The position numbers were made by a program, and so were the translations under genes. This document shows positions 1 through 64,000 of a stretch of DNA of 64,000 bases, piece by piece. Numbering within the stretch: position 1 is the first letter of the stretch; each line of letters begins with the position of its first letter. Location of the stretch: contig NZ_APHJ01000026.1 in assembly GCF_000403785.1 (NCBI RefSeq), positions 62,001 through 126,000 of the forward strand, given 5' to 3'. The DNA comes from Gillisia sp. CAL575 (lineage in GTDB: Bacteria; Bacteroidota; Bacteroidia; Flavobacteriales; Flavobacteriaceae). The notes beneath the pieces were generated by a model, which saw only the letters and a list, made by a program, of their open reading frames with translations, ran no database searches and was not told the DNA's origin.

Positions 1-1
1 A

Positions 2-244
2 AGTGGAAAAAAGATCTCTATGTTAGTTGCACAAAATAAAGCACACTTCACTAAAAAGGCAACTGGTAAGCTAGAATTCACTTGTAAGGATGGTCATTTA
101 ATATCTGAAGCAATACAGGAAACTATTAGTACAGGTGAAGGACAAACTTTCTGGATGAAATCTATAGGCTTAAATGAAGATGGAGTGGAAGTGTCCACGT
201 TTGAATTTGAATGGACAGTTCGGCTAAAAGGTAAAAAACAATAA
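2..244 (+). CDS. DUF4442-like hotdog-fold protein, C-terminal part
   Basis: The reading frame is already open at the left edge (S-G-K-K-I-S precede the first ATG at position 20), so this is the 3' end of a gene that starts outside the window. The visible ~80 residues contain the pattern KAHFTKKATGKLEFTC followed by strands ending in a GVEVSTFEFEWTVRLK-type segment. This resembles the C-terminal half of DUF4442 proteins, a hotdog-fold family related to acyl-CoA thioesterases. No substrate can be assigned, and the family call rests on a partial sequence. It lies 63 bp upstream of the AIM24-family gene on the same strand and may be cotranscribed with it. Confidence 0.6.
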   Translation, partial: SGKKISMLVAQNKAHFTKKATGKLEFTCKDGHLISEAIQETISTGEGQTFWMKSIGLNEDGVEVSTFEFEWTVRLKGKKQ

Positions 245-283
245 AATCGTTTATAGTAGTGTAACGTTTTTGACGATTCAACT

Positions 284-303
284 ACTTATTTCTTTAAATA
301 AGT
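284..303 (+). other. Stem-loop immediately before the AIM24-family start
   Basis: ACTTATTT, a CTTT loop and AAATAAGT form a perfect 8-bp stem that ends 4 bases before the ATG at 308. It has no T-run and no G/C-rich stem, so it is not a convincing terminator. It could affect translation initiation of the downstream gene, but that is inference. Confidence 0.35.
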
Positions 304-307
304 TATT

Positions 308-1108
308 ATGAATTCACATGAAATAGATTATAAGATATTTGGAGAGGAGATGCAATATGTGGAATTAGAGTTAGATCCTAATGAAGCAGTAATTGCTGAA
401 GCAGGTAATTTTATGATGATGGATAGTGGGATTAAAATGAACACTATTTTTGGAGATGGATCCAAACAAAACGAAGGTTTTCTTGGCAAAGTACTTGGCG
501 CAGGAAAAAGACTTCTTACAGGAGAAAGTTTATTTATGACAATTTTTTCTAATGAAGTCTCTGGTAAGAAAAAGGTAAGTTTTGCATCTCCTTATCCCGG
601 GAAAATACTTCCCTTAGATCTCAATAAATATGGAGGAAAATTCATTTGTCAAAAAGATGCTTTTCTATGTGCGGCTAAAGGTGTTTCTATAGGAATAGAA
701 TTCAGCAGAAAATTAGGAAGAGGGTTCTTTGGAGGGGAAGGCTTCATTATGCAAAAAGTAGAAGGAGATGGAATGGCCTTTGTACATGCCGGTGGAACTA
801 TGGCCCGAAAGGAGTTAGCTAGTGGAGAAAAATTATGTGTAGATACTGGATGTATAATCGGGTTCACCCAAGATATTAATTATGATATTGAATTTATAGG
901 TGGTATCAAAAACACCATTTTTGGTGGGGAAGGATTATTCTTTGCAACCTTGACAGGACCAGGAGTAGTATATGTGCAATCCTTGCCTTTTAGTAGATTA
1001 GCCAACAGAGTACTTCAAGCTGCACCTCAGGGCGGAGGTAAGGATAAAGGAGAAGGCAGTATTTTAGGCGGGATAGGAGATATTATAAGTGGGGATAATA
1101 GATTTTAA
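308..1108 (+). CDS. AIM24 / TIGR00266 family protein
   Basis: The 266-residue product is rich in short glycine-bearing beta segments ([27 protein letters not shown] near residues 48-75, then FGGEGF and FGGEGLFF repeats). This is typical of the AIM24/TIGR00266 family, which folds as stacked beta-barrel halves. The family is widespread in bacteria and related to a yeast mitochondrial biogenesis factor, but its bacterial biochemical role is not established. There is no signal peptide or membrane segment, so a cytoplasmic location is expected. The length matches the usual ~230-270 residues. The start is the first ATG after a small stem-loop at 284-303. Confidence 0.8.
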
Positions 1109-1240
1109 ATTTATTAACATTATATTACCATTGTAATATACATGAAATTTCCTATCTTAGAGAGGATTTAATAATACCTGCCTATAGTATAATTCTACTT
1201 TTACTTAAATTAAATCATCAACTTAAAACAGTATCAAATT

Positions 1241-1435
1241 ATGGCGAGAGCGATGTTTGAATACACCAAAACAATACTTGATAAAGTAAGTTTTGATGCC
1301 GTATTATTCTGCAAAGAAGTTAAAAAGGCACTTCAAAGATTATTACCTCATGAAATTGAGGAATTGAAAATCTGGATAGTTTCCCTGACTCAGCAGAACC
1401 CAGAATTAAATAAATGTCTAATATATTTAAACTAA
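1241..1435 (+). CDS. Small conserved flavobacterial hypothetical protein
   Basis: This encodes a 64-residue protein starting MARAMFEYTKTIL, with a central KEVKKALQRLLPHEIEELKIW helix. It has no signal peptide, membrane segment or recognisable catalytic motif. The mostly helical amphipathic character and the repeated Leu/Glu pattern suggest a small cytoplasmic helical protein, possibly acting through protein binding. Similar short proteins occur in other flavobacteria as far as I recall, but no function is known to me. It is supported as real by its own upstream space (132 bp) and by a terminator-like hairpin directly after the stop codon. Confidence 0.6.
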   Translation: MARAMFEYTKTILDKVSFDAVLFCKEVKKALQRLLPHEIEELKIWIVSLTQQNPELNKCLIYLN

Positions 1436-1463
1436 AAGATCGGCCTTTTGGCCAATCTTTTAG
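1432..1463. terminator. Bidirectional intrinsic terminator
   Basis: CTAAAAGATCGGCC and GGCCAATCTTTTAG form a 14-bp stem with one mismatch around a TTTT loop. It sits between the convergent small gene (ending 1435) and oxyR (ending 1460). The A/T-rich stem base gives a U-run in both directions. Confidence 0.75.
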
Positions 1464-2416
1464 TTTACTATATTTTTTCTTTTATTTACGGGACTTATGA
1501 TCTTTACGTTTTGGAAAGCGATAGCTCCTTTCACAACGCCCGCAATCGTAGTGCGAAGCGCTTCTATAATCTGCATTTTTAATTCACTTTTCGTGTAAAT
1601 TAAACTTACTTCTCTAGCTGGTACTGGCTCCTCGAACATTTTTAGTCTCTTGTTTTCTTTTTCTCCAAGATCCATGGTATGTAAATAGGGGAGCAATGTC
1701 ATTCCTAATCCTTCATTAGACAGTTTTATTAAAGTTTCAAAACTTCCACTTTCTAACTGAAAATGATCTCCATCATAATTTCTAGATGCTTTACAGAGAT
1801 TAATAATCCCATCTTTAAAGCAATGTCCATCCTCTAAAAGCAACATATCATCAATATCTAAATCCTCTACTTTTAAATTACTTTCGGTTGCTAAGCGATG
1901 TCCTTCAGGAATATAAGCCACAAATGGTTCATAGTATAAAACTTGCTCTTTTATCCCATCTAGTTCCAAAGGGGTTGCAGCAATAGCAGCATCTAAGTGC
2001 CCGTCATTTAAACGTTCAATTATCGCTTCCGTATTTAACTCTTCGATCTTTAGCTTAACTTTGGGATATTTTTTTATAAAGTTTGTAAGAAACATAGGTA
2101 GAAGCGTTGGCATAATGGTAGGAATTATACCTAATCTAAATGTACCTCCAATAAATCCTTTTTCTTGATCTACAATATCCTGAATACGATCACTTTCATT
2201 AACAATATTTCGTGCCTGATTTACAATCTTTCTCCCAGTCTCGGTTAATTGAATTGGTTTCTTTGTTCGGTCAAAGATCTTTACACCTAGTTCATCTTCC
2301 AATTTCTGAATTTGCATACTCAAAGTAGGTTGAGTTACAAAAACCTTTAGCGCTGCTTTTGTGAAATTTTGATGTTCTGCAACGGCTAGAACATATTGAA
2401 GCTGAGTTATAGTCAT
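1460..2416 (-). CDS. oxyR: Hydrogen-peroxide-sensing LysR-type regulator OxyR
   Basis: This is a 318-residue LysR-family regulator. The N-terminal winged helix-turn-helix covers residues ~1-60 (FTKAALKVFVTQPTLSMQIQ), followed by the linker helix and a substrate/redox domain from ~90. The motif EDGHCFKDGIINLC places two cysteines at residues 199 and 208, the same spacing and numbering as the redox cysteine pair of E. coli OxyR. This supports peroxide sensing by disulfide formation rather than a generic LysR role. Expected targets are catalase and peroxidase genes, none of which lie beside it. An exact -7 element and a long inverted repeat upstream suggest autoregulation. The C-terminal tail is slightly longer than usual. 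Confidence 0.9.
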   Translation of the reverse strand: MTITQLQYVLAVAEHQNFTKAALKVFVTQPTLSMQIQKLEDELGVKIFDRTKKPIQLTETGRKIVNQARNIVNESDRIQDIVDQEKGFIGGTFRLGIIPTIMPTLLPMFLTNFIKKYPKVKLKIEELNTEAIIERLNDGHLDAAIAATPLELDGIKEQVLYYEPFVAYIPEGHRLATESNLKVEDLDIDDMLLLEDGHCFKDGIINLCKASRNYDGDHFQLESGSFETLIKLSNEGLGMTLLPYLHTMDLGEKENKRLKMFEEPVPAREVSLIYTKSELKMQIIEALRTTIAGVVKGAIAFQNVKIISPVNKRKNIVN

Positions 2417-2463
2417 ATAATAGAATTAATACGTTTACAAAGGTATTGATTTATTCTATTATA
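2416..2463. promoter_or_regulatory. Inverted repeat around the oxyR promoter
   Basis: TATAATAGAAT (2416-2426) and ATTCTATTATA (2453-2463) are perfect 11-bp inverted arms. An inner pair AATAC/GTATT (2428-2432 and 2443-2447) brackets the -7 box. The arms contain ATAG and CTAT half elements like those contacted by OxyR in enterobacteria. An autoregulatory operator is inferred. Confidence 0.5.
2438..2445 (-). promoter_or_regulatory. Promoter -7 element of oxyR
   Basis: On the minus strand the sequence reads TACCTTTG, an exact match to the Bacteroidota -7 consensus TAnnTTTG, 22 bases before the oxyR start. No clear TTG -33 element is visible, so assignment rests on the -7 box and position. Confidence 0.55.
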
Positions 2464-2492
2464 AAATATAATTCAGCTTCGCTTACCTATAG

Positions 2493-2918
2493 TTAGTTTG
2501 TCAGCTTTATAGTCATATTTACAGACTGGTCTTCAAGTTCAAATTTAGCATCAGTCCATTGAGGTGGTCCATAATTATCGATTCTATTATTCGAAATTCC
2601 GTAAGGTTCTAAAGGCATTCCTGTTGGTTCGAAGTCCATTTGCGAATTTCCGTTTTTATCATGAAAGCAAGATATTGCATAGGTTCCTGGAGGAAGGTCC
2701 TTAAATGTTATGCTTGCTGCTCCATCTACAATTTCGCTTTGGCCGCTAAATTTTGGCGCCGCTTTTAGAAAGGTGTTCTCAGTATACACCCCGAATATAA
2801 TTTTTCCGGTATCATTTTTTATGTTTTCTACACTTACAGATATTTCTGGAGAACTATCGTTTTGTGCATAAAATAGTTGAGTTAAAAATAACGCGATCAA
2901 TACTGCAATTGTTTTCAT
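2493..2918 (-). CDS. Secreted DUF2141-domain protein
   Basis: This 141-residue protein has a cleavable signal peptide (MKTIAVLIALFLTQLFYAQ, cleavage near residue 19). A DUF2141 domain fills the rest: a beta-sandwich-like pattern with KIIFGVYTE, FKDLPPGTYAISCFHDKNGN and the C-terminal PLEPYGISNN segment typical of the family. Export to the periplasm or cell surface is expected. DUF2141 proteins are common in Bacteroidota and Proteobacteria, but no biochemical activity is established. It has its own -7 element and is separated from oxyR by about 75 bp on the same strand. Confidence 0.8.
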   Translation of the reverse strand: MKTIAVLIALFLTQLFYAQNDSSPEISVSVENIKNDTGKIIFGVYTENTFLKAAPKFSGQSEIVDGAASITFKDLPPGTYAISCFHDKNGNSQMDFEPTGMPLEPYGISNNRIDNYGPPQWTDAKFELEDQSVNMTIKLTN

Positions 2919-2946
2919 AATTAAAGGTTTTTAGATGTTATAAGAT

Positions 2947-2954
2947 CAAATGTA
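2947..2954 (-). promoter_or_regulatory. Promoter -7 element of the DUF2141 gene
   Basis: The minus strand reads TACATTTG, an exact TAnnTTTG match, about 29 bases before the start codon. No strong -33 TTG is visible at the expected distance. Confidence 0.5.
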
Positions 2955-3461
2955 GTTTCAGTTCTGTTTTAAAGAATATTTAATTTACTGAAATGTACAG
3001 ATTTAAAGATGAATTGAGTTTTAATAGAACTATGCTAATATATATAAATCTGCTTCAGGACTAATAATCTATTCTCCTCTTTGAAATTGTTACGTTACCC
3101 TTTCTCCTAATATTGATTCTCAGGATATAAATAACCCATATGGATAATGAAAAAGGTTAAAGCCAATTTTGGCAATGTGGCTCATATAGATAGATTTACA
3201 CTTTTTATGGAAAAACAAATATGTATGTTTAAGATGAAAATAGTTTTCCTAAACACTAAACTGACCTAACCAAGATACAGCTATGATTTTAAATATTGCA
3301 CGTATGGAAAATGTTCAGCAATCCATTAGGAGACTAAGGAATATGATGTTTCTGGCTCTGAAATTTATAATTAAATAAAGAAATATGGTAACTTATGCCG
3401 TAAACTTATAATCTTTGTAGCCAACTACTATAGTATCAATACCACTAAAAAACTCTTCATT
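2955..3461. other. Long intergenic region upstream of the GH3 gene
   Basis: About 500 bp without a supported gene. It contains only a 31-codon open frame at 3283-3378 with no recognisable content, and a TATAATCTTTG segment near 3407-3417 that is one base longer than the Bacteroidota -7 consensus. No repeats, transposase remnants or RNA gene were recognised. The unusual length is consistent with this being the left border of an inserted gene. Confidence 0.5.
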
Positions 3462-6026
3462 ATGCAGGCTATCAGGTCTTTTTTATCATTCATTTCACTC
3501 GTATGTGTTATCTCTATTCTTATTGTTGGCTGCACTCCACTAAAAACTCCTGTAGAATCATCTAATGGAATAGATGCAGAAAAAAAAACAGAGGTAGTTC
3601 AATTAACGTCAGAAAATAAAGTTACTCCTGAAGATTGGCCAGTCATTAAACAGCTACCATTAGACCCAGCTATTGAAGCACAAATAGATGAATTATTGCC
3701 TAAACTAACTTTGGAACAAAAAGTAGGTCAGGTTATTCAAGCAGACAATGCATCGATCACTCCAGAGGAGTTGAAAAAATATCGATTAGGGTCAATACTC
3801 AGCGGTGGTAATTCAGCACCGGGACCGCTGCCCTACGCAGATACCAAAACATGGTTGGCAATGGCTGATAAATATTATAATGCCTCAATTGACCCTGAAG
3901 GTGTTGAGGTAGCTATCCCGTATATATGGGGAATTGATGCGGTACATGGGCATACCAACCTGCGCGGAGCTATTGTCTTTCCACATAACGTTGGACTTGG
4001 CGCTATGCACAACCCAGATCTAATAGAAAAAATAGCAGCAGTGACCGCTCACGAACTCACCATATCTGGTCACGATTGGACTTTTGCACCAACCTTAGCG
4101 ATACCCCAAGACTTACGTTGGGGTAGAAGCTATGAAGGATTTTCTGAAGATCCAGAAATTGTTAAATCGTACGCAGACCGAATTGTATATGGTCTGCAAG
4201 GTCATATTGGCGATCCAGATTTTATGGGTGATGGCCGCGTCATATCTAGTGCCAAACACTTTTTAGGTGACGGAGCTACAGAAAATGGGATTGATCAAGG
4301 TGACGCCAAGATTAGCGAAAAAGAATTGCGAGAGGTTCATGCTGCAGGGTACTACAGCGCTATACCTGCAGGTGTGCAAACTGTAATGGCCTCTTTTTCT
4401 AGCTGGGAAGGCAGAAAACTGCATGGTGATAAAGAACTGTTAACAGATGTATTGAAAGGTAGATTGGGTTTTAATGGTTTTGTTATTGGAGATTGGAACG
4501 GTCACGGTCAAGTTACCGGTTGTACGAATACTGATTGCCCACAGTCTTTAAACGCAGGCCTCGATATGTATATGGCTCCAGATAGTTGGAAAGGTTTATA
4601 TGAAAGCACCTTAAAGCATGCGAAGAATGGCACAATCCCCATGACCCGCTTAGATGATGCGGTGCGACGTATACTTCGAGTAAAAATTGCATCTGGTATA
4701 TTTAGCAAAGGGGCTCCTAGCACGCGTAAAAATGCAGGAGATGAAAGCCTTTTGGGCCTTCCTAAAAATAGAGCCATTGCCCGGCAAGCAGTACGGGAGT
4801 CAATGGTTTTACTGAAGAATAATGGTGGCGTATTGCCATTAGATGCAACTAAAACGATTTTGGTAATTGGTGATGGGGCAGATAATATTGCTAAAACCAG
4901 CGGTGGTTGGACTCTTTCATGGCAAGGTACGGGCCATACAAATGATGAATTTCCGAATGGCCAGTCCATACTTGAAGGGATCAAGGAAGCCGTTAAAAGC
5001 GCTGGCGGACATGTAATTTTTTCAGCCAATGGCGATTCAAACGAAGCAGCTGATGTGGTGATTGCAATATACGGTGAAAACCCATACGCGGAATTCCAAG
5101 GGGACCTTGAAAATCTGGACTTTATTCCAAACGGTTTTGACACCAACATACTTGAAAAATTTCGTAGTAAAGGTATACCTGTGGTGTCGGTTTTTCTATC
5201 GGGCCGCCCAATGTGGAGCAATCCTGAAATAAATAGATCAGATGCATTTGTAGCTGCATGGTTACCTGGCAGCGAAGGAGGTGGTGTCTCTGACCTATTA
5301 TTTCAAATAGACCCGTTATATGACTTTACTGGTCGCCTATCTTTCTCTTGGCCAAACAGTGCAGTAGTGCCAGAAGATCTAGCAGAACGAGAGTCTACAA
5401 TGTTGTTTGAGTTAGGTTATGGTCTAACTTATGAAAACGATGTGGTCATTGATCAACTTTCAGAAGATGCTGGTTTAGAAAATATTGAAGTAGTTTCAAC
5501 AGGTGTTTTTTTTAGCAAAGGTGCTTCTATCGCGCCTTGGAATTTATGGCTAAAAACAGGAGACTTGAACAAACAAATCGGCAGCTTTCCAACCTCTGTA
5601 GGAGGGCTGATTGTTAGCAAAACTGACCACACCGCACAAGAGGATGCATTACGCATTAATTGGACGCTACCAGATTATGACCAACTAATTTTAAGTGCGG
5701 CTTCGCCAAGTAATATGAGTCGTCAAACCAATGGCGCGATAGAACTGACCTTCTCCGCAAAATCCTTTAATGCCAAGTCCGCGACTGTCAAAATTGGCAT
5801 GTGTAATGAAGGTGCGGCTTGTGATAAAACTGTTAATATAAATATCGCTGCCAATGAGTGGCGAGAATATAGGATAAGCCTAAGTTGCTTTGCTGATCTT
5901 GGTGTTGATATGAGTAAAATTAGCAATGCATTCATGGTGACGGCTAGTGAAGGTGTAGATATAGGACTTAGCAACATTCGCTTAGAACCAGATATGGATG
6001 CTAAGCCAGGATGTAACGGCAAGTAA
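3462..6026 (+). CDS. Family GH3 exo-beta-glucanase/beta-glucosidase lipoprotein, ExoP-like; probable horizontal transfer
   Basis: The 854-residue protein starts with a lipoprotein signal (lipobox IVGC, Cys24). The GH3 N-terminal TIM-barrel spans ~70-400, with WGIDAVHGH, the SAKHFLGDG segment and GFVIGDWNGHG carrying the predicted nucleophile Asp344. The GH3 C-terminal domain spans ~430-670. A C-terminal beta-sandwich (~690-850) matches the extra carbohydrate-binding-like domain of marine Pseudoalteromonas ExoP enzymes. It should hydrolyse beta-1,3/1,4-glucans or cello-oligosaccharides from the non-reducing end. The gene stands alone between long intergenic regions. Its DNA is visibly more GC-rich (28 of 60 bases at 4081-4140, against 19 of 60 at 12181-12240). 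Its protein reads as alteromonad-like, so transfer from a marine gammaproteobacterium is inferred. Confidence 0.88.
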   Translation: MQAIRSFLSFISLVCVISILIVGCTPLKTPVESSNGIDAEKKTEVVQLTSENKVTPEDWPVIKQLPLDPAIEAQIDELLPKLTLEQKVGQVIQADNASITPEELKKYRLGSILSGGNSAPGPLPYADTKTWLAMADKYYNASIDPEGVEVAIPYIWGIDAVHGHTNLRGAIVFPHNVGLGAMHNPDLIEKIAAVTAHELTISGHDWTFAPTLAIPQDLRWGRSYEGFSEDPEIVKSYADRIVYGLQGHIGDPDFMGDGRVISSAKHFLGDGATENGIDQGDAKISEKELREVHAAGYYSAIPAGVQTVMASFSSWEGRKLHGDKELLTDVLKGRLGFNGFVIGDWNGHGQVTGCTNTDCPQSLNAGLDMYMAPDSWKGLYESTLKHAKNGTIPMTRLDDAVRRILRVKIASGIFSKGAPSTRKNAGDESLLGLPKNRAIARQAVRESMVLLKNNGGVLPLDATKTILVIGDGADNIAKTSGGWTLSWQGTGHTNDEFPNGQSILEGIKEAVKSAGGHVIFSANGDSNEAADVVIAIYGENPYAEFQGDLENLDFIPNGFDTNILEKFRSKGIPVVSVFLSGRPMWSNPEINRSDAFVAAWLPGSEGGGVSDLLFQIDPLYDFTGRLSFSWPNSAVVPEDLAERESTMLFELGYGLTYENDVVIDQLSEDAGLENIEVVSTGVFFSKGASIAPWNLWLKTGDLNKQIGSFPTSVGGLIVSKTDHTAQEDALRINWTLPDYDQLILSAASPSNMSRQTNGAIELTFSAKSFNAKSATVKIGMCNEGAACDKTVNINIAANEWREYRISLSCFADLGVDMSKISNAFMVTASEGVDIGLSNIRLEPDMDAKPGCNGK

Positions 6027-6425
6027 CACCTTTAAGTTTCATTTAGAACTGAAGAGATAAGGCGTTTAGTTTATACTTTTTCAACCATAAATTGTTAAGA
6101 AACAAAAACTAAATAGGTTGGAAAAGAATAGGGTTCATGCAACAGGAGATTTTATATACTAACAATTGGAAAAAGGAGATTACTAGATTTCAACACATTT
6201 AAAACCTAATTTGGAGAATAACTTTGATAAAATAGAAATGCGATAGATAAAAACTTACCTTTTTTACTTTCATTATTAGTTTAATCTTTGGAAACTAGTT
6301 AAAAATTTCATTATAAGATTTCATAGCAGATCACTTTACTACATTTAACAGATCTTAGAATGATTGAAACTATCTCTTTTGAAATATTTAAAACTATTCA
6401 CTTGTAAAAAAGTTACAACCAAATT
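6027..6425. other. Intergenic region after the GH3 gene
   Basis: About 400 bp of AT-rich DNA between two converging genes. I see no gene, no strong hairpin terminator and no repeat. It may represent the right border of the inserted GH3 segment. Confidence 0.45.
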
Positions 6426-7169
6426 TTATTCTATGATCTCTACAGTGATTGGAATGTTGATTAATGGCCATTCTCCTTCTCCAATTGGTTGCTTGGCAAT
6501 TTCATCTACAACATCCATTCCCTTTGTAACTTTCCCATAAACTGTGTGATCGTTGTCTAAATGATGCGCTCCACGATCACTTTGTACAATAAAAAATTCA
6601 AAAGGGGAAGAGGCTTTGCTAATATTTTGTTCTGCATATTTGGCTGCGGAAAATGCTCCTCGAGTGTGTCTATGGCCAGCTTCAAATTCGCTTGGAATTA
6701 AATAGGAACCCATATTATTCCTTTTGGTACTAGTCTCTCTATTATCTGAATTACCTCCTTGGATGACAAATCCATTAGCAACTCTATGGAAAAAAGTACC
6801 ATTAAAATATCCTTTCTTAATCAACAATATCATATTTGCCCTATGTAAGGGAGTGTCATTGTACAGCAAGACTTCAATATCGCCAAAACTCGTGCTAATT
6901 CTAAATTTATTCTCATGATTCTTCTTTCCATATTCGGTTAAAAAAGGGATTAACTTTTCCTGAACAATCATGGGTTCGTCATGTAGATATAATTTATCTT
7001 TCTTTGGTTTTGCAGTATTAATATTATTACTATCTGTAGTGTCCTTTATCTTAATACTAGTCTTGTTTGTGGAGGCTTTTGTATTATTGATCTTTGATTT
7101 TTGTGTATCTTCACAACTTGCAGTTAATAGAATAATAAAAGCGAAAAAGAAAGTAAGTCGTCTAGTCAT
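6426..7169 (-). CDS. Cyclophilin-type peptidyl-prolyl isomerase lipoprotein
   Basis: The chosen start is the ATG at 7169, giving MTRRLTFFFAFIILLTASC with lipobox LTASC and acylated Cys19. A GTG nine bases upstream is possible but less likely. A Lys/Thr-rich linker follows. The cyclophilin domain (~85-245) carries FHRVANGFVIQGG and FFIVQSDRGAHHLDNDHTVYGKV, with the FHR and Gln pocket residues expected for an active isomerase. It should help fold proteins in the periplasm as an inner- or outer-membrane lipoprotein. The start codon shares the palindrome CATG with the divergent Nudix gene, so its promoter must lie inside that gene. Confidence 0.88.
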   Translation of the reverse strand: MTRRLTFFFAFIILLTASCEDTQKSKINNTKASTNKTSIKIKDTTDSNNINTAKPKKDKLYLHDEPMIVQEKLIPFLTEYGKKNHENKFRISTSFGDIEVLLYNDTPLHRANMILLIKKGYFNGTFFHRVANGFVIQGGNSDNRETSTKRNNMGSYLIPSEFEAGHRHTRGAFSAAKYAEQNISKASSPFEFFIVQSDRGAHHLDNDHTVYGKVTKGMDVVDEIAKQPIGEGEWPLINIPITVEIIE

Positions 7170-7809
7170 GAAATTCACTGAATTTAATTATAAAATTTCA
7201 AAATTAAAGAATTTAGAACTTCCAGGGGTAGAGGCACAGCATAAATTGGCTCCTTTACTTCGTATTCAGGAATTGACAGATTTAGATATTGAAGCTAAAA
7301 AACCAAATAAAGCAGGTGTAATGGCACTTTTTTACCCTGATAAAAACGAAATCACCCATTTAGTATTAATTCTAAGAAAGACCTATAAAGGTGTTCACTC
7401 CAATCAAGTAGGTTTTCCTGGAGGACGAGTAGAAAATTTCGATAAAAATTTAAAACACACAGCTTTACGGGAGACAGAAGAGGAAGTTGGAATTCCAAAA
7501 GCTGATGTAAGGGTTGTAAAAAAGTTAACCAAGTTATATATTCCTCCAAGTAATTTTTGGGTGCATCCATATGTTGGACTTATAGATAGAACGCCTAATC
7601 TTATTCCGCAAGAGTCTGAGGTTGAGAAAATATTAGAAATAGACCTTGAACATTTTATGGACGAACGAAATTTGATCTCACAGGAGTTAAGTACTTCATA
7701 CGCTAAGAATATTCAAGTTCCTGCATTTTCTCTGAATGGTCATGTTGTATGGGGAGCAACTGCGATGATGCTAAGTGAATTAAAAGATTTATTGAAGTTA
7801 GCTCTTTAA
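7168..7809 (+). CDS. CoA-pyrophosphatase-type Nudix hydrolase
   Basis: I chose the ATG at 7168 (MKFTEFNYKISKL, 213 residues). An open frame extends upstream to 6970, but it would encode only a hydrophobic antisense shadow of the cyclophilin gene. The Nudix core contains GVHSNQVGFPGG followed by TALRETEEEVGI, which combines the CoA-pyrophosphatase signature (HxxQVxFPGG type) with the REUXEEXGU catalytic metal-binding motif. It likely cleaves CoA or its derivatives to 4'-phosphopantetheine and 3',5'-ADP, like NudL. The Glu expected eight residues before REUXEE is Lys here. Its start overlaps the divergent cyclophilin gene, and an acyltransferase gene follows. Confidence 0.82.
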   Translation: MKFTEFNYKISKLKNLELPGVEAQHKLAPLLRIQELTDLDIEAKKPNKAGVMALFYPDKNEITHLVLILRKTYKGVHSNQVGFPGGRVENFDKNLKHTALRETEEEVGIPKADVRVVKKLTKLYIPPSNFWVHPYVGLIDRTPNLIPQESEVEKILEIDLEHFMDERNLISQELSTSYAKNIQVPAFSLNGHVVWGATAMMLSELKDLLKLAL

Positions 7810-7819
7810 AGTTTATTAG

Positions 7820-7827
7820 TATCTTTG
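7820..7827 (+). promoter_or_regulatory. Promoter -7 element before the acyltransferase gene
   Basis: TATCTTTG is an exact TAnnTTTG match 44 bases before the ATG at 7872, in the gap after the Nudix gene. Confidence 0.5.
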
Positions 7828-7871
7828 ACTTCTTTAAGATAACATTAACAATTTAAGATCAATAATACAAC

Positions 7872-8675
7872 ATGGGGCTACTTACAAAAAATCCATTTGG
7901 ACATTATCTTTTTATAAAAAAATGGCTAATTCGTATTTTTGGTGTTTTATCGCATAGACGTTATAGAGGATTTAATGAGTTGAATATTGAAGGATCCGAA
8001 ATCATTAAAAATCTTCCAGAAACAAATGTGCTTTTTGTTTCTAATCATCAGACCTATTTCGCAGATGTCACAGCGATGTTTCACGTTTTTAATGCGAGTT
8101 TAAGTGGGAGAGTGGATAATATAAAGAATGTGGGATATTTATGGCAACCCAAACTAAACCTTTATTATGTTGCTGCCAAAGAAACCATGCAAGCAGGATT
8201 GCTAACAAGAATTATGGCCTATGCAGGAGCAATTACGGTTGAAAGAACTTGGCGCTCTAAAGGGCAAGATATTAAGCGGGAAGTTAATACAGAAGATACA
8301 GATAATATTGGAGTTGCTTTAGATGATGGATGGGTGATCACTTTTCCACAAGGAACAACTAAGCCTTTTAAGCCAATTAGAAAAGGAACTGCCCACATTA
8401 TTAAACAGCATAAACCTATAGTGATTCCTATTGTTATAGATGGCTTTAGAAGGTCTTTTGATAAAAAAGGAATCCGACTTAAGAAGAGGGGGATACTACA
8501 AAGTTTTCAGATTAAACCAGCATTAGAATTCGACTACGAAAATGATTCTATAGAAGATATTGTTGAGAAATTAGAATATGCAATAGAGCAACATTCTTCA
8601 TTTTTAAAGGTTATTCCACAGGAAGAAATTGACCATATGGAGGAATTGAATGAGAAAAGGAAGTGGGAATATTAA
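7872..8675 (+). CDS. 1-acyl-sn-glycerol-3-phosphate acyltransferase family protein
   Basis: The 267-residue protein belongs to the PlsC-like acyltransferase superfamily. VLFVSNHQTYFAD provides the catalytic His block, and VITFPQGTTKPFKPIRKGTAHI resembles the FPEGTRS phosphate-binding block and following basic region. There is a hydrophobic N-terminal stretch, so membrane association is likely. The reaction expected is acylation of lysophosphatidic acid or a related lipid in membrane lipid synthesis. The first block reads H-x5-D rather than the canonical H-x4-D, so the exact substrate or register is uncertain. It has its own promoter element and is convergent with the hydroxylase gene. Confidence 0.78.
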   Translation: MGLLTKNPFGHYLFIKKWLIRIFGVLSHRRYRGFNELNIEGSEIIKNLPETNVLFVSNHQTYFADVTAMFHVFNASLSGRVDNIKNVGYLWQPKLNLYYVAAKETMQAGLLTRIMAYAGAITVERTWRSKGQDIKREVNTEDTDNIGVALDDGWVITFPQGTTKPFKPIRKGTAHIIKQHKPIVIPIVIDGFRRSFDKKGIRLKKRGILQSFQIKPALEFDYENDSIEDIVEKLEYAIEQHSSFLKVIPQEEIDHMEELNEKRKWEY

Positions 8676-8763
8676 ATCAATTTAAAATTTAGTATTCAAG
8701 ATTATTTATTCTCCCAATTTTATCTATTATTTCTTCAAACTTAACGAAAACGAGATTCAAAAG

Positions 8764-9684
8764 TTAACTATCTATTTTTAATGCTTTTCGCATCTGTTTA
8801 ACCGTTTTGGTACTCCCATCGTGACTCCAACCAGGAGGTCCAAAAACATACATGAATTTATGTTTCCAATTTTTAGTTTTTTTGGTATCCTCCCAAATAT
8901 TCTTGTATTCATGAGTTAGGATTACCCATAAGTTATATGATTCAGGTGGTGTAGATACCCCATATTCTATGTCAACTTGAGGATCTAGCTCTTTCCATGT
9001 ACCAAAGATCCTGTCAAAAACATTTAAAATACCTCCATGGTTTTTATCCATGTATTCCAGGTTCTTCGAATGGTGGACTTGGTGCATGGTATGAGTATTG
9101 AGAAACTTTTCTATAATTCCCATTTTAGGAACATATTTAGTGTGTAACTGGAATTGCCAGAGGGCTTCAATTCCAAGGCATACCACCACCATTTCTGGGG
9201 AAAATCCTATTATGACTATCCACACGTAAAAAAAAGGTTTGTAGAGAATTGTGAACCAACCATTACGAACTGCAGTTCCAAGATTAAAATTATCTGAGGA
9301 ATGATGAACTATATGGGCTGCCCAAAAAAATCGAACCATATGGTTTTGTCTATGAAACCAGTAATAACTAAAATCGTCTAGTAACATACATATAATCCAA
9401 ATATACCAAGCATACCCAAAGGACTCATATCCCATAATATTTGTTCTTACCCCTTCAACAAATGGGTTAAACAATTCATAGACAATTTCGAATAAAAGAA
9501 TAATAGAAACGGTTTTTATCAATGCAGCGATTACCGCAGATCCAATCCCCATAGAAAGGCTCGAAAAAAGATCTTTCCATTTATACAGATCTGTGTTGTG
9601 ATGAGTTTTACTATAGGTTAGTTCTAACAGAATTAGCGCTAAGAAAGCTGGCACCCCATAGATCAGGGGATTTGTAAATTCCAT
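8764..9684 (-). CDS. Sterol desaturase / fatty acid hydroxylase superfamily membrane protein
   Basis: This is a 306-residue polytopic membrane protein with several hydrophobic segments in residues 1-100 and 150-185. The three histidine clusters of the di-iron hydroxylase superfamily are present: HRQNH (HX3H), HIVHH (HX2HH) and HQVHH (HX2HH), followed by the HGGILNVFDRIFGTWKE segment conserved in bacterial members. It probably inserts oxygen into a lipid such as a fatty acid, carotenoid or sterol-like compound. The substrate cannot be fixed from sequence. It is a monocistronic unit with an exact -7 element upstream. Confidence 0.83.
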   Translation of the reverse strand: MEFTNPLIYGVPAFLALILLELTYSKTHHNTDLYKWKDLFSSLSMGIGSAVIAALIKTVSIILLFEIVYELFNPFVEGVRTNIMGYESFGYAWYIWIICMLLDDFSYYWFHRQNHMVRFFWAAHIVHHSSDNFNLGTAVRNGWFTILYKPFFYVWIVIIGFSPEMVVVCLGIEALWQFQLHTKYVPKMGIIEKFLNTHTMHQVHHSKNLEYMDKNHGGILNVFDRIFGTWKELDPQVDIEYGVSTPPESYNLWVILTHEYKNIWEDTKKTKNWKHKFMYVFGPPGWSHDGSTKTVKQMRKALKIDS

Positions 9685-9726
9685 TCTTATGATTTTTTAA
9701 TAGTGGAGGGAAAAAACTATTTTTTG

Positions 9727-9734
9727 CAAAAGTA
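9727..9734 (-). promoter_or_regulatory. Promoter -7 element before the hydroxylase gene
   Basis: The minus strand reads TACTTTTG, an exact TAnnTTTG match about 43 bases before the start codon at 9684. Confidence 0.5.
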
Positions 9735-10042
9735 ACCTATTTAAAGGGTTATTACTGAATAAACCTAAATTAAAAAAGGAAACAACAGTTAATAGGGATC
9801 TTTCCTGAGATAAGAATAAAGCTCATTTTCTAAGCAATTAGTTACATCTCAGCCTTTCAATGAACAAGTAATATTGCTTATTCTATAATTGACAATCCTC
9901 AACATTCAACAAAAATATAGTTCTTAAAATTACTCAAATATTAATTACAGTATTTAGAGATGAAAGTAATAAGTGGAAAAAGCAAATAGCAATTTATAAT
10001 TCAAATTCAATATTGAATCAATTCCTCTTTCTAATATCTCAA
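9735..10042. other. Intergenic region without recognised features
   Basis: About 300 bp of AT-rich sequence between the hydroxylase promoter and the end of the sigma-factor operon. I see no gene, RNA or strong hairpin here. Confidence 0.4.
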
Positions 10043-10678
10043 TTACATTTCTAACTTCTTTAATTCTATATAATTTCTGTGTAGCCTTTTAAGCAAAATC
10101 CCATAAAGCAATCTATAGAACAACCAGATTAATCCTAGAAATATTCCTAAAACCAATGCACTTATTCCAATAAACTTAAGCCAATCTAAAGCGTCAAAGG
10201 CATATTTGGAAATAGGTTCTACCTCTTTATTGCTATGTTTTATAATCATAAATCCAAGTATTCCTACCACTGTTAATCCTGTAGAAATTAATACATATGC
10301 AATGTAAAACTTTACTGTTCTTCTAGTTCTTAAAATATTCTTCATTAAAGTTGCAGCATCATCTGTAGTAGATATCCTTTGGTAATTCCTATAAAATCTA
10401 TAAATAAAATAGAAGGTGATTGCATAACTAACAATATATAATATTGTAATTATTTCCTCTAAATTGTTCTTTTCTATTCCTTCCCAATACTTATTACCGG
10501 AGAAAATTATATTTATAACAGTACCAGCCAACAATTCTATTAAACTAATATAGAATATCCATTTCACAATAGAATGAGAACGCTTCCATATCATTTTGTA
10601 GATTTGGTCAAAGCTAAGCTTGGGATAATTCCCTTGCTGCTTATTCCAATCTCTTTTTAATAAATCTAACTCATCCAT
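10043..10678 (-). CDS. Membrane protein, putative anti-sigma factor of the adjacent ECF sigma factor
   Basis: The 211-residue protein starts with a soluble segment (MDELDLLKRDWNKQQGNYP) of about 38 residues. Four hydrophobic segments follow, at roughly 38-60, 80-98, 125-148 and 165-195. It begins 5 bp after the ECF sigma gene stops, so the two are surely cotranscribed. This arrangement and the short cytoplasmic N-terminus suggest a membrane-bound regulator that sequesters the sigma factor. No zinc-binding H-x3-C-x2-C motif is present, so it is not a ZAS-type anti-sigma factor. The function is inferred from context. Confidence 0.6.
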   Translation of the reverse strand: MDELDLLKRDWNKQQGNYPKLSFDQIYKMIWKRSHSIVKWIFYISLIELLAGTVINIIFSGNKYWEGIEKNNLEEIITILYIVSYAITFYFIYRFYRNYQRISTTDDAATLMKNILRTRRTVKFYIAYVLISTGLTVVGILGFMIIKHSNKEVEPISKYAFDALDWLKFIGISALVLGIFLGLIWLFYRLLYGILLKRLHRNYIELKKLEM

Positions 10679-10683
10679 ACGCT

Positions 10684-11178
10684 TTACGGATTTAATATTT
10701 TTTTAAGCTTAGTTTTAACTCTATTCATTTTTACACGTGCATTTACCTCACTAATACCCATTGTTTCGGATATTTCTTTATAATTTTTATCTTCCAGATA
10801 TAAAAATATTAAGGCTTTATCAATATCATTCAATTCTTTAACCGCATTATACATCAGTGACAATTGTTGCTCTGTAGCATCATCATACTCGTCTACCTTA
10901 ATTCTAAACTGAACAGAATCGTAATCCTGAGTCTGAATTCCACGTTTTTTCTTACGATATAAAGTAATAGCTGTATTCAATGCTACCCGATACATCCAAG
11001 TACTAAATTTTGCATCTCCTCTGAATTTTGGATATGCTTTCCAGAGTTGTATGGTTATTTCTTGAAAAAGGTCGTTGTGGGAAGCCTGATCATTTGTATA
11101 AATCCTACATATTTTGTGAACAATATTCTGGTCCCTCTCCAGATTTGTTACAAACTGATGTTCTAATTCTTTCTCCAC
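10684..11178 (-). CDS. ECF RNA polymerase sigma factor
   Basis: This 164-residue sigma-70 family protein has region 2 (DLFQEITIQLWKAYPKFRG and KFSTWMYRVALNTAI, ~40-75) and region 4 (LEDKNYKEISETMGISEVNARVKMNRVKTKLKK, ~125-160). The length is normal for an ECF factor. It directs RNA polymerase to a subset of stress or envelope genes. The target set is unknown. The downstream membrane protein is its probable inhibitor. It is divergent from the NADH dehydrogenase gene, with ~190 bp between starts. Confidence 0.9.
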   Translation of the reverse strand: MEKELEHQFVTNLERDQNIVHKICRIYTNDQASHNDLFQEITIQLWKAYPKFRGDAKFSTWMYRVALNTAITLYRKKKRGIQTQDYDSVQFRIKVDEYDDATEQQLSLMYNAVKELNDIDKALIFLYLEDKNYKEISETMGISEVNARVKMNRVKTKLKKILNP

Positions 11179-11349
11179 AGATGCTATTTACAATTTGTTA
11201 GTCTTTGATTCTTGCACAGTGTTACATCTAGTAGGGTAAATTCTAAACTGCCAGCTTAAATTCTTTTAAAAGCTAAATTATTCTTATTTTCGAAGATATA
11301 TAAATTGAGGAATAATAGATTACCTTAATACATATTTATACGAATAAAA

Positions 11350-11357
11350 TAATTTTG
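11350..11357 (+). promoter_or_regulatory. Promoter -7 element before ndh
   Basis: TAATTTTG is an exact TAnnTTTG match only 10 bases before the ATG at 11368. The transcript would have a very short leader. Confidence 0.55.
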
Positions 11358-11367
11358 AGCTTTATAA

Positions 11368-12672
11368 ATGAATATACCTAAGACTGATTTACCACGTGTT
11401 GTAATAATAGGAGGAGGATTTGGTGGAATTTCGTTAGCCAAAAAACTTCTGAAACTTAAATTACAAACAGTTTTAATAGATAAGCATAACTATCATACAT
11501 TTCAACCCTTGCTTTATCAGGTTTCCACTTCAGGTTTAGAACCAGATTCCATCGCTTATCCACTTCGTAAAATTATTAGATCTAGTGACTGTGGTTATTT
11601 TAGAATGGCTGAAGTAACAGAAATTGATGCAGAAAATCAGTTAATTCACTCAAATATTGGAGAGATCTCCTATGATTATCTGGTGATCGCAACAGGTTCT
11701 AAAACTAATTTTTTCGGAAATAAAAGTATAGAGGAGAATGGGATCTGGATGAAAACCGTGCCTCAGGCCCTAAATATTAGGAGTTTGATCTTACAAAATT
11801 TAGAGCAGGCTGTTATAACAGATGATCCTGAAGAAAGAAAAGCATTATTGAATTTTGTAATTGCGGGTGCTGGGCCAACAGGAGTTGAATTAAGTGGTGC
11901 CATTGCAGAGCTTCGAAATAATATAGTAGCTAAAGATTATCCAGACTTGGAACCTTCAGAAATGGAAATTCATCTTATTGAAGGAATGGACAGGGTACTG
12001 CCCCCTATGAGCGAAAAATCTTCTGTAAAAGCAGCTAAATTCTTAAAGGAGTTAGGTGTTCAAGTGCATTTGAGTACACAAGTAAAGTCTTATGATGGTG
12101 TGCTGGTGGAAACGAATACAGATGTTAGTTTTAGAACCTATACATTTATATGGAGTGCGGGAGTTACCGGAGCTCCAGTAAAGGGACTTAATGCTTCTGC
12201 ACTTATAGAAAAAGCAAATAGATACGAGGTTAATCAATTTAATCAAGTGAATGGTTATTCTAATATTTTCGCAATTGGGGACATTGCGGTGATGGAATCT
12301 GAAGATTTTCCAAAAGGCCATCCGATGGTAGCTCAGCCTGCTATCCAACAAGGGAGTCATCTCGCAAAAAACATTAAAAATATTCTTAATAATAAAGAAT
12401 TAGAACCTTTTAAATATTTTGATAAAGGAACTATGGCCACGGTAGGTAGGAATAGGGCAGTTGTAGATCTGGGCAAAATTAATTTTGGAGGATTCTTCGC
12501 TTGGTTTGTTTGGATGTTCGTGCATCTCTGGTTTCTTATTGGATTTAGAAATAGACTTGTAACCTTCTTTAATTGGGTTTACAATTATGTGAATTACGAT
12601 AAAGCTGCTAGATTAATCATAAGGCCATATAAAAAGCCATATAATAAGATAAATGAAAGTCAAGAATTATAG
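11368..12672 (+). CDS. ndh: Type II NADH:quinone oxidoreductase (NDH-2)
   Basis: The 434-residue flavoprotein has an FAD-binding Rossmann motif at residues 15-20 (GGGFGG) and a second NAD(H)-binding motif near 166 (AGAGPTGVELSG). A third conserved block with the FAD-contacting Asp is at SNIFAIGDIAVM. The C-terminal segment (FFAWFVWMFVHLWFLIGFRNR) is hydrophobic and amphipathic, as expected for membrane attachment. It transfers electrons from NADH to menaquinone without proton pumping. It is followed by a strong hairpin terminator and convergent with the hemerythrin gene. Confidence 0.9.
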   Translation: MNIPKTDLPRVVIIGGGFGGISLAKKLLKLKLQTVLIDKHNYHTFQPLLYQVSTSGLEPDSIAYPLRKIIRSSDCGYFRMAEVTEIDAENQLIHSNIGEISYDYLVIATGSKTNFFGNKSIEENGIWMKTVPQALNIRSLILQNLEQAVITDDPEERKALLNFVIAGAGPTGVELSGAIAELRNNIVAKDYPDLEPSEMEIHLIEGMDRVLPPMSEKSSVKAAKFLKELGVQVHLSTQVKSYDGVLVETNTDVSFRTYTFIWSAGVTGAPVKGLNASALIEKANRYEVNQFNQVNGYSNIFAIGDIAVMESEDFPKGHPMVAQPAIQQGSHLAKNIKNILNNKELEPFKYFDKGTMATVGRNRAVVDLGKINFGGFFAWFVWMFVHLWFLIGFRNRLVTFFNWVYNYVNYDKAARLIIRPYKKPYNKINESQEL

Positions 12673-12704
12673 TATCCTATATTATTAGCTTTAAATGAAG
12701 TAAT

Positions 12705-12737
12705 AAAAATACCCAGAACTGCTTCTGGGTATTTTTT
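12705..12737. terminator. Bidirectional intrinsic terminator
   Basis: AAAAATACCCAGAA and TTCTGGGTATTTTT form a perfect 14-bp stem with a four-base loop. It lies between the convergent ndh and hemerythrin genes and provides a T-run on either strand. Confidence 0.85.
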
Positions 12738-12756
12738 TATAAAAACTTGAAAGACT

Positions 12757-13191
12757 TTATCTATTTTTTGTAATTGCCTTATTATAATCATCGGCAAGAG
12801 ATAATTTTTGTTTTTCGGTAAGAACTTTTCCTGCCATTTGGAAAACTTCGTGCTCTTCCTCATCTAAGTGGTGTGTAACTTTATGTTCTAGATCTTTCGC
12901 GATCTTTAACCAATTAGAGGCACTCATTTCTGCATCTTCTAGCTGTTCTACAAGTTCATCCATCTCATGATGCTCTGCTACACTATGTCTTGCTTTTTCT
13001 TGAGTCATATCCTTTTTTATTAAAGGAATATAAAAATGTCTTTCTTCAGCATCAGCATGTATTGCAAGCTCATGTTTTAATTGAGTGAAGATCTTTTTTC
13101 GTTCCTCAGTATCACCATGTGTTTCAACAAGTTTTTTTACAAGATCTCTTTGGATTTCATGTTCCTGACGTAAAGCTTCAAAAATATTCAT
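12757..13191 (-). CDS. Hemerythrin HHE cation-binding domain protein
   Basis: The 144-residue all-helical protein carries the HHE pattern: His11-Glu12, HADAEERHFY (His45 and His52), AEHHEMDELV and VTHHLDEEEHEVF. These supply the His/Glu ligands of a di-iron site. There is no signal peptide, so it is cytoplasmic. Such proteins bind or sense O2 or NO, or repair iron centres; the particular role is not resolvable. Standing next to a respiratory dehydrogenase is suggestive but they are transcribed convergently. Confidence 0.88.
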   Translation of the reverse strand: MNIFEALRQEHEIQRDLVKKLVETHGDTEERKKIFTQLKHELAIHADAEERHFYIPLIKKDMTQEKARHSVAEHHEMDELVEQLEDAEMSASNWLKIAKDLEHKVTHHLDEEEHEVFQMAGKVLTEKQKLSLADDYNKAITKNR

Positions 13192-13395
13192 AATTTAGGT
13201 TAGATTGTTTTAAGATTTCAAGATATAAAATATAGTGTTAAGGAAAATTTAAAATCCTGAAACGAGTATCTTTTGGTGACAATTTCTCTGGTTTACAATT
13301 CATCCTGAAATTATCACAGTTCGGTTTCTAATATTTTCGACACTCATATGTTTTGAAGATATTCGAAGTATAATAACTGAAATTTAAATTCTCAG

Positions 13396-14724
13396 ATGTA
13401 TAAATACATTTACAAATTATTCAAATTAAGTATTCTCATCACCATAATTCTGGTTACGTTAGAGATGGTTTTTGATCAGTCTACATCCTTAAAGGACCTA
13501 TTTGATATCAGTTTTCTAGGTATTTATTTCTTTTACAGTTTCGTGTTGTCTTTAGTAAATGGATTGTTCTTTTATTTTATGAATTATAAAATAAATTGGG
13601 AAGGGAAAGGGGTAAAAAGAATAATCGTTGGAGTTATTGGAGGAATCGCAGTAACGCTGGTAGCTTTCTTCTTCTGCAGACTTGTACACATGGTGTATTT
13701 TATTAATAGATATAATGTATCTGAATTTTTAGAGAATGAAAAAATAAGTACCTATTTATTTCCTCTATTATTTACAGCAATAGTATCTCTAAGTTTTCAC
13801 CTCTTTTATTTTTATAAAGCATTACAGGAGCGAAGAGTTGCTGAACAAAAAATTATTGCTGGAACTGCTTCAGCAAAATTTGATGCCTTAAAGAATCAAT
13901 TAGATCCGCATTTTCTTTTTAATAGTTTGAATGTCCTCACTTCTCTGATAGAAGAAAATCCAATAGCTGCACAAAAATTCACCACTTCATTATCTAAAAC
14001 TTATAGGTATGTATTAGAGCAAAAGAATAAAGATCTAGTTGAACTTTCTGAAGAAATTAAATTTGCGAAAACTTATATAAATCTACTCAAAATGAGATTT
14101 GAAGATGGAATTAATTGTTCTATTCCATTAGAGCTTAATCTTGCTGAAGCTAAAGTAGTGCCTTTATCGCTTCAATTACTACTAGAAAATGCAGTTAAGC
14201 ATAATAGAGTTTCTCCACAACAACCATTACATATAGAGATCTTTGAAGATAAGAATGAATTGGTAGTAAAGAATAACCTTCAGAAAAAGGAAATATTAGG
14301 AAAGGGAAGTAAGGTTGGCTTGATTAATATACAGCAACGATATGGATTGCTTACAACAAGAAAAGTCCAAATAAATAAATCTGAACTTTATTTCGAAGTT
14401 CGATTGCCATTACTAACTAGAAAAATTGAAGTTATGAAAAAGGAAAAGACATGGAATTCAGACAAAAGTTATTTGAGAGCTCAGGAAAAGGTTAAAAAAT
14501 TAAGAGGCTTCTATGGTAATTTAACCTCTTATTGTATAATAATTCCGGCTTTAGCAGTCTTTAATTTTCTTTCCAATAGCGGTTTTCCTTGGGTGATCTT
14601 TCCAGCAATTGGGTGGGGAATTGGTTTGCTTTTTCATGGTATGGAAGTATTTGGCTATAATCCTCTATTAGGTAAGGATTGGGAGGAAAAGAAAATTAAA
14701 GAATTTATGCAACGTAATAAATAA
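13396..14724 (+). CDS. LytS/YehU-type sensor histidine kinase with a C-terminal 2TM domain
   Basis: The 442-residue protein has four N-terminal membrane segments (~10-30, 38-62, 72-100, 115-140). A His_kinase domain follows with phosphoacceptor His172 (NQLDPHFLFNSLN), then a HATPase domain with N-box LLLENAVKHN (~265) and G-box GKGSKVGLINIQQRYG. Unusually, the catalytic domain is followed by a 2TM domain (~360-440: paired hydrophobic segments, then NPLLGKDWEEKKIKEFM). The same domain forms the whole next gene. It should phosphorylate the LytTR regulator encoded 312 bp further on, in the same operon. Confidence 0.88.
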   Translation: MYKYIYKLFKLSILITIILVTLEMVFDQSTSLKDLFDISFLGIYFFYSFVLSLVNGLFFYFMNYKINWEGKGVKRIIVGVIGGIAVTLVAFFFCRLVHMVYFINRYNVSEFLENEKISTYLFPLLFTAIVSLSFHLFYFYKALQERRVAEQKIIAGTASAKFDALKNQLDPHFLFNSLNVLTSLIEENPIAAQKFTTSLSKTYRYVLEQKNKDLVELSEEIKFAKTYINLLKMRFEDGINCSIPLELNLAEAKVVPLSLQLLLENAVKHNRVSPQQPLHIEIFEDKNELVVKNNLQKKEILGKGSKVGLINIQQRYGLLTTRKVQINKSELYFEVRLPLLTRKIEVMKKEKTWNSDKSYLRAQEKVKKLRGFYGNLTSYCIIIPALAVFNFLSNSGFPWVIFPAIGWGIGLLFHGMEVFGYNPLLGKDWEEKKIKEFMQRNK

Positions 14725-14729
14725 TAAAC

Positions 14730-15023
14730 ATGGAAAATTCAGAAAATAGTTACCAGAGAGCTAAAGAAAGAGTAGAAGAATTAAAAAAATTCTACAGTCA
14801 TCTTCTAAGCTATATTGTAGTAAATGTCTTTCTTGCAGCATTAAATTTTTATTCAAATGAGTGGAGAAACCCTTGGTTTCTATGGGTGACTGCAGGATGG
14901 GGAATTGGGATTGTTTTTGACGCTTTAAGAGCATATCAAATAAACCCAATGTTCAACAAAGATTGGGAAGAACGAAAAATAAAATCTTTTATGAAAGAAG
15001 AAGAAAAGCAAAGATGGGAATAG
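14730..15023 (+). CDS. 2TM-domain membrane protein
   Basis: The 97-residue protein consists of one 2TM domain: a basic YQRAKERVEELKKFYSHLLSY start, two hydrophobic segments (~28-46 and 52-72), and the terminal NPMFNKDWEERKIKSFM signature. It is nearly a copy of the C-terminal domain of the preceding kinase, starting 5 bp after it. This points to duplication or fission. It likely interacts with the kinase in the membrane, but that is inference. Its function is unknown. Confidence 0.82.
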   Translation: MENSENSYQRAKERVEELKKFYSHLLSYIVVNVFLAALNFYSNEWRNPWFLWVTAGWGIGIVFDALRAYQINPMFNKDWEERKIKSFMKEEEKQRWE

Positions 15024-15036
15024 TACTTAAATTTAT

Positions 15037-15795
15037 TTGATGCGAGCAGTAATAATTGAAGACGAAAAACCGTCTGCGAGGAGACTTAATAGAATGCTAG
15101 ATGTATTGGATCTAGATGTGATCACCATGTTACATAGTGTAACAGAAGCTATAGAATGGTTTAAGAATAATGAGCATCCTGAACTCATATTTCTGGATAT
15201 TCAATTAAGCGATGGTTTATCTTTTGAGATCTTCGAAAATGTTGAAATTAAGAGTGCCATTATATTTACTACTGCTTATGATGAATATGCATTGAAAGCT
15301 TTCAAATTGAATAGTGTAGATTATTTATTAAAACCAATAGATGATGAAGAGTTAAGCGAAGCGATTCAGAAATATATGTCTAATAGAGTTAAAAAGAGCC
15401 CAAATTTTATAAAGGCAGAAGATATTCACAAAATGTTTGAGCAATCTAACCAAAAGGATTATAAAAAGCGATTTACCATTCAGGTAGGGCAACATCTTAA
15501 GATCTTTGAAGTAAATGATGTTTGTTGTTTTTATTCAGAAAATAAAGGTACCTACTTACATACCAATAGTGATAGAAGTTATTTATTAGATCTTAGCTTG
15601 GAAAAATTAGAAGTAGAACTAGATCCAGAGAAATTCTTCAAAATTAGTAGGAAATTTATAGTAAACCTTAGTGCTATAAAAGATATTGTAAGCTATTCTA
15701 ATTTGCGTTTAGAAGTAAAATTGGACCGCTTCAATAAGCAACAGTTAATTGTAAGTAGGGAAAGAGTGAAGCTTTTTAAGGAGTGGTTAGGATAA
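15037..15795 (+). CDS. LytTR-family response regulator
   Basis: The 252-residue protein has an N-terminal receiver (~1-120) with acidic pocket IIEDE, phosphoacceptor Asp54 (IFLDIQL) and conserved Lys (YLLKPID). The C-terminal LytTR DNA-binding domain (~145-250) includes FYSENKGTYLHT and FFKISRKFIVNLSAIKDI. It is the partner of the upstream histidine kinase in an operon with 5-13 bp gaps. Genes controlled are unknown; many LytTR systems act on envelope or competence genes. Confidence 0.92.
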   Translation: MMRAVIIEDEKPSARRLNRMLDVLDLDVITMLHSVTEAIEWFKNNEHPELIFLDIQLSDGLSFEIFENVEIKSAIIFTTAYDEYALKAFKLNSVDYLLKPIDDEELSEAIQKYMSNRVKKSPNFIKAEDIHKMFEQSNQKDYKKRFTIQVGQHLKIFEVNDVCCFYSENKGTYLHTNSDRSYLLDLSLEKLEVELDPEKFFKISRKFIVNLSAIKDIVSYSNLRLEVKLDRFNKQQLIVSRERVKLFKEWLG

Positions 15796-16095
15796 TTTTT
15801 CTTTATCCAAATGTTAAAAAACTCAAAATTTAAAACCCTATCATTTTTATTCTCGTAAGTATGGTATAAGAGAGTTACTGTGGGTAGCCTAAGAAATTGA
15901 ATTTAGCCATTTTGCTAGCTAATATTTAATTTAATCTGCCCCCTTAAATTAAAAATTGGTTAGCCTAATTATTTTTTAAATTCTACTCTTAGAATAAATG
16001 CTTTTGATTTTTTTGGTTGGTTAGTGAAGAGTTTGTTCCTTAACGGTGCAGACTCTTTGCATTTAAAAGTACTTTTAGATAGTGTTTATAAAGAA
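15796..16095. other. Intergenic region without recognised features
   Basis: About 300 bp between the LytTR operon and the convergent sigma-K-like operon, ahead of a strong terminator. No gene or RNA was recognised. Confidence 0.4.
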
Positions 16096-16139
16096 AATCA
16101 CCTTTAAAATCACGCTAATTTGCGACTTTAAAGGTGATT
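16096..16139. terminator. Intrinsic terminator of the SigK/RskA-like operon
   Basis: AATCACCTTTAAA and TTTAAAGGTGATT form a perfect 13-bp stem with an 18-base loop. Read on the minus strand it is followed by a T-rich stretch. It lies 25 bp beyond the anti-sigma stop codon. Confidence 0.75.
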
Positions 16140-16163
16140 ATTTAATCTGTTAAGAGAGATCTT

Positions 16164-16955
16164 TTAAGAGGATACTACTCCTAAAGTATACAATTGTTCC
16201 ATAGTTGGAGTTTTGCTTCCACCAGCAGGTTCCAAGGTAATTCCAAATGCTTCAGAAGAATTCATATTCTCCAATGCAAATATTTTATTGTCGTCTTCTG
16301 CATATTTATCCAATACCCCAATACTCGTTGGTGTTAATGGTTCTAGTTGTAAAGACCACACTTGATAAACCATTCCTCTTGGGGGCTCTGGTAAATCTTT
16401 CACATCTATATAGGTAATGTTTGTATTCTTATCCCAATAAGCCGCTGCATAGGCATCTGGAGCAACTGCTTGTCCAGCTAAAGGAACTTTTACAATATTC
16501 TTATCTCTTATTATAGATAGAAGCTCTTTAGATTTATCTGCATCAGTTCTAGCTTCAGCAATTTGAGTTTCCATTTGTGCTTTTTCACCTTGTAATGCTT
16601 GTAAATCTTTTCTTAGCTCCTGATTCTTATTAAACATTAAAAACAATCCAATTAAGAAAAGTAAACTGGCAGCCCATCCAATATACATAGGTATATTAGA
16701 CCTGCGGTTTTCCATGGTTACCACTTTGGGATTATGGGCAAGCTTCTGCTTAATAGATAATATTAAATTCTCGGCATTTGCAGGTGCTACTGCAGCAGAA
16801 AGTTGAATAAGTACATCTTCAATCTCCTCTACTTCAGATTCTACTTCGGGGTATTGTTTTAATATTCGGGTAACTTCTCTACTTTCTGTTTCTGAAAGAG
16901 CGCCATATACATAGAGCTCAAGAATACCAGATGATACATAATTGTTAATATCCAT
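16164..16955 (-). CDS. RskA-like anti-sigma-K factor
   Basis: The 263-residue protein has an N-terminal cytoplasmic helical segment (VSSGILELYVYGALSETESREV, ~5-60) that resembles the RskA anti-sigma head. One membrane segment lies at ~88-107 (IGWAASLLFLIGLFLMF), then a coiled coil at ~110-150. The C-terminal RskA domain (~165-263) contains YQVWSLQLEPLTPTSIGVL and the terminal TPTMEQLYTLG. It should hold the adjacent sigma factor at the inner membrane until a periplasmic signal leads to its release. Its ATG overlaps the sigma stop codon (TAATG). Confidence 0.88.
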   Translation of the reverse strand: MDINNYVSSGILELYVYGALSETESREVTRILKQYPEVESEVEEIEDVLIQLSAAVAPANAENLILSIKQKLAHNPKVVTMENRRSNIPMYIGWAASLLFLIGLFLMFNKNQELRKDLQALQGEKAQMETQIAEARTDADKSKELLSIIRDKNIVKVPLAGQAVAPDAYAAAYWDKNTNITYIDVKDLPEPPRGMVYQVWSLQLEPLTPTSIGVLDKYAEDDNKIFALENMNSSEAFGITLEPAGGSKTPTMEQLYTLGVVSS

Positions 16956-17485
16956 TATTGTAATACTTTAGATCGTAATTTATCGATACACACCCTGTTC
17001 TTTGTTTTAACAGTTCCCAGTGGCATTTGTAGTTCTTCTGAGGTTTCTTTTTGAGTATAGCCTTTAAAGAACAGCAAGTCTATTAGACTTTTACATGTTT
17101 CTCCTAGAGCATCAATGTATTTCTGTAATCCAATAGCATCGATTTGTCCAAAAAAGTTAGTCTTAGACTCCAATATATCTACGAAATTATCACTCTTAAG
17201 GTTTAGCTTTTTGTTTTTAAAATCTTTAGATCTAATTTTATCTATTGATGCATTCCGTGCAATATTGAGAACCCACGTAAAAAATCTGCCTTTATCGGGA
17301 TTATAACTTGAAGCATTATTCCATATTTTAATAAAAACATCTTGTAATATTTCTTCTGAAATAGGAGTGTCTTTTATTATACTATATATGATACCATAAG
17401 TACTGTGTGAGTAAAGTTCATAAATACGTTCAAAGGCTTTTTGGTTACCAGCTTGAAGCTCTTCAATTAACTTATCTTGTTGCAT
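16955..17485 (-). CDS. SigK-type ECF RNA polymerase sigma factor
   Basis: This 176-residue sigma-70 family protein has region 2 (AFERIYELYSHSTYGIIYSI, EEILQDVFIKIWNNASSYN, FFTWVLNIARNASIDKIR) and region 4 (LDLLFFKGYTQKETSEELQMPLGTVKTKNRVCIDKLRSKV). It is translationally coupled to the RskA-like gene, the classical SigK/RskA arrangement. The regulon is unknown. A Cu/Zn superoxide dismutase gene lies immediately upstream on the same strand, but a strong terminator separates the two. Confidence 0.9.
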   Translation of the reverse strand: MQQDKLIEELQAGNQKAFERIYELYSHSTYGIIYSIIKDTPISEEILQDVFIKIWNNASSYNPDKGRFFTWVLNIARNASIDKIRSKDFKNKKLNLKSDNFVDILESKTNFFGQIDAIGLQKYIDALGETCKSLIDLLFFKGYTQKETSEELQMPLGTVKTKNRVCIDKLRSKVLQ

Positions 17486-17532
17486 AGAATTAAATTATGC
17501 TTAAAAATAGAAAATAAATCTATTTAAAACAG

Positions 17533-17558
17533 AAAAAGCAACCCGAAGGTTGCTTTTA
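17533..17558 (-). terminator. Intrinsic terminator after sodC
   Basis: AAAAGCAACC and GGTTGCTTTT form a perfect 10-bp stem around a CGAA tetraloop, 22 bp beyond the sodC stop codon on the minus strand. Confidence 0.88.
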
Positions 17559-17579
17559 TTATTACATCTTTAAAATGTA

Positions 17580-18161
17580 CTACATTTTAATTGTTCCACA
17601 TCCAACTCTAGTTCCAGCTGCGCCAGATGGTTGAGACGTGAAATCATCTACACCATCATGAACTACTACAGCTTTACCAATGATGTTCTTAGCATCATCA
17701 TCACAGCCAATACACCATTCATCTGTAGTCATTGTAATAGTTCCATTTCCATTTCCATCAACTTTGAAATTCCCTATATCTCCTTTATGATATCCTGCGG
17801 CATCACCCCATTTCCCATGTTGTTTAAAAGTAGGATTCCAATGTCCTCCTGCAGAAGATCCATCTTTTGCAGAACAGTCTGCATTTTCATGAATATGTAT
17901 GGCATGCATACCTTGAGATAACCCATCTATAATTGCTGTCATAGTTACTTCACCATTTTCCTCGGTGAATACAACATTTCCAGATAGTTTACTGTCACTC
18001 TTAGAATCTAAAGTGATTTTCACTTTTTTAACCTCAACTTCCTTTTCCTGAGTCATCTCAGTGTCTGAAGTTTTATTTTCATCTTTTTCTTTTTTGTCAT
18101 TTTTACATCCTATAATTAATAGGGATGCACAGAATAAAAGTGATAAACTAATACGTTTCAT
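17580..18161 (-). CDS. sodC: Cu/Zn superoxide dismutase lipoprotein
   Basis: The 193-residue protein has a lipoprotein signal (LLIIGC, Cys19) and an acidic-basic linker. The SOD domain (~45-193) shows HAIHIHENADCS and GGHWNPTFKQHG (copper ligands), GYHKGDIGNF (bridging and zinc ligands), and VVHDGVDDF. It ends with GAAGTRVGCGTI, containing the active-site Arg and the disulfide Cys. It dismutes superoxide in the periplasm or at the outer membrane. It is monocistronic with its own terminator. Confidence 0.93.
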   Translation of the reverse strand: MKRISLSLLFCASLLIIGCKNDKKEKDENKTSDTEMTQEKEVEVKKVKITLDSKSDSKLSGNVVFTEENGEVTMTAIIDGLSQGMHAIHIHENADCSAKDGSSAGGHWNPTFKQHGKWGDAAGYHKGDIGNFKVDGNGNGTITMTTDEWCIGCDDDAKNIIGKAVVVHDGVDDFTSQPSGAAGTRVGCGTIKM

Positions 18162-18282
18162 AATTTATATAGATTGGTTTTACATTGAATTCATCTAAAG
18201 TACTTGTATATTCAGGAACCTCCAAAGATTTAAGGATTGCTTAACATAGATTTCTTGCTAATAAAAAATGATATAAAAACCT

Positions 18283-19500
18283 CTATTCATTATCTCTCAA
18301 GCTAGTAATGATTTGTGTTTCTGAATGCAAGGTTTTATGAACAGGACATTTATTTGCGATCTCTAATAATCGCTGTCTCTGTTTATCATCTAAATCACCT
18401 TTAATGATAAGCTCCCGTTTGAAAGTGTCTATTTTTGTCCCACCTTCTTCGCATTTTTCACAATCCAAAGCATGCTCTTTTCCGTAATTTACTTGCGTAT
18501 CTACAGAGTCTATCACCCAACCTTTACGCTTAGCATACATTTGGAGAGTCATAGAAGTACAAGCTGCTAAACCTGCAGAAACATACTCATAGGGGTTAGG
18601 TCCAAAATCATTACCTCCTACCTTCTCTGGTTCATCGGCTATAAAGTTATGTCTTCCAGCTTTTATTTGTGTGGTAAAACCTTCTGGTCCTAAATGAGCA
18701 ATGACATCTAGATCGGTTTTTAATTCAGTTTCTATAGGAATGTCTATGTATCTATTTGCCCACGTTCCAATCACTTCACCTGCATAGTTTGAATCTACTC
18801 TATTAGATAATAAATGATCTGCACCATCTAAAGAGATAAAGCTTTTAGGATGCCTGGCAGCGACATATATTTCTTCAGCATTTTTAATACCTACAATACT
18901 ATCTTGGGGCGAGTGAAGAATTAATAATGACTTATTTAAATTTGAAATAATATCTGGAAGATCATTATTTTCCAGATCATCTAAAAATTGCTTTTTTATA
19001 TTGAAGTTTCTGCCTCCTATATTTACCTCGGCGATTCCATTTTTATTGATATCTTCTACATCATTTTTCAAAAGATTCTTAACATGTCCAATATGTGATG
19101 GTGCTCCAATAGTTGCTACTGCTGTGATGGAATCTAATAAAGTTGAAGCAAATAAAACTGCCGCACCTCCAAGAGAATGACCAATCAACAATGAAGGAGC
19201 TTTATAATTGGTTTCTAAATAGCCAGAAGCGCATACAAGATCTTCTACATTTCCGGAAAAGTTTGAATCTGCGAAGTCGCCCTCACTTTCACCCAATCCA
19301 GTAAAATCAAATCGTAATACTCCAAAACCTTTAGCCGTTAATGCTCGACTTATATTTTTTACCGCTAAAAAATTCTTATTACACGTAAAGCAATGCGCAA
19401 AAAGCACAAAATTATGCGGAGTTCTATTATCAGGTAATTCTAAACTTCCTTTCAGGTCTAAGCCTTCTTTGTTTTTAAATGTAATTTTTGAAGTGCTCAT
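18283..19500 (-). CDS. Alpha/beta hydrolase-OsmC fusion protein
   Basis: The 405-residue fusion has an N-terminal alpha/beta hydrolase (~1-250) with nucleophile elbow GHSLGG (Ser109), probable acid Asp200 and His229. A C-terminal OsmC/Ohr-like domain (~260-405) has the two reactive cysteines Cys314 (LAACTSM) and Cys385 (NKCPVH). The OsmC part should reduce organic hydroperoxides with a thiol. The hydrolase part may cleave an ester whose product the second domain handles. There is no signal peptide. It is 29 bp downstream of the lipid kinase and probably in its operon. The architecture is known in other bacteria, but the substrate is not. Confidence 0.9.
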   Translation of the reverse strand: MSTSKITFKNKEGLDLKGSLELPDNRTPHNFVLFAHCFTCNKNFLAVKNISRALTAKGFGVLRFDFTGLGESEGDFADSNFSGNVEDLVCASGYLETNYKAPSLLIGHSLGGAAVLFASTLLDSITAVATIGAPSHIGHVKNLLKNDVEDINKNGIAEVNIGGRNFNIKKQFLDDLENNDLPDIISNLNKSLLILHSPQDSIVGIKNAEEIYVAARHPKSFISLDGADHLLSNRVDSNYAGEVIGTWANRYIDIPIETELKTDLDVIAHLGPEGFTTQIKAGRHNFIADEPEKVGGNDFGPNPYEYVSAGLAACTSMTLQMYAKRKGWVIDSVDTQVNYGKEHALDCEKCEEGGTKIDTFKRELIIKGDLDDKQRQRLLEIANKCPVHKTLHSETQIITSLRDNE

Positions 19501-19529
19501 ATTATATTTTTAAGAATTTGTATTTCAAT

Positions 19530-20423
19530 TTATGCAGGTTTAAAATTTTCCGGCACAGCAATTTTCAGTTTTTTGTCTGAAACATTCACCTTAACTTTCT
19601 TTCTCTTTCCAATAAACTCTCCATCAATTTGAAATGCGACGGGCTTTTTGCAATTAATCACTGCTTCCTCAACAGAAATAGCTTCCACAAAATTGGAATC
19701 CATTTCCGAATTTTTGAGCAAAGTTTTTATAATTTGAAAGATGTTCAATCTTTTAAAAATAAGAATTTCAAATTTTCCATCATTCAATTTTCCGTTGGGA
19801 TTTATATTTGCTCCAGTGCCAAATTTATTTGCATTAGCAATAGCTAAAAGCACTCCTTTTTTTACATATCTATGTCCATTAGCGTCAATTGTAAACTTAT
19901 AAGGAAAATTAGATTTAAATAAGGTTGGGAATGATTGAAGAAAATATCCCAACTTTCCTCTAATACTGGAATGCTCATAATGTCTAATGAGTTCTGCATT
20001 TATACCTAAATCTGAAATATGCAGGCACATTTCTCCATTTAATTCTAAAGTATCTATAGTAAATGTTTTATTGCCTGTGGCAATTTTAATTTGATCTAGA
20101 AGATTATCTGGTAGCTCAAGATTAATTGCAAAACCATTTGCAGAACCTGCAGGTAAGATTCCCATAACAAGATCAAAGTCTTTAAGAACTTTTGCTACAA
20201 GTTGGATAGTTCCATCTCCTCCAGCTACTAATAATCGCTCTGGCTGTTGTTCTTTTATTAACTTTCTTATCGCCGTTTTATCTCCTTCACCTTGAGTTTC
20301 ATAAATAAGAAGTTTAATATTGTTACTAGATAGTTCTGCCTCAACTGTTCTAATGAGATTAGCTTTGTCAAAACTTCCTGAAATTGGATTTACAACAAGT
20401 AAAATTTTATTTTTTGGTTCCAT
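19530..20423 (-). CDS. Diacylglycerol-kinase-family lipid kinase (YegS/DgkB-like)
   Basis: The 297-residue protein has the catalytic domain signature NPISGSFDK near residue 13 and LLVAGGDGTIQLVAKVL (~80), the GGDGT nucleotide-binding loop of the DAG-kinase/sphingosine-kinase superfamily. The C-terminal beta-rich domain includes GTGANINPNGKLNDG and AFQIDGEF. It phosphorylates a lipid such as diacylglycerol, feeding phosphatidate synthesis. The gene is divergent from the App1-like phosphatase, which may act on phosphatidate in the opposite direction. Confidence 0.88.
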   Translation of the reverse strand: MEPKNKILLVVNPISGSFDKANLIRTVEAELSSNNIKLLIYETQGEGDKTAIRKLIKEQQPERLLVAGGDGTIQLVAKVLKDFDLVMGILPAGSANGFAINLELPDNLLDQIKIATGNKTFTIDTLELNGEMCLHISDLGINAELIRHYEHSSIRGKLGYFLQSFPTLFKSNFPYKFTIDANGHRYVKKGVLLAIANANKFGTGANINPNGKLNDGKFEILIFKRLNIFQIIKTLLKNSEMDSNFVEAISVEEAVINCKKPVAFQIDGEFIGKRKKVKVNVSDKKLKIAVPENFKPA

Positions 20424-20486
20424 GCACTGTAAATTGTTGCTAAAATTAACTATTTTGGAAGTATTCTTTCGTTAATAAAATCTCAA

Positions 20487-21455
20487 TTGACAAAAATCGA
20501 CTTAAAATTATATCGTGGATATTTAAACGAGCAGCAGCTGGTAGTTTTTGGCCATGTGTTTAAGTCTTGGGCTCCAGATAAATACAGAATAGATAGACGC
20601 GGAATTAAGCATGCCATGTCTATTATACATATGTTTAATATAAAACCAATTCCCAATATTAGGGTCAATCTAGAATTTCAGGGTATAGAAGTTCATACTA
20701 AAACATTGAACGATGGATATTTTAGATTTAATATTCCATTTAATAAAGAATTGGATAGTGGTTGGCATCAGTATCAAGTGTCTTGTGATTTTAATGGATT
20801 TGGAATTATAGATACTGGTGAACTTCTGAAACCTTTCGAAAGTAAATATGGGATAATATCTGACATTGATGATACTTTTCTAATTTCTTATAGTGGTAAT
20901 TTTTTCAAGAAACTCTATGTAATGCTACTTAGGAATATTAATAAAAGAAAAATATTTGAAGATGTTGTGCCGCATTACAAAGCATTAAGTTCTTACGGGC
21001 AAGATAATGATCAAGCTTTCAACTCCTTTTTTTACGTCTCTAGTAGTGAATGGAATTTATACGATTTTATAAATGAATTCGCTAAAAGACATGAGCTACC
21101 TAAAGCTGTAATAAAGTTAAAAAAGATTAAATCAGGGATTTCAGATTTTTTGATGACGGGCCGTGGAGGACACGATCATAAATTTGAAAAAATTAAGGAT
21201 ATCATCTCATTTTACCCTAATCTAAAATATGTGCTTATTGGAGACGATTCTCAAAAAGATCCCTATATATACGAGCGAATATGTAAAATTTTCCCTTTGA
21301 GTATAAAGGCAGTTTATATTAGGAGAACCAATTCTAAAAAAAAGGACAAGGTTATTACAGTACTGGAAAATCTTAAAGGATTAGGAGTAGAAACTTGTTA
21401 TTTTATACATAGTGAAAAAGCAATAGAACATTCCAAAGAGATCGGGATAATTTAG
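20487..21455 (+). CDS. App1-like phosphatidate phosphatase domain protein (DUF2183)
   Basis: The 322-residue protein has an N-terminal beta-sandwich segment (~1-115). A HAD-like DUF2183 domain follows with DIDDT at residues 126-130 (the two catalytic aspartates), FYVSSSEWNLYDFINEF and LIGDDSQKDPYIY, as in yeast App1 phosphatidate phosphatase. It likely dephosphorylates a lipid or related phosphate. The only usable start in this frame after the preceding stop codon at 20430 is TTG at 20487, so a TTG start is inferred. It is divergent from the lipid kinase gene, with 63 bp between them. Confidence 0.8.
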   Translation: MTKIDLKLYRGYLNEQQLVVFGHVFKSWAPDKYRIDRRGIKHAMSIIHMFNIKPIPNIRVNLEFQGIEVHTKTLNDGYFRFNIPFNKELDSGWHQYQVSCDFNGFGIIDTGELLKPFESKYGIISDIDDTFLISYSGNFFKKLYVMLLRNINKRKIFEDVVPHYKALSSYGQDNDQAFNSFFYVSSSEWNLYDFINEFAKRHELPKAVIKLKKIKSGISDFLMTGRGGHDHKFEKIKDIISFYPNLKYVLIGDDSQKDPYIYERICKIFPLSIKAVYIRRTNSKKKDKVITVLENLKGLGVETCYFIHSEKAIEHSKEIGII

Positions 21456-21764
21456 TAGGTATATTCGATTTTTAAAATGATTCATTATAATTTCTAGGTT
21501 TAATAGTTATATATTTCAATAAAAATTTACTATATCCACCATGGTAGTTCATAAATAGACTTAGCCTATAAAAGTCATAACGAATAAACAGACTCTTTCA
21601 TATTGGATAGTTGGCCACTGGGCACTAACTGGAAATACAATAGTTTTATTAAGACTTTCAAATTCATTAGATATCTAATTTTAGCATACGCCGCCTTTTT
21701 ATGTTTTTTGAGAATTTATAATATAAATAGTTGTAAAAAACAAACTGAGAATTAAACGTAAATT
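21456..21764. other. Intergenic region after the App1-like gene
   Basis: About 310 bp of AT-rich DNA leading to the terminator at 21765. No gene or RNA was recognised. Confidence 0.4.
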
Positions 21765-21808
21765 AAAAGTCCAATTAAGATAGTTTGCACTAGCATAATT
21801 GGACTTTT
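21765..21808. terminator. Bidirectional intrinsic terminator
   Basis: AAAAGTCCAATTA and TAATTGGACTTTT form a perfect 13-bp stem with an 18-base loop. The stem is followed by further T on the plus strand. It lies between the convergent App1-like and DUF1080 genes. Confidence 0.78.
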
Positions 21809-21893
21809 TTAAATCCAAGAATATTTCAGCTTAGATTTGGAATTAGTTAACATAAATTAAACTATAAGTACAAAACTTATCGATACTTATTCT

Positions 21894-22727
21894 TTACATT
21901 TTTTTTATTTTGATATTTCTAAACCACACATCATCTCCGTGATCTTGCAAGCCAATAAAGCCTTGTTTATCTTCTCCGCCTGCATTTAGAAAGTTCTCCC
22001 AATCTTTAAATTTGCTGTTTTTTACCATTTCCTTCCAGTTATCTGTCCATAAATGATATTCCACCACATTTTCACCATTTTGGTTATGTACAACGGTACC
22101 GCGGTAAACAAGTATAGAAACTTTATTCCATTCTCCTACGGGCTTCGCGTTTTGAGGTTTAGCTGGAATAAGGTCATATAAAGAACCCGCCTGTCTATTT
22201 CCATCTGTTCCTAACCTTGCATCAGGATGTTTGTCATTGTCAAGAACTTGCATCTCCGGTGCTGAAGTATAAATAGGTTCACCTTCTATTTCCTGCGCCA
22301 AATAAAAAATACCGCTATTACCTCCTTCAGAAACTTTCCATTCCAGTGTTAATTCGAAATCCTTGAATTGCTCATCATAAACAATATCGCCACCGCCACC
22401 AGCTTCCCCGGCACCCGATCCTTGAACTTTTATAGCTCCATTTTCAACAATCCAACCTTTAGTAGGGAATGCCTTATTATTATAACTTCTCCATCCATCT
22501 GTAGATTCACCATCAAATAGTAATTTCCAACCTTCATCTTTCTCCTTCTGAGAAAGTTCGTTCACTTTTGCTTCAGAAGCAACTTCTGTAACTTCGACCT
22601 CTTGAATTTCTTCAGTGTCTTTCTTTTTCTCACCACAAGAAGTGAGTAAAGATGCGATCAGGATTAATGATACTGGTAATGTATAGATTTTCTTTATATA
22701 CTTAGTTATCAAAATAGTTTTTTTCAT
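21894..22727 (-). CDS. DUF1080 (3-keto-disaccharide hydrolase family) lipoprotein
   Basis: The 277-residue protein has a lipoprotein signal (SLLTSC, Cys31) and a Glu-rich linker. One DUF1080 jelly-roll domain (~60-275) shows WKLLFDGESTDGWRSYN at its start, FELTLEWKVSEGGNSGIFYLAQE, APEMQVLDNDKHPDA, and a closing GFIGLQDHGDDVWFRNIKIKKM. These are the family hallmarks. Members characterised recently act on 3-keto-glycosides, opening the glycosidic bond by elimination or hydrolysis after the sugar C3 has been oxidised. Sitting 41 bp downstream of an exported Gfo/Idh oxidoreductase supports that role. It is anchored in a membrane facing the periplasm or surface. Confidence 0.9.
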   Translation of the reverse strand: MKKTILITKYIKKIYTLPVSLILIASLLTSCGEKKKDTEEIQEVEVTEVASEAKVNELSQKEKDEGWKLLFDGESTDGWRSYNNKAFPTKGWIVENGAIKVQGSGAGEAGGGGDIVYDEQFKDFELTLEWKVSEGGNSGIFYLAQEIEGEPIYTSAPEMQVLDNDKHPDARLGTDGNRQAGSLYDLIPAKPQNAKPVGEWNKVSILVYRGTVVHNQNGENVVEYHLWTDNWKEMVKNSKFKDWENFLNAGGEDKQGFIGLQDHGDDVWFRNIKIKKM

Positions 22728-22768
22728 TTTATGTATTGATTAAATTATTTTTTCAATTTTTAAAAAGA

Positions 22769-24247
22769 TTAAGATAATTCCCAACCTTCCCTGTAATTGT
22801 GTTTAATATACTCTTCTGAAGCCTGTTTTGCATTTATTGTTTCGTACTGAGTATCAAATTTTGGATCACCGTTAATAACTGTAAACTTATCTGTAGTTAC
22901 AATTTTAACTTCCTCATTGTCTCCAATATTTGTAATCTTCATATTCTCACCATCCCAATCTAGTTTTTTCTTAAGATCCTGCAACCTAATGGCAAGATTA
23001 CCCATTACAACTACTTCATTGAAAGGTCCAGCATAAGCGAAGTTAGAACTCGCTTCAACACGGCTTGCTTTAGGCTCCTTACATGCACGTACCCAGTCCA
23101 TTTCATGGCTAAGTTCTACACGTGGAATTACTTTTTTAACTTGTGGAGGATTGTTTTCTCTTCCTATAATATAAGGATCGCGTCCGTATGTACTACATAT
23201 TATAGTTCCTTTGGTACCAACAACCATAGCACCGCCGCCACCGTCACCCATTATTTTACCAGGTTCCATTCCCGCAGGTCTTTCAGGCAACAATCCGCCA
23301 TCATACCAATTAAATTTAAGTGCAGGCATTTTTATTTTATCTAGACTCTTTCTTTCAGGAAAATAATAAGTGACCATTCCCGCAATAGGTGCGCTCTCTG
23401 TGTTTACTTGGGAAGAACTTCCCTCGAATGCGGTAGGATGTCCAAGATTAAGTGCTAAATACACAGGATCCATAAGATGGCATCCCATATCTCCTAATGC
23501 TCCTGTTCCAAAATCCCACCAAGCTCTCCAGTTCCAAGGTGTATATGCTGGGTGATAAGGTCTGCTTTTAGCTGGTCCAAGGAAAAGATCCCAGTCTAAT
23601 GTGGATGGCACTGGGGGTTGCTCTTCGGGTCTTTCCAAACCTTGAGGCCAAATAGGACGATTTGTCCATGCATGTGCCTCTATTGGATCACCAATTTCAC
23701 CATTCTGAATCCATTCTGCGAATAATCTTGTACCTTCATTGGAATGACCTTGATTTCCCATTTGGGTAGCAACGCCTGTTTGTTTTGCCATTCCTGTTAA
23801 ATACCTGGATTCATAAATTGAATGGGTAAGTGGCTTTTGGAGATATACATGTTTTCCCATACTCATGCTTGCCCCGGCTGTAAGTGCGTGAGTATGGTCT
23901 GGAGTTGCAATAACAACTGCATCTATATCCTTATCCATTTCCTCAAGCATTTTACGATAATCTAAATATTTTTTAGCATTGGGATAATCGTTAAAAGTTT
24001 TTGCAGAATAATCCCAATCTACGTCACAAAGCGCAACAATATTTTGACCTGTGATGTTTGTTAAGTTTGCTCTTCCCATACCTCCAATACCAATACCGGC
24101 TATATTGAGAGTATCACTAGGGGCTGTAAAACCTACTCCTCCAAGTACGTGTCTTGGAACGATCATAACTCCCGCTGCGGTCAAAGCTGTACTTGCAATG
24201 AATTTCCTTCTGGAAACACTATTAGTTTCTTTTTTATTTTCTTCCAT
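22769..24247 (-). CDS. Tat-exported Gfo/Idh/MocA family oxidoreductase
   Basis: The 492-residue protein begins with a Tat signal (SRRKFIASTALTAAGVMIV, residues 12-30). The NAD(P)-binding Rossmann fold follows (LNIAGIGIGGMGRANL), with the dinucleotide-fold continuation VVIATPDHTHA and the conserved YLQKPLTHS lysine-proline segment. The C-terminal substrate domain (~215-490) contains the GALGDMGCHLMD motif typical of exported Bacteroidota members. It should oxidise or reduce a sugar hydroxyl, probably C3, with tightly bound NAD. A GH109-like NAD-dependent glycosidase is an alternative. The neighbours (DUF1080, TIM-barrel) point to 3-keto-sugar chemistry. Confidence 0.9.
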   Translation of the reverse strand: MEENKKETNSVSRRKFIASTALTAAGVMIVPRHVLGGVGFTAPSDTLNIAGIGIGGMGRANLTNITGQNIVALCDVDWDYSAKTFNDYPNAKKYLDYRKMLEEMDKDIDAVVIATPDHTHALTAGASMSMGKHVYLQKPLTHSIYESRYLTGMAKQTGVATQMGNQGHSNEGTRLFAEWIQNGEIGDPIEAHAWTNRPIWPQGLERPEEQPPVPSTLDWDLFLGPAKSRPYHPAYTPWNWRAWWDFGTGALGDMGCHLMDPVYLALNLGHPTAFEGSSSQVNTESAPIAGMVTYYFPERKSLDKIKMPALKFNWYDGGLLPERPAGMEPGKIMGDGGGGAMVVGTKGTIICSTYGRDPYIIGRENNPPQVKKVIPRVELSHEMDWVRACKEPKASRVEASSNFAYAGPFNEVVVMGNLAIRLQDLKKKLDWDGENMKITNIGDNEEVKIVTTDKFTVINGDPKFDTQYETINAKQASEEYIKHNYREGWELS

Positions 24248-24290
24248 GATACTAGAATTTACATTTTTAAGGTTGAGAAAAAGTTTGTTA

Positions 24291-24318
24291 AAATTGTATG
24301 GTTAATAATATACAATTT
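24291..24318. promoter_or_regulatory. Inverted repeat upstream of the Gfo/Idh gene
   Basis: AAATTGTAT and ATACAATTT form a perfect 9-bp inverted repeat with a 10-base spacer, 43-71 bases before the Gfo/Idh start. It could be an operator or a weak hairpin between the TIM-barrel gene and Gfo/Idh. No regulator is identifiable. Confidence 0.35.
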
Positions 24319-24431
24319 AAAAAAAACCAATGCATATTGTTAATAAAATCTAAATATAATTAGATTCTTATTATTTAAATTTGTTTCATAATTCATAAAC
24401 AATTGACCATCAATTACTTACGAATATTAAT

Positions 24432-25418
24432 TTACTGTAATTTTTTTCCTTCTGAAATTAAAAGTTTTTTTGTTGCAATTATACCTTCTTCTGCAGAGAG
24501 ATTTTGGCCTTCATATTCAACGCCTATATAGCCTGTATACCCTGCATCTTTTACGATTTTAAGAATCTTCTCAAATTCCATAATAGTTTCTTGACCTTCC
24601 AAATTAAAATTATAAGATTTTGCGCTTACTGCTTTCGCAAACGGCATCATTTCTTTAATCCCCTGATATCTTGGGTATTCTTCTACACATTTGGCTTCCC
24701 AACGTTCTCCTCCCTCACGTTTTAAGCAAAAATTACCAAAATCAGGAAGGGTACCAACATTGGAAAGGTTAACACCTTCCATTACCTCGACAAGAAGTTT
24801 TGCATTGGAAGATAAGTAGCCGTGGTTTTCTACCAAAACATTTACCCCTTTGGTGGCTGCATATTCTCCTATATTTTTAAGACCTTTAATAGAATTTTGT
24901 TTCCATGTTTCAGCATCATTGCTTCCAAACAGATTTACTCTAATAGAGTGGCATTTTAAAAATTGAGCGGCGTCTACCCATTTTTTATGATTATCTACTG
25001 CTTTATTTCGCTCCTCTGTACTAGAGACAGCAAGATCTCCTTCCCCATCAATCATAATGAGAACATTTTCAACATTAAATTTTTCACTTCTCGCTTTTAA
25101 AGTATCCAGGACAGTTTGTAAATCACTTTCTTCAATTTGGGTAGAGTAAAGTCCACTAACATATTCAATACCGGAAAATCCCATATCATGAGCTTTCTCA
25201 GCAAAATCCATAGGGTTCATTTTTCCTTCTATTATTGGCTTACTAAGGGACCATTGAGCTAATGACAGTTTGAAAAACAATTCTTTTTCTTTGGATTGCT
25301 CTTGGACTATTTCTTGTTCAGAAACTTTTTCTGGTTTGTTCTTACAGGATGCAGTTACTATTAATAGCAGAAAAGTAAATAGTAAAAACTTTGAAAATTT
25401 TGCACTTTGGTCGATCAT
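24432..25418 (-). CDS. Xylose-isomerase-like TIM-barrel sugar isomerase/epimerase lipoprotein
   Basis: I chose the ATG at 25418, giving MIDQSAKFSKFLLFTFLLLIVTASC with lipobox VTASC. A TTG further upstream would add an unlikely charged extension. The barrel domain (~50-328) shows FKLSLAQWSL, SIRVNLFG, VNVLVENHGYLS, NVGTLPDFGNF and the closing GYTGYIGVEYEGQN. These carry the Glu/Asp/His metal-ligand positions of AP-endonuclease-2/xylose-isomerase-like proteins. It likely epimerises or isomerises a keto-sugar product. It is first in the minus-strand group with Gfo/Idh and DUF1080 and divergent from the GMC operon. Confidence 0.83.
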   Translation of the reverse strand: MIDQSAKFSKFLLFTFLLLIVTASCKNKPEKVSEQEIVQEQSKEKELFFKLSLAQWSLSKPIIEGKMNPMDFAEKAHDMGFSGIEYVSGLYSTQIEESDLQTVLDTLKARSEKFNVENVLIMIDGEGDLAVSSTEERNKAVDNHKKWVDAAQFLKCHSIRVNLFGSNDAETWKQNSIKGLKNIGEYAATKGVNVLVENHGYLSSNAKLLVEVMEGVNLSNVGTLPDFGNFCLKREGGERWEAKCVEEYPRYQGIKEMMPFAKAVSAKSYNFNLEGQETIMEFEKILKIVKDAGYTGYIGVEYEGQNLSAEEGIIATKKLLISEGKKLQ

Positions 25419-25523
25419 AAAACAATGGTTTAGAGATTGATTAAATAATTTTATTAACAATAAGTTTAGAAATTTAAAAATAGACTTAATTTTTGAATCC
25501 CATTTTATTTTAGCTTTAATTGA

Positions 25524-25531
25524 TATATTTG
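25524..25531 (+). promoter_or_regulatory. Promoter -7 element of the GMC operon
   Basis: TATATTTG is an exact TAnnTTTG match ending 10 bases before the TTG start codon at 25542. Transcription would begin almost at the start codon. Confidence 0.55.
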
Positions 25532-25541
25532 GAAATACAGA

Positions 25542-27281
25542 TTGGATTTAACTTTAATAAATATTAAAAGCTTGAGCAAAAATTTAGAATCGGAAACCTT
25601 TGATGCAATTGTTGTAGGTACCGGAATTAGCGGCGGATGGGCTGCCAAAGAATTATGTGAAAAGGGATTTAAAACACTTGTTCTTGAACGAGGTCGTATG
25701 GTAGAACATATTAAGGATTATCCAACAATGAATGACGATCCATGGGATTATGAATTTAAAGGTCAAGTTCCCAGAAAAGAAGCGAAAAGACAAGAAAAAC
25801 AGGCCAGAACAGGTTATACAGTTAATGAAGTATCCAAACATTGGTTTGTGGACGATATTAAACATCCTTATAATGAGTCTAAAAGGTTCGACTGGATTCG
25901 TGGGTATCATGTTGGAGGGCGATCTATTATGTGGGGTAGGCATAGTTATAGATTAAGTAATTTAGATTTTGAAGCCAATAAAAAAGACGGTATAGCTGTA
26001 GACTGGCCTATTCGTTATAATGATATAGCCCCTTGGTATGATTATGTTGAATCTTATATAGGAGTAAGTGGAGAGAATCTAGGACTTCCACAATTACCAG
26101 ATGGTAAGCTTTTACCAATGATGGACCTAAATTGTGTAGAAGATCATCTTAAACAAAATATTGCTAAAAATTTTACAGACAGAGTGCTTACTGCAGGTCG
26201 CGTAGCTCATATTACAAATAATGATTCCTTTGAGGGAAGAGCGCCTTGTCAATACAGGAATCGCTGTATAAGAGGCTGTCCGTATGGAGCATATTTCAGC
26301 AGTAATTCCTCTACTTTACCTGCTGCAGCTCGCACAGGAAATATGACCTTACGTCCAAATTCTATTGTGAGTGAGGTAATTTATGATGCCAATACTAAAA
26401 AGGCAACAGGGGTAAAGGTAATTGATGTGGAGACTAAGGAAGTGCATGAGTTTAGTGCAAAAGTTATATTCTTATGTGCATCTACTATTGCATCTGCCAG
26501 TATTTTAATGCAATCCAAATCAGATAGATTTCCTAATGGGATGGGAAATGATAGTGGGGAACTTGGTCATAATGTTATGGATCATCATTTTGATGCCGGA
26601 GCTACGGGGAAATATGATGGTTTTGAAGACATGTATTATAAAGGTAGAAAACCAAATGGAATATATTTGCCACGATTCAGAAACCTATCAGAAAACGAAA
26701 ACTTCAATTTTATACGTGGCTATGGATATCAAGGTGGAGCAAGCCGGGACAATTGGAATGATACGATTGCCGAAGCTAGTTATGGAAAAGAATTAAAGGA
26801 TGCGATATCTAAACCGGGAGGCTGGACAATGGGATTAATGGGATTTGGGGAAACGCTCCCATATCATGAAAATAAGATGACTCTTAATTATGATAAACTA
26901 GATGATTGGGGACTTCCAACTGTAACGTTTGATGCAGAATTCAAAGAAAATGAATTGAATATGCGAAAAGATATGATAGAACAAGCCGTATTAATGTTGG
27001 AAAAGGCAGGATTTAAAGATGTTCAGGGTTACGATAATTTAGGTGCTCCTGGACTAGGAATCCACGAGATGGGTACAGCAAGAATGGGTAGAGATCCTGA
27101 AACATCGGTTTTAAATGAAAATAATCAGTTACACTCAGTATCTAACGTATATGTAACAGATGGTTCCTTTATGACATCGGCGGCTTGCCAAAATCCATCG
27201 TTAACATATATGGCAATGACAGCAAGAGCAGCAGATCATGCAGCTAAACATTTTAAAGTAACCGAAGCTGAAATTTTATAA
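25542..27281 (+). CDS. GMC-family FAD oxidoreductase, probable glucoside 3-dehydrogenase large subunit
   Basis: The 579-residue flavoprotein has the FAD-binding motif VVGTGISGGWAAKEL at residues ~25-40 and a cysteine-rich CQYRNRCIRGCPYG segment. The C-terminal GMC block holds GIHEMGTARMG (His) and CQNPSLTYMAMT (Asn), which form the catalytic His/Asn pair. An in-frame stop lies at 25521, so TTG at 25542 is the only reasonable start. There is no signal peptide, while the next gene, 2 bp on, encodes the Tat-bearing small subunit. Export as a hitchhiker complex is inferred. By analogy with known glucoside 3-dehydrogenases it would oxidise sugar C3 in the periplasm. Gluconate or sorbitol dehydrogenase are alternatives. 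Confidence 0.88.
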   Translation: MDLTLINIKSLSKNLESETFDAIVVGTGISGGWAAKELCEKGFKTLVLERGRMVEHIKDYPTMNDDPWDYEFKGQVPRKEAKRQEKQARTGYTVNEVSKHWFVDDIKHPYNESKRFDWIRGYHVGGRSIMWGRHSYRLSNLDFEANKKDGIAVDWPIRYNDIAPWYDYVESYIGVSGENLGLPQLPDGKLLPMMDLNCVEDHLKQNIAKNFTDRVLTAGRVAHITNNDSFEGRAPCQYRNRCIRGCPYGAYFSSNSSTLPAAARTGNMTLRPNSIVSEVIYDANTKKATGVKVIDVETKEVHEFSAKVIFLCASTIASASILMQSKSDRFPNGMGNDSGELGHNVMDHHFDAGATGKYDGFEDMYYKGRKPNGIYLPRFRNLSENENFNFIRGYGYQGGASRDNWNDTIAEASYGKELKDAISKPGGWTMGLMGFGETLPYHENKMTLNYDKLDDWGLPTVTFDAEFKENELNMRKDMIEQAVLMLEKAGFKDVQGYDNLGAPGLGIHEMGTARMGRDPETSVLNENNQLHSVSNVYVTDGSFMTSAACQNPSLTYMAMTARAADHAAKHFKVTEAEIL

Positions 27282-27283
27282 TT

Positions 27284-27928
27284 ATGAACAGAAGACAAGC
27301 TTTAAAAAACTTTGGCCTAGGTGCGGGAATTCTTATAATAGGACCGAGCACTTTAAGTTTACTGCATAGTTGTAAAGGAGAAAATAAATACGATTGGGAA
27401 CCAAACTTTTTAAGTGTTTCTAATGGTTTTGCTTTAAAACAAATACTAGATATTATACTGCCAGTTACAGATACTCCGGGTGCGGGAGATTTAAATATAG
27501 CTCAATTTATAGATTCCTATATGGATGAAGTTGCCACTAAAAATCAACAAGAAAATTTTTATCGAAATGCAAATGCTTTTGCCTCAGTGTTTAAAAAGGA
27601 ATATGACAAAGAGCTCGAAGAAGGTTCCGCAGAAGAATACGAGAAAATAATAGCAAAGTATTTGAGAGCAGCACCAGAAAAGAGAGAGGAATATGCAAAA
27701 AGAAATACCGAAACACAAGATCCACAGGATAATGACCCTAATATTAAAGATGATATAGATGTTAGTAGCTATGGTTATCTTACAATAATAAGGGAGATGG
27801 GAATTTGGGCATGGAAAACAAGTGAAGAAATCGGGGAAAATATACTATGGTACGATCCTGTACCAGGACGATATATTGCTTGTGGACCTCTAAAAGAATT
27901 AGGAAATGGAAAGGCGATGTCTTTATAG
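27284..27928 (+). CDS. Gluconate 2-dehydrogenase subunit 3 family Tat lipoprotein
   Basis: The 214-residue protein starts MNRRQALKNFGLGAGILIIG, a Tat signal with the twin Arg at residues 3-4, and ends in the lipobox-like LLHSC (Cys30). The mature part matches the gluconate-2-dehydrogenase subunit-3 family (LKQILDIILPVTDTPGAGDLNIAQFIDSYMDEV). Members accompany GMC flavoprotein subunits and are needed for their maturation or export. It begins 2 bp after the GMC gene. It is probably the export and membrane-anchoring partner of that enzyme. Confidence 0.88.
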   Translation: MNRRQALKNFGLGAGILIIGPSTLSLLHSCKGENKYDWEPNFLSVSNGFALKQILDIILPVTDTPGAGDLNIAQFIDSYMDEVATKNQQENFYRNANAFASVFKKEYDKELEEGSAEEYEKIIAKYLRAAPEKREEYAKRNTETQDPQDNDPNIKDDIDVSSYGYLTIIREMGIWAWKTSEEIGENILWYDPVPGRYIACGPLKELGNGKAMSL

Positions 27929-28045
27929 AAAGCAATTTTTCCTTTAACAATGCGTCTTTGGCAATTTTGTGATTGATTAATTAATATTTATCCTTAAACA
28001 TTTATTTTTTAGAAATTATTTAAAAAAATAAATGTGCTATTTTCT

Positions 28046-28061
28046 ACGAAATCGATTTCGT
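28046..28061. promoter_or_regulatory. Perfect 16-bp palindrome, LacI-type operator
   Basis: ACGAAATCGATTTCGT is a perfect palindrome with a central CG and GAAA/TTTC arms, the pattern of LacI/GalR-family operators. It lies 100 bp before the susC start, adjacent to a TTG at 28070-28072 and a TATTTTAC element at 28094-28101 that may be the -33 and -7 boxes. I saw no second copy of it in the other intergenic regions of this locus. Confidence 0.6.
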
Positions 28062-28160
28062 GGATATAATTGTTTTTTTCCTGTTATGAACAATATTTTA
28101 CATAAATTTATTAGATTCTTAATGTTTAATTAAGAAAACTACCAACTAAAACTAATTCTT

Positions 28161-31100
28161 ATGAAAAAAATTACTTTCAGGAGCTTTTTGTTTGCTATTG
28201 TTTTTCTATGTTTCGGAATAGTGAATGCGCAACAAACTGTTTCCGGAACGATTACAGATGGAAGTGGGCCAATGCCTGGTACAACTGTTGCAATTAAAGG
28301 TACATCTACAGGAACCACTTCTGACTTCGATGGAAAATATACTTTGAACAATGTACCAGCCGATGGAGTTTTGGTATTTAGTTTTGTAGGATATGAAATC
28401 CAGGAAATTGGAGTTAATGGTCGTTCTACAATCGATGTAAATTTATTAGCAGATGCCTCAGAATTGGAAGAGGTTGTGCTTATTGGATATGGAACTACTA
28501 CCATAAAAGATGCTACAGGTTCTGTTTCTTCTGTTACTTCCGAAGAATTTAATAAAGGGGTCATTGCTTCCCCAGAGCAATTAATTCAAGGTAAAAGTGC
28601 TGGGGTACAAATTTCAGAAACATCTGGTGCGCCTGGTGCGGGTATAAATGTTCGTATTAGAGGATCTAACTCTATTCGTTCTGGTAACAATCCTTTGTTC
28701 GTTGTTGATGGAGTTCCACTTGCTTCAGGCTCAGCTCCTTCATCTAGCGTTGGTGGAATTGGTACTGCTGGTGGTCAAAATCCATTGAGTTTCATTAACC
28801 CGAACGATATAGAAAGTATATCTATTCTAAAAGATGCTTCAGCAACAGCGATCTACGGTTCTCGTGGCGCCAACGGAGTAATAATTATACAAACCAAAGG
28901 AGGTAGAGGTGCTTCAGAGGGTAGATTTGAATTTAATTCTAGCTTAGGGATTGGAACACCTGCTAGTGAATATGACCTATTAAATAGAGAACAATATTTA
29001 ACCGCCATCGCTTCTGTAGGAAACGATCCTGATGCTTTGGACTTTGGTGCCGATTCTAATTTCCAGGATTTTTATACTCGTACCTCTTATTCAGAAAACA
29101 TTGATTTAAGTTACTCAAAGAGTTATACAGGAGGAAATGTTCGTGCTTCTATTGCTTACAACGATCAAGAAGGAGTAGTAAGAAATAGTTATTTGGAACG
29201 GTTAACAGGTAGATTAAATGCCAGCCAACGGTTATTAAATGATAAATTAACTTTAAGCATTCAGGCCTCTATTTCTAAGATCGATCAGCAAAGTGCTCCT
29301 ATTAATGGAGAGGCTGGATCTACAGGTGATTTAATTGGTGCTTCTATTACACAAAACCCAACAGCACCTATAGATCCAACATTTAACCCAGGAGGAAATG
29401 TTTTGAACCCAACGAGCTTACTAAATAGCTATCGAGGTCTTTCTGAAGTTGAAAGATTTTTAGGAAACGCTTCAGCAGAATATGCTGTTACTAATGAATT
29501 AAGTGCCAAAGTAACCATAGGTTACGAAAAGGCAGATACGGAAACTACTTCCGTGTTTGGTTCAGATGTAATTGGTTTAAATGGAATTTCCGGAATTGGT
29601 AGAGGTAGATATGACACTTTCGATCAGGAAAACTCTCTTCTTGAAGCAACCTTAAACTATAAAAAAGAATTTGACAACTCTGTTCTCGATGTGGTTGGAG
29701 GATATTCTTATCAGAAATTTGACAGAAATGGTTTCGGATCTGAAGGAGCAGGTTTTAATACTGCAGATCTTAGAGTGATGGCGCTTCAGTTAAAAGATGC
29801 TTATAGAAGTGTTACAGGAGCTATAAATGGTCCTTACACTGTATTTGGTTACGGAAATGATGGGACTTATTTAAATAATCTTTTACCTTCTTTTACAAGT
29901 GGTGAACTACCAGAAGGTTTTGACAGACCAATCCCAGCATATGTTTTAAATTATACTTTCGATAATTTTGATGAATTACAGTCATATTTTATGAGAGCAA
30001 ATTATACACTTGCTGAAAAATATTTGTTTACAGGTACGTTTAGAGCAGATGGTTCTTCAACATTTGGTGAAAATAATAGATATGGATACTTTCCTTCAGG
30101 AGCAGTTGCATGGCAGATCCATAAAGAAGATTTTATTGGAGATACATTCTCTACCTTAAAGCTTCGATTAGGTGCTGGTATTGTAGGTAGTCAAGAAGGT
30201 TTAGGATATGGACGTTTTGTTCAACGAGAACGTGCTGCAGGAGGAGGAATAAGTAATGACCTTAATGTACTTGGAGCACCGGGAACTTTTATAGATGGAG
30301 ATCCAAATCCAGACCTTAAATGGGAGGAAACTACAGATTACAACGTAGGGGTAGATTTTGGATTTAACAATGACAGGTTTAGTGGAACGGTAAACCTATA
30401 TCGTAAAGAAACAAATGACCTATTGTTGCCAAGACCATCTGCCGCTCCAAGTAGTGGTAGTATAATTTTTAGTAACCTGTTGGATGGTAAAGTAATTAAT
30501 GAAGGTGTAGAGCTTTCTTTAGATTACGATTTTGCAAATACCGAAGACTTTGGTTTCTCTGCTAATTTCAATGTAGCTTACAATAGTAATGAAGTACAGG
30601 ATACACAATTCACAATTCCAACCGGTGCTATTAGAGGTAATGGATTAACCAACGCTTTTGCTCAGCAATTACAGGCAGGACAACCTTTATTTTCTTATTT
30701 TATGGCAGAGTTTACAGGTTTTGATACAGATGGAAATCCTACATACCTTGATGTAGATGGAAATGGTATTGGTGATCCAGATGCCGATAAATTCTTTGTT
30801 GGTAAAGATGCTCAGGCAGATTGGAATGCTGGTTTGTCTTTAAATGCGAGATATAAGAATTTTGATCTTTCTACGTATCTTAATGGACAATTCGACTTCT
30901 ATGTGTATAATGCTACTAAGAACGCATTTTTCACAAAAAGTGCTTTACTTATTGGTAAAAATACAACACAAGAGGCAGCATCAAATAACGAGAACCCAGC
31001 ATCTTCAGTTGCTGTTTCAACAAGATTTCTTGAAAAAGGTGATTTTATAAGACTTTCATCAGCATCATTGGGTTATAGTGTACCATTAAATGAAACCAGT

Positions 31101-31292
31101 CAAGTAAGTTCTCTTAGATTAAGTGTAACAGGACAAAACTTATTCCTAATTACTGATTATAGTGGATTAGATCCTGAAGTTTCTACGAATACTGGAAACT
31201 TAAACGATTCTGGAATTCCAACTGTAGGTATAGATTATGCAGCGTATCCAAGACCGCGTACTATATCTTTTGGTGTAAGTGCAACATTTTAA
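28161..31292 (+). CDS. SusC-family TonB-dependent outer-membrane transporter
   Basis: The 1,043-residue protein has a signal peptide ending near residue 24 (FGIVNAQQ). A carboxypeptidase-D-regulatory-like domain (~25-105: VSGTITDGSGPMPGTTV, FDGKYTLNNVPADGVLVFSFVGYE) comes next, then the TonB plug (SVSSVTSEEF to ASATAIYGSRGANGVIIIQTKGG, ~115-250). A 22-strand barrel ends in aromatic Phe (GVSATF). It imports an oligomeric substrate with its SusD partner, powered by TonB. The substrate is not obvious from sequence. A LacI-type palindrome lies upstream, and susD follows after 15 bp. Confidence 0.93.
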   Translation: MKKITFRSFLFAIVFLCFGIVNAQQTVSGTITDGSGPMPGTTVAIKGTSTGTTSDFDGKYTLNNVPADGVLVFSFVGYEIQEIGVNGRSTIDVNLLADASELEEVVLIGYGTTTIKDATGSVSSVTSEEFNKGVIASPEQLIQGKSAGVQISETSGAPGAGINVRIRGSNSIRSGNNPLFVVDGVPLASGSAPSSSVGGIGTAGGQNPLSFINPNDIESISILKDASATAIYGSRGANGVIIIQTKGGRGASEGRFEFNSSLGIGTPASEYDLLNREQYLTAIASVGNDPDALDFGADSNFQDFYTRTSYSENIDLSYSKSYTGGNVRASIAYNDQEGVVRNSYLERLTGRLNASQRLLNDKLTLSIQASISKIDQQSAPINGEAGSTGDLIGASITQNPTAPIDPTFNPGGNVLNPTSLLNSYRGLSEVERFLGNASAEYAVTNELSAKVTIGYEKADTETTSVFGSDVIGLNGISGIGRGRYDTFDQENSLLEATLNYKKEFDNSVLDVVGGYSYQKFDRNGFGSEGAGFNTADLRVMALQLKDAYRSVTGAINGPYTVFGYGNDGTYLNNLLPSFTSGELPEGFDRPIPAYVLNYTFDNFDELQSYFMRANYTLAEKYLFTGTFRADGSSTFGENNRYGYFPSGAVAWQIHKEDFIGDTFSTLKLRLGAGIVGSQEGLGYGRFVQRERAAGGGISNDLNVLGAPGTFIDGDPNPDLKWEETTDYNVGVDFGFNNDRFSGTVNLYRKETNDLLLPRPSAAPSSGSIIFSNLLDGKVINEGVELSLDYDFANTEDFGFSANFNVAYNSNEVQDTQFTIPTGAIRGNGLTNAFAQQLQAGQPLFSYFMAEFTGFDTDGNPTYLDVDGNGIGDPDADKFFVGKDAQADWNAGLSLNARYKNFDLSTYLNGQFDFYVYNATKNAFFTKSALLIGKNTTQEAASNNENPASSVAVSTRFLEKGDFIRLSSASLGYSVPLNETSQVSSLRLSVTGQNLFLITDYSGLDPEVSTNTGNLNDSGIPTVGIDYAAYPRPRTISFGVSATF

Positions 31293-31307
31293 TAAAAAAA
31301 AAGGACA

Positions 31308-32966
31308 ATGAAAAATAAAACAATTTTTAAAACTTCAGCCAGGTTGCTATCGGGATCGCTAATTCTAGCGACTGCTTTCCTTTCCTGTACAGATTTAGAG
31401 ATAGAGGGAACTGACTCTATTATAGTAGATGCCAGCGAAGCAGGCTTTCAAGGAGTTAGTGATCCAGATTCTTTTTTGGACAATGCCTATAATAGTTTAA
31501 ACGGGTTAATAGGAAACCAAGCAGACCTTTATGCTCTAGCTGAAGTAACAACAGATGAGGCTTTGGTGCCTACGAGAGGTTCTGACTGGGGTGATAATGG
31601 TATTTGGAGACAACTGCATCAACATGATTGGACAGCCAATCATAACTTTCTTTTAAATGTTTGGAATCAATGGAATACTTTACATTTTCAGGGAGCTCAG
31701 GTTCTTTCTGATTTAACTAATAGTACGCCGCAACAAGAAGCAGATGCTCATTTTTTAAGAGCACTTGGAATGTGGATTATCTTGGATAATTTTGGACAAG
31801 TACCCGTACGTGATCCAGATGCTCCAGTATTTGATGACCCTATTGTGCTAAAAGGCCAAGAAGCTGTAGACCAAATAGTTTCTGATCTTAATTTAGCAAT
31901 TGCAGATTTAAACGCAATTGGACCAGGAGCGGGAGTAGGAGATGCTGCTGCACCTAATGCGCGTCCGGGAAAAGCTGCTGCAAAATATTTACTTGCAAAA
32001 GTTCTTCTTAATAAGCATATTTATTTGGGCACAGAGCCTAATAGTGCAGACATGAACCAGGTTGTAAGTCTGGTTGACGAAATTTCTGGTGAAGGATATG
32101 GACTAGAAGACGGATATTTTGATATTTTTAAAAGACAATTGGATAGAGAAACAATCTGGTTTATACCTACTGCCGTAGGAAATAGAATTTGGAACGGACT
32201 TCACTACAATATGGCGCCAGATCAAGCTGGTGGTGGATGGAATGGTTTTTCTACCCTTTCTGAATTTTATGATATGTTTGAAGGAGATCCTAATTCTAAT
32301 AGAGGAACGGCACAAGGTGAACCCTTAGATGGGCAAGAAGAACGTAGAGGATTTGTTCCTCCATCTGGTTTACCAGCAGGATCTTTTCCTGGCTCAATAA
32401 ATGATAACGGGGATGCATTTGCAGATGGATCTAGTGTAGGTTTCGGTTTCCTTGTTAATCAACAGTACGATTATGATGGTACTCCTTTAAAAGATAGAGG
32501 TGGTAATCCATTAACTTTTAAAAGAGATTTTAAAGATGGATCTGGAAACATCAGTCTAATTAATAACAGTGAGACTACAGGAATTCGTACTATTAAATAT
32601 AACCCTCGCAATGGAGCATTTACAGAACATGAAATTTTCTTTAGATATTCAGATGCACATTTAATGAAAGCGGAAGCAATGATGAGAGCTGGCGGAGATC
32701 CTTCAGCTTTAGTTAACGAATTAAGAATCCTTAGAAAAGCTCAACCACTTGGAAGTGTAACCGAAAGTGATCTTTTAGAAGAAAGAGGAAGAGAATTATA
32801 TATGGAATTCTGGAGACGAAATGATATGATTCGATTTGGAGAATATACGAGAAATTGGGAATTAAAATCACCTTCTGCAGTTGGTGATCCAACCAGAAAT
32901 TTATTTCCAATACCTGCAAATCAATTGATTTTGAATCCTAATCTTACTCAGAATCCTGGATATTAA
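31308..32966 (+). CDS. SusD/RagB-family surface glycan-binding lipoprotein
   Basis: The 552-residue lipoprotein (FLSC, Cys27) has the alpha-helical TPR-like SusD fold. Typical features are DPDSFLDNAYNSLNGL in the N-terminal part, ADAHFLRALGMWIILDNFGQVPV (~140-165), the HLMKAEAMMRAGGDP segment, and LLEERGRELYMEFWRRNDMIRFGEY near the C-terminus. It forms the lid of the SusC pore and captures the substrate at the cell surface. It is followed by a very strong terminator, so the VCBS genes downstream probably depend on readthrough or their own promoter. Confidence 0.93.
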   Translation: MKNKTIFKTSARLLSGSLILATAFLSCTDLEIEGTDSIIVDASEAGFQGVSDPDSFLDNAYNSLNGLIGNQADLYALAEVTTDEALVPTRGSDWGDNGIWRQLHQHDWTANHNFLLNVWNQWNTLHFQGAQVLSDLTNSTPQQEADAHFLRALGMWIILDNFGQVPVRDPDAPVFDDPIVLKGQEAVDQIVSDLNLAIADLNAIGPGAGVGDAAAPNARPGKAAAKYLLAKVLLNKHIYLGTEPNSADMNQVVSLVDEISGEGYGLEDGYFDIFKRQLDRETIWFIPTAVGNRIWNGLHYNMAPDQAGGGWNGFSTLSEFYDMFEGDPNSNRGTAQGEPLDGQEERRGFVPPSGLPAGSFPGSINDNGDAFADGSSVGFGFLVNQQYDYDGTPLKDRGGNPLTFKRDFKDGSGNISLINNSETTGIRTIKYNPRNGAFTEHEIFFRYSDAHLMKAEAMMRAGGDPSALVNELRILRKAQPLGSVTESDLLEERGRELYMEFWRRNDMIRFGEYTRNWELKSPSAVGDPTRNLFPIPANQLILNPNLTQNPGY

Positions 32967-32983
32967 TATAAAGTTATAATTAA

Positions 32984-33013
32984 AAAAAAGAGGGCGAATT
33001 CGCCCTCTTTTTT
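32984..33013. terminator. Strong intrinsic terminator after susD
   Basis: A perfect palindrome, AAAAAGAGGGCGAATTCGCCCTCTTTTT in two equal arms with center 32998/32999, lies 18 bp after the susD stop codon and is followed by T-rich sequence. It would separate susCD from the downstream VCBS genes. Confidence 0.88.
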
Positions 33014-33082
33014 ATATGAATTATTTTAATTTAATTAATATTTTATAATAGATTACTTCAACATACATTGTAATAATTCTTC

Positions 33083-36000
33083 GTGAAAAATAAAAAATTC
33101 TTCTTGTTTTTTTGCTTGATAAGCCTGCTTATTCAGGGGTGTACTAAGACAGAATATCTTTTTGAAAAAATAGAAGCTTCGCATTCTAATCTATACTTCT
33201 CTAATCAACTTGATTCAAATTCAGAAATAAATATCTTTAATTATCTATATTATTATAATGGTGGAGGAGTCGCAGCAGGGGATTATAATCAAGATGGTCT
33301 TATAGACTTATATTTTACTTCTAATGAGCAAGAGGATAGGCTTTTTTTAAATCTCGGTAATTTTAAATTCAAAGAAATTACCTCAGCCTCCAAAATTGAA
33401 AATTCCAAAGGATGGACTACAGGAGTTAGCAATATAGATATAAATGGGGATGGTTTACTAGACCTTTACATATGTAAAGTAAGTGATTTCCTTAATTTAA
33501 AAGGACATAATTTGCTCTATGTTAATCAAGGACTTAATGAAGATGGGATTCCCATCTTTAAGGAACAGGCTGCAGAATATGGGCTCGATTTTTCAGGTTT
33601 TTCTACTCAGTCTGTGTTCCTAGATTATGATCTAGATGGCGACCTTGATATGTATTTACTAAACCATTCCGTACATCCTAATAGGAATTATGGAAGAGGT
33701 GAAAAAAGGAAGAGTTATGATCAAAAATCTGGCGATCGATTGTTTAAAAACGAGAATGGATTTTATAAGGATGTCTCTTCTGAAGCGGGCATCTTTCAGG
33801 GAGTAATTGGCTATGGATTAGGTGTGGCAGTGGGAGATCTTAATAACGATCTATATCCTGATATATATGTTGGAAATGATTTTTTTGAAAATGATTATTT
33901 ATACATTAATCAGAAAGATGGAAGTTTTCATGATCTTATTTCAAATTATCCTGAAAAGTTAGGGCATACAACGCATTTTTCAATGGGCAATGATATTTCT
34001 GATATAAATAATGATGGACTAGCCGATATCATTTCTCTGGATATGCTTCCTGAGGATCTTCAATCTTACAAAACCTCCGGATTGGAATATCCATTTCAAA
34101 CGTATGCTTCTTATTTAAAGAATGGTTTTTCTCCGCAATACATGCAGAACACCCTACATTTAAATACAGGAAACCTTAATTTTTCTGAAACTGCATTTCT
34201 AAGTGGTATTTCTGCAACAGAGTGGTCTTGGGGAGCTCTATTTGCAGATTTTGATAATGATACCTATAAAGATCTTTTTATAACCAATGGAATAAAAGGC
34301 GCTACCAACGACATGGATTTTATTAAGTATATTTCAAATGAAAAAATTCAGAAACAATTAAGTCAAGGAAAATTTGATAATTATGATGATCTTATAAAAG
34401 AGCTACCACAAAAAAAAATATCCAATTATATATTTCAAAATCAGGGAGACAATACTTTTGAAAACCGTAAAAATGAATGGCTAAATTCTGAACCTAGCTT
34501 TAGTCACGGTGTTGTATATGCAGATCTTGATAATGATGGGGATTTGGATTTAATAGTGAACAACACGGACGAAAATGCTGGAATTTTTAAAAACAATTCA
34601 GAGAAAACAAGTAAGAATAATTTTATCAAGGTTCAGTTTAAAGGAGATACATCTAACAAACTTGGTATTGGTGCAAAAATTATTCTTTTCTACGGAGATG
34701 AAATTCAACAACAGGAACATTATTTAAGTAGGGGATATCTTTCTTCTTTGGCTCCCGGATTGCATTTTGGTCTCGGCAGTAATTCAATAATAGATTCTTT
34801 AAAGGTAATTTGGCCTGGATCTTTAACTGAAACTAAATACAACGTTAAAGCAAATAGTACTATTGAATTCAATATAAAGGATGCCAACTCTTTTAATTTC
34901 AAAAAACCTCCAATCGATTCTGTATTTATTATAAGAGATTCTTTGATAGGTTACAAACACGTAGAGCAATCTACCTTAGAATTTAATCGTGAACCTCTAA
35001 TCCCTTTTGGTTATAGTAATTTAAGTCCGCGAGCTGCTGTAGCTGATATTAACAAAGATGGACTTGATGATTTCGTAATTGGTGGAGGAAAAACACAAAG
35101 CTTGAAATTATGGTTTCAGAATAAAGATGGAAGTTTTAAAAGATCTGAGCAAAAAATATTTGATGAATTTGCTATATCTGAAGATACCGATCAAGTATTT
35201 CTAGATGTAGACGGGGACTTAGATGAAGATTTAGTAGTAGTAATGGGTGGTAATGAATTTACCAAGGGAAAACCTATACAACCGCAATTATACCTGAATG
35301 AAAATGGAAAATTTAGATTGGACGATCAACAATTTAAAGGAATTGCACTTAATGCTTCGCGAGTAACATCGGTAGATTTAAATGCAGACGGTTTTCCCGA
35401 TCTTTGTTTTAGTGCAAACATAGTCCCGGGGGAATATGGTATAACTCCTATTCAGTTCCTATTTTTAAATGATGGCAAGGGTAATTTCACCGAAGCTACT
35501 AGTCAATATTCTGAATCATTCAAGAATGTCGGAAATGTTCAGGATATATTTTGGATAGACATTAATAAGGATAATATTAAAGATGCCATACTGGTTGGTC
35601 ATTGGATGCCTGTTACTATATTTCTCAATAATGGCGAAAAGCTGAGTAAACTGGAGGCAGGGCTTGAAGATTCGAACGGTTGGTGGAATGCGGTGATTGC
35701 AAAAGATTTTGATGGTGACGGTGATATAGATATAGTTGCAGGAAACTGGGGTCTTAATTCCAAGCTTAAGGCTTCCGTAGAAAAACCATTGAAACTGTAT
35801 CTTGGAGATTTTGATGGAAATGGCTCTATAGATCCCGTAGTGAGCTATTTTTATAAAGATAAAGAAACTGCATTTGCCTCTAAAGACGAACTTGATCACC
35901 AAATGCCATTTTTAAAGAAGAAATTTCCTAGTTATAAGGAATATGCAGATGCAGATTTTTCTGAGATTCTATCCCCAGAAAAACTGAAGAAGGCCCAAGT

Positions 36001-36379
36001 GAAGCAAGTTTTTGAATTGGCAAGTTGCTATTTCGAAAATAACGGTGATAATACTTTTACAAAACATATTTTGCCTTTAGACACACAGGTTTCTGCGATC
36101 TTTGCTATAGATTCACAGGATCTTAATAGTGACGGTTTTCCCGATCTGTTTTTGGTAGGAAACAATTATGAAATTAGCACTCAATTGGGTAGATTAGACG
36201 CCAGCCATGGAACTGTTCTTATCAATGATAAGAATGGGTTTTTTCAAACTTACAAAAAAGAAATACCTGATATTTTAGGGGCTGCACGGGATATTCAGGA
36301 AATTTGCATTAATGGCGAGTTACATCTCATTGTAACCTTTAATAATAGTACCCCAACAATTATGAAAATTAATAATTAG
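33083..36379 (+). CDS. VCBS/FG-GAP repeat lipoprotein with ASPIC/UnbV domain (CRTAC1-like), copy 1
   Basis: The 1,098-residue lipoprotein uses a GTG start (MKNKKFFLFFCLISLLIQGC, Cys20); no nearby ATG exists in frame. Repeated calcium-loop blocks such as DYNQDGLIDLYF, DINGDGLLDLYI, DYDLDGDLDMYL and DLDNDGDLDLIV indicate beta-propeller FG-GAP/VCBS repeats. An ASPIC/UnbV domain lies at ~527-600 (GIGAKIILFY, IDSLKVIWPGS). A second propeller fills the C-terminal part. It should be a surface-exposed lipoprotein binding a carbohydrate or protein ligand. It is the first of three tandem paralogues. Confidence 0.9.
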   Translation: MKNKKFFLFFCLISLLIQGCTKTEYLFEKIEASHSNLYFSNQLDSNSEINIFNYLYYYNGGGVAAGDYNQDGLIDLYFTSNEQEDRLFLNLGNFKFKEITSASKIENSKGWTTGVSNIDINGDGLLDLYICKVSDFLNLKGHNLLYVNQGLNEDGIPIFKEQAAEYGLDFSGFSTQSVFLDYDLDGDLDMYLLNHSVHPNRNYGRGEKRKSYDQKSGDRLFKNENGFYKDVSSEAGIFQGVIGYGLGVAVGDLNNDLYPDIYVGNDFFENDYLYINQKDGSFHDLISNYPEKLGHTTHFSMGNDISDINNDGLADIISLDMLPEDLQSYKTSGLEYPFQTYASYLKNGFSPQYMQNTLHLNTGNLNFSETAFLSGISATEWSWGALFADFDNDTYKDLFITNGIKGATNDMDFIKYISNEKIQKQLSQGKFDNYDDLIKELPQKKISNYIFQNQGDNTFENRKNEWLNSEPSFSHGVVYADLDNDGDLDLIVNNTDENAGIFKNNSEKTSKNNFIKVQFKGDTSNKLGIGAKIILFYGDEIQQQEHYLSRGYLSSLAPGLHFGLGSNSIIDSLKVIWPGSLTETKYNVKANSTIEFNIKDANSFNFKKPPIDSVFIIRDSLIGYKHVEQSTLEFNREPLIPFGYSNLSPRAAVADINKDGLDDFVIGGGKTQSLKLWFQNKDGSFKRSEQKIFDEFAISEDTDQVFLDVDGDLDEDLVVVMGGNEFTKGKPIQPQLYLNENGKFRLDDQQFKGIALNASRVTSVDLNADGFPDLCFSANIVPGEYGITPIQFLFLNDGKGNFTEATSQYSESFKNVGNVQDIFWIDINKDNIKDAILVGHWMPVTIFLNNGEKLSKLEAGLEDSNGWWNAVIAKDFDGDGDIDIVAGNWGLNSKLKASVEKPLKLYLGDFDGNGSIDPVVSYFYKDKETAFASKDELDHQMPFLKKKFPSYKEYADADFSEILSPEKLKKAQVKQVFELASCYFENNGDNTFTKHILPLDTQVSAIFAIDSQDLNSDGFPDLFLVGNNYEISTQLGRLDASHGTVLINDKNGFFQTYKKEIPDILGAARDIQEICINGELHLIVTFNNSTPTIMKINN

Positions 36380-36384
36380 TAAAA

Positions 36385-39300
36385 ATGAAAGCCCTATCAT
36401 ATTTGTCAATTTTCAGTATAATTATTTTTTCTACACTTCTCTCCTGTAATACTAAAGAGGAAAAAGGAGAAAAATCTGAGGTGAATAAAAACACCCTCTT
36501 TTCTTTAATGCCATCTGAAGAGACCGGAATAGCTTTTATAAATGAAGTAAAGAACAGTCCCGATTTTAATATTTTTAAGTATCGCAATTTTTACAATGGA
36601 GGAGGAGTTGCAATTGGTGATATCAATAATGATGGTTTGCCCGATATTTACTTTACGGCCAATATGAAACCCAATAAACTTTATTTAAATAAGGGCGATT
36701 TTCAATTTGAAGATATTTCAGAAACTGCGGGTGTTGTTGGAAATAAGCCGTGGTCTACTGGTGTAAATATGGTAGATATTAATAATGACGGTTTGCTTGA
36801 TATTTACGTGAGCAACGCAGGTAACATGGAGGGCGACAATCATAATAACGAACTATATATTAACAACGGGGATCTTACTTTTACTGAAAAAGCTAAAGAG
36901 TATAACCTTGCCGAAACAGGTTTTAGCACTCATGCCACTTTTTTTGATTATGATAAAGATGGCGATCTGGATGTTTATATCTTGAATAACAGTAATATAC
37001 CTGTGAGTAGTCTTGGATTTGCAGAACAACGTGAAGTAAGAGCTCAAGACTGGAAAGGTGTTCCAAAAATATTTCGAGGAGTAGGAGATATGTTATTGCG
37101 AAATGATGATGGTAAATTTGTAGATGTTAGTGAAGAAGCAAATATTTATGGGAGTTTAATTGGGTTTGGACTTGGCGTGGTGGTGAGTGATTTTAATAAT
37201 GACTTGTATCCAGATATTTATGTTTCCAATGATTTTTACGAAAGAGATTATCTCTATATTAATAATCAAGATGGAACTTTTAACGAAGAAATTGAAAACT
37301 GGACCTCACATTTAAGTCTATCTGCGATGGGAGTGGATATCGCAGATATTAATAATGATGGTTTTGCAGATATATTCGTCACCGATATGTTACCTGATTC
37401 AGATGAGAGAGTAAAATCTGTAATGGAATTTGAAAGTTATAATGTTTTTAAACTCAAACAAAGTAAAGATTTCTTTCAACAGTATATACATAATACGCTT
37501 CAGCTAAATAATAAAAACAATACTTTTTCTGAAATAGCTCATTTCAGTGGAGTTCAAAGTACAGATTGGAGTTGGGCAGGTTTAATTTTCGATATGGATA
37601 ACGATGGCAATCGTGATATTTATGTTACCAACGGAATTAATCATGATCTTACTGATCTTGATTTTGTAGATTTTTTTGCTAATGAGATTATTCAGAAAAT
37701 GGCACTCACAGGAAAAAAAGAGGCAATAGATTCTATCATAAATAAAATGCCCGTTACACGGCTTCCCAATTATGCGTTTCAGAATATGGGAGACCTCAAT
37801 TTTGAAAATTCGGCAGGAAGATGGGGTTTAGGAATTCCTAGTTTATCCAATGGTAGTGCTTATGGAGATCTGGATAACGACGGGGATCTAGATCTTGTGG
37901 TGAATAATGTAAATATGGAATCCTTTATTTACAAAAACAATACTGATAAATTAAAAGACAGAAATTTTTTGCGAATCCAGTTAAAAGGTGCTCCTAAGAA
38001 TAGTTTTGGGATTGGGAGTATCATCAGGCTATACCATAATGATAAGATTATTATGCAGGAGCAAAACCCGTCGAGAGGTTTCCAATCGTCTATGGATTAT
38101 ACAATGAATATTGGTCTTGGAAATATTAAAGAAATAGATTCTCTAAGGATAATATGGCCAGATAATTCTACACAATTGCTCGAAAGTCTTAAAACTAGTA
38201 CTACCCTAATTTTAAAACAGAGTGAAGCTCTGGAAAAATATATTCCGGAACCTATTAAAAAACAGGCTCAGTTATTCACTGAATTATCAAACAAAACCTT
38301 TGAAACTCATAGAGAGAACTCCTACACAGATTTTGATTATGAAGGAATGATCTATAAAAAATTGTCTCAGGAAGGACCATCTCTTACTATTGCAGATATT
38401 AATGGTGATGGAAATGAGGATGTATTTATTGGAGGAGCAAAAGGACAACCGGGAATTATCTATATAAACAAGGGAAATGGAAAATTAGAGAGATCTGCGC
38501 AACCGGCTCTGGATACAGACTTTCTATTTGAAGATACTGCCGCTGCTTTTTTTGATTTTGACAATGACGGCGATCAAGATCTTATGGTTGGCTCTGGTGG
38601 TAATGAAATTGGTGAAGAGAGTAATTATAGACCCCGACTATATATTAATGATGGAAAAGGAAGAATGTCACCTTATAAGGGGGTTATACCGGCTGTGAAC
38701 CAAAATGTTGCAGTAATTGCTCCTTATGATTTTGATCAGGACGGTGATATGGACGTCTTTATAGGTTCTCGAAGTGTAGTGCTAAATTATGGTATAGATC
38801 CGCAGCATTTATTTTTGGAAAACACAGGAGATGGTAATTTTTCAAATGCGACGGAAAGAATTCTTTATGATGTTAAATATGCGGGCATGATCACCGATGC
38901 TATTTGGGAAGATATAGACGGGGATGGAAAAAAAGACCTCATAACGGTTTCAGATTGGGGTGCACCTATGATTTTTAAAAATTCAGGAAGAAGACTTTCA
39001 TTTTTCAAAAGTAATTTAACCGAGTATACAGGCTGGTGGAATACCATAAAAGCTGCCGATATAGATAATGATGGCGACCAAGACCTTATAATAGGGAATA
39101 AAGGTTCCAATATTCCCTATAAGCCATCTATGGAACAACCTGTAAAAATGTGGATCAACGATTTTGACGGCAATGGGAGTATAGAGCAAATTGTGACGCA
39201 GCATAAAAACGGGAAAGATTACCCTGTACACATGAAAAGGGAGATGGTCTCGCAACTGGTTTTTCTGAAAAAAGAAAATTTAAAAGCATCAAATTATGCC

Positions 39301-39741
39301 AAAAAATCTATAAATGAACTAATGCCGAAAGCCAAACTGGAAAATGTAATTGTGAAAGAGGTTGCAATTTCAGAAACAGTTATTGCTATTAATAACGGCA
39401 AAGGGAATTTTGAAATTAAAAAAATGCCCAGTCGCGTCCAGTTTTCTAATGTAAATAGTATTTCTTGTATAGATGTGAATAAGGATGGTAATTTAGACTT
39501 ACTAATGGCTGGGAATAATTACGAATTCAAACCCCAGTTTTCAAGGCAGGATGTTAGCTATGGAGATGTATTACTTGGGGACGGTAAAATGAACTTTGAT
39601 TTGCAAGAGTATGCCAAAAGCGGATTTACTATTAAAGGGGAAGTAAAACACTTAGGACGTTTTAAAGATAAAAATGGAAAACAATATATAATAGTGGCTA
39701 TGAATGATGAAAAACCTAAAATTTTTGAAATCAATAATTAG
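36385..39741 (+). CDS. VCBS/FG-GAP repeat lipoprotein with ASPIC/UnbV domain, copy 2
   Basis: The 1,118-residue lipoprotein (LLSC, Cys21) has the same order of domains as the upstream copy. The N-terminal propeller has FG-GAP blocks (DINNDGLPDIYF, DINNDGLLDIYV, DYDKDGDLDVYI). The ASPIC/UnbV domain is at ~538-610 (GIGSIIRLYH, IDSLRIIWPDN), and a C-terminal propeller (DINGDGNEDVFI, DIDGDGKKDLIT) follows. It starts 5 bp after copy 1, and its 3' end overlaps copy 3. The three proteins are clearly homologous but diverged, which suggests old duplication and distinct ligands. Function is unknown beyond probable surface binding. Confidence 0.9.
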   Translation: MKALSYLSIFSIIIFSTLLSCNTKEEKGEKSEVNKNTLFSLMPSEETGIAFINEVKNSPDFNIFKYRNFYNGGGVAIGDINNDGLPDIYFTANMKPNKLYLNKGDFQFEDISETAGVVGNKPWSTGVNMVDINNDGLLDIYVSNAGNMEGDNHNNELYINNGDLTFTEKAKEYNLAETGFSTHATFFDYDKDGDLDVYILNNSNIPVSSLGFAEQREVRAQDWKGVPKIFRGVGDMLLRNDDGKFVDVSEEANIYGSLIGFGLGVVVSDFNNDLYPDIYVSNDFYERDYLYINNQDGTFNEEIENWTSHLSLSAMGVDIADINNDGFADIFVTDMLPDSDERVKSVMEFESYNVFKLKQSKDFFQQYIHNTLQLNNKNNTFSEIAHFSGVQSTDWSWAGLIFDMDNDGNRDIYVTNGINHDLTDLDFVDFFANEIIQKMALTGKKEAIDSIINKMPVTRLPNYAFQNMGDLNFENSAGRWGLGIPSLSNGSAYGDLDNDGDLDLVVNNVNMESFIYKNNTDKLKDRNFLRIQLKGAPKNSFGIGSIIRLYHNDKIIMQEQNPSRGFQSSMDYTMNIGLGNIKEIDSLRIIWPDNSTQLLESLKTSTTLILKQSEALEKYIPEPIKKQAQLFTELSNKTFETHRENSYTDFDYEGMIYKKLSQEGPSLTIADINGDGNEDVFIGGAKGQPGIIYINKGNGKLERSAQPALDTDFLFEDTAAAFFDFDNDGDQDLMVGSGGNEIGEESNYRPRLYINDGKGRMSPYKGVIPAVNQNVAVIAPYDFDQDGDMDVFIGSRSVVLNYGIDPQHLFLENTGDGNFSNATERILYDVKYAGMITDAIWEDIDGDGKKDLITVSDWGAPMIFKNSGRRLSFFKSNLTEYTGWWNTIKAADIDNDGDQDLIIGNKGSNIPYKPSMEQPVKMWINDFDGNGSIEQIVTQHKNGKDYPVHMKREMVSQLVFLKKENLKASNYAKKSINELMPKAKLENVIVKEVAISETVIAINNGKGNFEIKKMPSRVQFSNVNSISCIDVNKDGNLDLLMAGNNYEFKPQFSRQDVSYGDVLLGDGKMNFDLQEYAKSGFTIKGEVKHLGRFKDKNGKQYIIVAMNDEKPKIFEINN

Positions 39742-42700
39742 AAATGCATTATTCTTCCTGGCCTTCATCGCTATTCTCTTTGGATGCGCGAAAAAGGAGG
39801 AAAAGTTTTTTTCAATCCTGCAGTCAGAAACTACGGGGATAGATTTCATAAATAAACTTACCGAAAACCGGGATCAAAATATTCTCGATTATCTTTATTT
39901 TTATAACGGAGGGGGAGTAAGCTTAGGTGATATAAATAATGACGGTTTACCTGATATATATTTTACCGGAAACCAAGTGAAAAATCGCCTTTATCTCAAT
40001 AAAGGAAATTTGAAATTTGAGGATATTACAGAAAAGGCCGGAGTACAAGGCAATAGCACTTGGAATACAGGAACCACAATGGCAGATGTTAACGGAGATG
40101 GTCTTCTTGATATTTATATTTGTGCAGTTGTAGGAGTAAATGGGTTTGTTGGTTATAATGAACTTTATATCAATAACGGAGATCTAACATTCTCGGAAAA
40201 AGCTAAAGAATACGGGCTTGATCTTGAAAATTACTCCTCTCAGGCAGCTTTCTTTGATGCCGATAATGATGGCGATCTAGATATGTACCTTCTAAATCAT
40301 GCTATTCATACAAATAAGTCTTTTGGGCCCGCCATAATTAGAAACAACAGAGTTTACGAGAGTGGTGATAAATTATTTCTGAATGAAAACGGAAAATTCA
40401 TAGATGTAAGCGAAAAAGCTGGTATTTATGGAGGAGCAAATAGTTATGGACTTGGAATAAGCACCGCCGATTTTAATAACGATGGATTCACAGATATTTA
40501 CATTGGAAATGATTTTCATGAAGACGATTATTATTACCTGAATAATCGAGATGGTACTTTTACTGAAAGCCTAAAAACTAAATTTGGGCACGTGTCTAAG
40601 TTTTCAATGGGAAGTGATGCGGCCGATATTAATAATGATGGATTTATAGATCTAATTACGCTGGATATGTTGCCAGAAGATGAGAAAATCCTCAAAGTCT
40701 CAGCAGGTGAAGACGATGTAAATCTTCATAATCTAAAAATAGATAGACTGGGGTATCATCCTCAATATAGCCGGAATATGCTGCAATTGAATATGAATGG
40801 GGATTATTTTGCTGAAACTGCACTTATGAGCGGAGTTGCTGCGACCGATTGGAGCTGGGGCGCCCTTTTTACAGATCTCGATCAGGATGGGCAACAGGAT
40901 CTTTTTATTACCAATGGGATCCCAAAACGCCCGAATGATCTAGATTATATTAAGTACACTTCTAATGAACAAATAAAGCAACAACTGGATCAAACAACTT
41001 TGGTAGATACCGAAGCGCTTGAAAAAATGCCTACAGGAGCGGTTACCAATTATGTTTTTAAAGGAAATTCCAACGGTACATTTGAAGATATGTCGAATAT
41101 CTGGATTGCAGATGATTCCGTGATCTCTACAGGTGTAGCGTACGCCGATCTGGATAATGATGGGGATATAGATATTGTAACAAATAATATTAATAATCCA
41201 CCGAGCTTCTATATAAATAAAGAAGCAACTGGTAATTTTCTTAAAATAAAATTAAATGCGGGGAATGCTAACACTTTTGGAATAGGCAGTAAAGCAATAC
41301 TTTATACCAATAAAGGAAAACAATATCGCCAATTATATACTACGAAAGCATATCAGTCCTCTTCAGAGCCAATCATACATTTTGGAATTCCTAAAAATGC
41401 CCGTATAGATTCACTTAGTATAATTTGGCCAGACCAGACATTAGAAACATTAACTTCAGTGAATCCAAATAGCATTCTGGAAATAAAATGGAATGCAACT
41501 AATAAAAAAGCCGATCTAAGGGAATTGTTTCACAAAAGGAATAAAAAATGGTTTTCTCTAGCCGAAACTGATTTCGGACTTACTTATAACCATGAGGAAA
41601 ATCTTTTTGAAGATTTTGATCTTCAAAAATTGATACCTCATAAGATCTCAGATATCGGACCTTCTGTAAAAGTAGCAGATCTCAACAAGGATGGCTTAGA
41701 TGATGTGCTATTTGGTGCATCTAGATACAAACCTTCTATGGTGTTTTTTCAAAATGATAAAGGTTTTAGCATTGAAAAATTTAAAGATATTTCCAATGAT
41801 TCCATTTACGAGGATACCGATATTGAAATTGCCGATTTTAATAATGATGGAAAACAAGATGTTTTAATTATTTCTGGAGGTGGAGAATCTGTAGGAAAAG
41901 ATAAATGGTTATTAGACCGACTTTATTTAAATGAACTTGCAGGTTTTAAAAAAGATAGCCTTTTCCCGAAAATATATGCAAATTCTTCAGTTATAAAGTC
42001 GGCAGATTATGATAGGGACGGAGATCTTGATATCTTTATTGGTTCCAATGCAGTCAACTACAAATATGGAGAAATTCCAAAGGCTTATTTACTCACAAAT
42101 GAGAATGGAAAATTCTTAGTGAGTAATCAAACTGGAATTTTTGAGAATTTGGGAATGATAAATGACGCAATTTGGGAAGATTTCGATAAAGATGGAGATC
42201 TAGATCTTATTGTAATTGGCGAATGGATGGCTCCAAAGTTTTTGGAGAATAAGAAGGGAGTGTTTATAGATGTGACCGGGAGCCTAATTTCTCAAAAACT
42301 AAATGGATTATGGCAGAAAATTTTACCCTTCGATATAGATAAAGATGGGGATACAGATTATCTTCTTGGGAATTGGGGATTAAACACAAAATTTAAAGCT
42401 TCTGTAGAAAATCCTCTTTTGATGTATTTTAAAGATTTTGATAATAATGGCTTACCTGAAACATTATTGGCGTCTGAAAAAAACGGAAATTATTATTTTA
42501 TAAACGGCTTAGATGAGCTTGCTTCTCAATTACCCAAACTCATAAGAAAAAGGTTTGCCAACTATAAAGATTTTGCGGGTAAAACTATTGAAGAGATTTT
42601 TATTAATAAAGAATTAGAGACTGCTTCCAAAATGGAAGTGCATACTTTGGCTTCAGGATATCTTGAAAATAAGAATGGAAAATTTGTTTTTAGGGAGTTC

Positions 42701-43003
42701 GATATGCAGTTACAGGTGGCACCGTTAAAGGCCATGCTCAGGTATGATTTTAACAAGGATGGTAATGAAGAAGTTTTGATAGGTGGGAATTATTTTGGGA
42801 TTACTCCTTATCAAGGAAAGTTTGATGCATTTGGTGGGGCCCTTCTAACAAACTCCGGTAAAATTCTGAATTCCAGTGAAATTGGTTTAAATTTATCGCA
42901 AAAATCGGTTAGAGATTTTTCTATAATCCAAATACAGCAGCAAGCTTATTTATTGATTACAATAAACAATGCAAAAACTGAACTATATAACATAATTGAT
43001 TGA
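39704..43003 (+). CDS. VCBS/FG-GAP repeat lipoprotein with ASPIC/UnbV domain, copy 3
   Basis: The 1,099-residue lipoprotein (LFGC, Cys28 from the ATG at 39704) overlaps copy 2 by 38 bases. A TTG at 39725 would give a shorter, equally good signal peptide and a 17-base overlap. FG-GAP blocks (DINNDGLPDIYF, DVNGDGLLDIYI, DADNDGDLDMYL), the ASPIC/UnbV domain at ~522-595 (GIGSKAILYT, IDSLSIIWPDQ) and a C-terminal propeller are all intact. The overlap indicates translational coupling. The cluster continues directly into a haloperoxidase-like gene. Confidence 0.9.
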   Translation: MMKNLKFLKSIIRNALFFLAFIAILFGCAKKEEKFFSILQSETTGIDFINKLTENRDQNILDYLYFYNGGGVSLGDINNDGLPDIYFTGNQVKNRLYLNKGNLKFEDITEKAGVQGNSTWNTGTTMADVNGDGLLDIYICAVVGVNGFVGYNELYINNGDLTFSEKAKEYGLDLENYSSQAAFFDADNDGDLDMYLLNHAIHTNKSFGPAIIRNNRVYESGDKLFLNENGKFIDVSEKAGIYGGANSYGLGISTADFNNDGFTDIYIGNDFHEDDYYYLNNRDGTFTESLKTKFGHVSKFSMGSDAADINNDGFIDLITLDMLPEDEKILKVSAGEDDVNLHNLKIDRLGYHPQYSRNMLQLNMNGDYFAETALMSGVAATDWSWGALFTDLDQDGQQDLFITNGIPKRPNDLDYIKYTSNEQIKQQLDQTTLVDTEALEKMPTGAVTNYVFKGNSNGTFEDMSNIWIADDSVISTGVAYADLDNDGDIDIVTNNINNPPSFYINKEATGNFLKIKLNAGNANTFGIGSKAILYTNKGKQYRQLYTTKAYQSSSEPIIHFGIPKNARIDSLSIIWPDQTLETLTSVNPNSILEIKWNATNKKADLRELFHKRNKKWFSLAETDFGLTYNHEENLFEDFDLQKLIPHKISDIGPSVKVADLNKDGLDDVLFGASRYKPSMVFFQNDKGFSIEKFKDISNDSIYEDTDIEIADFNNDGKQDVLIISGGGESVGKDKWLLDRLYLNELAGFKKDSLFPKIYANSSVIKSADYDRDGDLDIFIGSNAVNYKYGEIPKAYLLTNENGKFLVSNQTGIFENLGMINDAIWEDFDKDGDLDLIVIGEWMAPKFLENKKGVFIDVTGSLISQKLNGLWQKILPFDIDKDGDTDYLLGNWGLNTKFKASVENPLLMYFKDFDNNGLPETLLASEKNGNYYFINGLDELASQLPKLIRKRFANYKDFAGKTIEEIFINKELETASKMEVHTLASGYLENKNGKFVFREFDMQLQVAPLKAMLRYDFNKDGNEEVLIGGNYFGITPYQGKFDAFGGALLTNSGKILNSSEIGLNLSQKSVRDFSIIQIQQQAYLLITINNAKTELYNIID

Positions 43004-43004
43004 T

Positions 43005-44351
43005 ATGAAGAGTTTCATTTTACTTATTTTATCTTCTATACTTCTCTCATCCTGTAAAGACAAGCCTCAAAATATTGAAGTGACTTCAGAAGATTTCCAT
43101 GCGGCTAATGATCATCTAACCAAGGTAATGGTGCATGACATATTTTCTCCACCCGTAGCAAGCCGGGTTTACACTTACTCAAATATCGCCGCTTACGAAG
43201 TAATTGCGCAGTATGATACAAATTATAATAGCCTGGCTGGTCAATTAACAAATCTTGGTCCGGCTCCTATTTCTACATCAAAACAAATAAATCCTGAAAT
43301 AGCTGCCTTGGTTGCATTTTATGAAATTGGTAAAAACCTTGTTTTTTCAGAAGAAAGGCTTATAATTAATAGGGATAGTATTTTTAATATTTGGAAATCC
43401 AAAGACGAACAAACTTTCAAAGCTTCTGAAGCTTATGGATTGCAGGTAGCTTACCATATTAAAGAATGGATGTCTAAGGATAACTATTCTGAAACTCGCA
43501 CAATGCCTAAATTTTCTGTACATACAGATGAAGAGAGTCGATGGCAGCCAACCCCGCCATCTTATATGGACGGTATAGAACCGCACTGGAGCAAAATACG
43601 CCCATTCGCTATTAATGCAGCCAACCAATTTAAACCGGTGCCACCACCAGAGTTTTCTATGGAGCCGGGAAGTCGTTTCCATACCGAATTGATGGAAGTT
43701 TATAATATTCGTGATGAAATTTCAAAAGATGAAGAGAATAGTGACAAGATGGCTATAGCTAAATTTTGGGACTGCAATCCCTATGTTTCTATCTCAAGAG
43801 GACATCTTATGTTCGCAACAAAAAAAATCACTCCCGGAGGACACTGGATGGGAATCGCTAAAATAGCCTGTCAAAAATCTAAGGCCGATTTTAATAAATC
43901 TGTTTATGCATATACCAAGGTATCTGTGGCTCTTGCTGATGGTTTTATTAGTTGTTGGGACGAAAAATACAGAAGTAATTTAGTTCGACCAGAAACTATT
44001 ATCAATAAATATATTGATGATAGTTGGACTTCAGTATTACAAACTCCGCCATTTCCTGAATATACTAGTGGACATTCGGTAGTTTCGGGTGCAGCGGCTA
44101 TTATTCTTACTAATATTTTTGGAGAAGATTTTAGTTTTGACGATGATACTGAAATGGAATACGGCCTTCCAGTAAGAAGTTTTAAATCATTTAAGGATGC
44201 TTCATTAGAGGCAGCAAACAGCCGATTATATGGAGGAATTCATTATAGGGCTGCTATAGAAGTTGGTTTAGATCAAGGCCAGGCAGTTGGAAATTTTATT
44301 ATAAATAAGTTAGAAATGACCAATTCCAAAGATAAATTTGCGGCTAAATAG
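43005..44351 (+). CDS. Vanadium-dependent haloperoxidase / PAP2-type lipoprotein
   Basis: The ATG at 43005, just after the TGA of copy 3, gives MKSFILLILSSILLSSC (Cys17). A TTG nine bases upstream is less likely. The PAP2/haloperoxidase active site is complete: Lys321, Arg328 (KYRSNLVRP), Ser355-Gly356-His357 (TSGHS), Arg407 (NSRLYGG) and His413 (GGIHYR). These match in order, and in all local spacings, the seven vanadate-pocket residues of Curvularia chloroperoxidase. The HX3D Asp of phosphatases is Ala. It may oxidise halides with H2O2 or hydrolyse a phosphate ester; sequence alone cannot decide. It is anchored by lipid outside the cytoplasm. Confidence 0.85.
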   Translation: MKSFILLILSSILLSSCKDKPQNIEVTSEDFHAANDHLTKVMVHDIFSPPVASRVYTYSNIAAYEVIAQYDTNYNSLAGQLTNLGPAPISTSKQINPEIAALVAFYEIGKNLVFSEERLIINRDSIFNIWKSKDEQTFKASEAYGLQVAYHIKEWMSKDNYSETRTMPKFSVHTDEESRWQPTPPSYMDGIEPHWSKIRPFAINAANQFKPVPPPEFSMEPGSRFHTELMEVYNIRDEISKDEENSDKMAIAKFWDCNPYVSISRGHLMFATKKITPGGHWMGIAKIACQKSKADFNKSVYAYTKVSVALADGFISCWDEKYRSNLVRPETIINKYIDDSWTSVLQTPPFPEYTSGHSVVSGAAAIILTNIFGEDFSFDDDTEMEYGLPVRSFKSFKDASLEAANSRLYGGIHYRAAIEVGLDQGQAVGNFIINKLEMTNSKDKFAAK

Positions 44352-44355
44352 CTCT

Positions 44356-45279
44356 ATGAAAAAAATTATTTTAGTATCCCTTACGTTAGTGCTTTTGGGA
44401 TTGATATGGTACTTATTTATAAAAAAGTACGATTATCAATTTACAATGGAAGCGAAATATGGTCCCGGTTCTGTGTATCACGAAATATTAGAGTGGAAAC
44501 GTTTTAATCCTGAATCTGCCAAAGATAATATTGAGTTTATTCAAGGTGAACCTTTCAGAAATCTTACACAAAAAGTAAATTCTATTACAGATTCCCCTGT
44601 AGATTTCTATTGGGAATTTAATAAAAGCAATGACAGTATTACAGAGGTCGTTTTAAATATTAGAACGGAAGAAAATTCTCTTGGGAATCGTCTAGACATT
44701 ATTAATCCTTTTTCGAAAAGTATATATATAGATAGTTTAAAACAAAATTTGCTAGCTTTTAGACAGAGATTGAAAAATAATCAAGAGGCCTATCGTATCC
44801 AAATCTCCGATAGTATAGTTATTTCACCCGCTTTAGACTGTATTTGTCATATTTCTGAAAACATTCCGGTAAAAACAAAGGCCATAGAAATGGTACAGAC
44901 CATTGATATTTTGGAAGATTACATTCAGAGTCGTGATCTCAAATTAACAGGAAATCCGTTCGTAAAGATTATTAAATGGAATAGAGAAGAAGATATTATA
45001 GATTTTGAGTTTTGTTTCCCTGTGAATCTTGTGCAAGATATAAGGCCTACGACCAATGTGAAATTTAGGCAAATTCCATCCTCTACTGCATTAAAAGCTG
45101 TATTTAATGGTAACTATAGGTTATCTCATAAAGCTTGGTTTGATCTTCTTTATACAGCTAAGGAAAAGGGTTTAAAAACTAATGGTTTGCCTCTGGAGGT
45201 TTTCTTTAATAATCCTAACGTAGAAAGTACTCCTTCACCTACTTGGAAAGCTGTAATCTATTTACCAATAGTGAAATAG
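44356..45279 (+). CDS. Membrane-anchored protein with SRPBCC-like and GyrI-like ligand-binding parts
   Basis: The ATG at 44356 (MKKIILVSLTLVLLGLIWYLF) gives one N-terminal membrane anchor and 307 residues. Residues ~30-140 (HEILEWKRFNPES, PVDFYWEFNKSNDSITEVVLNI) look like an SRPBCC/polyketide-cyclase-type cavity. Residues ~155-307 resemble a GyrI/AraC-effector-binding domain (TALKAVFNGNYRLSHKAWFDLL, LPLEVFFNNPN, AVIYLPIV). Both folds bind small hydrophobic molecules. It starts 4 bp after the haloperoxidase-like gene and closes the operon. The function is unknown; ligand binding linked to the operon's product is inferred. Confidence 0.65.
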   Translation: MKKIILVSLTLVLLGLIWYLFIKKYDYQFTMEAKYGPGSVYHEILEWKRFNPESAKDNIEFIQGEPFRNLTQKVNSITDSPVDFYWEFNKSNDSITEVVLNIRTEENSLGNRLDIINPFSKSIYIDSLKQNLLAFRQRLKNNQEAYRIQISDSIVISPALDCICHISENIPVKTKAIEMVQTIDILEDYIQSRDLKLTGNPFVKIIKWNREEDIIDFEFCFPVNLVQDIRPTTNVKFRQIPSSTALKAVFNGNYRLSHKAWFDLLYTAKEKGLKTNGLPLEVFFNNPNVESTPSPTWKAVIYLPIVK

Positions 45280-45463
45280 AATTATACTTGGCTATACTTT
45301 TTTCTTGATTCAGAAATTTTTAACACCAATTTTCATATTTAATTCTCATATCATAAAATGCTAACGGGATAATTGTACTAAATAGTAGCGATCTTATTTT
45401 TATATCTGCACTTAATATGAAATTATGAATTAGTGTTTTGGACTTTTAGAGATGCTATAATTG

Positions 45464-45471
45464 TACTTTTG
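45464..45471 (+). promoter_or_regulatory. Promoter -7 element of tex
   Basis: TACTTTTG is an exact TAnnTTTG match, with TTTG at 45437-45440 as a possible -33 element 23 bp upstream. It implies a start of transcription near 45478, which favours the TTG at 45504 as the tex start codon over the TTG at 45474. Confidence 0.55.
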
Positions 45472-45503
45472 TTTTGTATAAAAATCCATTTAAAACCATT
45501 CCG

Positions 45504-47627
45504 TTGAAGTTATTAGATTTTATTAAGTTAGAAGTAAATTTTCCTGAAAAAGCTATTTTCAATACAGTGGCATTATTAGAAGATGATGCTACGATTCCAT
45601 TTATTGCCAGATATAGAAAAGAATTAACAGGAAATCTGGATGAAGTGGAAATTGAAAAGATTTCAAATTTAAGAAAAGCTTTTCTAGAATTGGAAAAAAG
45701 AAAATTGACTGTCATTAAAGCTATTGAAGGTCTACAAACAATGAGTGATGCACTCTTGTTAAAGATCCATCAAGCCAATTCTTTAGTGATTTTGGAAGAT
45801 CTTTATCTCCCTTTTAAAAAGAAGCGCAAAACAAAAGCGGAAGCTGCCAAAGAAGCGGGCTTAGAATCACTTGCTAAAATAATTATGTCTCAAAATGGAG
45901 CCGATATCGTTTTGGTTTCAAAAAAATATATTTCTAAAGATATCTCTTCTGTAAACGAAGCTATAGAAGGAGCAAAAAATATTATAGCTGAATGGATAAG
46001 TGAAAATCCTTATGTACGTAAAAGACTTAGAAAATTATTTCAAAATTCGTCAGAAATTGCTTCACGAATAGTCAAAGCTCAAAAAGAGAATCCTTCAGCT
46101 CAAAAATACAATCAGTATTTTGATTGGAATGAGCCTTTACAAAAAATTCCTTCTCATAGATTTCTAGCAATATTAAGAGCGGAAAATGAAGGTTTTTTAA
46201 AAATAAAAATAAACGTAGATCAAGAAGAAGCATTACATTCTATCTCTAATGTTCTTCATTTTAAGAATACTTCAGCAACAAAATATATAAATGAGGCAAT
46301 CGAAGATTCTTACAAGAGACTTCTAAAACCTTCTTTTACAAATGAAGTGATATCTGAAGCCAAGAATAGGGCAGATGAGGATGCAATTCAGGTTTTTGCA
46401 GATAATTTAGAGCAACTATTATTAGCTCCACCCCTTGGTAATAAAAGAATTTTAGCTTTGGATCCAGGTTTTAAATCGGGTTGTAAGTTGGTATGTTTAG
46501 ACGAGAATGGGATGTTGCTTCATAATGAAACTATTTATCCCCATCCACCGCAAAAAGAAATGACCATGGCAATTAAAAAAGTGAAGTCTTTGGTTAACGC
46601 CTATAATATTGAAGCTATTTCAATTGGTAATGGTACAGCATCTAGGGAAACAGAACAGTTTATTAAGAAAGTTCCTCTAAATAAAGAGGTAGAAGTATAT
46701 GTGGTTAATGAAGCTGGGGCCTCCATTTATTCAGCATCTAAAATTGCCAGGGATGAATTTCCGAATTATGATATCACAGTGAGAGGTGCAGTATCTATTG
46801 GAAGAAGATTAATTGATCCTTTGGCAGAATTGGTTAAAATAGATGCGAAATCTATTGGAGTAGGGCAGTACCAACATGATGTAGATCAAACCAAATTGAA
46901 AGAAAAACTGGATGCGGTTGTAATGACTTGTGTAAACCGAATTGGGATAAATGTAAACTCGGCAAGTAAAGAATTACTTTCTTATATATCTGGAATAGGA
47001 CCTGTACTTGCAGAAAACATTATTAACTATAGATCAGAAAAAGGGAGTATTAATAGTAGGAAAGAGCTATTAAAAGTTCCTAGATTAGGAGCTAAAGCTT
47101 ACGAGCAGTCTGCCGGTTTTTTGAGAATTAAAAATGCAGAGAATCCACTAGATGATTCTGCGGTTCATCCTGAACGTTATGGCCTGGTTAACAAAATTGC
47201 CAAAGATGCGAAAATAGCATTACATCAGATAATTGGAAACAAGGAGATACTTCATAAAATTCAGTTAGAGAATTACGTGAAAGAAGACCTCGGACTTCCA
47301 ACCTTGAATGATATTATTAAAGAACTTGAAAAACCCGGAGTAGATCCTAGAAGTAAGATTAAAGTTTTTCAATTCGATGAGAATGTAAATACAATTAAAG
47401 ATTTAAGAACTGGGATGAAACTACCTGGAATCGTGAATAATATCACCAATTTTGGATGTTTTGTAGACATTGGAGTTAAAGAAAGTGGACTCATTCATAT
47501 TTCTAAGTTGGCAAATGAATATATAAGCGATGTGAATTCTGTTGTGAAATTAGGACAGCATTTAATGGTAACGGTTTTAGAAATTGATCTGGATCTAAAA
47601 CGAATTCAACTTTCGCTAATAGGATAA
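45504..47627 (+). CDS. tex: Tex-family transcription accessory protein
   Basis: The protein (707 residues from the TTG at 45504, 717 from the TTG at 45474) shows the full Tex order. The N-terminal helical domain includes LLEDDATIPFIARYRKELTGNLDEVEI. A YqgF-like RNase-H-fold domain contains ILALDPGFKSGCKLVCLD, and the helix-hairpin-helix region contains VNSASKELLSYISGIGPVLAENI and KVPRLGAKAYEQSAGFLRI. A C-terminal S1 RNA-binding domain has GMKLPGIVNNITNFGCFVDIG. It binds nucleic acid and influences transcription or ribosome-linked RNA processes. The start was chosen from the promoter position and family length. It is monocistronic. Confidence 0.92.
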   Translation: MKLLDFIKLEVNFPEKAIFNTVALLEDDATIPFIARYRKELTGNLDEVEIEKISNLRKAFLELEKRKLTVIKAIEGLQTMSDALLLKIHQANSLVILEDLYLPFKKKRKTKAEAAKEAGLESLAKIIMSQNGADIVLVSKKYISKDISSVNEAIEGAKNIIAEWISENPYVRKRLRKLFQNSSEIASRIVKAQKENPSAQKYNQYFDWNEPLQKIPSHRFLAILRAENEGFLKIKINVDQEEALHSISNVLHFKNTSATKYINEAIEDSYKRLLKPSFTNEVISEAKNRADEDAIQVFADNLEQLLLAPPLGNKRILALDPGFKSGCKLVCLDENGMLLHNETIYPHPPQKEMTMAIKKVKSLVNAYNIEAISIGNGTASRETEQFIKKVPLNKEVEVYVVNEAGASIYSASKIARDEFPNYDITVRGAVSIGRRLIDPLAELVKIDAKSIGVGQYQHDVDQTKLKEKLDAVVMTCVNRIGINVNSASKELLSYISGIGPVLAENIINYRSEKGSINSRKELLKVPRLGAKAYEQSAGFLRIKNAENPLDDSAVHPERYGLVNKIAKDAKIALHQIIGNKEILHKIQLENYVKEDLGLPTLNDIIKELEKPGVDPRSKIKVFQFDENVNTIKDLRTGMKLPGIVNNITNFGCFVDIGVKESGLIHISKLANEYISDVNSVVKLGQHLMVTVLEIDLDLKRIQLSLIG

Positions 47628-47629
47628 AA

Positions 47630-47660
47630 AAGCTGCGAATAGAAATTCTATTCGCAGCTT
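47630..47660. terminator. Bidirectional intrinsic terminator
   Basis: AAGCTGCGAATAG and CTATTCGCAGCTT form a perfect 13-bp stem around AAATT. It lies 3 bp after the tex stop codon and 20 bp from the end of the convergent peptidase gene. Confidence 0.85.
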
Positions 47661-47679
47661 AATAAAATAATTCTAGTTA

Positions 47680-49695
47680 TTATTTATCCTTATAATTGTC
47701 GAACCAAGATAAGATAGCTGCAACCTTAGCTATAAGGTTACTTGGTCTATTTGCTATTCCGTGTCCAGATCCAGGAATTCTAACCATTGCGGTTTCTACT
47801 CCTTCTAATTTTAAAGCAGAATAAAATTGCTCAGATTCAGCAATTGGAGTTCTGTAATCTTCTTCTCCAGTTAGTAACATTGTTGGAGTTGTAATATTTG
47901 CTACATAGTTTAAAGGAGATCTTTTGAAATAACTTTCCGGATCTTCCCAAGGCTTTTTACCAAACCAATATTTAGCAAAGAATCCAGGGTTATCTGCATA
48001 TAACACAAAACTCGTCCAGTTTATCACTGGTTTTGCCACTACCGCTGCCTTAAATCTGTCTGTTTTACCTACTATCCATGCGGTTAAAACACCACCTCCG
48101 CTTCCTCCAGTAACAAATAAATTTTCTTTGTCTACATACTCTTTTTCAAGCACTGCATCTACTCCAGACATTAGATCATGATAATCGTTATTTGGGTAAT
48201 CATGATGTATTAAATTTCCAAATTCTTCTCCATAGCCTGTACTTCCTCTAGGGTTCGTGTATAGAACAACATATCCTGCGGCCGCCATAAGTTGAATTTC
48301 TGCTGAAAACACATTTCCATAACTGGCAAAAGGTCCACCATGAATCTCTAGAATCAACGGGTATTTTTTGCTTGGATCAAAATCGGGCGGAGTTACGATC
48401 CATCCTTGGATATCTCTTTGATCTACAGAGGATTTCCACCAGATCCCTTCTACTTTTCCTAGTTTCTTAAAGGAAAGCAAGTCACTATTAACATCTGTTA
48501 GCACTCGATCATTTCCTCTATTCCCAACTCCTAGATCAGATAACATTGCATATTTACCAGAGGTGAAAGCGTAATTTCCATTATCTGCAACGCTATAAGA
48601 TGCAGAATTATAAGGTCTTCCCAAGGAGAGCCCACCCATATTAGATGTTATGTCTTTTACTTTACCGCTTGTGGATAGATACCCTAGTTTTGTACTGCCT
48701 TTATCGTTATATTGAAAATAAAGTCCATCTCCATTTTTATCCCATGAAATATCACTAATATCTCTATCAAATTCTTCTGATAGGTTTTTAACATCACTAC
48801 CATCTGTATTCATGATATATAACTGACTTAATTGATACCCTTGTAATCTATCATCGAATCCTAAATAGGCTATTCTCTTGCCATCGGGAGAGATTATTGG
48901 GTCGCTATCCGGACCCTGTCTATTAGTTAAGGCTGTTATCTTTCCATCTGCAACATTCAATCTATGAATTTCTGAGTTCATTGGGTCTAATTCATGATCT
49001 TCTCCAAAGTTGGCTGAAAAATATAAGCTTTTACCATCTTTACCCCAAATTGGAGTTCCATGATCAAAAGGATTAAACGTAAGTTGCCTTGGAGTATGTT
49101 CATCTATTGAGACAATAAAAAGTTGGTTATTTCCACTTTTTAAATATCCCGCTCCATCTGCACGATAATTCATATCTGTGATATACTTAGGAGCTTCGTT
49201 CCACTTTGCACCCTCCGGTTTCTTTGGCATTTTAATAGGAGAAACATTTTCTTTTATAACAAATTTTGAAAAGGCAATATTTTTGCTATCCGGAGACCAA
49301 GAAACCGCACCTGGTAAATCGTTGGAATTAGAAAGTACTTGTGGTTGTTTGGAATCTATCCACATTAAATATAATCGCATTTCCCCATCCATATTCGATT
49401 TGAAAAGTAATTTTTCCCCATCAGGAGACCAACGAGGATAATTATCTGAAGTATTTCCAGTGGTTAAAGGTCTATTTTGAGAACCATCGAAATTTACTAT
49501 CCAAAGATTGGATAGATTCTTATCGGTCATTACATCCTTAAAGTTTCGCACATACACTACTTGTTTTCCATCTGGAGATATTTGCGGGTCGGATATATAT
49601 TCCAAATTAAAAATGTCTAATAATTCCAGCTTATCAGATTGTTGTGCAACGATAAATTGGCAGAATAGGAATAAAAACAATGTGATTTTTTTCAT
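47680..49695 (-). CDS. Secreted S9-family prolyl oligopeptidase / acylaminoacyl peptidase
   Basis: The 671-residue protein has a signal peptide (MKKITLFLFLFCQFIVAQ). A beta-propeller of PD40-like repeats covers ~30-390 (ISPDGKQVVYVRNF, WSPDGEKLLFKSNM, WSPDSKNIAFSKF, ISPDGKRIAYLGF). The alpha/beta-hydrolase catalytic domain covers ~420-670. The nucleophile is in VTGGSGGGVLTAW, the Asp in LLTGEEDYRTP and the His in PGSGHG. It should cleave short peptides in the periplasm, removing residues from the N-terminus or after proline. It is a single gene with a terminator shared with tex. Confidence 0.9.
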   Translation of the reverse strand: MKKITLFLFLFCQFIVAQQSDKLELLDIFNLEYISDPQISPDGKQVVYVRNFKDVMTDKNLSNLWIVNFDGSQNRPLTTGNTSDNYPRWSPDGEKLLFKSNMDGEMRLYLMWIDSKQPQVLSNSNDLPGAVSWSPDSKNIAFSKFVIKENVSPIKMPKKPEGAKWNEAPKYITDMNYRADGAGYLKSGNNQLFIVSIDEHTPRQLTFNPFDHGTPIWGKDGKSLYFSANFGEDHELDPMNSEIHRLNVADGKITALTNRQGPDSDPIISPDGKRIAYLGFDDRLQGYQLSQLYIMNTDGSDVKNLSEEFDRDISDISWDKNGDGLYFQYNDKGSTKLGYLSTSGKVKDITSNMGGLSLGRPYNSASYSVADNGNYAFTSGKYAMLSDLGVGNRGNDRVLTDVNSDLLSFKKLGKVEGIWWKSSVDQRDIQGWIVTPPDFDPSKKYPLILEIHGGPFASYGNVFSAEIQLMAAAGYVVLYTNPRGSTGYGEEFGNLIHHDYPNNDYHDLMSGVDAVLEKEYVDKENLFVTGGSGGGVLTAWIVGKTDRFKAAVVAKPVINWTSFVLYADNPGFFAKYWFGKKPWEDPESYFKRSPLNYVANITTPTMLLTGEEDYRTPIAESEQFYSALKLEGVETAMVRIPGSGHGIANRPSNLIAKVAAILSWFDNYKDK

Positions 49696-49896
49696 AAATC
49701 GAATTTTTAAATTGAATTCAATATAAATGGTTGATCTGTACTTCTGTAAAGTGTCATAAATTGATAAAGTACGTCATTCTGAACTTGTTTCAGAATCTTA
49801 AAACACTAATATCAGAATTATAAATTTAGACCCTAAAATAAATTGAGGGTGACGAAAGATATATATGACTAACAATGGATATACAAAATGGTTGAT

Positions 49897-51255
49897 TTAT
49901 CTAAAAGTTGAAGATGGAAAAGAAACCAAACTTTCATGTCCGTTTTTTCCAACTGCGACTACACCAAAAAAGTAATTATCTATTACGATTCCCTCCAATA
50001 TAAATTCAGACACATTTCCAACAAATCTAGAGTGTTGCCAAACAGGGGAGGTGGTATCTCTCCAATAAATTTTATACCCAGCAATTTCTCCGGAAACCTT
50101 TTCCCAACGTAATTTGGTAGATGGCTCAACTATTCCACCAATAGCAACTTTAATAGGAGCAGGTGGAGCCCAAGCCAAACTAGCTAAATTGATTGCATTT
50201 ACAGCGGTAAGTTTTGCGGCATAATTAAAATTCAAGCCTTCTATTACATCCCCGTATTCAATTCCGTTCTCGGTTCTAATATCTTGATGTTGTCTATTAT
50301 AATTTTCATGAGCTTCCATAATTCTAATCCCTGCAAACCCTAAATCATTAAAAGATCTATGGTGACCACCACGACCAAATCTGTCTAAACGGTAGATCAT
50401 CATTGGGTTCATTTCCGGCATATAAGTTTCTACTGTTTTGTGAATATATCTTGCTAATTGTCTTGATATCCCATCTACTTCACCACCATAATATCTACGA
50501 GCATTACGCTCTTGCTCAGTCTCTGTGGGAGGTACAGGTTCAGAGAAAATTCTAAAACTTCTATTATCAATCACTCCATCCACGCCTTCAATGTTACCAA
50601 TCATATCATTATTCAAGATTCCAATGATCTCCCAATTCTTGTCTTTAGCATATTGAGCAAGCCCTTTTCCTCCAAATAATCCTTGTTCTTCTCCAGACAG
50701 CCCAACATAGATAATACTATTTTCAAATTTAAATTTAGATAGGACTCTCGCAGCTTCCATGGTGCCAGCCATTCCGCTTGCGTTGTCATTAGCTCCTGGC
50801 GCATCGGTTTCAAAGTCCATAGTATCACTAGCGCGAGAATCTATATCTCCACTCATTATGATATATCTATTTGGATATTTAGTTCCTTTTTGGATTGCTA
50901 CAACATTTACAACCCAAGCCTCTTTTGGTACACGATTTCCATCTTCTGGCGTTACCAAATCTTTTTGATAGAATACATTTAAACAGTTATTACAATCTTT
51001 AGAGGTTTTATCAAATTCAGATTTAATCCAACGTCTTGCAGCTCCAATCCCTCTGGTGGTTGACACTGTATCGCTAAATGTATTTCTAGTTCCGAACCCG
51101 GCTAATTTCCTAATATCACTTTCAATTCTATCTGAAGAAACCGATTCAATTATATCATAGATTTTGGAATCTGTATCCTGTGCGTTTATATTATTGAAGG
51201 CAAGAAAAACGAATAAGCAACTAGTAATATTTAATAGGGAGGAATTAATTTTCAT
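49897..51255 (-). CDS. Secreted M28-family metallopeptidase with fibronectin-like C-terminal domain
   Basis: The 452-residue protein has a signal peptide (MKINSSLLNITSCLFVFLAFNNINAQ). An M28 peptidase domain (~90-360) contains GANDNASGMAGTMEAARVL, GLSGEEQGLFGGKGLA, GILNNDMIGN and GRGGHHRSF. These give the Asp, Glu-Glu, Asp and His metal ligands. A C-terminal fibronectin-III-like domain (~365-450) follows. The usual first metal-ligand motif HxD reads GDIDSR, so the His is Asp here. It is probably an aminopeptidase-type enzyme in the periplasm or medium, possibly with altered metal binding. It stands alone. Confidence 0.85.
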   Translation of the reverse strand: MKINSSLLNITSCLFVFLAFNNINAQDTDSKIYDIIESVSSDRIESDIRKLAGFGTRNTFSDTVSTTRGIGAARRWIKSEFDKTSKDCNNCLNVFYQKDLVTPEDGNRVPKEAWVVNVVAIQKGTKYPNRYIIMSGDIDSRASDTMDFETDAPGANDNASGMAGTMEAARVLSKFKFENSIIYVGLSGEEQGLFGGKGLAQYAKDKNWEIIGILNNDMIGNIEGVDGVIDNRSFRIFSEPVPPTETEQERNARRYYGGEVDGISRQLARYIHKTVETYMPEMNPMMIYRLDRFGRGGHHRSFNDLGFAGIRIMEAHENYNRQHQDIRTENGIEYGDVIEGLNFNYAAKLTAVNAINLASLAWAPPAPIKVAIGGIVEPSTKLRWEKVSGEIAGYKIYWRDTTSPVWQHSRFVGNVSEFILEGIVIDNYFFGVVAVGKNGHESLVSFPSSTFR

Positions 51256-51340
51256 TATTATAAATTTATTTAATTAGTTTTCTAAAGTAATAAATGTTTT
51301 TTAGATGGATTTCGAAAGATAATCGGGAATTTGAAAAATA

Positions 51341-51369
51341 AAAAACCCTCGAAAGAATCCGAGGGTTTA
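51341..51369 (-). terminator. Intrinsic terminator after the YtxH gene
   Basis: AAACCCTCG and CGAGGGTTT form a perfect 9-bp stem with an 8-base loop, flanked by A-runs that give a U-tract on the minus strand, just beyond the YtxH stop codon. Confidence 0.82.
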
Positions 51370-51390
51370 TATAAAATATTTAAGCTTAGT

Positions 51391-51678
51391 CTAGCTAGCT
51401 CTCATATCATGAATATCTGCTTTAGTTTCATGATATTTTTCTTCAACTTTAGAACCAGTTGTTGCTGCTTTAGATCTTTCTTTGATCGCTTCAACTTTTT
51501 GGTTTAAACTTTCTGAAAGATCGTTCATCTTTCCTTTAGCACCTTTAAAATAGCTATCTCCAGATTCAGTAATTGATTTACGAGTATCAGCTCCTTTTTT
51601 TGGTGCAAATAATAAACCTATTGCTGCTCCTATAGCTGCTCCTGATACTAATCCTGTAATTAACTTTCCTGCTTTCAT
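51391..51678 (-). CDS. YtxH-domain general-stress-type protein
   Basis: The 95-residue protein starts MKAGKLITGLVSGAAIGAAIGLLFAPKKGADTRKSI, a glycine-rich membrane segment followed by the FAPKKGxxxR signature of the YtxH family. A charged helical, probably coiled-coil region follows. Family members are often stress-induced in Bacillus and common in Bacteroidota. No enzymatic function is known. It lies near trehalose and mechanosensitive-channel genes, consistent with envelope or osmotic stress. Confidence 0.85.
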   Translation of the reverse strand: MKAGKLITGLVSGAAIGAAIGLLFAPKKGADTRKSITESGDSYFKGAKGKMNDLSESLNQKVEAIKERSKAATTGSKVEEKYHETKADIHDMRAS

Positions 51679-51838
51679 AATTATGATTTTTTAAATATTG
51701 GTTGTATAAATTTGATATTGTAAAAGTACTTCTAATAAGAAACTTAGGGAATTTTCTTTAGTTAAGTTTGATATAATATTTGAGCAGAATTATTAAGGAT
51801 TTTAACAGTTTTGATTCTTGCCTTGAACTATAGCGCCC

Positions 51839-54052
51839 TTATTCAGTTTCTAAAAATCCTTGCAGTAACTCTCTAACCTTTTTAGTATTATTTAAATAAT
51901 ACGTGGCACTGGTATTCTTTAAACCAACTTTTACAGTTACCGCAGAATCTGGCAATTCCTGAAATAAATATTCATCTGTCCAATCATCTCCTATGGCAAA
52001 TATAAAGTCACTCTCTTTTCTTAATAGGAATTTTGTTGCGGCCTTTCCTTTATTAACTCCACTACTTTTTATTTCTAGAACTTTGTTTCCATCTAATACA
52101 CTCAATCCGTGATTAGAGATAAGATCTTTTAATACTGAAGAAAGTTCATTAGCCCTTTTTTCACCTAGATCTGGATCTGATTTTCTGTAGTGCCAGGCAA
52201 GCGAATAGTTCTTTTCTTCAATAAAACTTCCCGGGGTTCTATCCACATAGGCCTCTATAACGGGACGAATAGATTCCATCCAATCATTTCTTACATTTTC
52301 ATTTAGTCTCCATTCTTTATTTGGTTTTAACGCCCAAACTCCGTGTTCTGCAATTAGCTGTACATCCACTTCTCTCCACCAAGTACCCAGAGTTTCTTTA
52401 TCTCTACCGCTAATAAGTACGACAGTGATATTATCCATAGCTGCTAATTGGCTAATTATGGAAATAATTTCTTCATCTGGTTTTGCATCTTCTGGCTGAT
52501 CTACAAAATCTACCAAGGTTCCATCATAATCTAGAAACAAAACTCTGTTTTTAGATTTTTTAAAATCTGAATATATTGATTCTTGGATCTCTTTAGTGAT
52601 ATGAATAGCCTTATTGCTTTGTCTGTTTTCTTGTGTTTTAGTCAAGGATTTCATAAAGTCGTTTGCCCATTTTTCTACATCATAACGCTTTAAACGTTTC
52701 TGAAGGATTTTATTTCTCTTAATTTGTTCTTCTTCCGGCATTTTTATAGCCTGATTGATAGCATCGGCAATCTGTTCAAAATTATTTGGATTAATTAAGA
52801 TCGCCTCATTCATTTCTTGAGCCGCTCCTGTCATTTCACTTAATATAAGCACTCCTGTTTGATCTTTCCTGCTTGCTATATATTCTTTTGCCACCAAGTT
52901 CATTCCGTCTCTTATAGGTGTTAACAATGCGATATCGCAAGAAGCGTAGAGATCTATTAAGTTATTAAAAGGCATCGATCTGTAGAAATACCAAATTGGG
53001 GTCCAGCTTACTGTCGCGAATTTCCCGTTTATCCTACCTACTAAAGCATCAATTTCTTTTTTTAATAATTGATACTGAGGCACTTCAGATCTGGAGGGAA
53101 CTGCAAGCATCACCAATCTAATTTTTTCTATATACTGCGGATATTTCTCCAGGAAATATTCAAAAGCTCGTATTCTGTGAGCAATCCCTTTTGTATAATC
53201 CAACCTATCTATACTTAATATTAATTTTGCTCCAGGTGCTTCTTTTCTATGGTGATCTAATCTGCGTTGAAGATCAGATTGGTCCTCCATGGTATTTTCA
53301 AAATGGTTTTTGGCTGCCTGCTCAAACTTATTATAATCTATACCCATAGGGAAAGAATCTACTTTAACTAATCTATCTGGTAAGCTAACTTCATCAAAAT
53401 TTACTTGATGCCTAAGGATACGGCTTACCGAACTTAAGAAATGTCTTTCGTAGTCGTAGGTATGAAAACCTATTAGATCTGCTCCTAATAAGCCATTTAG
53501 AATTTCTTCTCTCCATGGCATAGTTCTAAAAACTTCATAAGAAGGAAATGGAATATGATTAAAAAAACCAATGGTTGCATTAGGAGATTGTTCTCGAACC
53601 ATATTTGGAACTAAAAGAAGTTGATAATCATGAATCCAGATTTTATCGCCTTCCTTATAATGTTCTAGAATAGCATCAGCATATTTTTGATTTACACTTT
53701 TATAAGTTTCCCAATGCCAAGTTTCCCATTCTGTAAATTCCATAAAGTAATGGAAAAGAGGCCAAATACTTCTATTACTAAATCCATAATAGAAGCCTTC
53801 TATTTCTTTTTCAGTAAAATTTACAGCAATACAGGCCTGGTCTTTTGCTTTCTGAGTTACTTCATTTCTTAATTCTTCAGGTAGCTCTTCCATAGTTAAG
53901 CCACTCCATCCAATCCAAACACTATCTCCATCTCTGTGAAAAGATTTTAAACCTGTAGCTAAACCTCCAACGCTAGGGGTAACGTCTAGTTTTCCTTTTT
54001 TTATAGAAATTTGTAATGGTAATCTATTGGAAATAATGATCGTTTTACTCAT
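51839..54052 (-). CDS. Fused trehalose-6-phosphate synthase/phosphatase
   Basis: The 737-residue bifunctional enzyme has an N-terminal GT20 synthase (~1-465). It shows IIISNRLPL, the SVGGLATGL loop, IWIHDYQLLLVPNMV, SIDRLDYTKGI and RDGMNLVAKEYIA. The C-terminal HAD phosphatase (~490-737) shows LFLDYDGTLVDF near residue 507 (DxDGT) and FAIGDDWTDEYLF. It makes trehalose 6-phosphate from UDP-glucose and glucose 6-phosphate and then dephosphorylates it, giving trehalose for osmoprotection. It is divergent from a GH15 gene, the common flavobacterial pairing. Confidence 0.93.
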   Translation of the reverse strand: MSKTIIISNRLPLQISIKKGKLDVTPSVGGLATGLKSFHRDGDSVWIGWSGLTMEELPEELRNEVTQKAKDQACIAVNFTEKEIEGFYYGFSNRSIWPLFHYFMEFTEWETWHWETYKSVNQKYADAILEHYKEGDKIWIHDYQLLLVPNMVREQSPNATIGFFNHIPFPSYEVFRTMPWREEILNGLLGADLIGFHTYDYERHFLSSVSRILRHQVNFDEVSLPDRLVKVDSFPMGIDYNKFEQAAKNHFENTMEDQSDLQRRLDHHRKEAPGAKLILSIDRLDYTKGIAHRIRAFEYFLEKYPQYIEKIRLVMLAVPSRSEVPQYQLLKKEIDALVGRINGKFATVSWTPIWYFYRSMPFNNLIDLYASCDIALLTPIRDGMNLVAKEYIASRKDQTGVLILSEMTGAAQEMNEAILINPNNFEQIADAINQAIKMPEEEQIKRNKILQKRLKRYDVEKWANDFMKSLTKTQENRQSNKAIHITKEIQESIYSDFKKSKNRVLFLDYDGTLVDFVDQPEDAKPDEEIISIISQLAAMDNITVVLISGRDKETLGTWWREVDVQLIAEHGVWALKPNKEWRLNENVRNDWMESIRPVIEAYVDRTPGSFIEEKNYSLAWHYRKSDPDLGEKRANELSSVLKDLISNHGLSVLDGNKVLEIKSSGVNKGKAATKFLLRKESDFIFAIGDDWTDEYLFQELPDSAVTVKVGLKNTSATYYLNNTKKVRELLQGFLETE

Positions 54053-54146
54053 AATTTTCTTAAAATTGAGGGATAAAAATTTGATTTTCCTTAAATTTCC
54101 GAAAATGAATTGTTTTAACCTTCCTTTTTAAAGAATTTATTATTTT

Positions 54147-55940
54147 ATGGAGAATTTAGATTATGGGATTATCGGAAATTGTAAAAGTGCAGCCCTAATT
54201 TCCAAAACAGGATCACTAGATTGGTGTTGCTTGCCAAATTTTGACTCTGCTGCAGTATTTGCTAAATTATTAGATAACAAAAAAGGCGGTAGTTTTGAAC
54301 TTAGGGTAACTGAGGATTATAATATCTCTCAGGAATATTTATGGGGTACCAATATATTAAGTACAGTGTTTGATAATGGCACAGACGCCTTTCAATTAAT
54401 AGATTTTATGCCTCGCTACCAACATCAGGATGGATCTTACTACTCTGCTCCAGATGTTATTCGTTTTCTTAGACATATTAAAGGGAAGCCATCATTTAAG
54501 GCTTTATATAATCCTCGATTAGATTTTGCAAGAGAGAAAACCTATAATGAAAATAAGGAGCACTATATAAAGAGTTATACAACCGAGGGGAAATTTGAGA
54601 CCCTTTTTCTTTATTCCAGTTTCGATCTTGATGCTATTTTAGATCAAAAGGAAATTGAATTAACAGGAAATGGCTATTTCTTAATGGGGTATCATGAAAA
54701 ACTGGTTGAACAGTCTTTGGACAGAACTTATCTTAAATACCAACGCACCAAGACCTATTGGATGAATTGGAGTGAGCATACTACAAAATACAAATATTAC
54801 AACGAAGAGATATTAAGAAGCGCATTAGTACTTAAGGCTTTAACCTTCAAAAAGTCGGGGGCGGTTCTTGCAGCTGCTACTACTTCACTGCCCGAAACTA
54901 TTGGTGAAGAACGTAACTGGGATTATAGATTTTGTTGGATTAGAGATGCCTCTATGGTTATTAAAGTAATGGCTGGATTAGGGCATGATAAATCTGCAAA
55001 AGATTTTCTTCAATTCATTCTTAATTTGATACCACATAAAGATGAAAAGATCCAGATTATGTATGGTATTAATGGAGAAAAGAATTTAACCGAGCATATA
55101 CTGGATCATTTAGATGGATATCAAAATTCAAAACCTGTACGGACAGGAAATGCTGCATATATTCAAAAGCAGAATGATATTTACGGGATATTGATGGAAG
55201 TTATCTATCAGCAATTTGTTCAGTTTGAAACTAATTTAGAAAACAGTGAAGAATTGTGGACTGTAACTAGGGGAATTGTGAAAATTGTAGAATCTCACTG
55301 GAGAGAACCTGATAAAGGAATTTGGGAGCTTAGAACAGAGGAGAGGCATTTTGTGTTTTCTAAGTTGCTATGTTGGGTAGCAATAGACCGCGCAGTGAAA
55401 ATAGGGGAGATCCTTAGGAAAGGAATAAATGATACTAAATGGGTCTCTTTAAGGGCTGAAATTTATGATGATATTTATAATAATGGATGGAATGAAGAGG
55501 TACAGGCATATACACAATCCTATGGTTCTAAAGATTTAGATGCTTCTACACTTTTAATGGAGAATTATGGATTTATAGATGCCAAAGATCCTAGATACAT
55601 TAGTACAGTTAAAGCTACAGAGAGAGAACTTTCCCGAGATGGTTTGATGTATCGTTATAAGAATAAAGATGATTTTGGTTTGCCCACTTCCTCATTTACC
55701 ATTTGTACTTTTTGGTTTATTAACAGCTTGTATAAAATTGGTGAGAAGGAAAAATCTAAAAAACTATTCGATCAGCTTTTATCCTATAGTAATCACCTAG
55801 GATTATTTAGCGAAGATATCGACTTTGAGACAAAACGATTGTTAGGGAATTTTCCGCAAGCATATTCTCATTTGGCATTAATAGAAGCAGCTACGAATTT
55901 TAGTAAAACTTATACTTCAGAAGAAGAGATTAAGTTTTAA
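54147..55940 (+). CDS. Glycoside hydrolase family 15 enzyme, probable trehalase or glucoamylase
   Basis: The 597-residue cytoplasmic protein has the N-terminal beta-sandwich of bacterial GH15 (~1-230: DYGIIGNCKSAALISKTGSLDWCCLPNFDSAAVFAKLLD). The (alpha/alpha)6 barrel follows (~240-590), with NWDYRFCWIRDAS, the general-acid segment GIWELR and the base region GLFSEDID and GNFPQAYSH. Substrates of such proteins include alpha-glucans and trehalose. Divergence from the trehalose synthase fusion favours trehalase. The last 4 bases overlap the convergent MscS gene. Confidence 0.88.
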   Translation: MENLDYGIIGNCKSAALISKTGSLDWCCLPNFDSAAVFAKLLDNKKGGSFELRVTEDYNISQEYLWGTNILSTVFDNGTDAFQLIDFMPRYQHQDGSYYSAPDVIRFLRHIKGKPSFKALYNPRLDFAREKTYNENKEHYIKSYTTEGKFETLFLYSSFDLDAILDQKEIELTGNGYFLMGYHEKLVEQSLDRTYLKYQRTKTYWMNWSEHTTKYKYYNEEILRSALVLKALTFKKSGAVLAAATTSLPETIGEERNWDYRFCWIRDASMVIKVMAGLGHDKSAKDFLQFILNLIPHKDEKIQIMYGINGEKNLTEHILDHLDGYQNSKPVRTGNAAYIQKQNDIYGILMEVIYQQFVQFETNLENSEELWTVTRGIVKIVESHWREPDKGIWELRTEERHFVFSKLLCWVAIDRAVKIGEILRKGINDTKWVSLRAEIYDDIYNNGWNEEVQAYTQSYGSKDLDASTLLMENYGFIDAKDPRYISTVKATERELSRDGLMYRYKNKDDFGLPTSSFTICTFWFINSLYKIGEKEKSKKLFDQLLSYSNHLGLFSEDIDFETKRLLGNFPQAYSHLALIEAATNFSKTYTSEEEIKF

Positions 55941-56974
55941 TCAGTTTTTAAACTTATCCTGGATTTCGGAAGACTTTCAGGATAATTTTCTTTAATAAAA
56001 ACAAGTAGTTGTTCTCTAATATATACCCTAAGATCCCATGAAGTGGGAGAATCTTTTGAACTCATTAATGCTCTAATTTCAACAGATCTATCTGTAGCAT
56101 TAGTTACTTGTAAAACATTAGTTTTTTTATCCCATAAAGTGGAATCTTCCAGTAGTCTTGTAAGTTCTTCTCTTAATCTCTCAAAAGGAACTTCATAATC
56201 TGTATAAATAAACACAGTTCCTAATATTTCTGAAGAGTTTCTAGTCCAGTTTTGAAAAGTGTTTTCAATAAAATAGGTAGAAGGAACTACAAGCCTTCTT
56301 TTATCCCAAATTCTAACCACCACATAAGTGAGAGTTATTTCTTCTATCCAACCCCACTCTCCCTCAACAATTACTACATCTTCTATTCGTATTGGTTGCG
56401 TGAGCGCTATTTGAATTCCAGCTAGTAAAGTTGCAATTGCCTTCTGTGCTGCCAAACCAATAATGATCCCTGCAATTCCCGCTGAGGTTAACAAACTAAT
56501 ACCTATAGATCTAATACTATCAAAACTCATTAAGGCGATGCCTACGCCTAGCACAATAATTATAAAGATTATTATATTTTCTAAGATCATGAACTGAGTA
56601 TATACCTTACGGGCTTTTAAATTATCTGATGTAGATACATCATATTTCCTCAGCACACGAGCTTTAAATATCTTTAGAATAATAATTAGGAACCAAGCTG
56701 TGCTTAAGATGATTCCTATGCTGCTTAAATGGCCTACAATTGTATAAGTGTAATCAAACCTAAATAGCTTTACTATAATTGCTATTTGACAGAATAAGGA
56801 TGCCATAAATATGAGTAATGGGATCCATATTTTATTTGCAAAATTTACAGGGAGTATATTTCTAGGATCTTTACCTATTTTTTTTATTGCGTAGTATGCT
56901 AGAAGAAAGCAAATAGTGACCGCAATTATGCCTACCATTAAATAGTTTATTAGTTCTTGATTTATTGAAACCAT
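55937..56974 (-). CDS. Small-conductance mechanosensitive ion channel (MscS family)
   Basis: The 345-residue membrane protein has several N-terminal hydrophobic segments (~10-30, 45-65, 80-100, 130-155). The pore helix SLLTSAGIAGIIIGLAAQKAIATLLAGI (~160-190) is next, then the MscS beta domain (PIRIEDVVIVEGEWGWIEEITLTYVVVRIWD). A cytoplasmic cage domain ends it. It opens under membrane tension to release solutes after hypo-osmotic shock. It is convergent with the GH15 gene, with a 4-base overlap of coding ends, and belongs with the neighbouring trehalose genes as an osmotic-stress group. Confidence 0.9.
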   Translation of the reverse strand: MVSINQELINYLMVGIIAVTICFLLAYYAIKKIGKDPRNILPVNFANKIWIPLLIFMASLFCQIAIIVKLFRFDYTYTIVGHLSSIGIILSTAWFLIIILKIFKARVLRKYDVSTSDNLKARKVYTQFMILENIIIFIIIVLGVGIALMSFDSIRSIGISLLTSAGIAGIIIGLAAQKAIATLLAGIQIALTQPIRIEDVVIVEGEWGWIEEITLTYVVVRIWDKRRLVVPSTYFIENTFQNWTRNSSEILGTVFIYTDYEVPFERLREELTRLLEDSTLWDKKTNVLQVTNATDRSVEIRALMSSKDSPTSWDLRVYIREQLLVFIKENYPESLPKSRISLKTD

Positions 56975-57082
56975 AATTATTCTTAATAATATCTTTTACA
57001 ATACCGTTAAAAATAAGGTTTCTGGTTAAACTGTTATATGAAATTTCTGAAATATTAACCTATAAGGATTTCGTGAAAACAA

Positions 57083-57110
57083 AAAAGCCACCCGACTTGG
57101 GTGGCTTTTA
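57083..57110 (-). terminator. Intrinsic terminator after the M43 protease gene
   Basis: AAAAGCCACCC and GGGTGGCTTTT form a perfect 11-bp stem with a 5-base loop, about 20 bp beyond the stop codon of the minus-strand protease gene. Confidence 0.88.
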
Positions 57111-57128
57111 AATATTATAAATTGAGAA

Positions 57129-58187
57129 TTAAGGCGCCATTGCAGCTCTAGGTCCTGAACTAGCAAATACAGTTCTCAAACGAGATTTCTGACCTGTAGA
57201 GAACATCGTCATACAAGCATCATTTGTGTAATCCATATAGTTCATAGTCATATCTGTAGAACGACAGTTTACAGTTGGATATGAAGGACATCCGTAGTTT
57301 GGTCCATCTGAAGATGGAGTATCAGCTACAAAATCATCTTGTTGACATCTTCCATCACCCCAAATGTGACGTAAGTTTAAGTAGTGACCAACTTCATGAG
57401 TCATAGTTCTACCTTCATCAAAAGGAGCAGAAACATAACCAGTAGTACCAAAGTAATTAGGACCTACAACAACCCCATCAGTTTCAGGCGCACCTCCTGG
57501 GAATTGTGCATAACCTAAGATTCCACCACCAATATTACAAACCCATATATTAAGAGTTGTAGCTGGAGTTACTGGAGGATATTGTCCTTTTACAGCATCG
57601 TTAGTTCCCCATTGAGTAGTAGAGTTACTATAACGACGTACACCAGCAAGAGTAAATTGTACTTCAGTATCTGCTATTAAACCTGCAAATTCAGAAGGAG
57701 TACTCGAAGCATCAGAATTTTGAGCTCTAAAATCTGCATTTAAAACAGCAATTTGAGAATCAATTTGGGCTTGAGAAATATTTTCATTGCTATTGCTATA
57801 AACTACAGTAACAATAACTGGAATGGTTACAATTCCTAAATTATCTGATGGAGGAGGAGTAGTTCCACCACCATCACCACTTCCAGGTTTCCCTTTAGCA
57901 GTGTTTCCTTGTTTAGCAAGAATAGATCTTGTATTCTTTTCAATATCATACATTTTTCTATAAAGCTTATCATCTTCCTTTAACAGTCGATTTAAGTTTT
58001 TCATAGAGTAACAATTTTTCCCGTTTTGCGCTGCTTTACCATCCTCATCGTTAAAATCGGTGTGCACGTAGAAATCGCTCATATCTACACTTTCTTGAGC
58101 TAAATCATTAGCATTTTCTGGTTGATCCTTTTCACAGGAAGTGAATAGTAGGGCTATTGCAGCCATTCCCATAATTAGTTTTTTCAT
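57129..58187 (-). CDS. Secreted M43 pappalysin-like zinc metalloprotease lipoprotein
   Basis: The 352-residue protein has a lipoprotein signal (LLFTSC, Cys18) and a propeptide-like acidic region to ~115 containing a Gly/Pro-rich linker. The metalloprotease domain (~117-352) shows the extended zinc motif HEVGHYLNLRH (His264, Glu265, His268, His274) and the Met-turn MNYMDYTNDACMTMF. Conserved cysteines (e.g. GRCQQDDF, YGCPSYPTVNC) form probable disulfides. It should process or degrade extracellular proteins. No Por secretion tail is present. It is a single gene followed by a strong terminator. Confidence 0.9.
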   Translation of the reverse strand: MKKLIMGMAAIALLFTSCEKDQPENANDLAQESVDMSDFYVHTDFNDEDGKAAQNGKNCYSMKNLNRLLKEDDKLYRKMYDIEKNTRSILAKQGNTAKGKPGSGDGGGTTPPPSDNLGIVTIPVIVTVVYSNSNENISQAQIDSQIAVLNADFRAQNSDASSTPSEFAGLIADTEVQFTLAGVRRYSNSTTQWGTNDAVKGQYPPVTPATTLNIWVCNIGGGILGYAQFPGGAPETDGVVVGPNYFGTTGYVSAPFDEGRTMTHEVGHYLNLRHIWGDGRCQQDDFVADTPSSDGPNYGCPSYPTVNCRSTDMTMNYMDYTNDACMTMFSTGQKSRLRTVFASSGPRAAMAP

Positions 58188-58547
58188 TTAATAAGTTTTA
58201 ATGGTTATAATTCACAATATAGAATAATCTTTAAAAGATATTGCCTAATAATCATTTTAATTATTAAGGTTTTCGTTATTTAACATATTAAACTTTGAAA
58301 ACTTAGCAATATTGGGGTATAAAGACTATAAATAAATGAAAACAATATTTTGAATACTGTATTTTAAACAATAATCCATAATTTGTTTAATTATAGATGA
58401 ATTCCATATAAAACTGAACAATTGTAATGAATAATTATGTGAGAGTAAACTTTCATGGCAGATATCCTTAATGTATATGAATTTCCCCTCTCACTAAATT
58501 TTGAGAGATAAAATAAGATTGTCGGTCTAAAATTTCAATAAAATAGG
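58188..58547. other. Intergenic region upstream of the M43 gene
   Basis: About 360 bp of very AT-rich DNA. It should hold the M43 gene promoter, but I see no exact TAnnTTTG match, no gene and no RNA. Confidence 0.4.
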
Positions 58548-58580
58548 AAAAGCCAATTCTTTTTATAGAATTGGCTTTTA
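58548..58580 (-). terminator. Intrinsic terminator of the beta-oxidation operon
   Basis: AAAAGCCAATTCT and AGAATTGGCTTTT form a perfect 13-bp stem with a 6-base loop, about 35 bp past the acyl-CoA dehydrogenase stop codon on the minus strand. Confidence 0.87.
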
Positions 58581-58613
58581 GAAAATTAGTAAAAAGTACT
58601 AATTGTATTAAAT

Positions 58614-60422
58614 TTAATAGCAGTATGAGTTTTCTGAAGTTAATTTTTCAGCAATTATATTTCTAAGATTAACAACATTTGGTTGATTGTCATATTTCGT
58701 AAAACGTTTAAGTCCCATTAACATCATACGCTGTTCGTCACCTTCAGCAAAAGATACAATTCCTTCTTTTGCTTTTTGGTTTATAATATCTACAGCATGA
58801 TATAAATATAATTTAGACATTGCAATTTGCTCTTTTTGCGTGTCTTCTCCGAATCTGTTTACATTTTTTTCAGTTCTTAAGATAGCAGATTCTGCCATAT
58901 AGATCTCAATTAAGATATCTGCAGAAGCCAAAAGCAATTGTTGATGCTCTTCTAATTTCGGCCCAAATTTTTGAACTGCACTTCCAGCTACCATTAAAAA
59001 TACTTTTTTTAATCTTTTCAATAAATCTTTTTCTTCGGCAAAAAGTACTGAGAAATCTGGTTTATCAAAGGATGGAATTCCGGTAAGTTCTTCTCCTACC
59101 TTAGTTGCAGGTCCTAGAAGATCTACATGACCTTTCATTGCTTTTTTAACAAGCATTCCTACCGCTAACATTCTATTTATTTCATTGGTTCCTTCATAGA
59201 TCCTAGAAATACGAGCATCTCTCCAAGCAGATTCCATAGGAGTATCTGCAGAAAAGCCCATCCCTCCAAAAACCTGTATACCTTCGTCACTACAATTTTG
59301 AATATCTTCTGAACAGGCAACTTTTAAAATAGAACATTCAATAGCATATTCTTCTACACCCTTTAATTCTGCTTCAGCATGGGAATTTCCTTCTTCTAAT
59401 CTTTTACTAATTCTATCTTCAATATTCTTAGCAGCTCTATAAGATGCAGATTCTCCAACATATGCTGAAGTTGCCATTTCTGCTAATTTCAGTTTAATAG
59501 CGCCAAACTGTGCGATAGGAGTGTCAAATTGAATTCTGTCATTAGCATATTTTACCGCTTGGTCAGTCACTCTTCTTTGTGCGTCTAAACATGCAGCAGC
59601 TAATTTTATACGACCGATATTTAATGCATTCATAGCAATTTTAAAACCATCACCACGTCCTGCAAGCATATTCTCTACAGGTACTTTAGTTTCATTAAAG
59701 AAAACTTGACGAGTGGAAGAGGAGTGAATTCCTAATTTTTTTTCTTCTTCACCAAAAGTAATACCATTAGAGGGATCATTTTCAACGATAAAACCTGTAA
59801 TATTCTTGTCATCTTCAATTCTTGCAAAAACAATAAAAACATTTGCAAATCCTGCATTGGAGATCCACATTTTTTGCCCACTAATACCGTAAGATTTTCC
59901 ATCTTCAGAAAGTACAGCTTTTGTTTTACCAGAGTTAGCATCACTTCCTGCTCCTGGTTCTGTTAGACAATAAGCTCCAAACCATTCTCCGGTAGCTAAT
60001 TTTGGAACATATTTTTTCTTTTGCTCTTCTGTACCATATAAGGTAATTGGCATAGTTCCAATTCCTGTATGAGCACCAAAAGCAGTTGCTACAGATCCTG
60101 TTGCACCACTAATATAGTCACAAACAAGCATGGTAGAGACAAATCCCATTCCCATTCCGTCATATTCTTCAGGAACAGAAATGCCAAGAAAACCAAGTTC
60201 TCCAGCCTTACGCATTATCTCTTCAGTCAAAGCATAATTCTTTTTCTCAAATTCCTCCTTTTTCGGCCAGATTTCACGATCTACAAATTCTTTAACCGAA
60301 TCTTTCATCATTTTTTGTTCCTCGGTAAAGTCCTCTGGGGTGAAAACATCTTCACTCCTAGTTTCTTTTACCAAAAACTGACCTCCGCGAAGTAATTCCT
60401 TATTAGTTGTCTCTGTGCTCAT
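58614..60422 (-). CDS. Acyl-CoA dehydrogenase, long ~600-residue type
   Basis: The 602-residue protein carries the acyl-CoA dehydrogenase core (~30-430): YDGMGMGFVSTMLVCDYISG, AYCLTEPGAGSDANSGKT, QKMWISNAGFANVF, and RDARISRIYEGTNEI with the predicted catalytic Glu. An extra ~170-residue C-terminal region resembles that of VLCAD/FadE-type enzymes, which are longer than the usual ~380 residues. It catalyses the first, FAD-dependent step of fatty-acid beta-oxidation on long-chain acyl-CoA. It is last in the operon, 75 bp after the thiolase gene. Confidence 0.93.
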   Translation of the reverse strand: MSTETTNKELLRGGQFLVKETRSEDVFTPEDFTEEQKMMKDSVKEFVDREIWPKKEEFEKKNYALTEEIMRKAGELGFLGISVPEEYDGMGMGFVSTMLVCDYISGATGSVATAFGAHTGIGTMPITLYGTEEQKKKYVPKLATGEWFGAYCLTEPGAGSDANSGKTKAVLSEDGKSYGISGQKMWISNAGFANVFIVFARIEDDKNITGFIVENDPSNGITFGEEEKKLGIHSSSTRQVFFNETKVPVENMLAGRGDGFKIAMNALNIGRIKLAAACLDAQRRVTDQAVKYANDRIQFDTPIAQFGAIKLKLAEMATSAYVGESASYRAAKNIEDRISKRLEEGNSHAEAELKGVEEYAIECSILKVACSEDIQNCSDEGIQVFGGMGFSADTPMESAWRDARISRIYEGTNEINRMLAVGMLVKKAMKGHVDLLGPATKVGEELTGIPSFDKPDFSVLFAEEKDLLKRLKKVFLMVAGSAVQKFGPKLEEHQQLLLASADILIEIYMAESAILRTEKNVNRFGEDTQKEQIAMSKLYLYHAVDIINQKAKEGIVSFAEGDEQRMMLMGLKRFTKYDNQPNVVNLRNIIAEKLTSENSYCY

Positions 60423-60497
60423 TTTATTTGAATATTAATTTTTTAAAATCAGATCTTAAATTTCTGATGTAAATATTTTTATTTGATTGACTTGATG

Positions 60498-61688
60498 TTA
60501 AGATAAAAACTCATAAACTCCCGCAGCTCCTTGTCCAGTACCAACACACATGGTTACCATTCCATATTTATTCTTTAGATCACGTTTACGCATCTCATCG
60601 AATAATTGGACAGATAGTTTTGCACCAGTACAACCAAGTGGGTGTCCCATAGAAATTGCTCCACCATTCACATTTACTCTATCTGGATCTAAACCTAAAG
60701 TTCTAACTACAGCTAAAGATTGAGATGCAAACGCTTCGTTTAATTCAATTAGCTCAAGATCATTTTGTTGAAGTCCAGCTTGTTTCAATGCTTTTGGAAT
60801 AGCCGTAATAGGAGCAACCCCCATAATTCTTGGCTCAATTCCAACAGCGGTATAACTCACCAATCTTGCAATAGGTTCTAGATTAAATTCTTTAACCATT
60901 TCTTCACTCATAATCAGTGCAAATGCTGCACCATCACTCATCTGAGAAGAATTTCCAGCAGTTACACTTCCACCATCTGCAAAAACAGGTCTTAATTTGG
61001 CAAGAATTTCCTTTGAAGTACCTGCTCTAGGCCCTTCATCTTTATTTACAGTATAGGATCTGGTTTGTTTTTTACCATTTTCATCTACATAAGTTTCATC
61101 AACAGTAATAGGCACTATTTGATCCTGGAATCTATCTTCGGCTAAAGCTTTTAAAGATTTTTGATGAGAGTTAAAAGCAAATTCATCTTGATCTTCTCTA
61201 CTTACTTTATAGTCATTAGCAACTGCTTCTGCAGTAAGTCCCATTCCCCAGTAATAATCTTCATGACCTTGTGCTGCAAGTTTATAGTCTGGAACTGGCT
61301 TATATCCACCCATAGGAATATAACTCATGCTTTCTGCACCACCTGCGATAATACAATCTGCCATCCCTGCTTGGATCTTTGCAGATGCTATTGCAATTGT
61401 TTCTAATCCAGAAGCGCAATATCTATTTACTGTTACTCCAGGAACCTTTACAGTATCTAATCCCATTAAAGAGATCAATCTACCTACGTTTAATCCTTGT
61501 TCAGCTTCCGGCATTGCATTTCCAACAATAACATCGTCTATTCTATCTTTATCAAAATTTGGAAGTTTCTCCATCATATACTGGATGGTTTCCGCAGCTA
61601 ATTCATCAGGTCTTTTAAATCTGAATACACCACGAGGTGCTTTCCCAACTGCTGTTCTGTATGCTTTTACTATATATGCTGTTTTCAT
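60498..61688 (-). CDS. fadA: Acetyl-CoA C-acyltransferase (3-ketoacyl-CoA thiolase)
   Basis: The 396-residue thiolase has catalytic Cys91 (NRYCASGLETIA), His349 (GGAISMGHPLGCTGA) and Cys381 (MVTMCVGTGQGAA). It releases acetyl-CoA in the last step of beta-oxidation. The partner 3-hydroxyacyl-CoA dehydrogenase/hydratase is encoded upstream on the same strand, separated only by a four-helix-bundle gene and its repeat borders. The heptamer repeats begin 5 bp upstream of its ATG and replace a normal short intercistronic gap. Confidence 0.94.
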   Translation of the reverse strand: MKTAYIVKAYRTAVGKAPRGVFRFKRPDELAAETIQYMMEKLPNFDKDRIDDVIVGNAMPEAEQGLNVGRLISLMGLDTVKVPGVTVNRYCASGLETIAIASAKIQAGMADCIIAGGAESMSYIPMGGYKPVPDYKLAAQGHEDYYWGMGLTAEAVANDYKVSREDQDEFAFNSHQKSLKALAEDRFQDQIVPITVDETYVDENGKKQTRSYTVNKDEGPRAGTSKEILAKLRPVFADGGSVTAGNSSQMSDGAAFALIMSEEMVKEFNLEPIARLVSYTAVGIEPRIMGVAPITAIPKALKQAGLQQNDLELIELNEAFASQSLAVVRTLGLDPDRVNVNGGAISMGHPLGCTGAKLSVQLFDEMRKRDLKNKYGMVTMCVGTGQGAAGVYEFLS

Positions 61689-61693
61689 TTTAA

Positions 61694-61728
61694 TAGATTT
61701 TAGATTTTAGTACTTAGTATTGAGATTT
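61694..61728. repeat. Left heptamer repeat block beside the four-helix-bundle gene
   Basis: Five units in 7-bp phase on the plus strand: TAGATTT, TAGATTT, TAGTACT, TAGTATT, GAGATTT. The block runs from the four-helix-bundle stop codon to just before the thiolase start. AGTATTGA (61716-61723) is the reverse complement of TCAATACT in the right-hand block at 62091-62098. Confidence 0.6.
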
Positions 61729-62075
61729 TATAAGGATTTTTGAAATCCATAATTCATTTTTTGTATCTCAATTATATTTTCAAGTATTGGTTTTATTATG
61801 TCTTCTGAAATTAATTTAAGTTCCATAGAAAGCATGAGCTGAGTTTGCAATTCGTAAGAAGAACCATTGGCAATAGAAAGAAAGTGAGCGAATTCTTTTT
61901 GTGAATTTCTTCCAGCACCTTCAGCAATATTTGAAGGTATTGAAACTGCACATCTTTTTATCTGAGATATAAGCCCGAATCGTTCATCGGAAGGTAATTC
62001 AGCACAAATTTTATAAACTGATTTAGTCAACTCCATAGATTTTCTCCAGATTTTTAAATCTTCAATTTTATGCAT
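61728..62075 (-). CDS. Four-helix-bundle protein of the S23 / 23S rRNA intervening-sequence family
   Basis: The 115-residue protein starts MHKIEDLKIWRKSMELTKSVYKIC and has SDERFGLISQIKRCAVSIPSNIAEGAGRNSQKEFAHFLSIANGSSYELQTQLMLS. This is the classic motif set of the IVS/S23 four-helix-bundle family (PF05635), related in fold to the Avd accessory protein of diversity-generating retroelements. The family probably binds nucleic acid, but its cellular role outside rRNA intervening sequences is unknown. It sits inside a beta-oxidation operon, in the same direction, with heptamer repeats on both sides, suggesting it arrived as a small cassette. Confidence 0.9.
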   Translation of the reverse strand: MHKIEDLKIWRKSMELTKSVYKICAELPSDERFGLISQIKRCAVSIPSNIAEGAGRNSQKEFAHFLSIANGSSYELQTQLMLSMELKLISEDIIKPILENIIEIQKMNYGFQKSL

Positions 62076-62086
62076 TTTCTTTATAA

Positions 62087-62135
62087 TTACTCAATACTCA
62101 ATGCTCAATGCTCAATACTCATTACTCAATTCTAA
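62087..62135. repeat. Right heptamer repeat block, seven units
   Basis: Seven 7-bp units on the plus strand: TTACTCA, ATACTCA, ATGCTCA, ATGCTCA, ATACTCA, TTACTCA, ATTCTAA. The last overlaps the stop codon of the hydroxyacyl-CoA dehydrogenase gene (62132-62134). Array-like degeneracy is limited mostly to the first three positions of each unit. Confidence 0.75.
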
Positions 62136-64000
62136 TTCCTAAGCGGCTTTCCTTTTTTGATCATGTGCTCTAAACGCTCTAAAGTTTTGCGCTCTCCGGT
62201 AAGAGAAAGAAATGCTTCACGTTCTAGATCTAGTAAATATTGTTCACTAACATAATTTGCATCAGAAAGATCTCCACCAGCCATAACGTAGGCTAATTTA
62301 TTAGCGATCTTCTTATCATGCTCGCTTATATACTTTCCTGCAAACATTTGGTCTGTTCCAACATAGAAAGTTCCAAGTGCTTGTTTTCCTAGAACTTTAA
62401 TATCTGTTCTCTGGATTGGTTGCGTATATCCTGTTTCAGCCATTAGCAATGCATGCTTTTTAGCAATTGCTAATTGTCTATCTGGATTCACTACTACGAT
62501 ATCTTTTCCTTTCTGAAGAATATTTGTATCGAAAGCCTCATATGCAGAAGTAGATACTTTAGCCATTGCAATAGTTAAGAAATGTTCTCTAAGTCTGTTT
62601 AACTCTACATCATCCTTGTGGTAAGTGTCTGAAGCTCTTAAGGTCATTTCCTTAGATCCACCACCACCTGGTAGCACACCTACGCCAAATTCTACTAATC
62701 CAATATAAGTTTCTGCTGCAGCAACTACCTTATCTGCGTGAAGAGAAAGTTCGCAACCTCCACCCAAAGTCATAGCGTGCGGAGCTGCAACAGTTGGAAT
62801 AGAAGAATATCTCATTCTCATCATGGTATCCTGGAAATATTTAATAGCCATATTTAGCTCATCATATTCCTGCTCTACAGCCATCATAAAGATCATTCCG
62901 ATATTTGCTCCCACAGAGAAATTTGCTCCGTTGTTCGCAACTACTAATCCTTGATAATCTTTTTCAGCAATGTCTAATGCTCTATTCAAACCATCTAAAA
63001 CATCACCTCCAATAGAATTCATTTTACTTTTGAATTCTACATTCAGGATTCCATCGCCAAGATCTTCTACTATTACTCCTGTATTTTTATATACTTCTTT
63101 GGATTCTCTAATATTATCTAGAATAATAAAAGCATCCTGTCCAGGAACTTTTACTTGTTCTTTTTTAGGGATATCATAATAGTAAGTATTTCCTTCCTTA
63201 ACAGTATAGAAACTCTTAATTCCAGAATCTACCATTTCTTTAACCCAAGCAGCAGGTTCTTCACCCTCTGCCTTCATCATTTCAATTCCTTTTTCAACAC
63301 CTACTGCATCCCAAATTTGGAAAGGACCATGCTCCCAGCCAAAACCAGCTTTCATTGCATCGTCTATTTTATATAATTCATCTGTGATCTCCGGAATTCG
63401 ATTGGATACATATGCGAAGAGAGCCGATAAATTTTTTCGATAAAACTCCCCGGCTTTATCCTTTCCGCCTATCAATACTTTAAATCTATCTACAACGTTG
63501 TCTATAGATTTAGTAAGCTCTAGCGTTGCAAAACTTGCTTTCTTTGCAGATCTATATTCTAGGGTTTTAAGGTCTAGAGACTGAATCTCACTAGAACCAT
63601 CATCACCCTTTATTTTTTTATAAAAACCTTGACCACTTTTACTCCCTAACCATTGCTTGTCCATCATAGAATCGATGAAATTTGGTAAGGCGAAAAGATC
63701 ATGTTTTTCATCTGTAGGTACACCTTGATGTAGTCCATTTGCTACATGAACCAAAGTGTCTAAGCCTACAACATCTACCGTTCTAAAAGTGGCAGATTTT
63801 GGTCTTCCAATTACGGGACCTGTAAGTTTATCTACTTCCTCTATTGTTAATCCTACCTCATCCACCATATGGAAAAGGCTCATAATACTAAAGATCCCAA
63901 CTCGGTTACCTATAAATGCAGCAGTGTCTTTTGCTACCACAGATTTTTTTCCTAGGAATTTCTCTCCGTACTCATTCATGAAATCCAGCACTTCTTTTGA
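62132..64000 (-). CDS. 3-hydroxyacyl-CoA dehydrogenase / enoyl-CoA hydratase fusion, partial at the 5' end
   Basis: The frame stays open to the right edge (S-K-E-V-L-D-F), so the gene starts outside the window. The visible ~622 residues begin near the end of the NAD-binding domain. The 3HCDH C-terminal domains follow (AFIGNRVGIFSIMSLFHMVDEVG; DDAMKAGFGWEHGPFQIWDAVG). An enoyl-CoA hydratase/crotonase domain comes next (~300-500: NNGANFSVGANIGMIF, HAMTLGGGCELSLHADKVVAA, VGVLPGGGGSKEM). This order, dehydrogenase before hydratase, is typical of Bacteroidota ~800-residue fusions. It performs the hydration and second oxidation steps of beta-oxidation. The glycine-rich crotonase motifs look intact. 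Confidence 0.92.
   Translation of the reverse strand, partial: SKEVLDFMNEYGEKFLGKKSVVAKDTAAFIGNRVGIFSIMSLFHMVDEVGLTIEEVDKLTGPVIGRPKSATFRTVDVVGLDTLVHVANGLHQGVPTDEKHDLFALPNFIDSMMDKQWLGSKSGQGFYKKIKGDDGSSEIQSLDLKTLEYRSAKKASFATLELTKSIDNVVDRFKVLIGGKDKAGEFYRKNLSALFAYVSNRIPEITDELYKIDDAMKAGFGWEHGPFQIWDAVGVEKGIEMMKAEGEEPAAWVKEMVDSGIKSFYTVKEGNTYYYDIPKKEQVKVPGQDAFIILDNIRESKEVYKNTGVIVEDLGDGILNVEFKSKMNSIGGDVLDGLNRALDIAEKDYQGLVVANNGANFSVGANIGMIFMMAVEQEYDELNMAIKYFQDTMMRMRYSSIPTVAAPHAMTLGGGCELSLHADKVVAAAETYIGLVEFGVGVLPGGGGSKEMTLRASDTYHKDDVELNRLREHFLTIAMAKVSTSAYEAFDTNILQKGKDIVVVNPDRQLAIAKKHALLMAETGYTQPIQRTDIKVLGKQALGTFYVGTDQMFAGKYISEHDKKIANKLAYVMAGGDLSDANYVSEQYLLDLEREAFLSLTGERKTLERLEHMIKKGKPLRN

Follow-up and report, generated by a model that had tools for sequence, protein, structure and literature searches.

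How a locus bearing the SusC/SusD hallmark of a polysaccharide utilisation locus might cleave glycosides with no classical glycosidase was the question raised by a gene cluster of Gillisia sp. CAL575, found in the 64,000-nt stretch of DNA analysed here (the window). An open reading frame check located every gene at the coordinates given by an earlier sequence-only reading, and Pfam and NCBIfam profiles bore out a DUF1080 protein, a Gfo/Idh oxidoreductase, a TIM-barrel protein, a GMC flavoprotein with its small subunit, and the SusC/SusD pair (28161–32966, Pfam). That reading had also claimed the absence of GH, PL and sulfatase genes between 21894 and 45279, and Pfam detected none of these domains in the 13 genes scanned from 20487 to 45279, a set covering all ORFs there apart from a 128-aa and a 141-aa one, both antisense. 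A GH3 gene (3462–6026) and a GH15/trehalase-like gene (54147–55940) lie elsewhere in the window. Downstream of SusD we found three FG-GAP/UnbV_ASPIC proteins, then one PAP2 and one GyrI-like protein, none of which the reading had named. The features are as follows.

21894..22727, minus strand: DUF1080 / 3-keto-disaccharide hydrolase lipoprotein, putative 3-keto-glycoside lyase/hydrolase (PF06439)
22769..24247, minus strand: Tat-exported Gfo/Idh, putative glycoside 3-dehydrogenase, BT2158 family (NF058561)
24432..25418, minus strand: TIM-barrel lipoprotein, putative 3-keto-sugar eliminase or 2-hydroxy-3-keto-glucal hydratase (PF01261)
25572..27281, plus strand: GMC flavoprotein, putative glycoside 3-dehydrogenase of the FAD-GO/GlycDH/LacA type (PF00732/PF05199)
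27284..27928, plus strand: small subunit, Gluconate_2-dh3 family, twin-arginine signal, conserved Cys30 (PF13618)
28046..28061, no strand: perfect palindrome ACGAAATCGATTTCGT, resembling a LacI-type operator, 115 bp before the SusC gene
28161..31292, plus strand: SusC (PF07715/PF00593/PF13715), assigned to the FG-GAP/PAP2 unit from gene order and phylogeny
31308..32966, plus strand: SusD (PF07980), FG-GAP/PAP2 unit
32984..33013, no strand: two-way intrinsic-terminator-like hairpin, 3′ of SusD
33083..43003, plus strand: three FG-GAP/UnbV_ASPIC repeat proteins (33083–36379, 36385–39741, 39704–43003), SusCD-FG-GAP/PAP2 unit
42996–44351, plus strand: PAP2-superfamily protein, same unit
44338–45279, plus strand: GyrI-like protein, same unit

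The five core genes, encoding the DUF1080 protein, the Tat Gfo/Idh, the TIM lipoprotein and the divergent GMC with its Tat small subunit, very likely specify a periplasmic pathway of 3-keto-glycoside cleavage; the oxidative cleavage originally proposed for them is supported in that the set recurs across genera and fits published pathways. The DUF1080 protein matched the complete PF06439 3keto-disac_hyd profile (1–187/187) with 176.4 bits against a Pfam gathering cut-off of 26.8, and its PDB relatives were 4hxc, 8tda and 3osd (E ~1e-86 to 1e-85). Its identity to DUF1080 proteins encoded directly 3′ of BT2158-type Gfo/Idh genes ranged from 33 to 87% (at least 49% in 46 of 50), compared with 24–44% for 48 DUF1080 proteins of canonical GMC clusters, placing it by sequence in the type paired with the BT2158-family Gfo/Idh. 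The other PF06439 matches in its own genome were weak (31.9 and 21.9 bits), which leaves this protein as the one strong candidate for working with the GMC, and it is the likely eliminase of the window.

The adjoining Gfo/Idh carried a twin-arginine signal by inspection, aligned to PDB 8tdf/8tdh over almost its whole length, and scored 796.9 bits against NCBIfam NF058561 (BT_2158_fam, "glycoside 3-dehydrogenase"). Since this score lies above the equivalog cut-off of 750, the protein is probably itself a C3 oxidase of the BT2158 family, able to close a redox cycle, and not a generic reductase. The re-reducing role first assigned to it was modified on the strength of this match to that of a most likely C3 dehydrogenase that would not merely re-reduce the product. 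Lys, Asp and His have catalytic roles in the Gfo/Idh superfamily, and K138, D253 and H257 were kept in 11 sequences; the EKP of 8tdf reads QKP in the window protein and in the same 11 sequences. The Gfo/Idh–DUF1080 pair was contiguous in 50 of 80 named loci and in 8 of the 11 family genomes whose BT2158 member scored above the cut-off, a count that includes the genome studied here.

The TIM protein, which probably starts at the ATG at 25418 and not at the TTG at 25460, showed PF01261 and, by inspection, a lipobox. A PDB fold search with its structure model (pLDDT 85.9) returned 4ovx as the best match, followed by the C-glycoside deglycosidases DgpB/C and DfgA/B. Because these best matches of known function are C-glycoside deglycosidases, enzymes that act on 3-keto-glycosides, an eliminase or hydratase fits better than the isomerase of the sequence-only reading. 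Residues E197-x-H199, D226 and E301 were invariant in 53 sequences and, matched by eye, fit the pattern given in PMC10628242 for AtOGE/CGE-type Mn eliminases, with metal ligands on strands 5, 6, 7 and 8 and the catalytic His two residues past the first. The third ligand position, on strand 7, is apparently occupied by Lys267, also matched by eye, versus His in AtOGE, so this protein may lack Mn-dependent activity.

Translation of the GMC probably begins at the TTG at 25572 and not at 25542, because its relatives begin "MSK/VSK..ENETYDAIVVGTG"; inspection revealed no signal peptide of its own. The protein was 66–81% identical to the best GMC of each of 40 canonical clusters and carried CX5CX3CP and the motif GLGIHEMGTARMG with H508. 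This catalytic-His pattern (GIHEMGTAR type) was present in 64 of 72 GMC proteins and matches the surroundings of the catalytic His493 of FAD-GO glycoside oxidoreductases, a comparison that used the primer codons flanking His493 in PMC4650693. The small Tat subunit adjoins the GMC as in the FAD-GO/GlycDH subfamily; an RR near the N-terminus (63/63 small subunits) and a lipobox-like Cys (61/63, loose pattern) are consistent with its likely role of escorting the GMC through the Tat system and anchoring it to the membrane. No CXXCH-containing ORF of at least 90 aa occurred in the 20 kb around the GMC (L096, window 16500–36400), and thus no LacB-like cytochrome c at the locus.

Comparison with relatives placed these genes in an unusual arrangement. 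In 40 of 60 GMC loci, which also contain an importer, a signal-less Gfo/Idh and an epimerase, the divergent TIM and GMC–small-subunit genes form the conserved core. The BT2158-type Gfo/Idh and DUF1080 lie beside the GMC instead in Gillisia (window, L158, L159), in Salinimicrobium (L160, with another gene order), in G136 and G047, and in Aliifodinibius (L173, with a distant GMC). On the Gfo/Idh tree, six of these seven loci were included and needed four changes, at least three of them forced by strong branches; the GMC-adjacent label was also clustered, with 8 of 500 shuffles as low. Searches of the own genome found no Nuc_H_symport importer (detected in the control genomes G031 and G100), no signal-less Gfo/Idh (the query's best match reached 27 bits; the control G031 gave a clear hit) and no epimerase of the canonical cluster (search run without a positive control). 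The importer was absent from all six genomes tested with the pair beside a close GMC, a count that leaves out G153, the genome of L173, and covers partly related (three Gillisia-like plus Salinimicrobium) and partly incomplete genomes. This absence, together with the pair adjoining the GMC, suggests that the pathway is completed in the periplasm where the two meet. The importer can also be missing outside this arrangement: it is absent locally from 19 of 60 GMC loci, and genome-wide from G004, G013, G142 and G025, which have no BT2158 beside the GMC; G136 and Salinimicrobium retain the signal-less Gfo/Idh.

Our preferred explanation, which we consider reasonably probable, is that 21894–27928 encodes a periplasmic oxidation–elimination–hydration–reduction pathway cleaving glucosides or oligosaccharides via 3-keto intermediates, with two C3 oxidisers and with SusCD as a separate system. 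Gene content, family membership, conservation and rearrangement are established directly; we infer all of the catalytic steps, the location of the proteins, their cofactors and the substrate. The GMC/small-subunit pair would oxidise C3 and pass electrons to the respiratory chain, and the exported Gfo/Idh, carrying its own NAD(H), would also oxidise C3. The DUF1080 lipoprotein would break the bond by elimination, the TIM lipoprotein would hydrate the enone or act as a second eliminase, and the Gfo/Idh would hand electrons back to the 3-keto-hexose to yield glucose. The BT2158-type pair would replace the importer, signal-less Gfo/Idh, epimerase and other DUF1080 of most relatives, and since it stands in their place, the final steps probably take place in the periplasm as well. 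Redox balance is in doubt because a respiratory GMC and an NAD-bound Gfo/Idh are both present: with the GMC taking electrons, no periplasmic source of NADH for the final reduction is evident. Also counting against this explanation are the lack of a CXXCH ORF in the 20 kb around the GMC and the unimpaired growth of B. thetaiotaomicron on raffinose-family oligosaccharides after deletion of BT2157 or BT2158 (PMC11501099).

None of the enzyme types is new, and pathways of such kind are published; the arrangement is new, two known versions being spliced together with the BT2158-type pair at the GMC. The BT2156–BT2160 pathway of Bacteroides thetaiotaomicron is reportedly described in a 2024 Nature paper. 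Like that cluster, the window has a BT2158-family Gfo/Idh with a DUF1080 partner and no classical GH in the set; unlike it, the window adds the GMC/small subunit and the TIM lipoprotein, and none of the five core proteins came near the BT_2159_fam cut-off in the NCBIfam scan. LacA and LacC we take to be a GMC and its small subunit. LacABC–DUF1080 clusters of Caulobacter, Pedobacter and Indibacter, as described in PMC9007349, share GMC, small subunit and DUF1080 with the window, and the transporter, epimerase and Gfo/Idh of its canonical relatives correspond to those upstream of lacB; the window lacks the transporter, signal-less Gfo/Idh, 350-aa epimerase and a locus cytochrome gene, and has the BT2158-type Gfo/Idh instead. 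The same paper names BT2157 a 3-ketotrehalose hydrolase. Oxidation–elimination logic likewise appears in PMC7676230 and PMC10628242. The latter's Agrobacterium GlycDH-AtOGE-AtHYD-Gfo operon resembles the window in flavoenzyme C3 oxidation, TIM-barrel proteins and Gfo/Idh reduction; there, TIM-barrel elimination precedes TIM-barrel hydration (preliminary), whereas the likely eliminase of the window is DUF1080, a family without mention in that paper's main text. The levoglucosan pathway LgdA-LgdB1-LgdB2-LgdC (PMC7676230) follows the same four steps, with sugar-phosphate-isomerase-type proteins doing the middle two; ABC transporter genes lie nearby, and its accessible part names neither GMC nor DUF1080.

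The sequence-only reading had instead described one SusCD-fed locus, in which the GMC oxidises, DUF1080 cleaves, Gfo/Idh re-reduces and TIM isomerises, an explanation we regard as quite unlikely. All its genes are present and adjacent; SusCD adjoins the GMC–small subunit in the three Gillisia-like genomes seen (window, L158, L159), and the two blocks adjoin, inverted, in G100. L091 and L095 carry SusC-like genes (their SusD by inspection) with GMC, Gfo/Idh and DUF1080, as does a Hymenobacter plasmid, with GH65 between. However, the window SusC fell on the tree within the SusC clade of the FG-GAP/PAP2 unit and not with the L091/L095 SusCs, and 21 of 22 non-window stretches holding the SusC-SusD-FG-GAP/ASPIC-PAP2 unit had no 3-keto gene. 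Only 3/53 PAP2 places lay within 25 kb of a GMC (3/22 of those sharing a contig with one), and only five of 60 GMC loci, the window among them, had a SusC or SusD match by single-query BLAST, which distant SusCs may escape. Across genomes the PAP2 unit does co-occur with the GMC block (54/77 GMC-positive versus 6/72 GMC-negative), but BT2158-like Gfo/Idhs do so at least as strongly (63/77 versus 0/72), so a general lifestyle may account for it; G111, a fourth genome of the genus, has neither GMC nor PAP2. A lack of co-occurrence in related genomes, which the sequence-only reading had named as a refutation, was not seen for the core enzymes but was partly seen for SusCD: across genera it is kept with FG-GAP/PAP2 and not with degrading enzymes, whereas three genomes of the genus have it next to the cluster. 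Because the genes 3′ of SusD decide membership, SusCD seems to be a separately conserved unit. It is probably also regulated separately from the core genes, with a separate operator-like site ahead of SusC and a terminator-like hairpin after SusD; in 11 of the 22 stretches from relatives, a ACGAAATCGATTTCGT-like site with at most one mismatch preceded SusC by 85–121 bp, and genome-wide (at most two mismatches) the motif was no commoner than its reversed control (6 versus 7). That SusCD forms part of this locus is weakly supported at best, and the unit may or may not supply the core pathway with its substrate.

Another alternative, unlikely in our judgement, splits the core itself, the GMC/small subunit and TIM performing respiratory glycoside oxidation beside an independent BT2157/BT2158-like glycosidase that is merely adjacent. 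It would explain why 57 of 60 GMC loci lack a BT2158-type Gfo/Idh of at least 50% identity, why the above-cut-off BT2158 lies away from the GMC in 8/11 family genomes (five of the eight with DUF1080 following), and why no GMC was seen in 76/80 named loci (36/40 of those of at least 17 kb). It accounts less well for adjacency recurring on several lineages in differing gene orders, for the missing importer in all six tested genomes, or for the pair's DUF1080 being the only strong candidate in its genome. A GMC acting on gluconate, inositol or some other polyol, in a locus not about glycosides, is very improbable: the naming of PF13618 for gluconate 2-dehydrogenase subunit 3 and the closest solved GMC chains in the PDB, fructose and glucose dehydrogenases, favour it, but the catalytic-His motif matches FAD-GO enzymes and 44 of 60 GMC loci contain a DUF1080 gene. 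Returning to the periplasmic pathway, we advance only tentatively, as rather doubtful, its extension to a self-contained glycosidase in which the respiratory flavoenzyme and the NAD-loaded Gfo/Idh share one DUF1080 lyase; this would have replaced the import-and-reduce-inside arm several times, giving net hydrolysis through the Gfo/Idh loop or respiration-feeding net oxidation through the GMC.

Our analysis cautions that adjacency alone is a poor ground for linking SusCD to the enzymes encoded beside it. It also draws attention to an uptake unit, SusCD-FG-GAP-PAP2, that is widely conserved and for which a substrate was looked for and not found. If the periplasmic pathway is true, the gene content of 3-keto glycoside cleavage would be modular, in that an exported dehydrogenase carrying NAD can replace an importer and a cytosolic reductase, and the locus and its named relatives, such as that of Salinimicrobium xinjiangense, would offer a natural setting for the electron balance of a periplasmic pathway.

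Domain scans, with export signals assigned by inspection, placed five enzyme genes on two divergent strands, followed by a gene block with a SusC/SusD pair:

21894-27928, minus strand: DUF1080 lipoprotein, Tat Gfo/Idh oxidoreductase, TIM lipoprotein
21894-27928, plus strand, divergent to the three former genes: GMC flavoprotein and its Tat small subunit
28161-45279: SusC-SusD-FG-GAP/ASPIC (three copies)-PAP2-GyrI-like block (PAP2 unit)

Scans of 13 genes between 20487 and 45279 gave no match to a GH, PL or sulfatase domain, bearing out the sequence-only reading on this point; GH3 and GH15/trehalase-like genes are present in the window outside this interval. The GH15/trehalase-like gene lies divergent to a trehalose-phosphate synthase/phosphatase gene, the two spanning 51839-55940, so the window may also hold a classical route for trehalose. 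The window corresponds to positions 62001-126000 of contig C25 in a 3.64-Mb genome of 53 contigs.

The GMC flavoprotein contains GLGIHEMGTARMG with H508, and the primers of PMC4650693 encode the same residues around His493; in that study this histidine is the catalytic residue of the FAD-GO subfamily of GMC enzymes oxidising the glycoside 3-OH. Motif and gene context together led us to reject a gluconate dehydrogenase. The small subunits carried the twin arginines in 63/63 sequences and a lipobox-like cysteine in 61/63. Among 72 GMC proteins, 64 matched the His motif pattern and 70 possessed a CX5CX3CP cluster; such cysteines bind a 3Fe-4S cluster in Burkholderia glucose dehydrogenase. We compared 60 GMC loci: the best match in each of 58 related genomes, that of the own genome, and a second locus in G031. 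These 59 genomes are a subset of the 79 in which GMC was matched. Besides GMC, which as the search query is present in all 60, these loci contained the small subunit (59), the TIM protein (53), a signal-less Gfo/Idh (51), an epimerase (49), DUF1080 (44) and a Nuc_H_symport importer (41), and 40 of the 60 combined the importer, signal-less Gfo/Idh, epimerase, TIM, GMC and small-subunit genes. Plasmids of Hymenobacter volaticus and Xanthomonas sacchari carry a closely similar annotated gene set plus a c-type cytochrome. This common form corresponds to the LacABC-DUF1080 clusters for which PMC9007349 also names a transporter, two epimerases and a reductase, indicating a pathway of a known kind.

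The Gfo/Idh and DUF1080 genes of the window belong to a different type. The Gfo/Idh scored 796.9 bits (cut-off 750) against NF058561, BT_2158_fam 'glycoside 3-dehydrogenase', and PDB entries 8tdf and 8tdh align with it across almost its full length; its closest named matches, among the best of 513 confirmed, were in two Gillisia genomes (97-98% identity), which places the source in Gillisia or close beside it. Only 11 of 149 Flavobacteriaceae genomes encode a family member above the cut-off, and in 8 of these 11, the own genome included, a DUF1080 gene follows directly; the DUF1080s of the other seven are 54-61% identical to that of the window. In 80 named Gfo/Idh loci (the best 80 of the 513; 40 at least 17 kb long, the other half shorter), the next same-strand ORF was DUF1080 in 50 and another gene in 27, and three loci ended there. 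Since 46 of these 50 DUF1080s showed 49-87% identity to the window protein, versus 24-44% for 48 DUF1080s of the common GMC clusters, the window DUF1080 is of the Gfo/Idh-paired type. In locus L089 of genome G115 (3370-6768), a DUF1080-like stretch is part of an ORF of 1132 aa, which has a Tat Gfo/Idh-like gene on one side and the GMC-small subunit genes on the other.

The TIM protein, previously read as an isomerase, gave a confident predicted fold (pLDDT 85.9) whose top PDB match was 4ovx, a planctomycete xylose-isomerase-domain protein; next in rank were DgpB/C and DfgA/B, which are C-glycoside deglycosidases. PMC10628242 describes such enzymes, 7EXZ included, as eliminases of 3-keto-C-glycosides. 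Residues E197-x-H199, D226 and E301 were invariant across 53 sequences, but the site expected for a third ligand appears to be Lys267. An ordinary sugar isomerase was rejected, the NCBIfam matches falling far under the cut-off. Together these observations favour a putative eliminase or hydratase role over isomerisation.

Each catalytic step at the locus can be assigned only as probable, from family membership. Periplasmic glycosides would be oxidised at C3 by GMC, with electrons passing to respiration, or alternatively by the NAD-carrying Gfo/Idh; DUF1080 would then split off the aglycone, or the second sugar, by elimination, hydration of the enone would fall to the TIM protein, and Gfo/Idh could return electrons to the 3-keto-hexose, yielding glucose for uptake. 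The levoglucosan pathway of PMC7676230 follows the order of oxidation, elimination, hydration and reduction; an Agrobacterium operon in PMC10628242 has largely the same order, with preliminary evidence for hydration. Redox balance is the weakest point of this mechanism. Electrons taken by GMC would be unusable for re-reducing the product, and the two enzymes are therefore better seen as alternative oxidants serving one lyase than as partners in a single linear chain.

The sequence-only reading also had SusCD feed the locus, a link to which the comparison lent weak support at best. PAP2 homologues were compared in 30 Flavobacteriaceae stretches outside the window, one around a second copy in the own genome and the others from 29 of the 59 further genomes positive for PAP2. 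Of the 30, 22 kept the SusC-SusD-FG-GAP/ASPIC-PAP2 order, some with extra genes between, and 19 of these 22 had a GyrI-like gene. Three (L113, L130 and L131) encode a SusC just 29-36% identical to that of the window, with no GyrI-like gene seen. No DUF1080, Gfo/Idh, TIM, GMC or small-subunit match was found in 21 of the 22; the exception, genome G100, has an inverted PAP2 block adjoining GMC. On the tree, the window SusC fell within a 20-row clade of PAP2-unit SusCs (support 100/99), outside which lie the divergent SusCs of L130 and L131. Only 3 of 53 other PAP2 places lay within 25 kb of a GMC gene (22 of the 53 share a contig with one). The refuting condition named earlier, a lack of co-occurrence across related genomes, was contradicted by the core enzymes and partly borne out for SusCD.

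The window SusC is preceded, at a distance of 115 bp, by a palindromic operator-like site that recurs (≤1 mismatch) 85-121 bp before SusC in 11/22 relatives' stretches, several times beside a gene that is LacI-like by its N-terminal sequence. LacI operators are alike, and the motif was no commoner genome-wide than its reversed control (6 versus 7), so only its conserved position before SusC carries weight. Similar palindromes (≤2 mismatches) occurred in the TIM/GMC promoter of 7/60 loci and were absent from that promoter in the window and its Gillisia relatives. Shared regulation was rejected as a link between SusCD and the enzyme genes. Elsewhere in the own genome, the same operator type lies between LacI-family-like and SusC-like genes (L037 1501-1516; G000:C23:2631), with a one-mismatch copy 324 bp off within the SusC reading frame. 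Scans yielded nine terminator-like sites (7.1 expected) and 35 promoter-like sites (44.1 expected), of which we used only a strong hairpin 3′ of SusD.

Synteny, the SusC tree and the operator comparison thus led us to reject SusCD membership in the enzyme locus as the default reading, while co-occurrence and adjacency in Gillisia keep the link partly alive. A PAP2 homologue was present in 54/77 genomes with a close GMC versus 6/72 without (149 genomes; raw counts ignoring kinship), and the association persisted in three genome-size bands. However, BT2158-like Gfo/Idhs of at least 370 bits, used as a control, also accompany PAP2 and occurred in 63/77 versus 0/72 genomes, a pattern at least as strong, so a general sugar-eating lifestyle may explain the co-occurrence. 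SusCD adjoins the cluster in the three Gillisia-like genomes seen; in one of them the SusC branches elsewhere within the PAP2-unit clade. G111, a fourth genome of the genus, has neither a GMC nor a PAP2 match. In Gillisia LH_M84 (L159 1325-4429), SusC is only 53% identical to that of the window and groups with G080, against 97% identity for the Gfo/Idh, suggesting that the adjacent SusCD pair was swapped. Two other loci, L091 and L095, hold SusC-like, GMC, Gfo/Idh and DUF1080 genes on a single strand, with SusCs separate from the window SusC on the tree and, in L095, a GMC not adjoined by the small subunit; they are better models than the window for a SusCD-fed locus. Searches of an open-access library yielded no usable description of a SusCD/DUF1080 combination.

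What sets the window apart is the BT2158-type pair beside GMC. A Gfo/Idh of this type (≥50% identity) adjoins GMC in only 3 of the 60 loci, namely the window, L081 (G136) and L084 (G047), and GMC is nearby in 4 of the 80 named loci (the best of the 513 confirmed): Gillisia L158 and L159, Salinimicrobium xinjiangense L160, ordered TIM<->GMC-small subunit-Gfo/Idh-DUF1080, and Aliifodinibius L173, whose GMC is only 34% identical. On a Gfo/Idh tree of the 46 closest of 88 rows, with L084 left out, the six GMC-adjacent rows required four changes, at least three forced by strong branches, and the label was clustered beyond most shuffles (8/500 as low). By genome search the importer was absent from 6/6 genomes whose pair adjoins a close GMC and present at ≥67% identity in 6/8 genomes with a BT2158-type Gfo/Idh elsewhere; the remaining two had a 40% match (G146) and none (G025). 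This association (Fisher p 0.010 or 0.005, according to the treatment of the 40% match) is suggestive only, because the genomes are related and some are incomplete. Against it, the importer is also absent from three other genomes lacking the pair, and G136 and Salinimicrobium retain the signal-less Gfo/Idh. A 2024 study of the BT2156-BT2160 pathway reportedly includes a genome survey, with which the variant arrangement possibly overlaps. The enzymes and their chemistry are known; what seems new is the way they are combined and their apparent substitution for the import arm.
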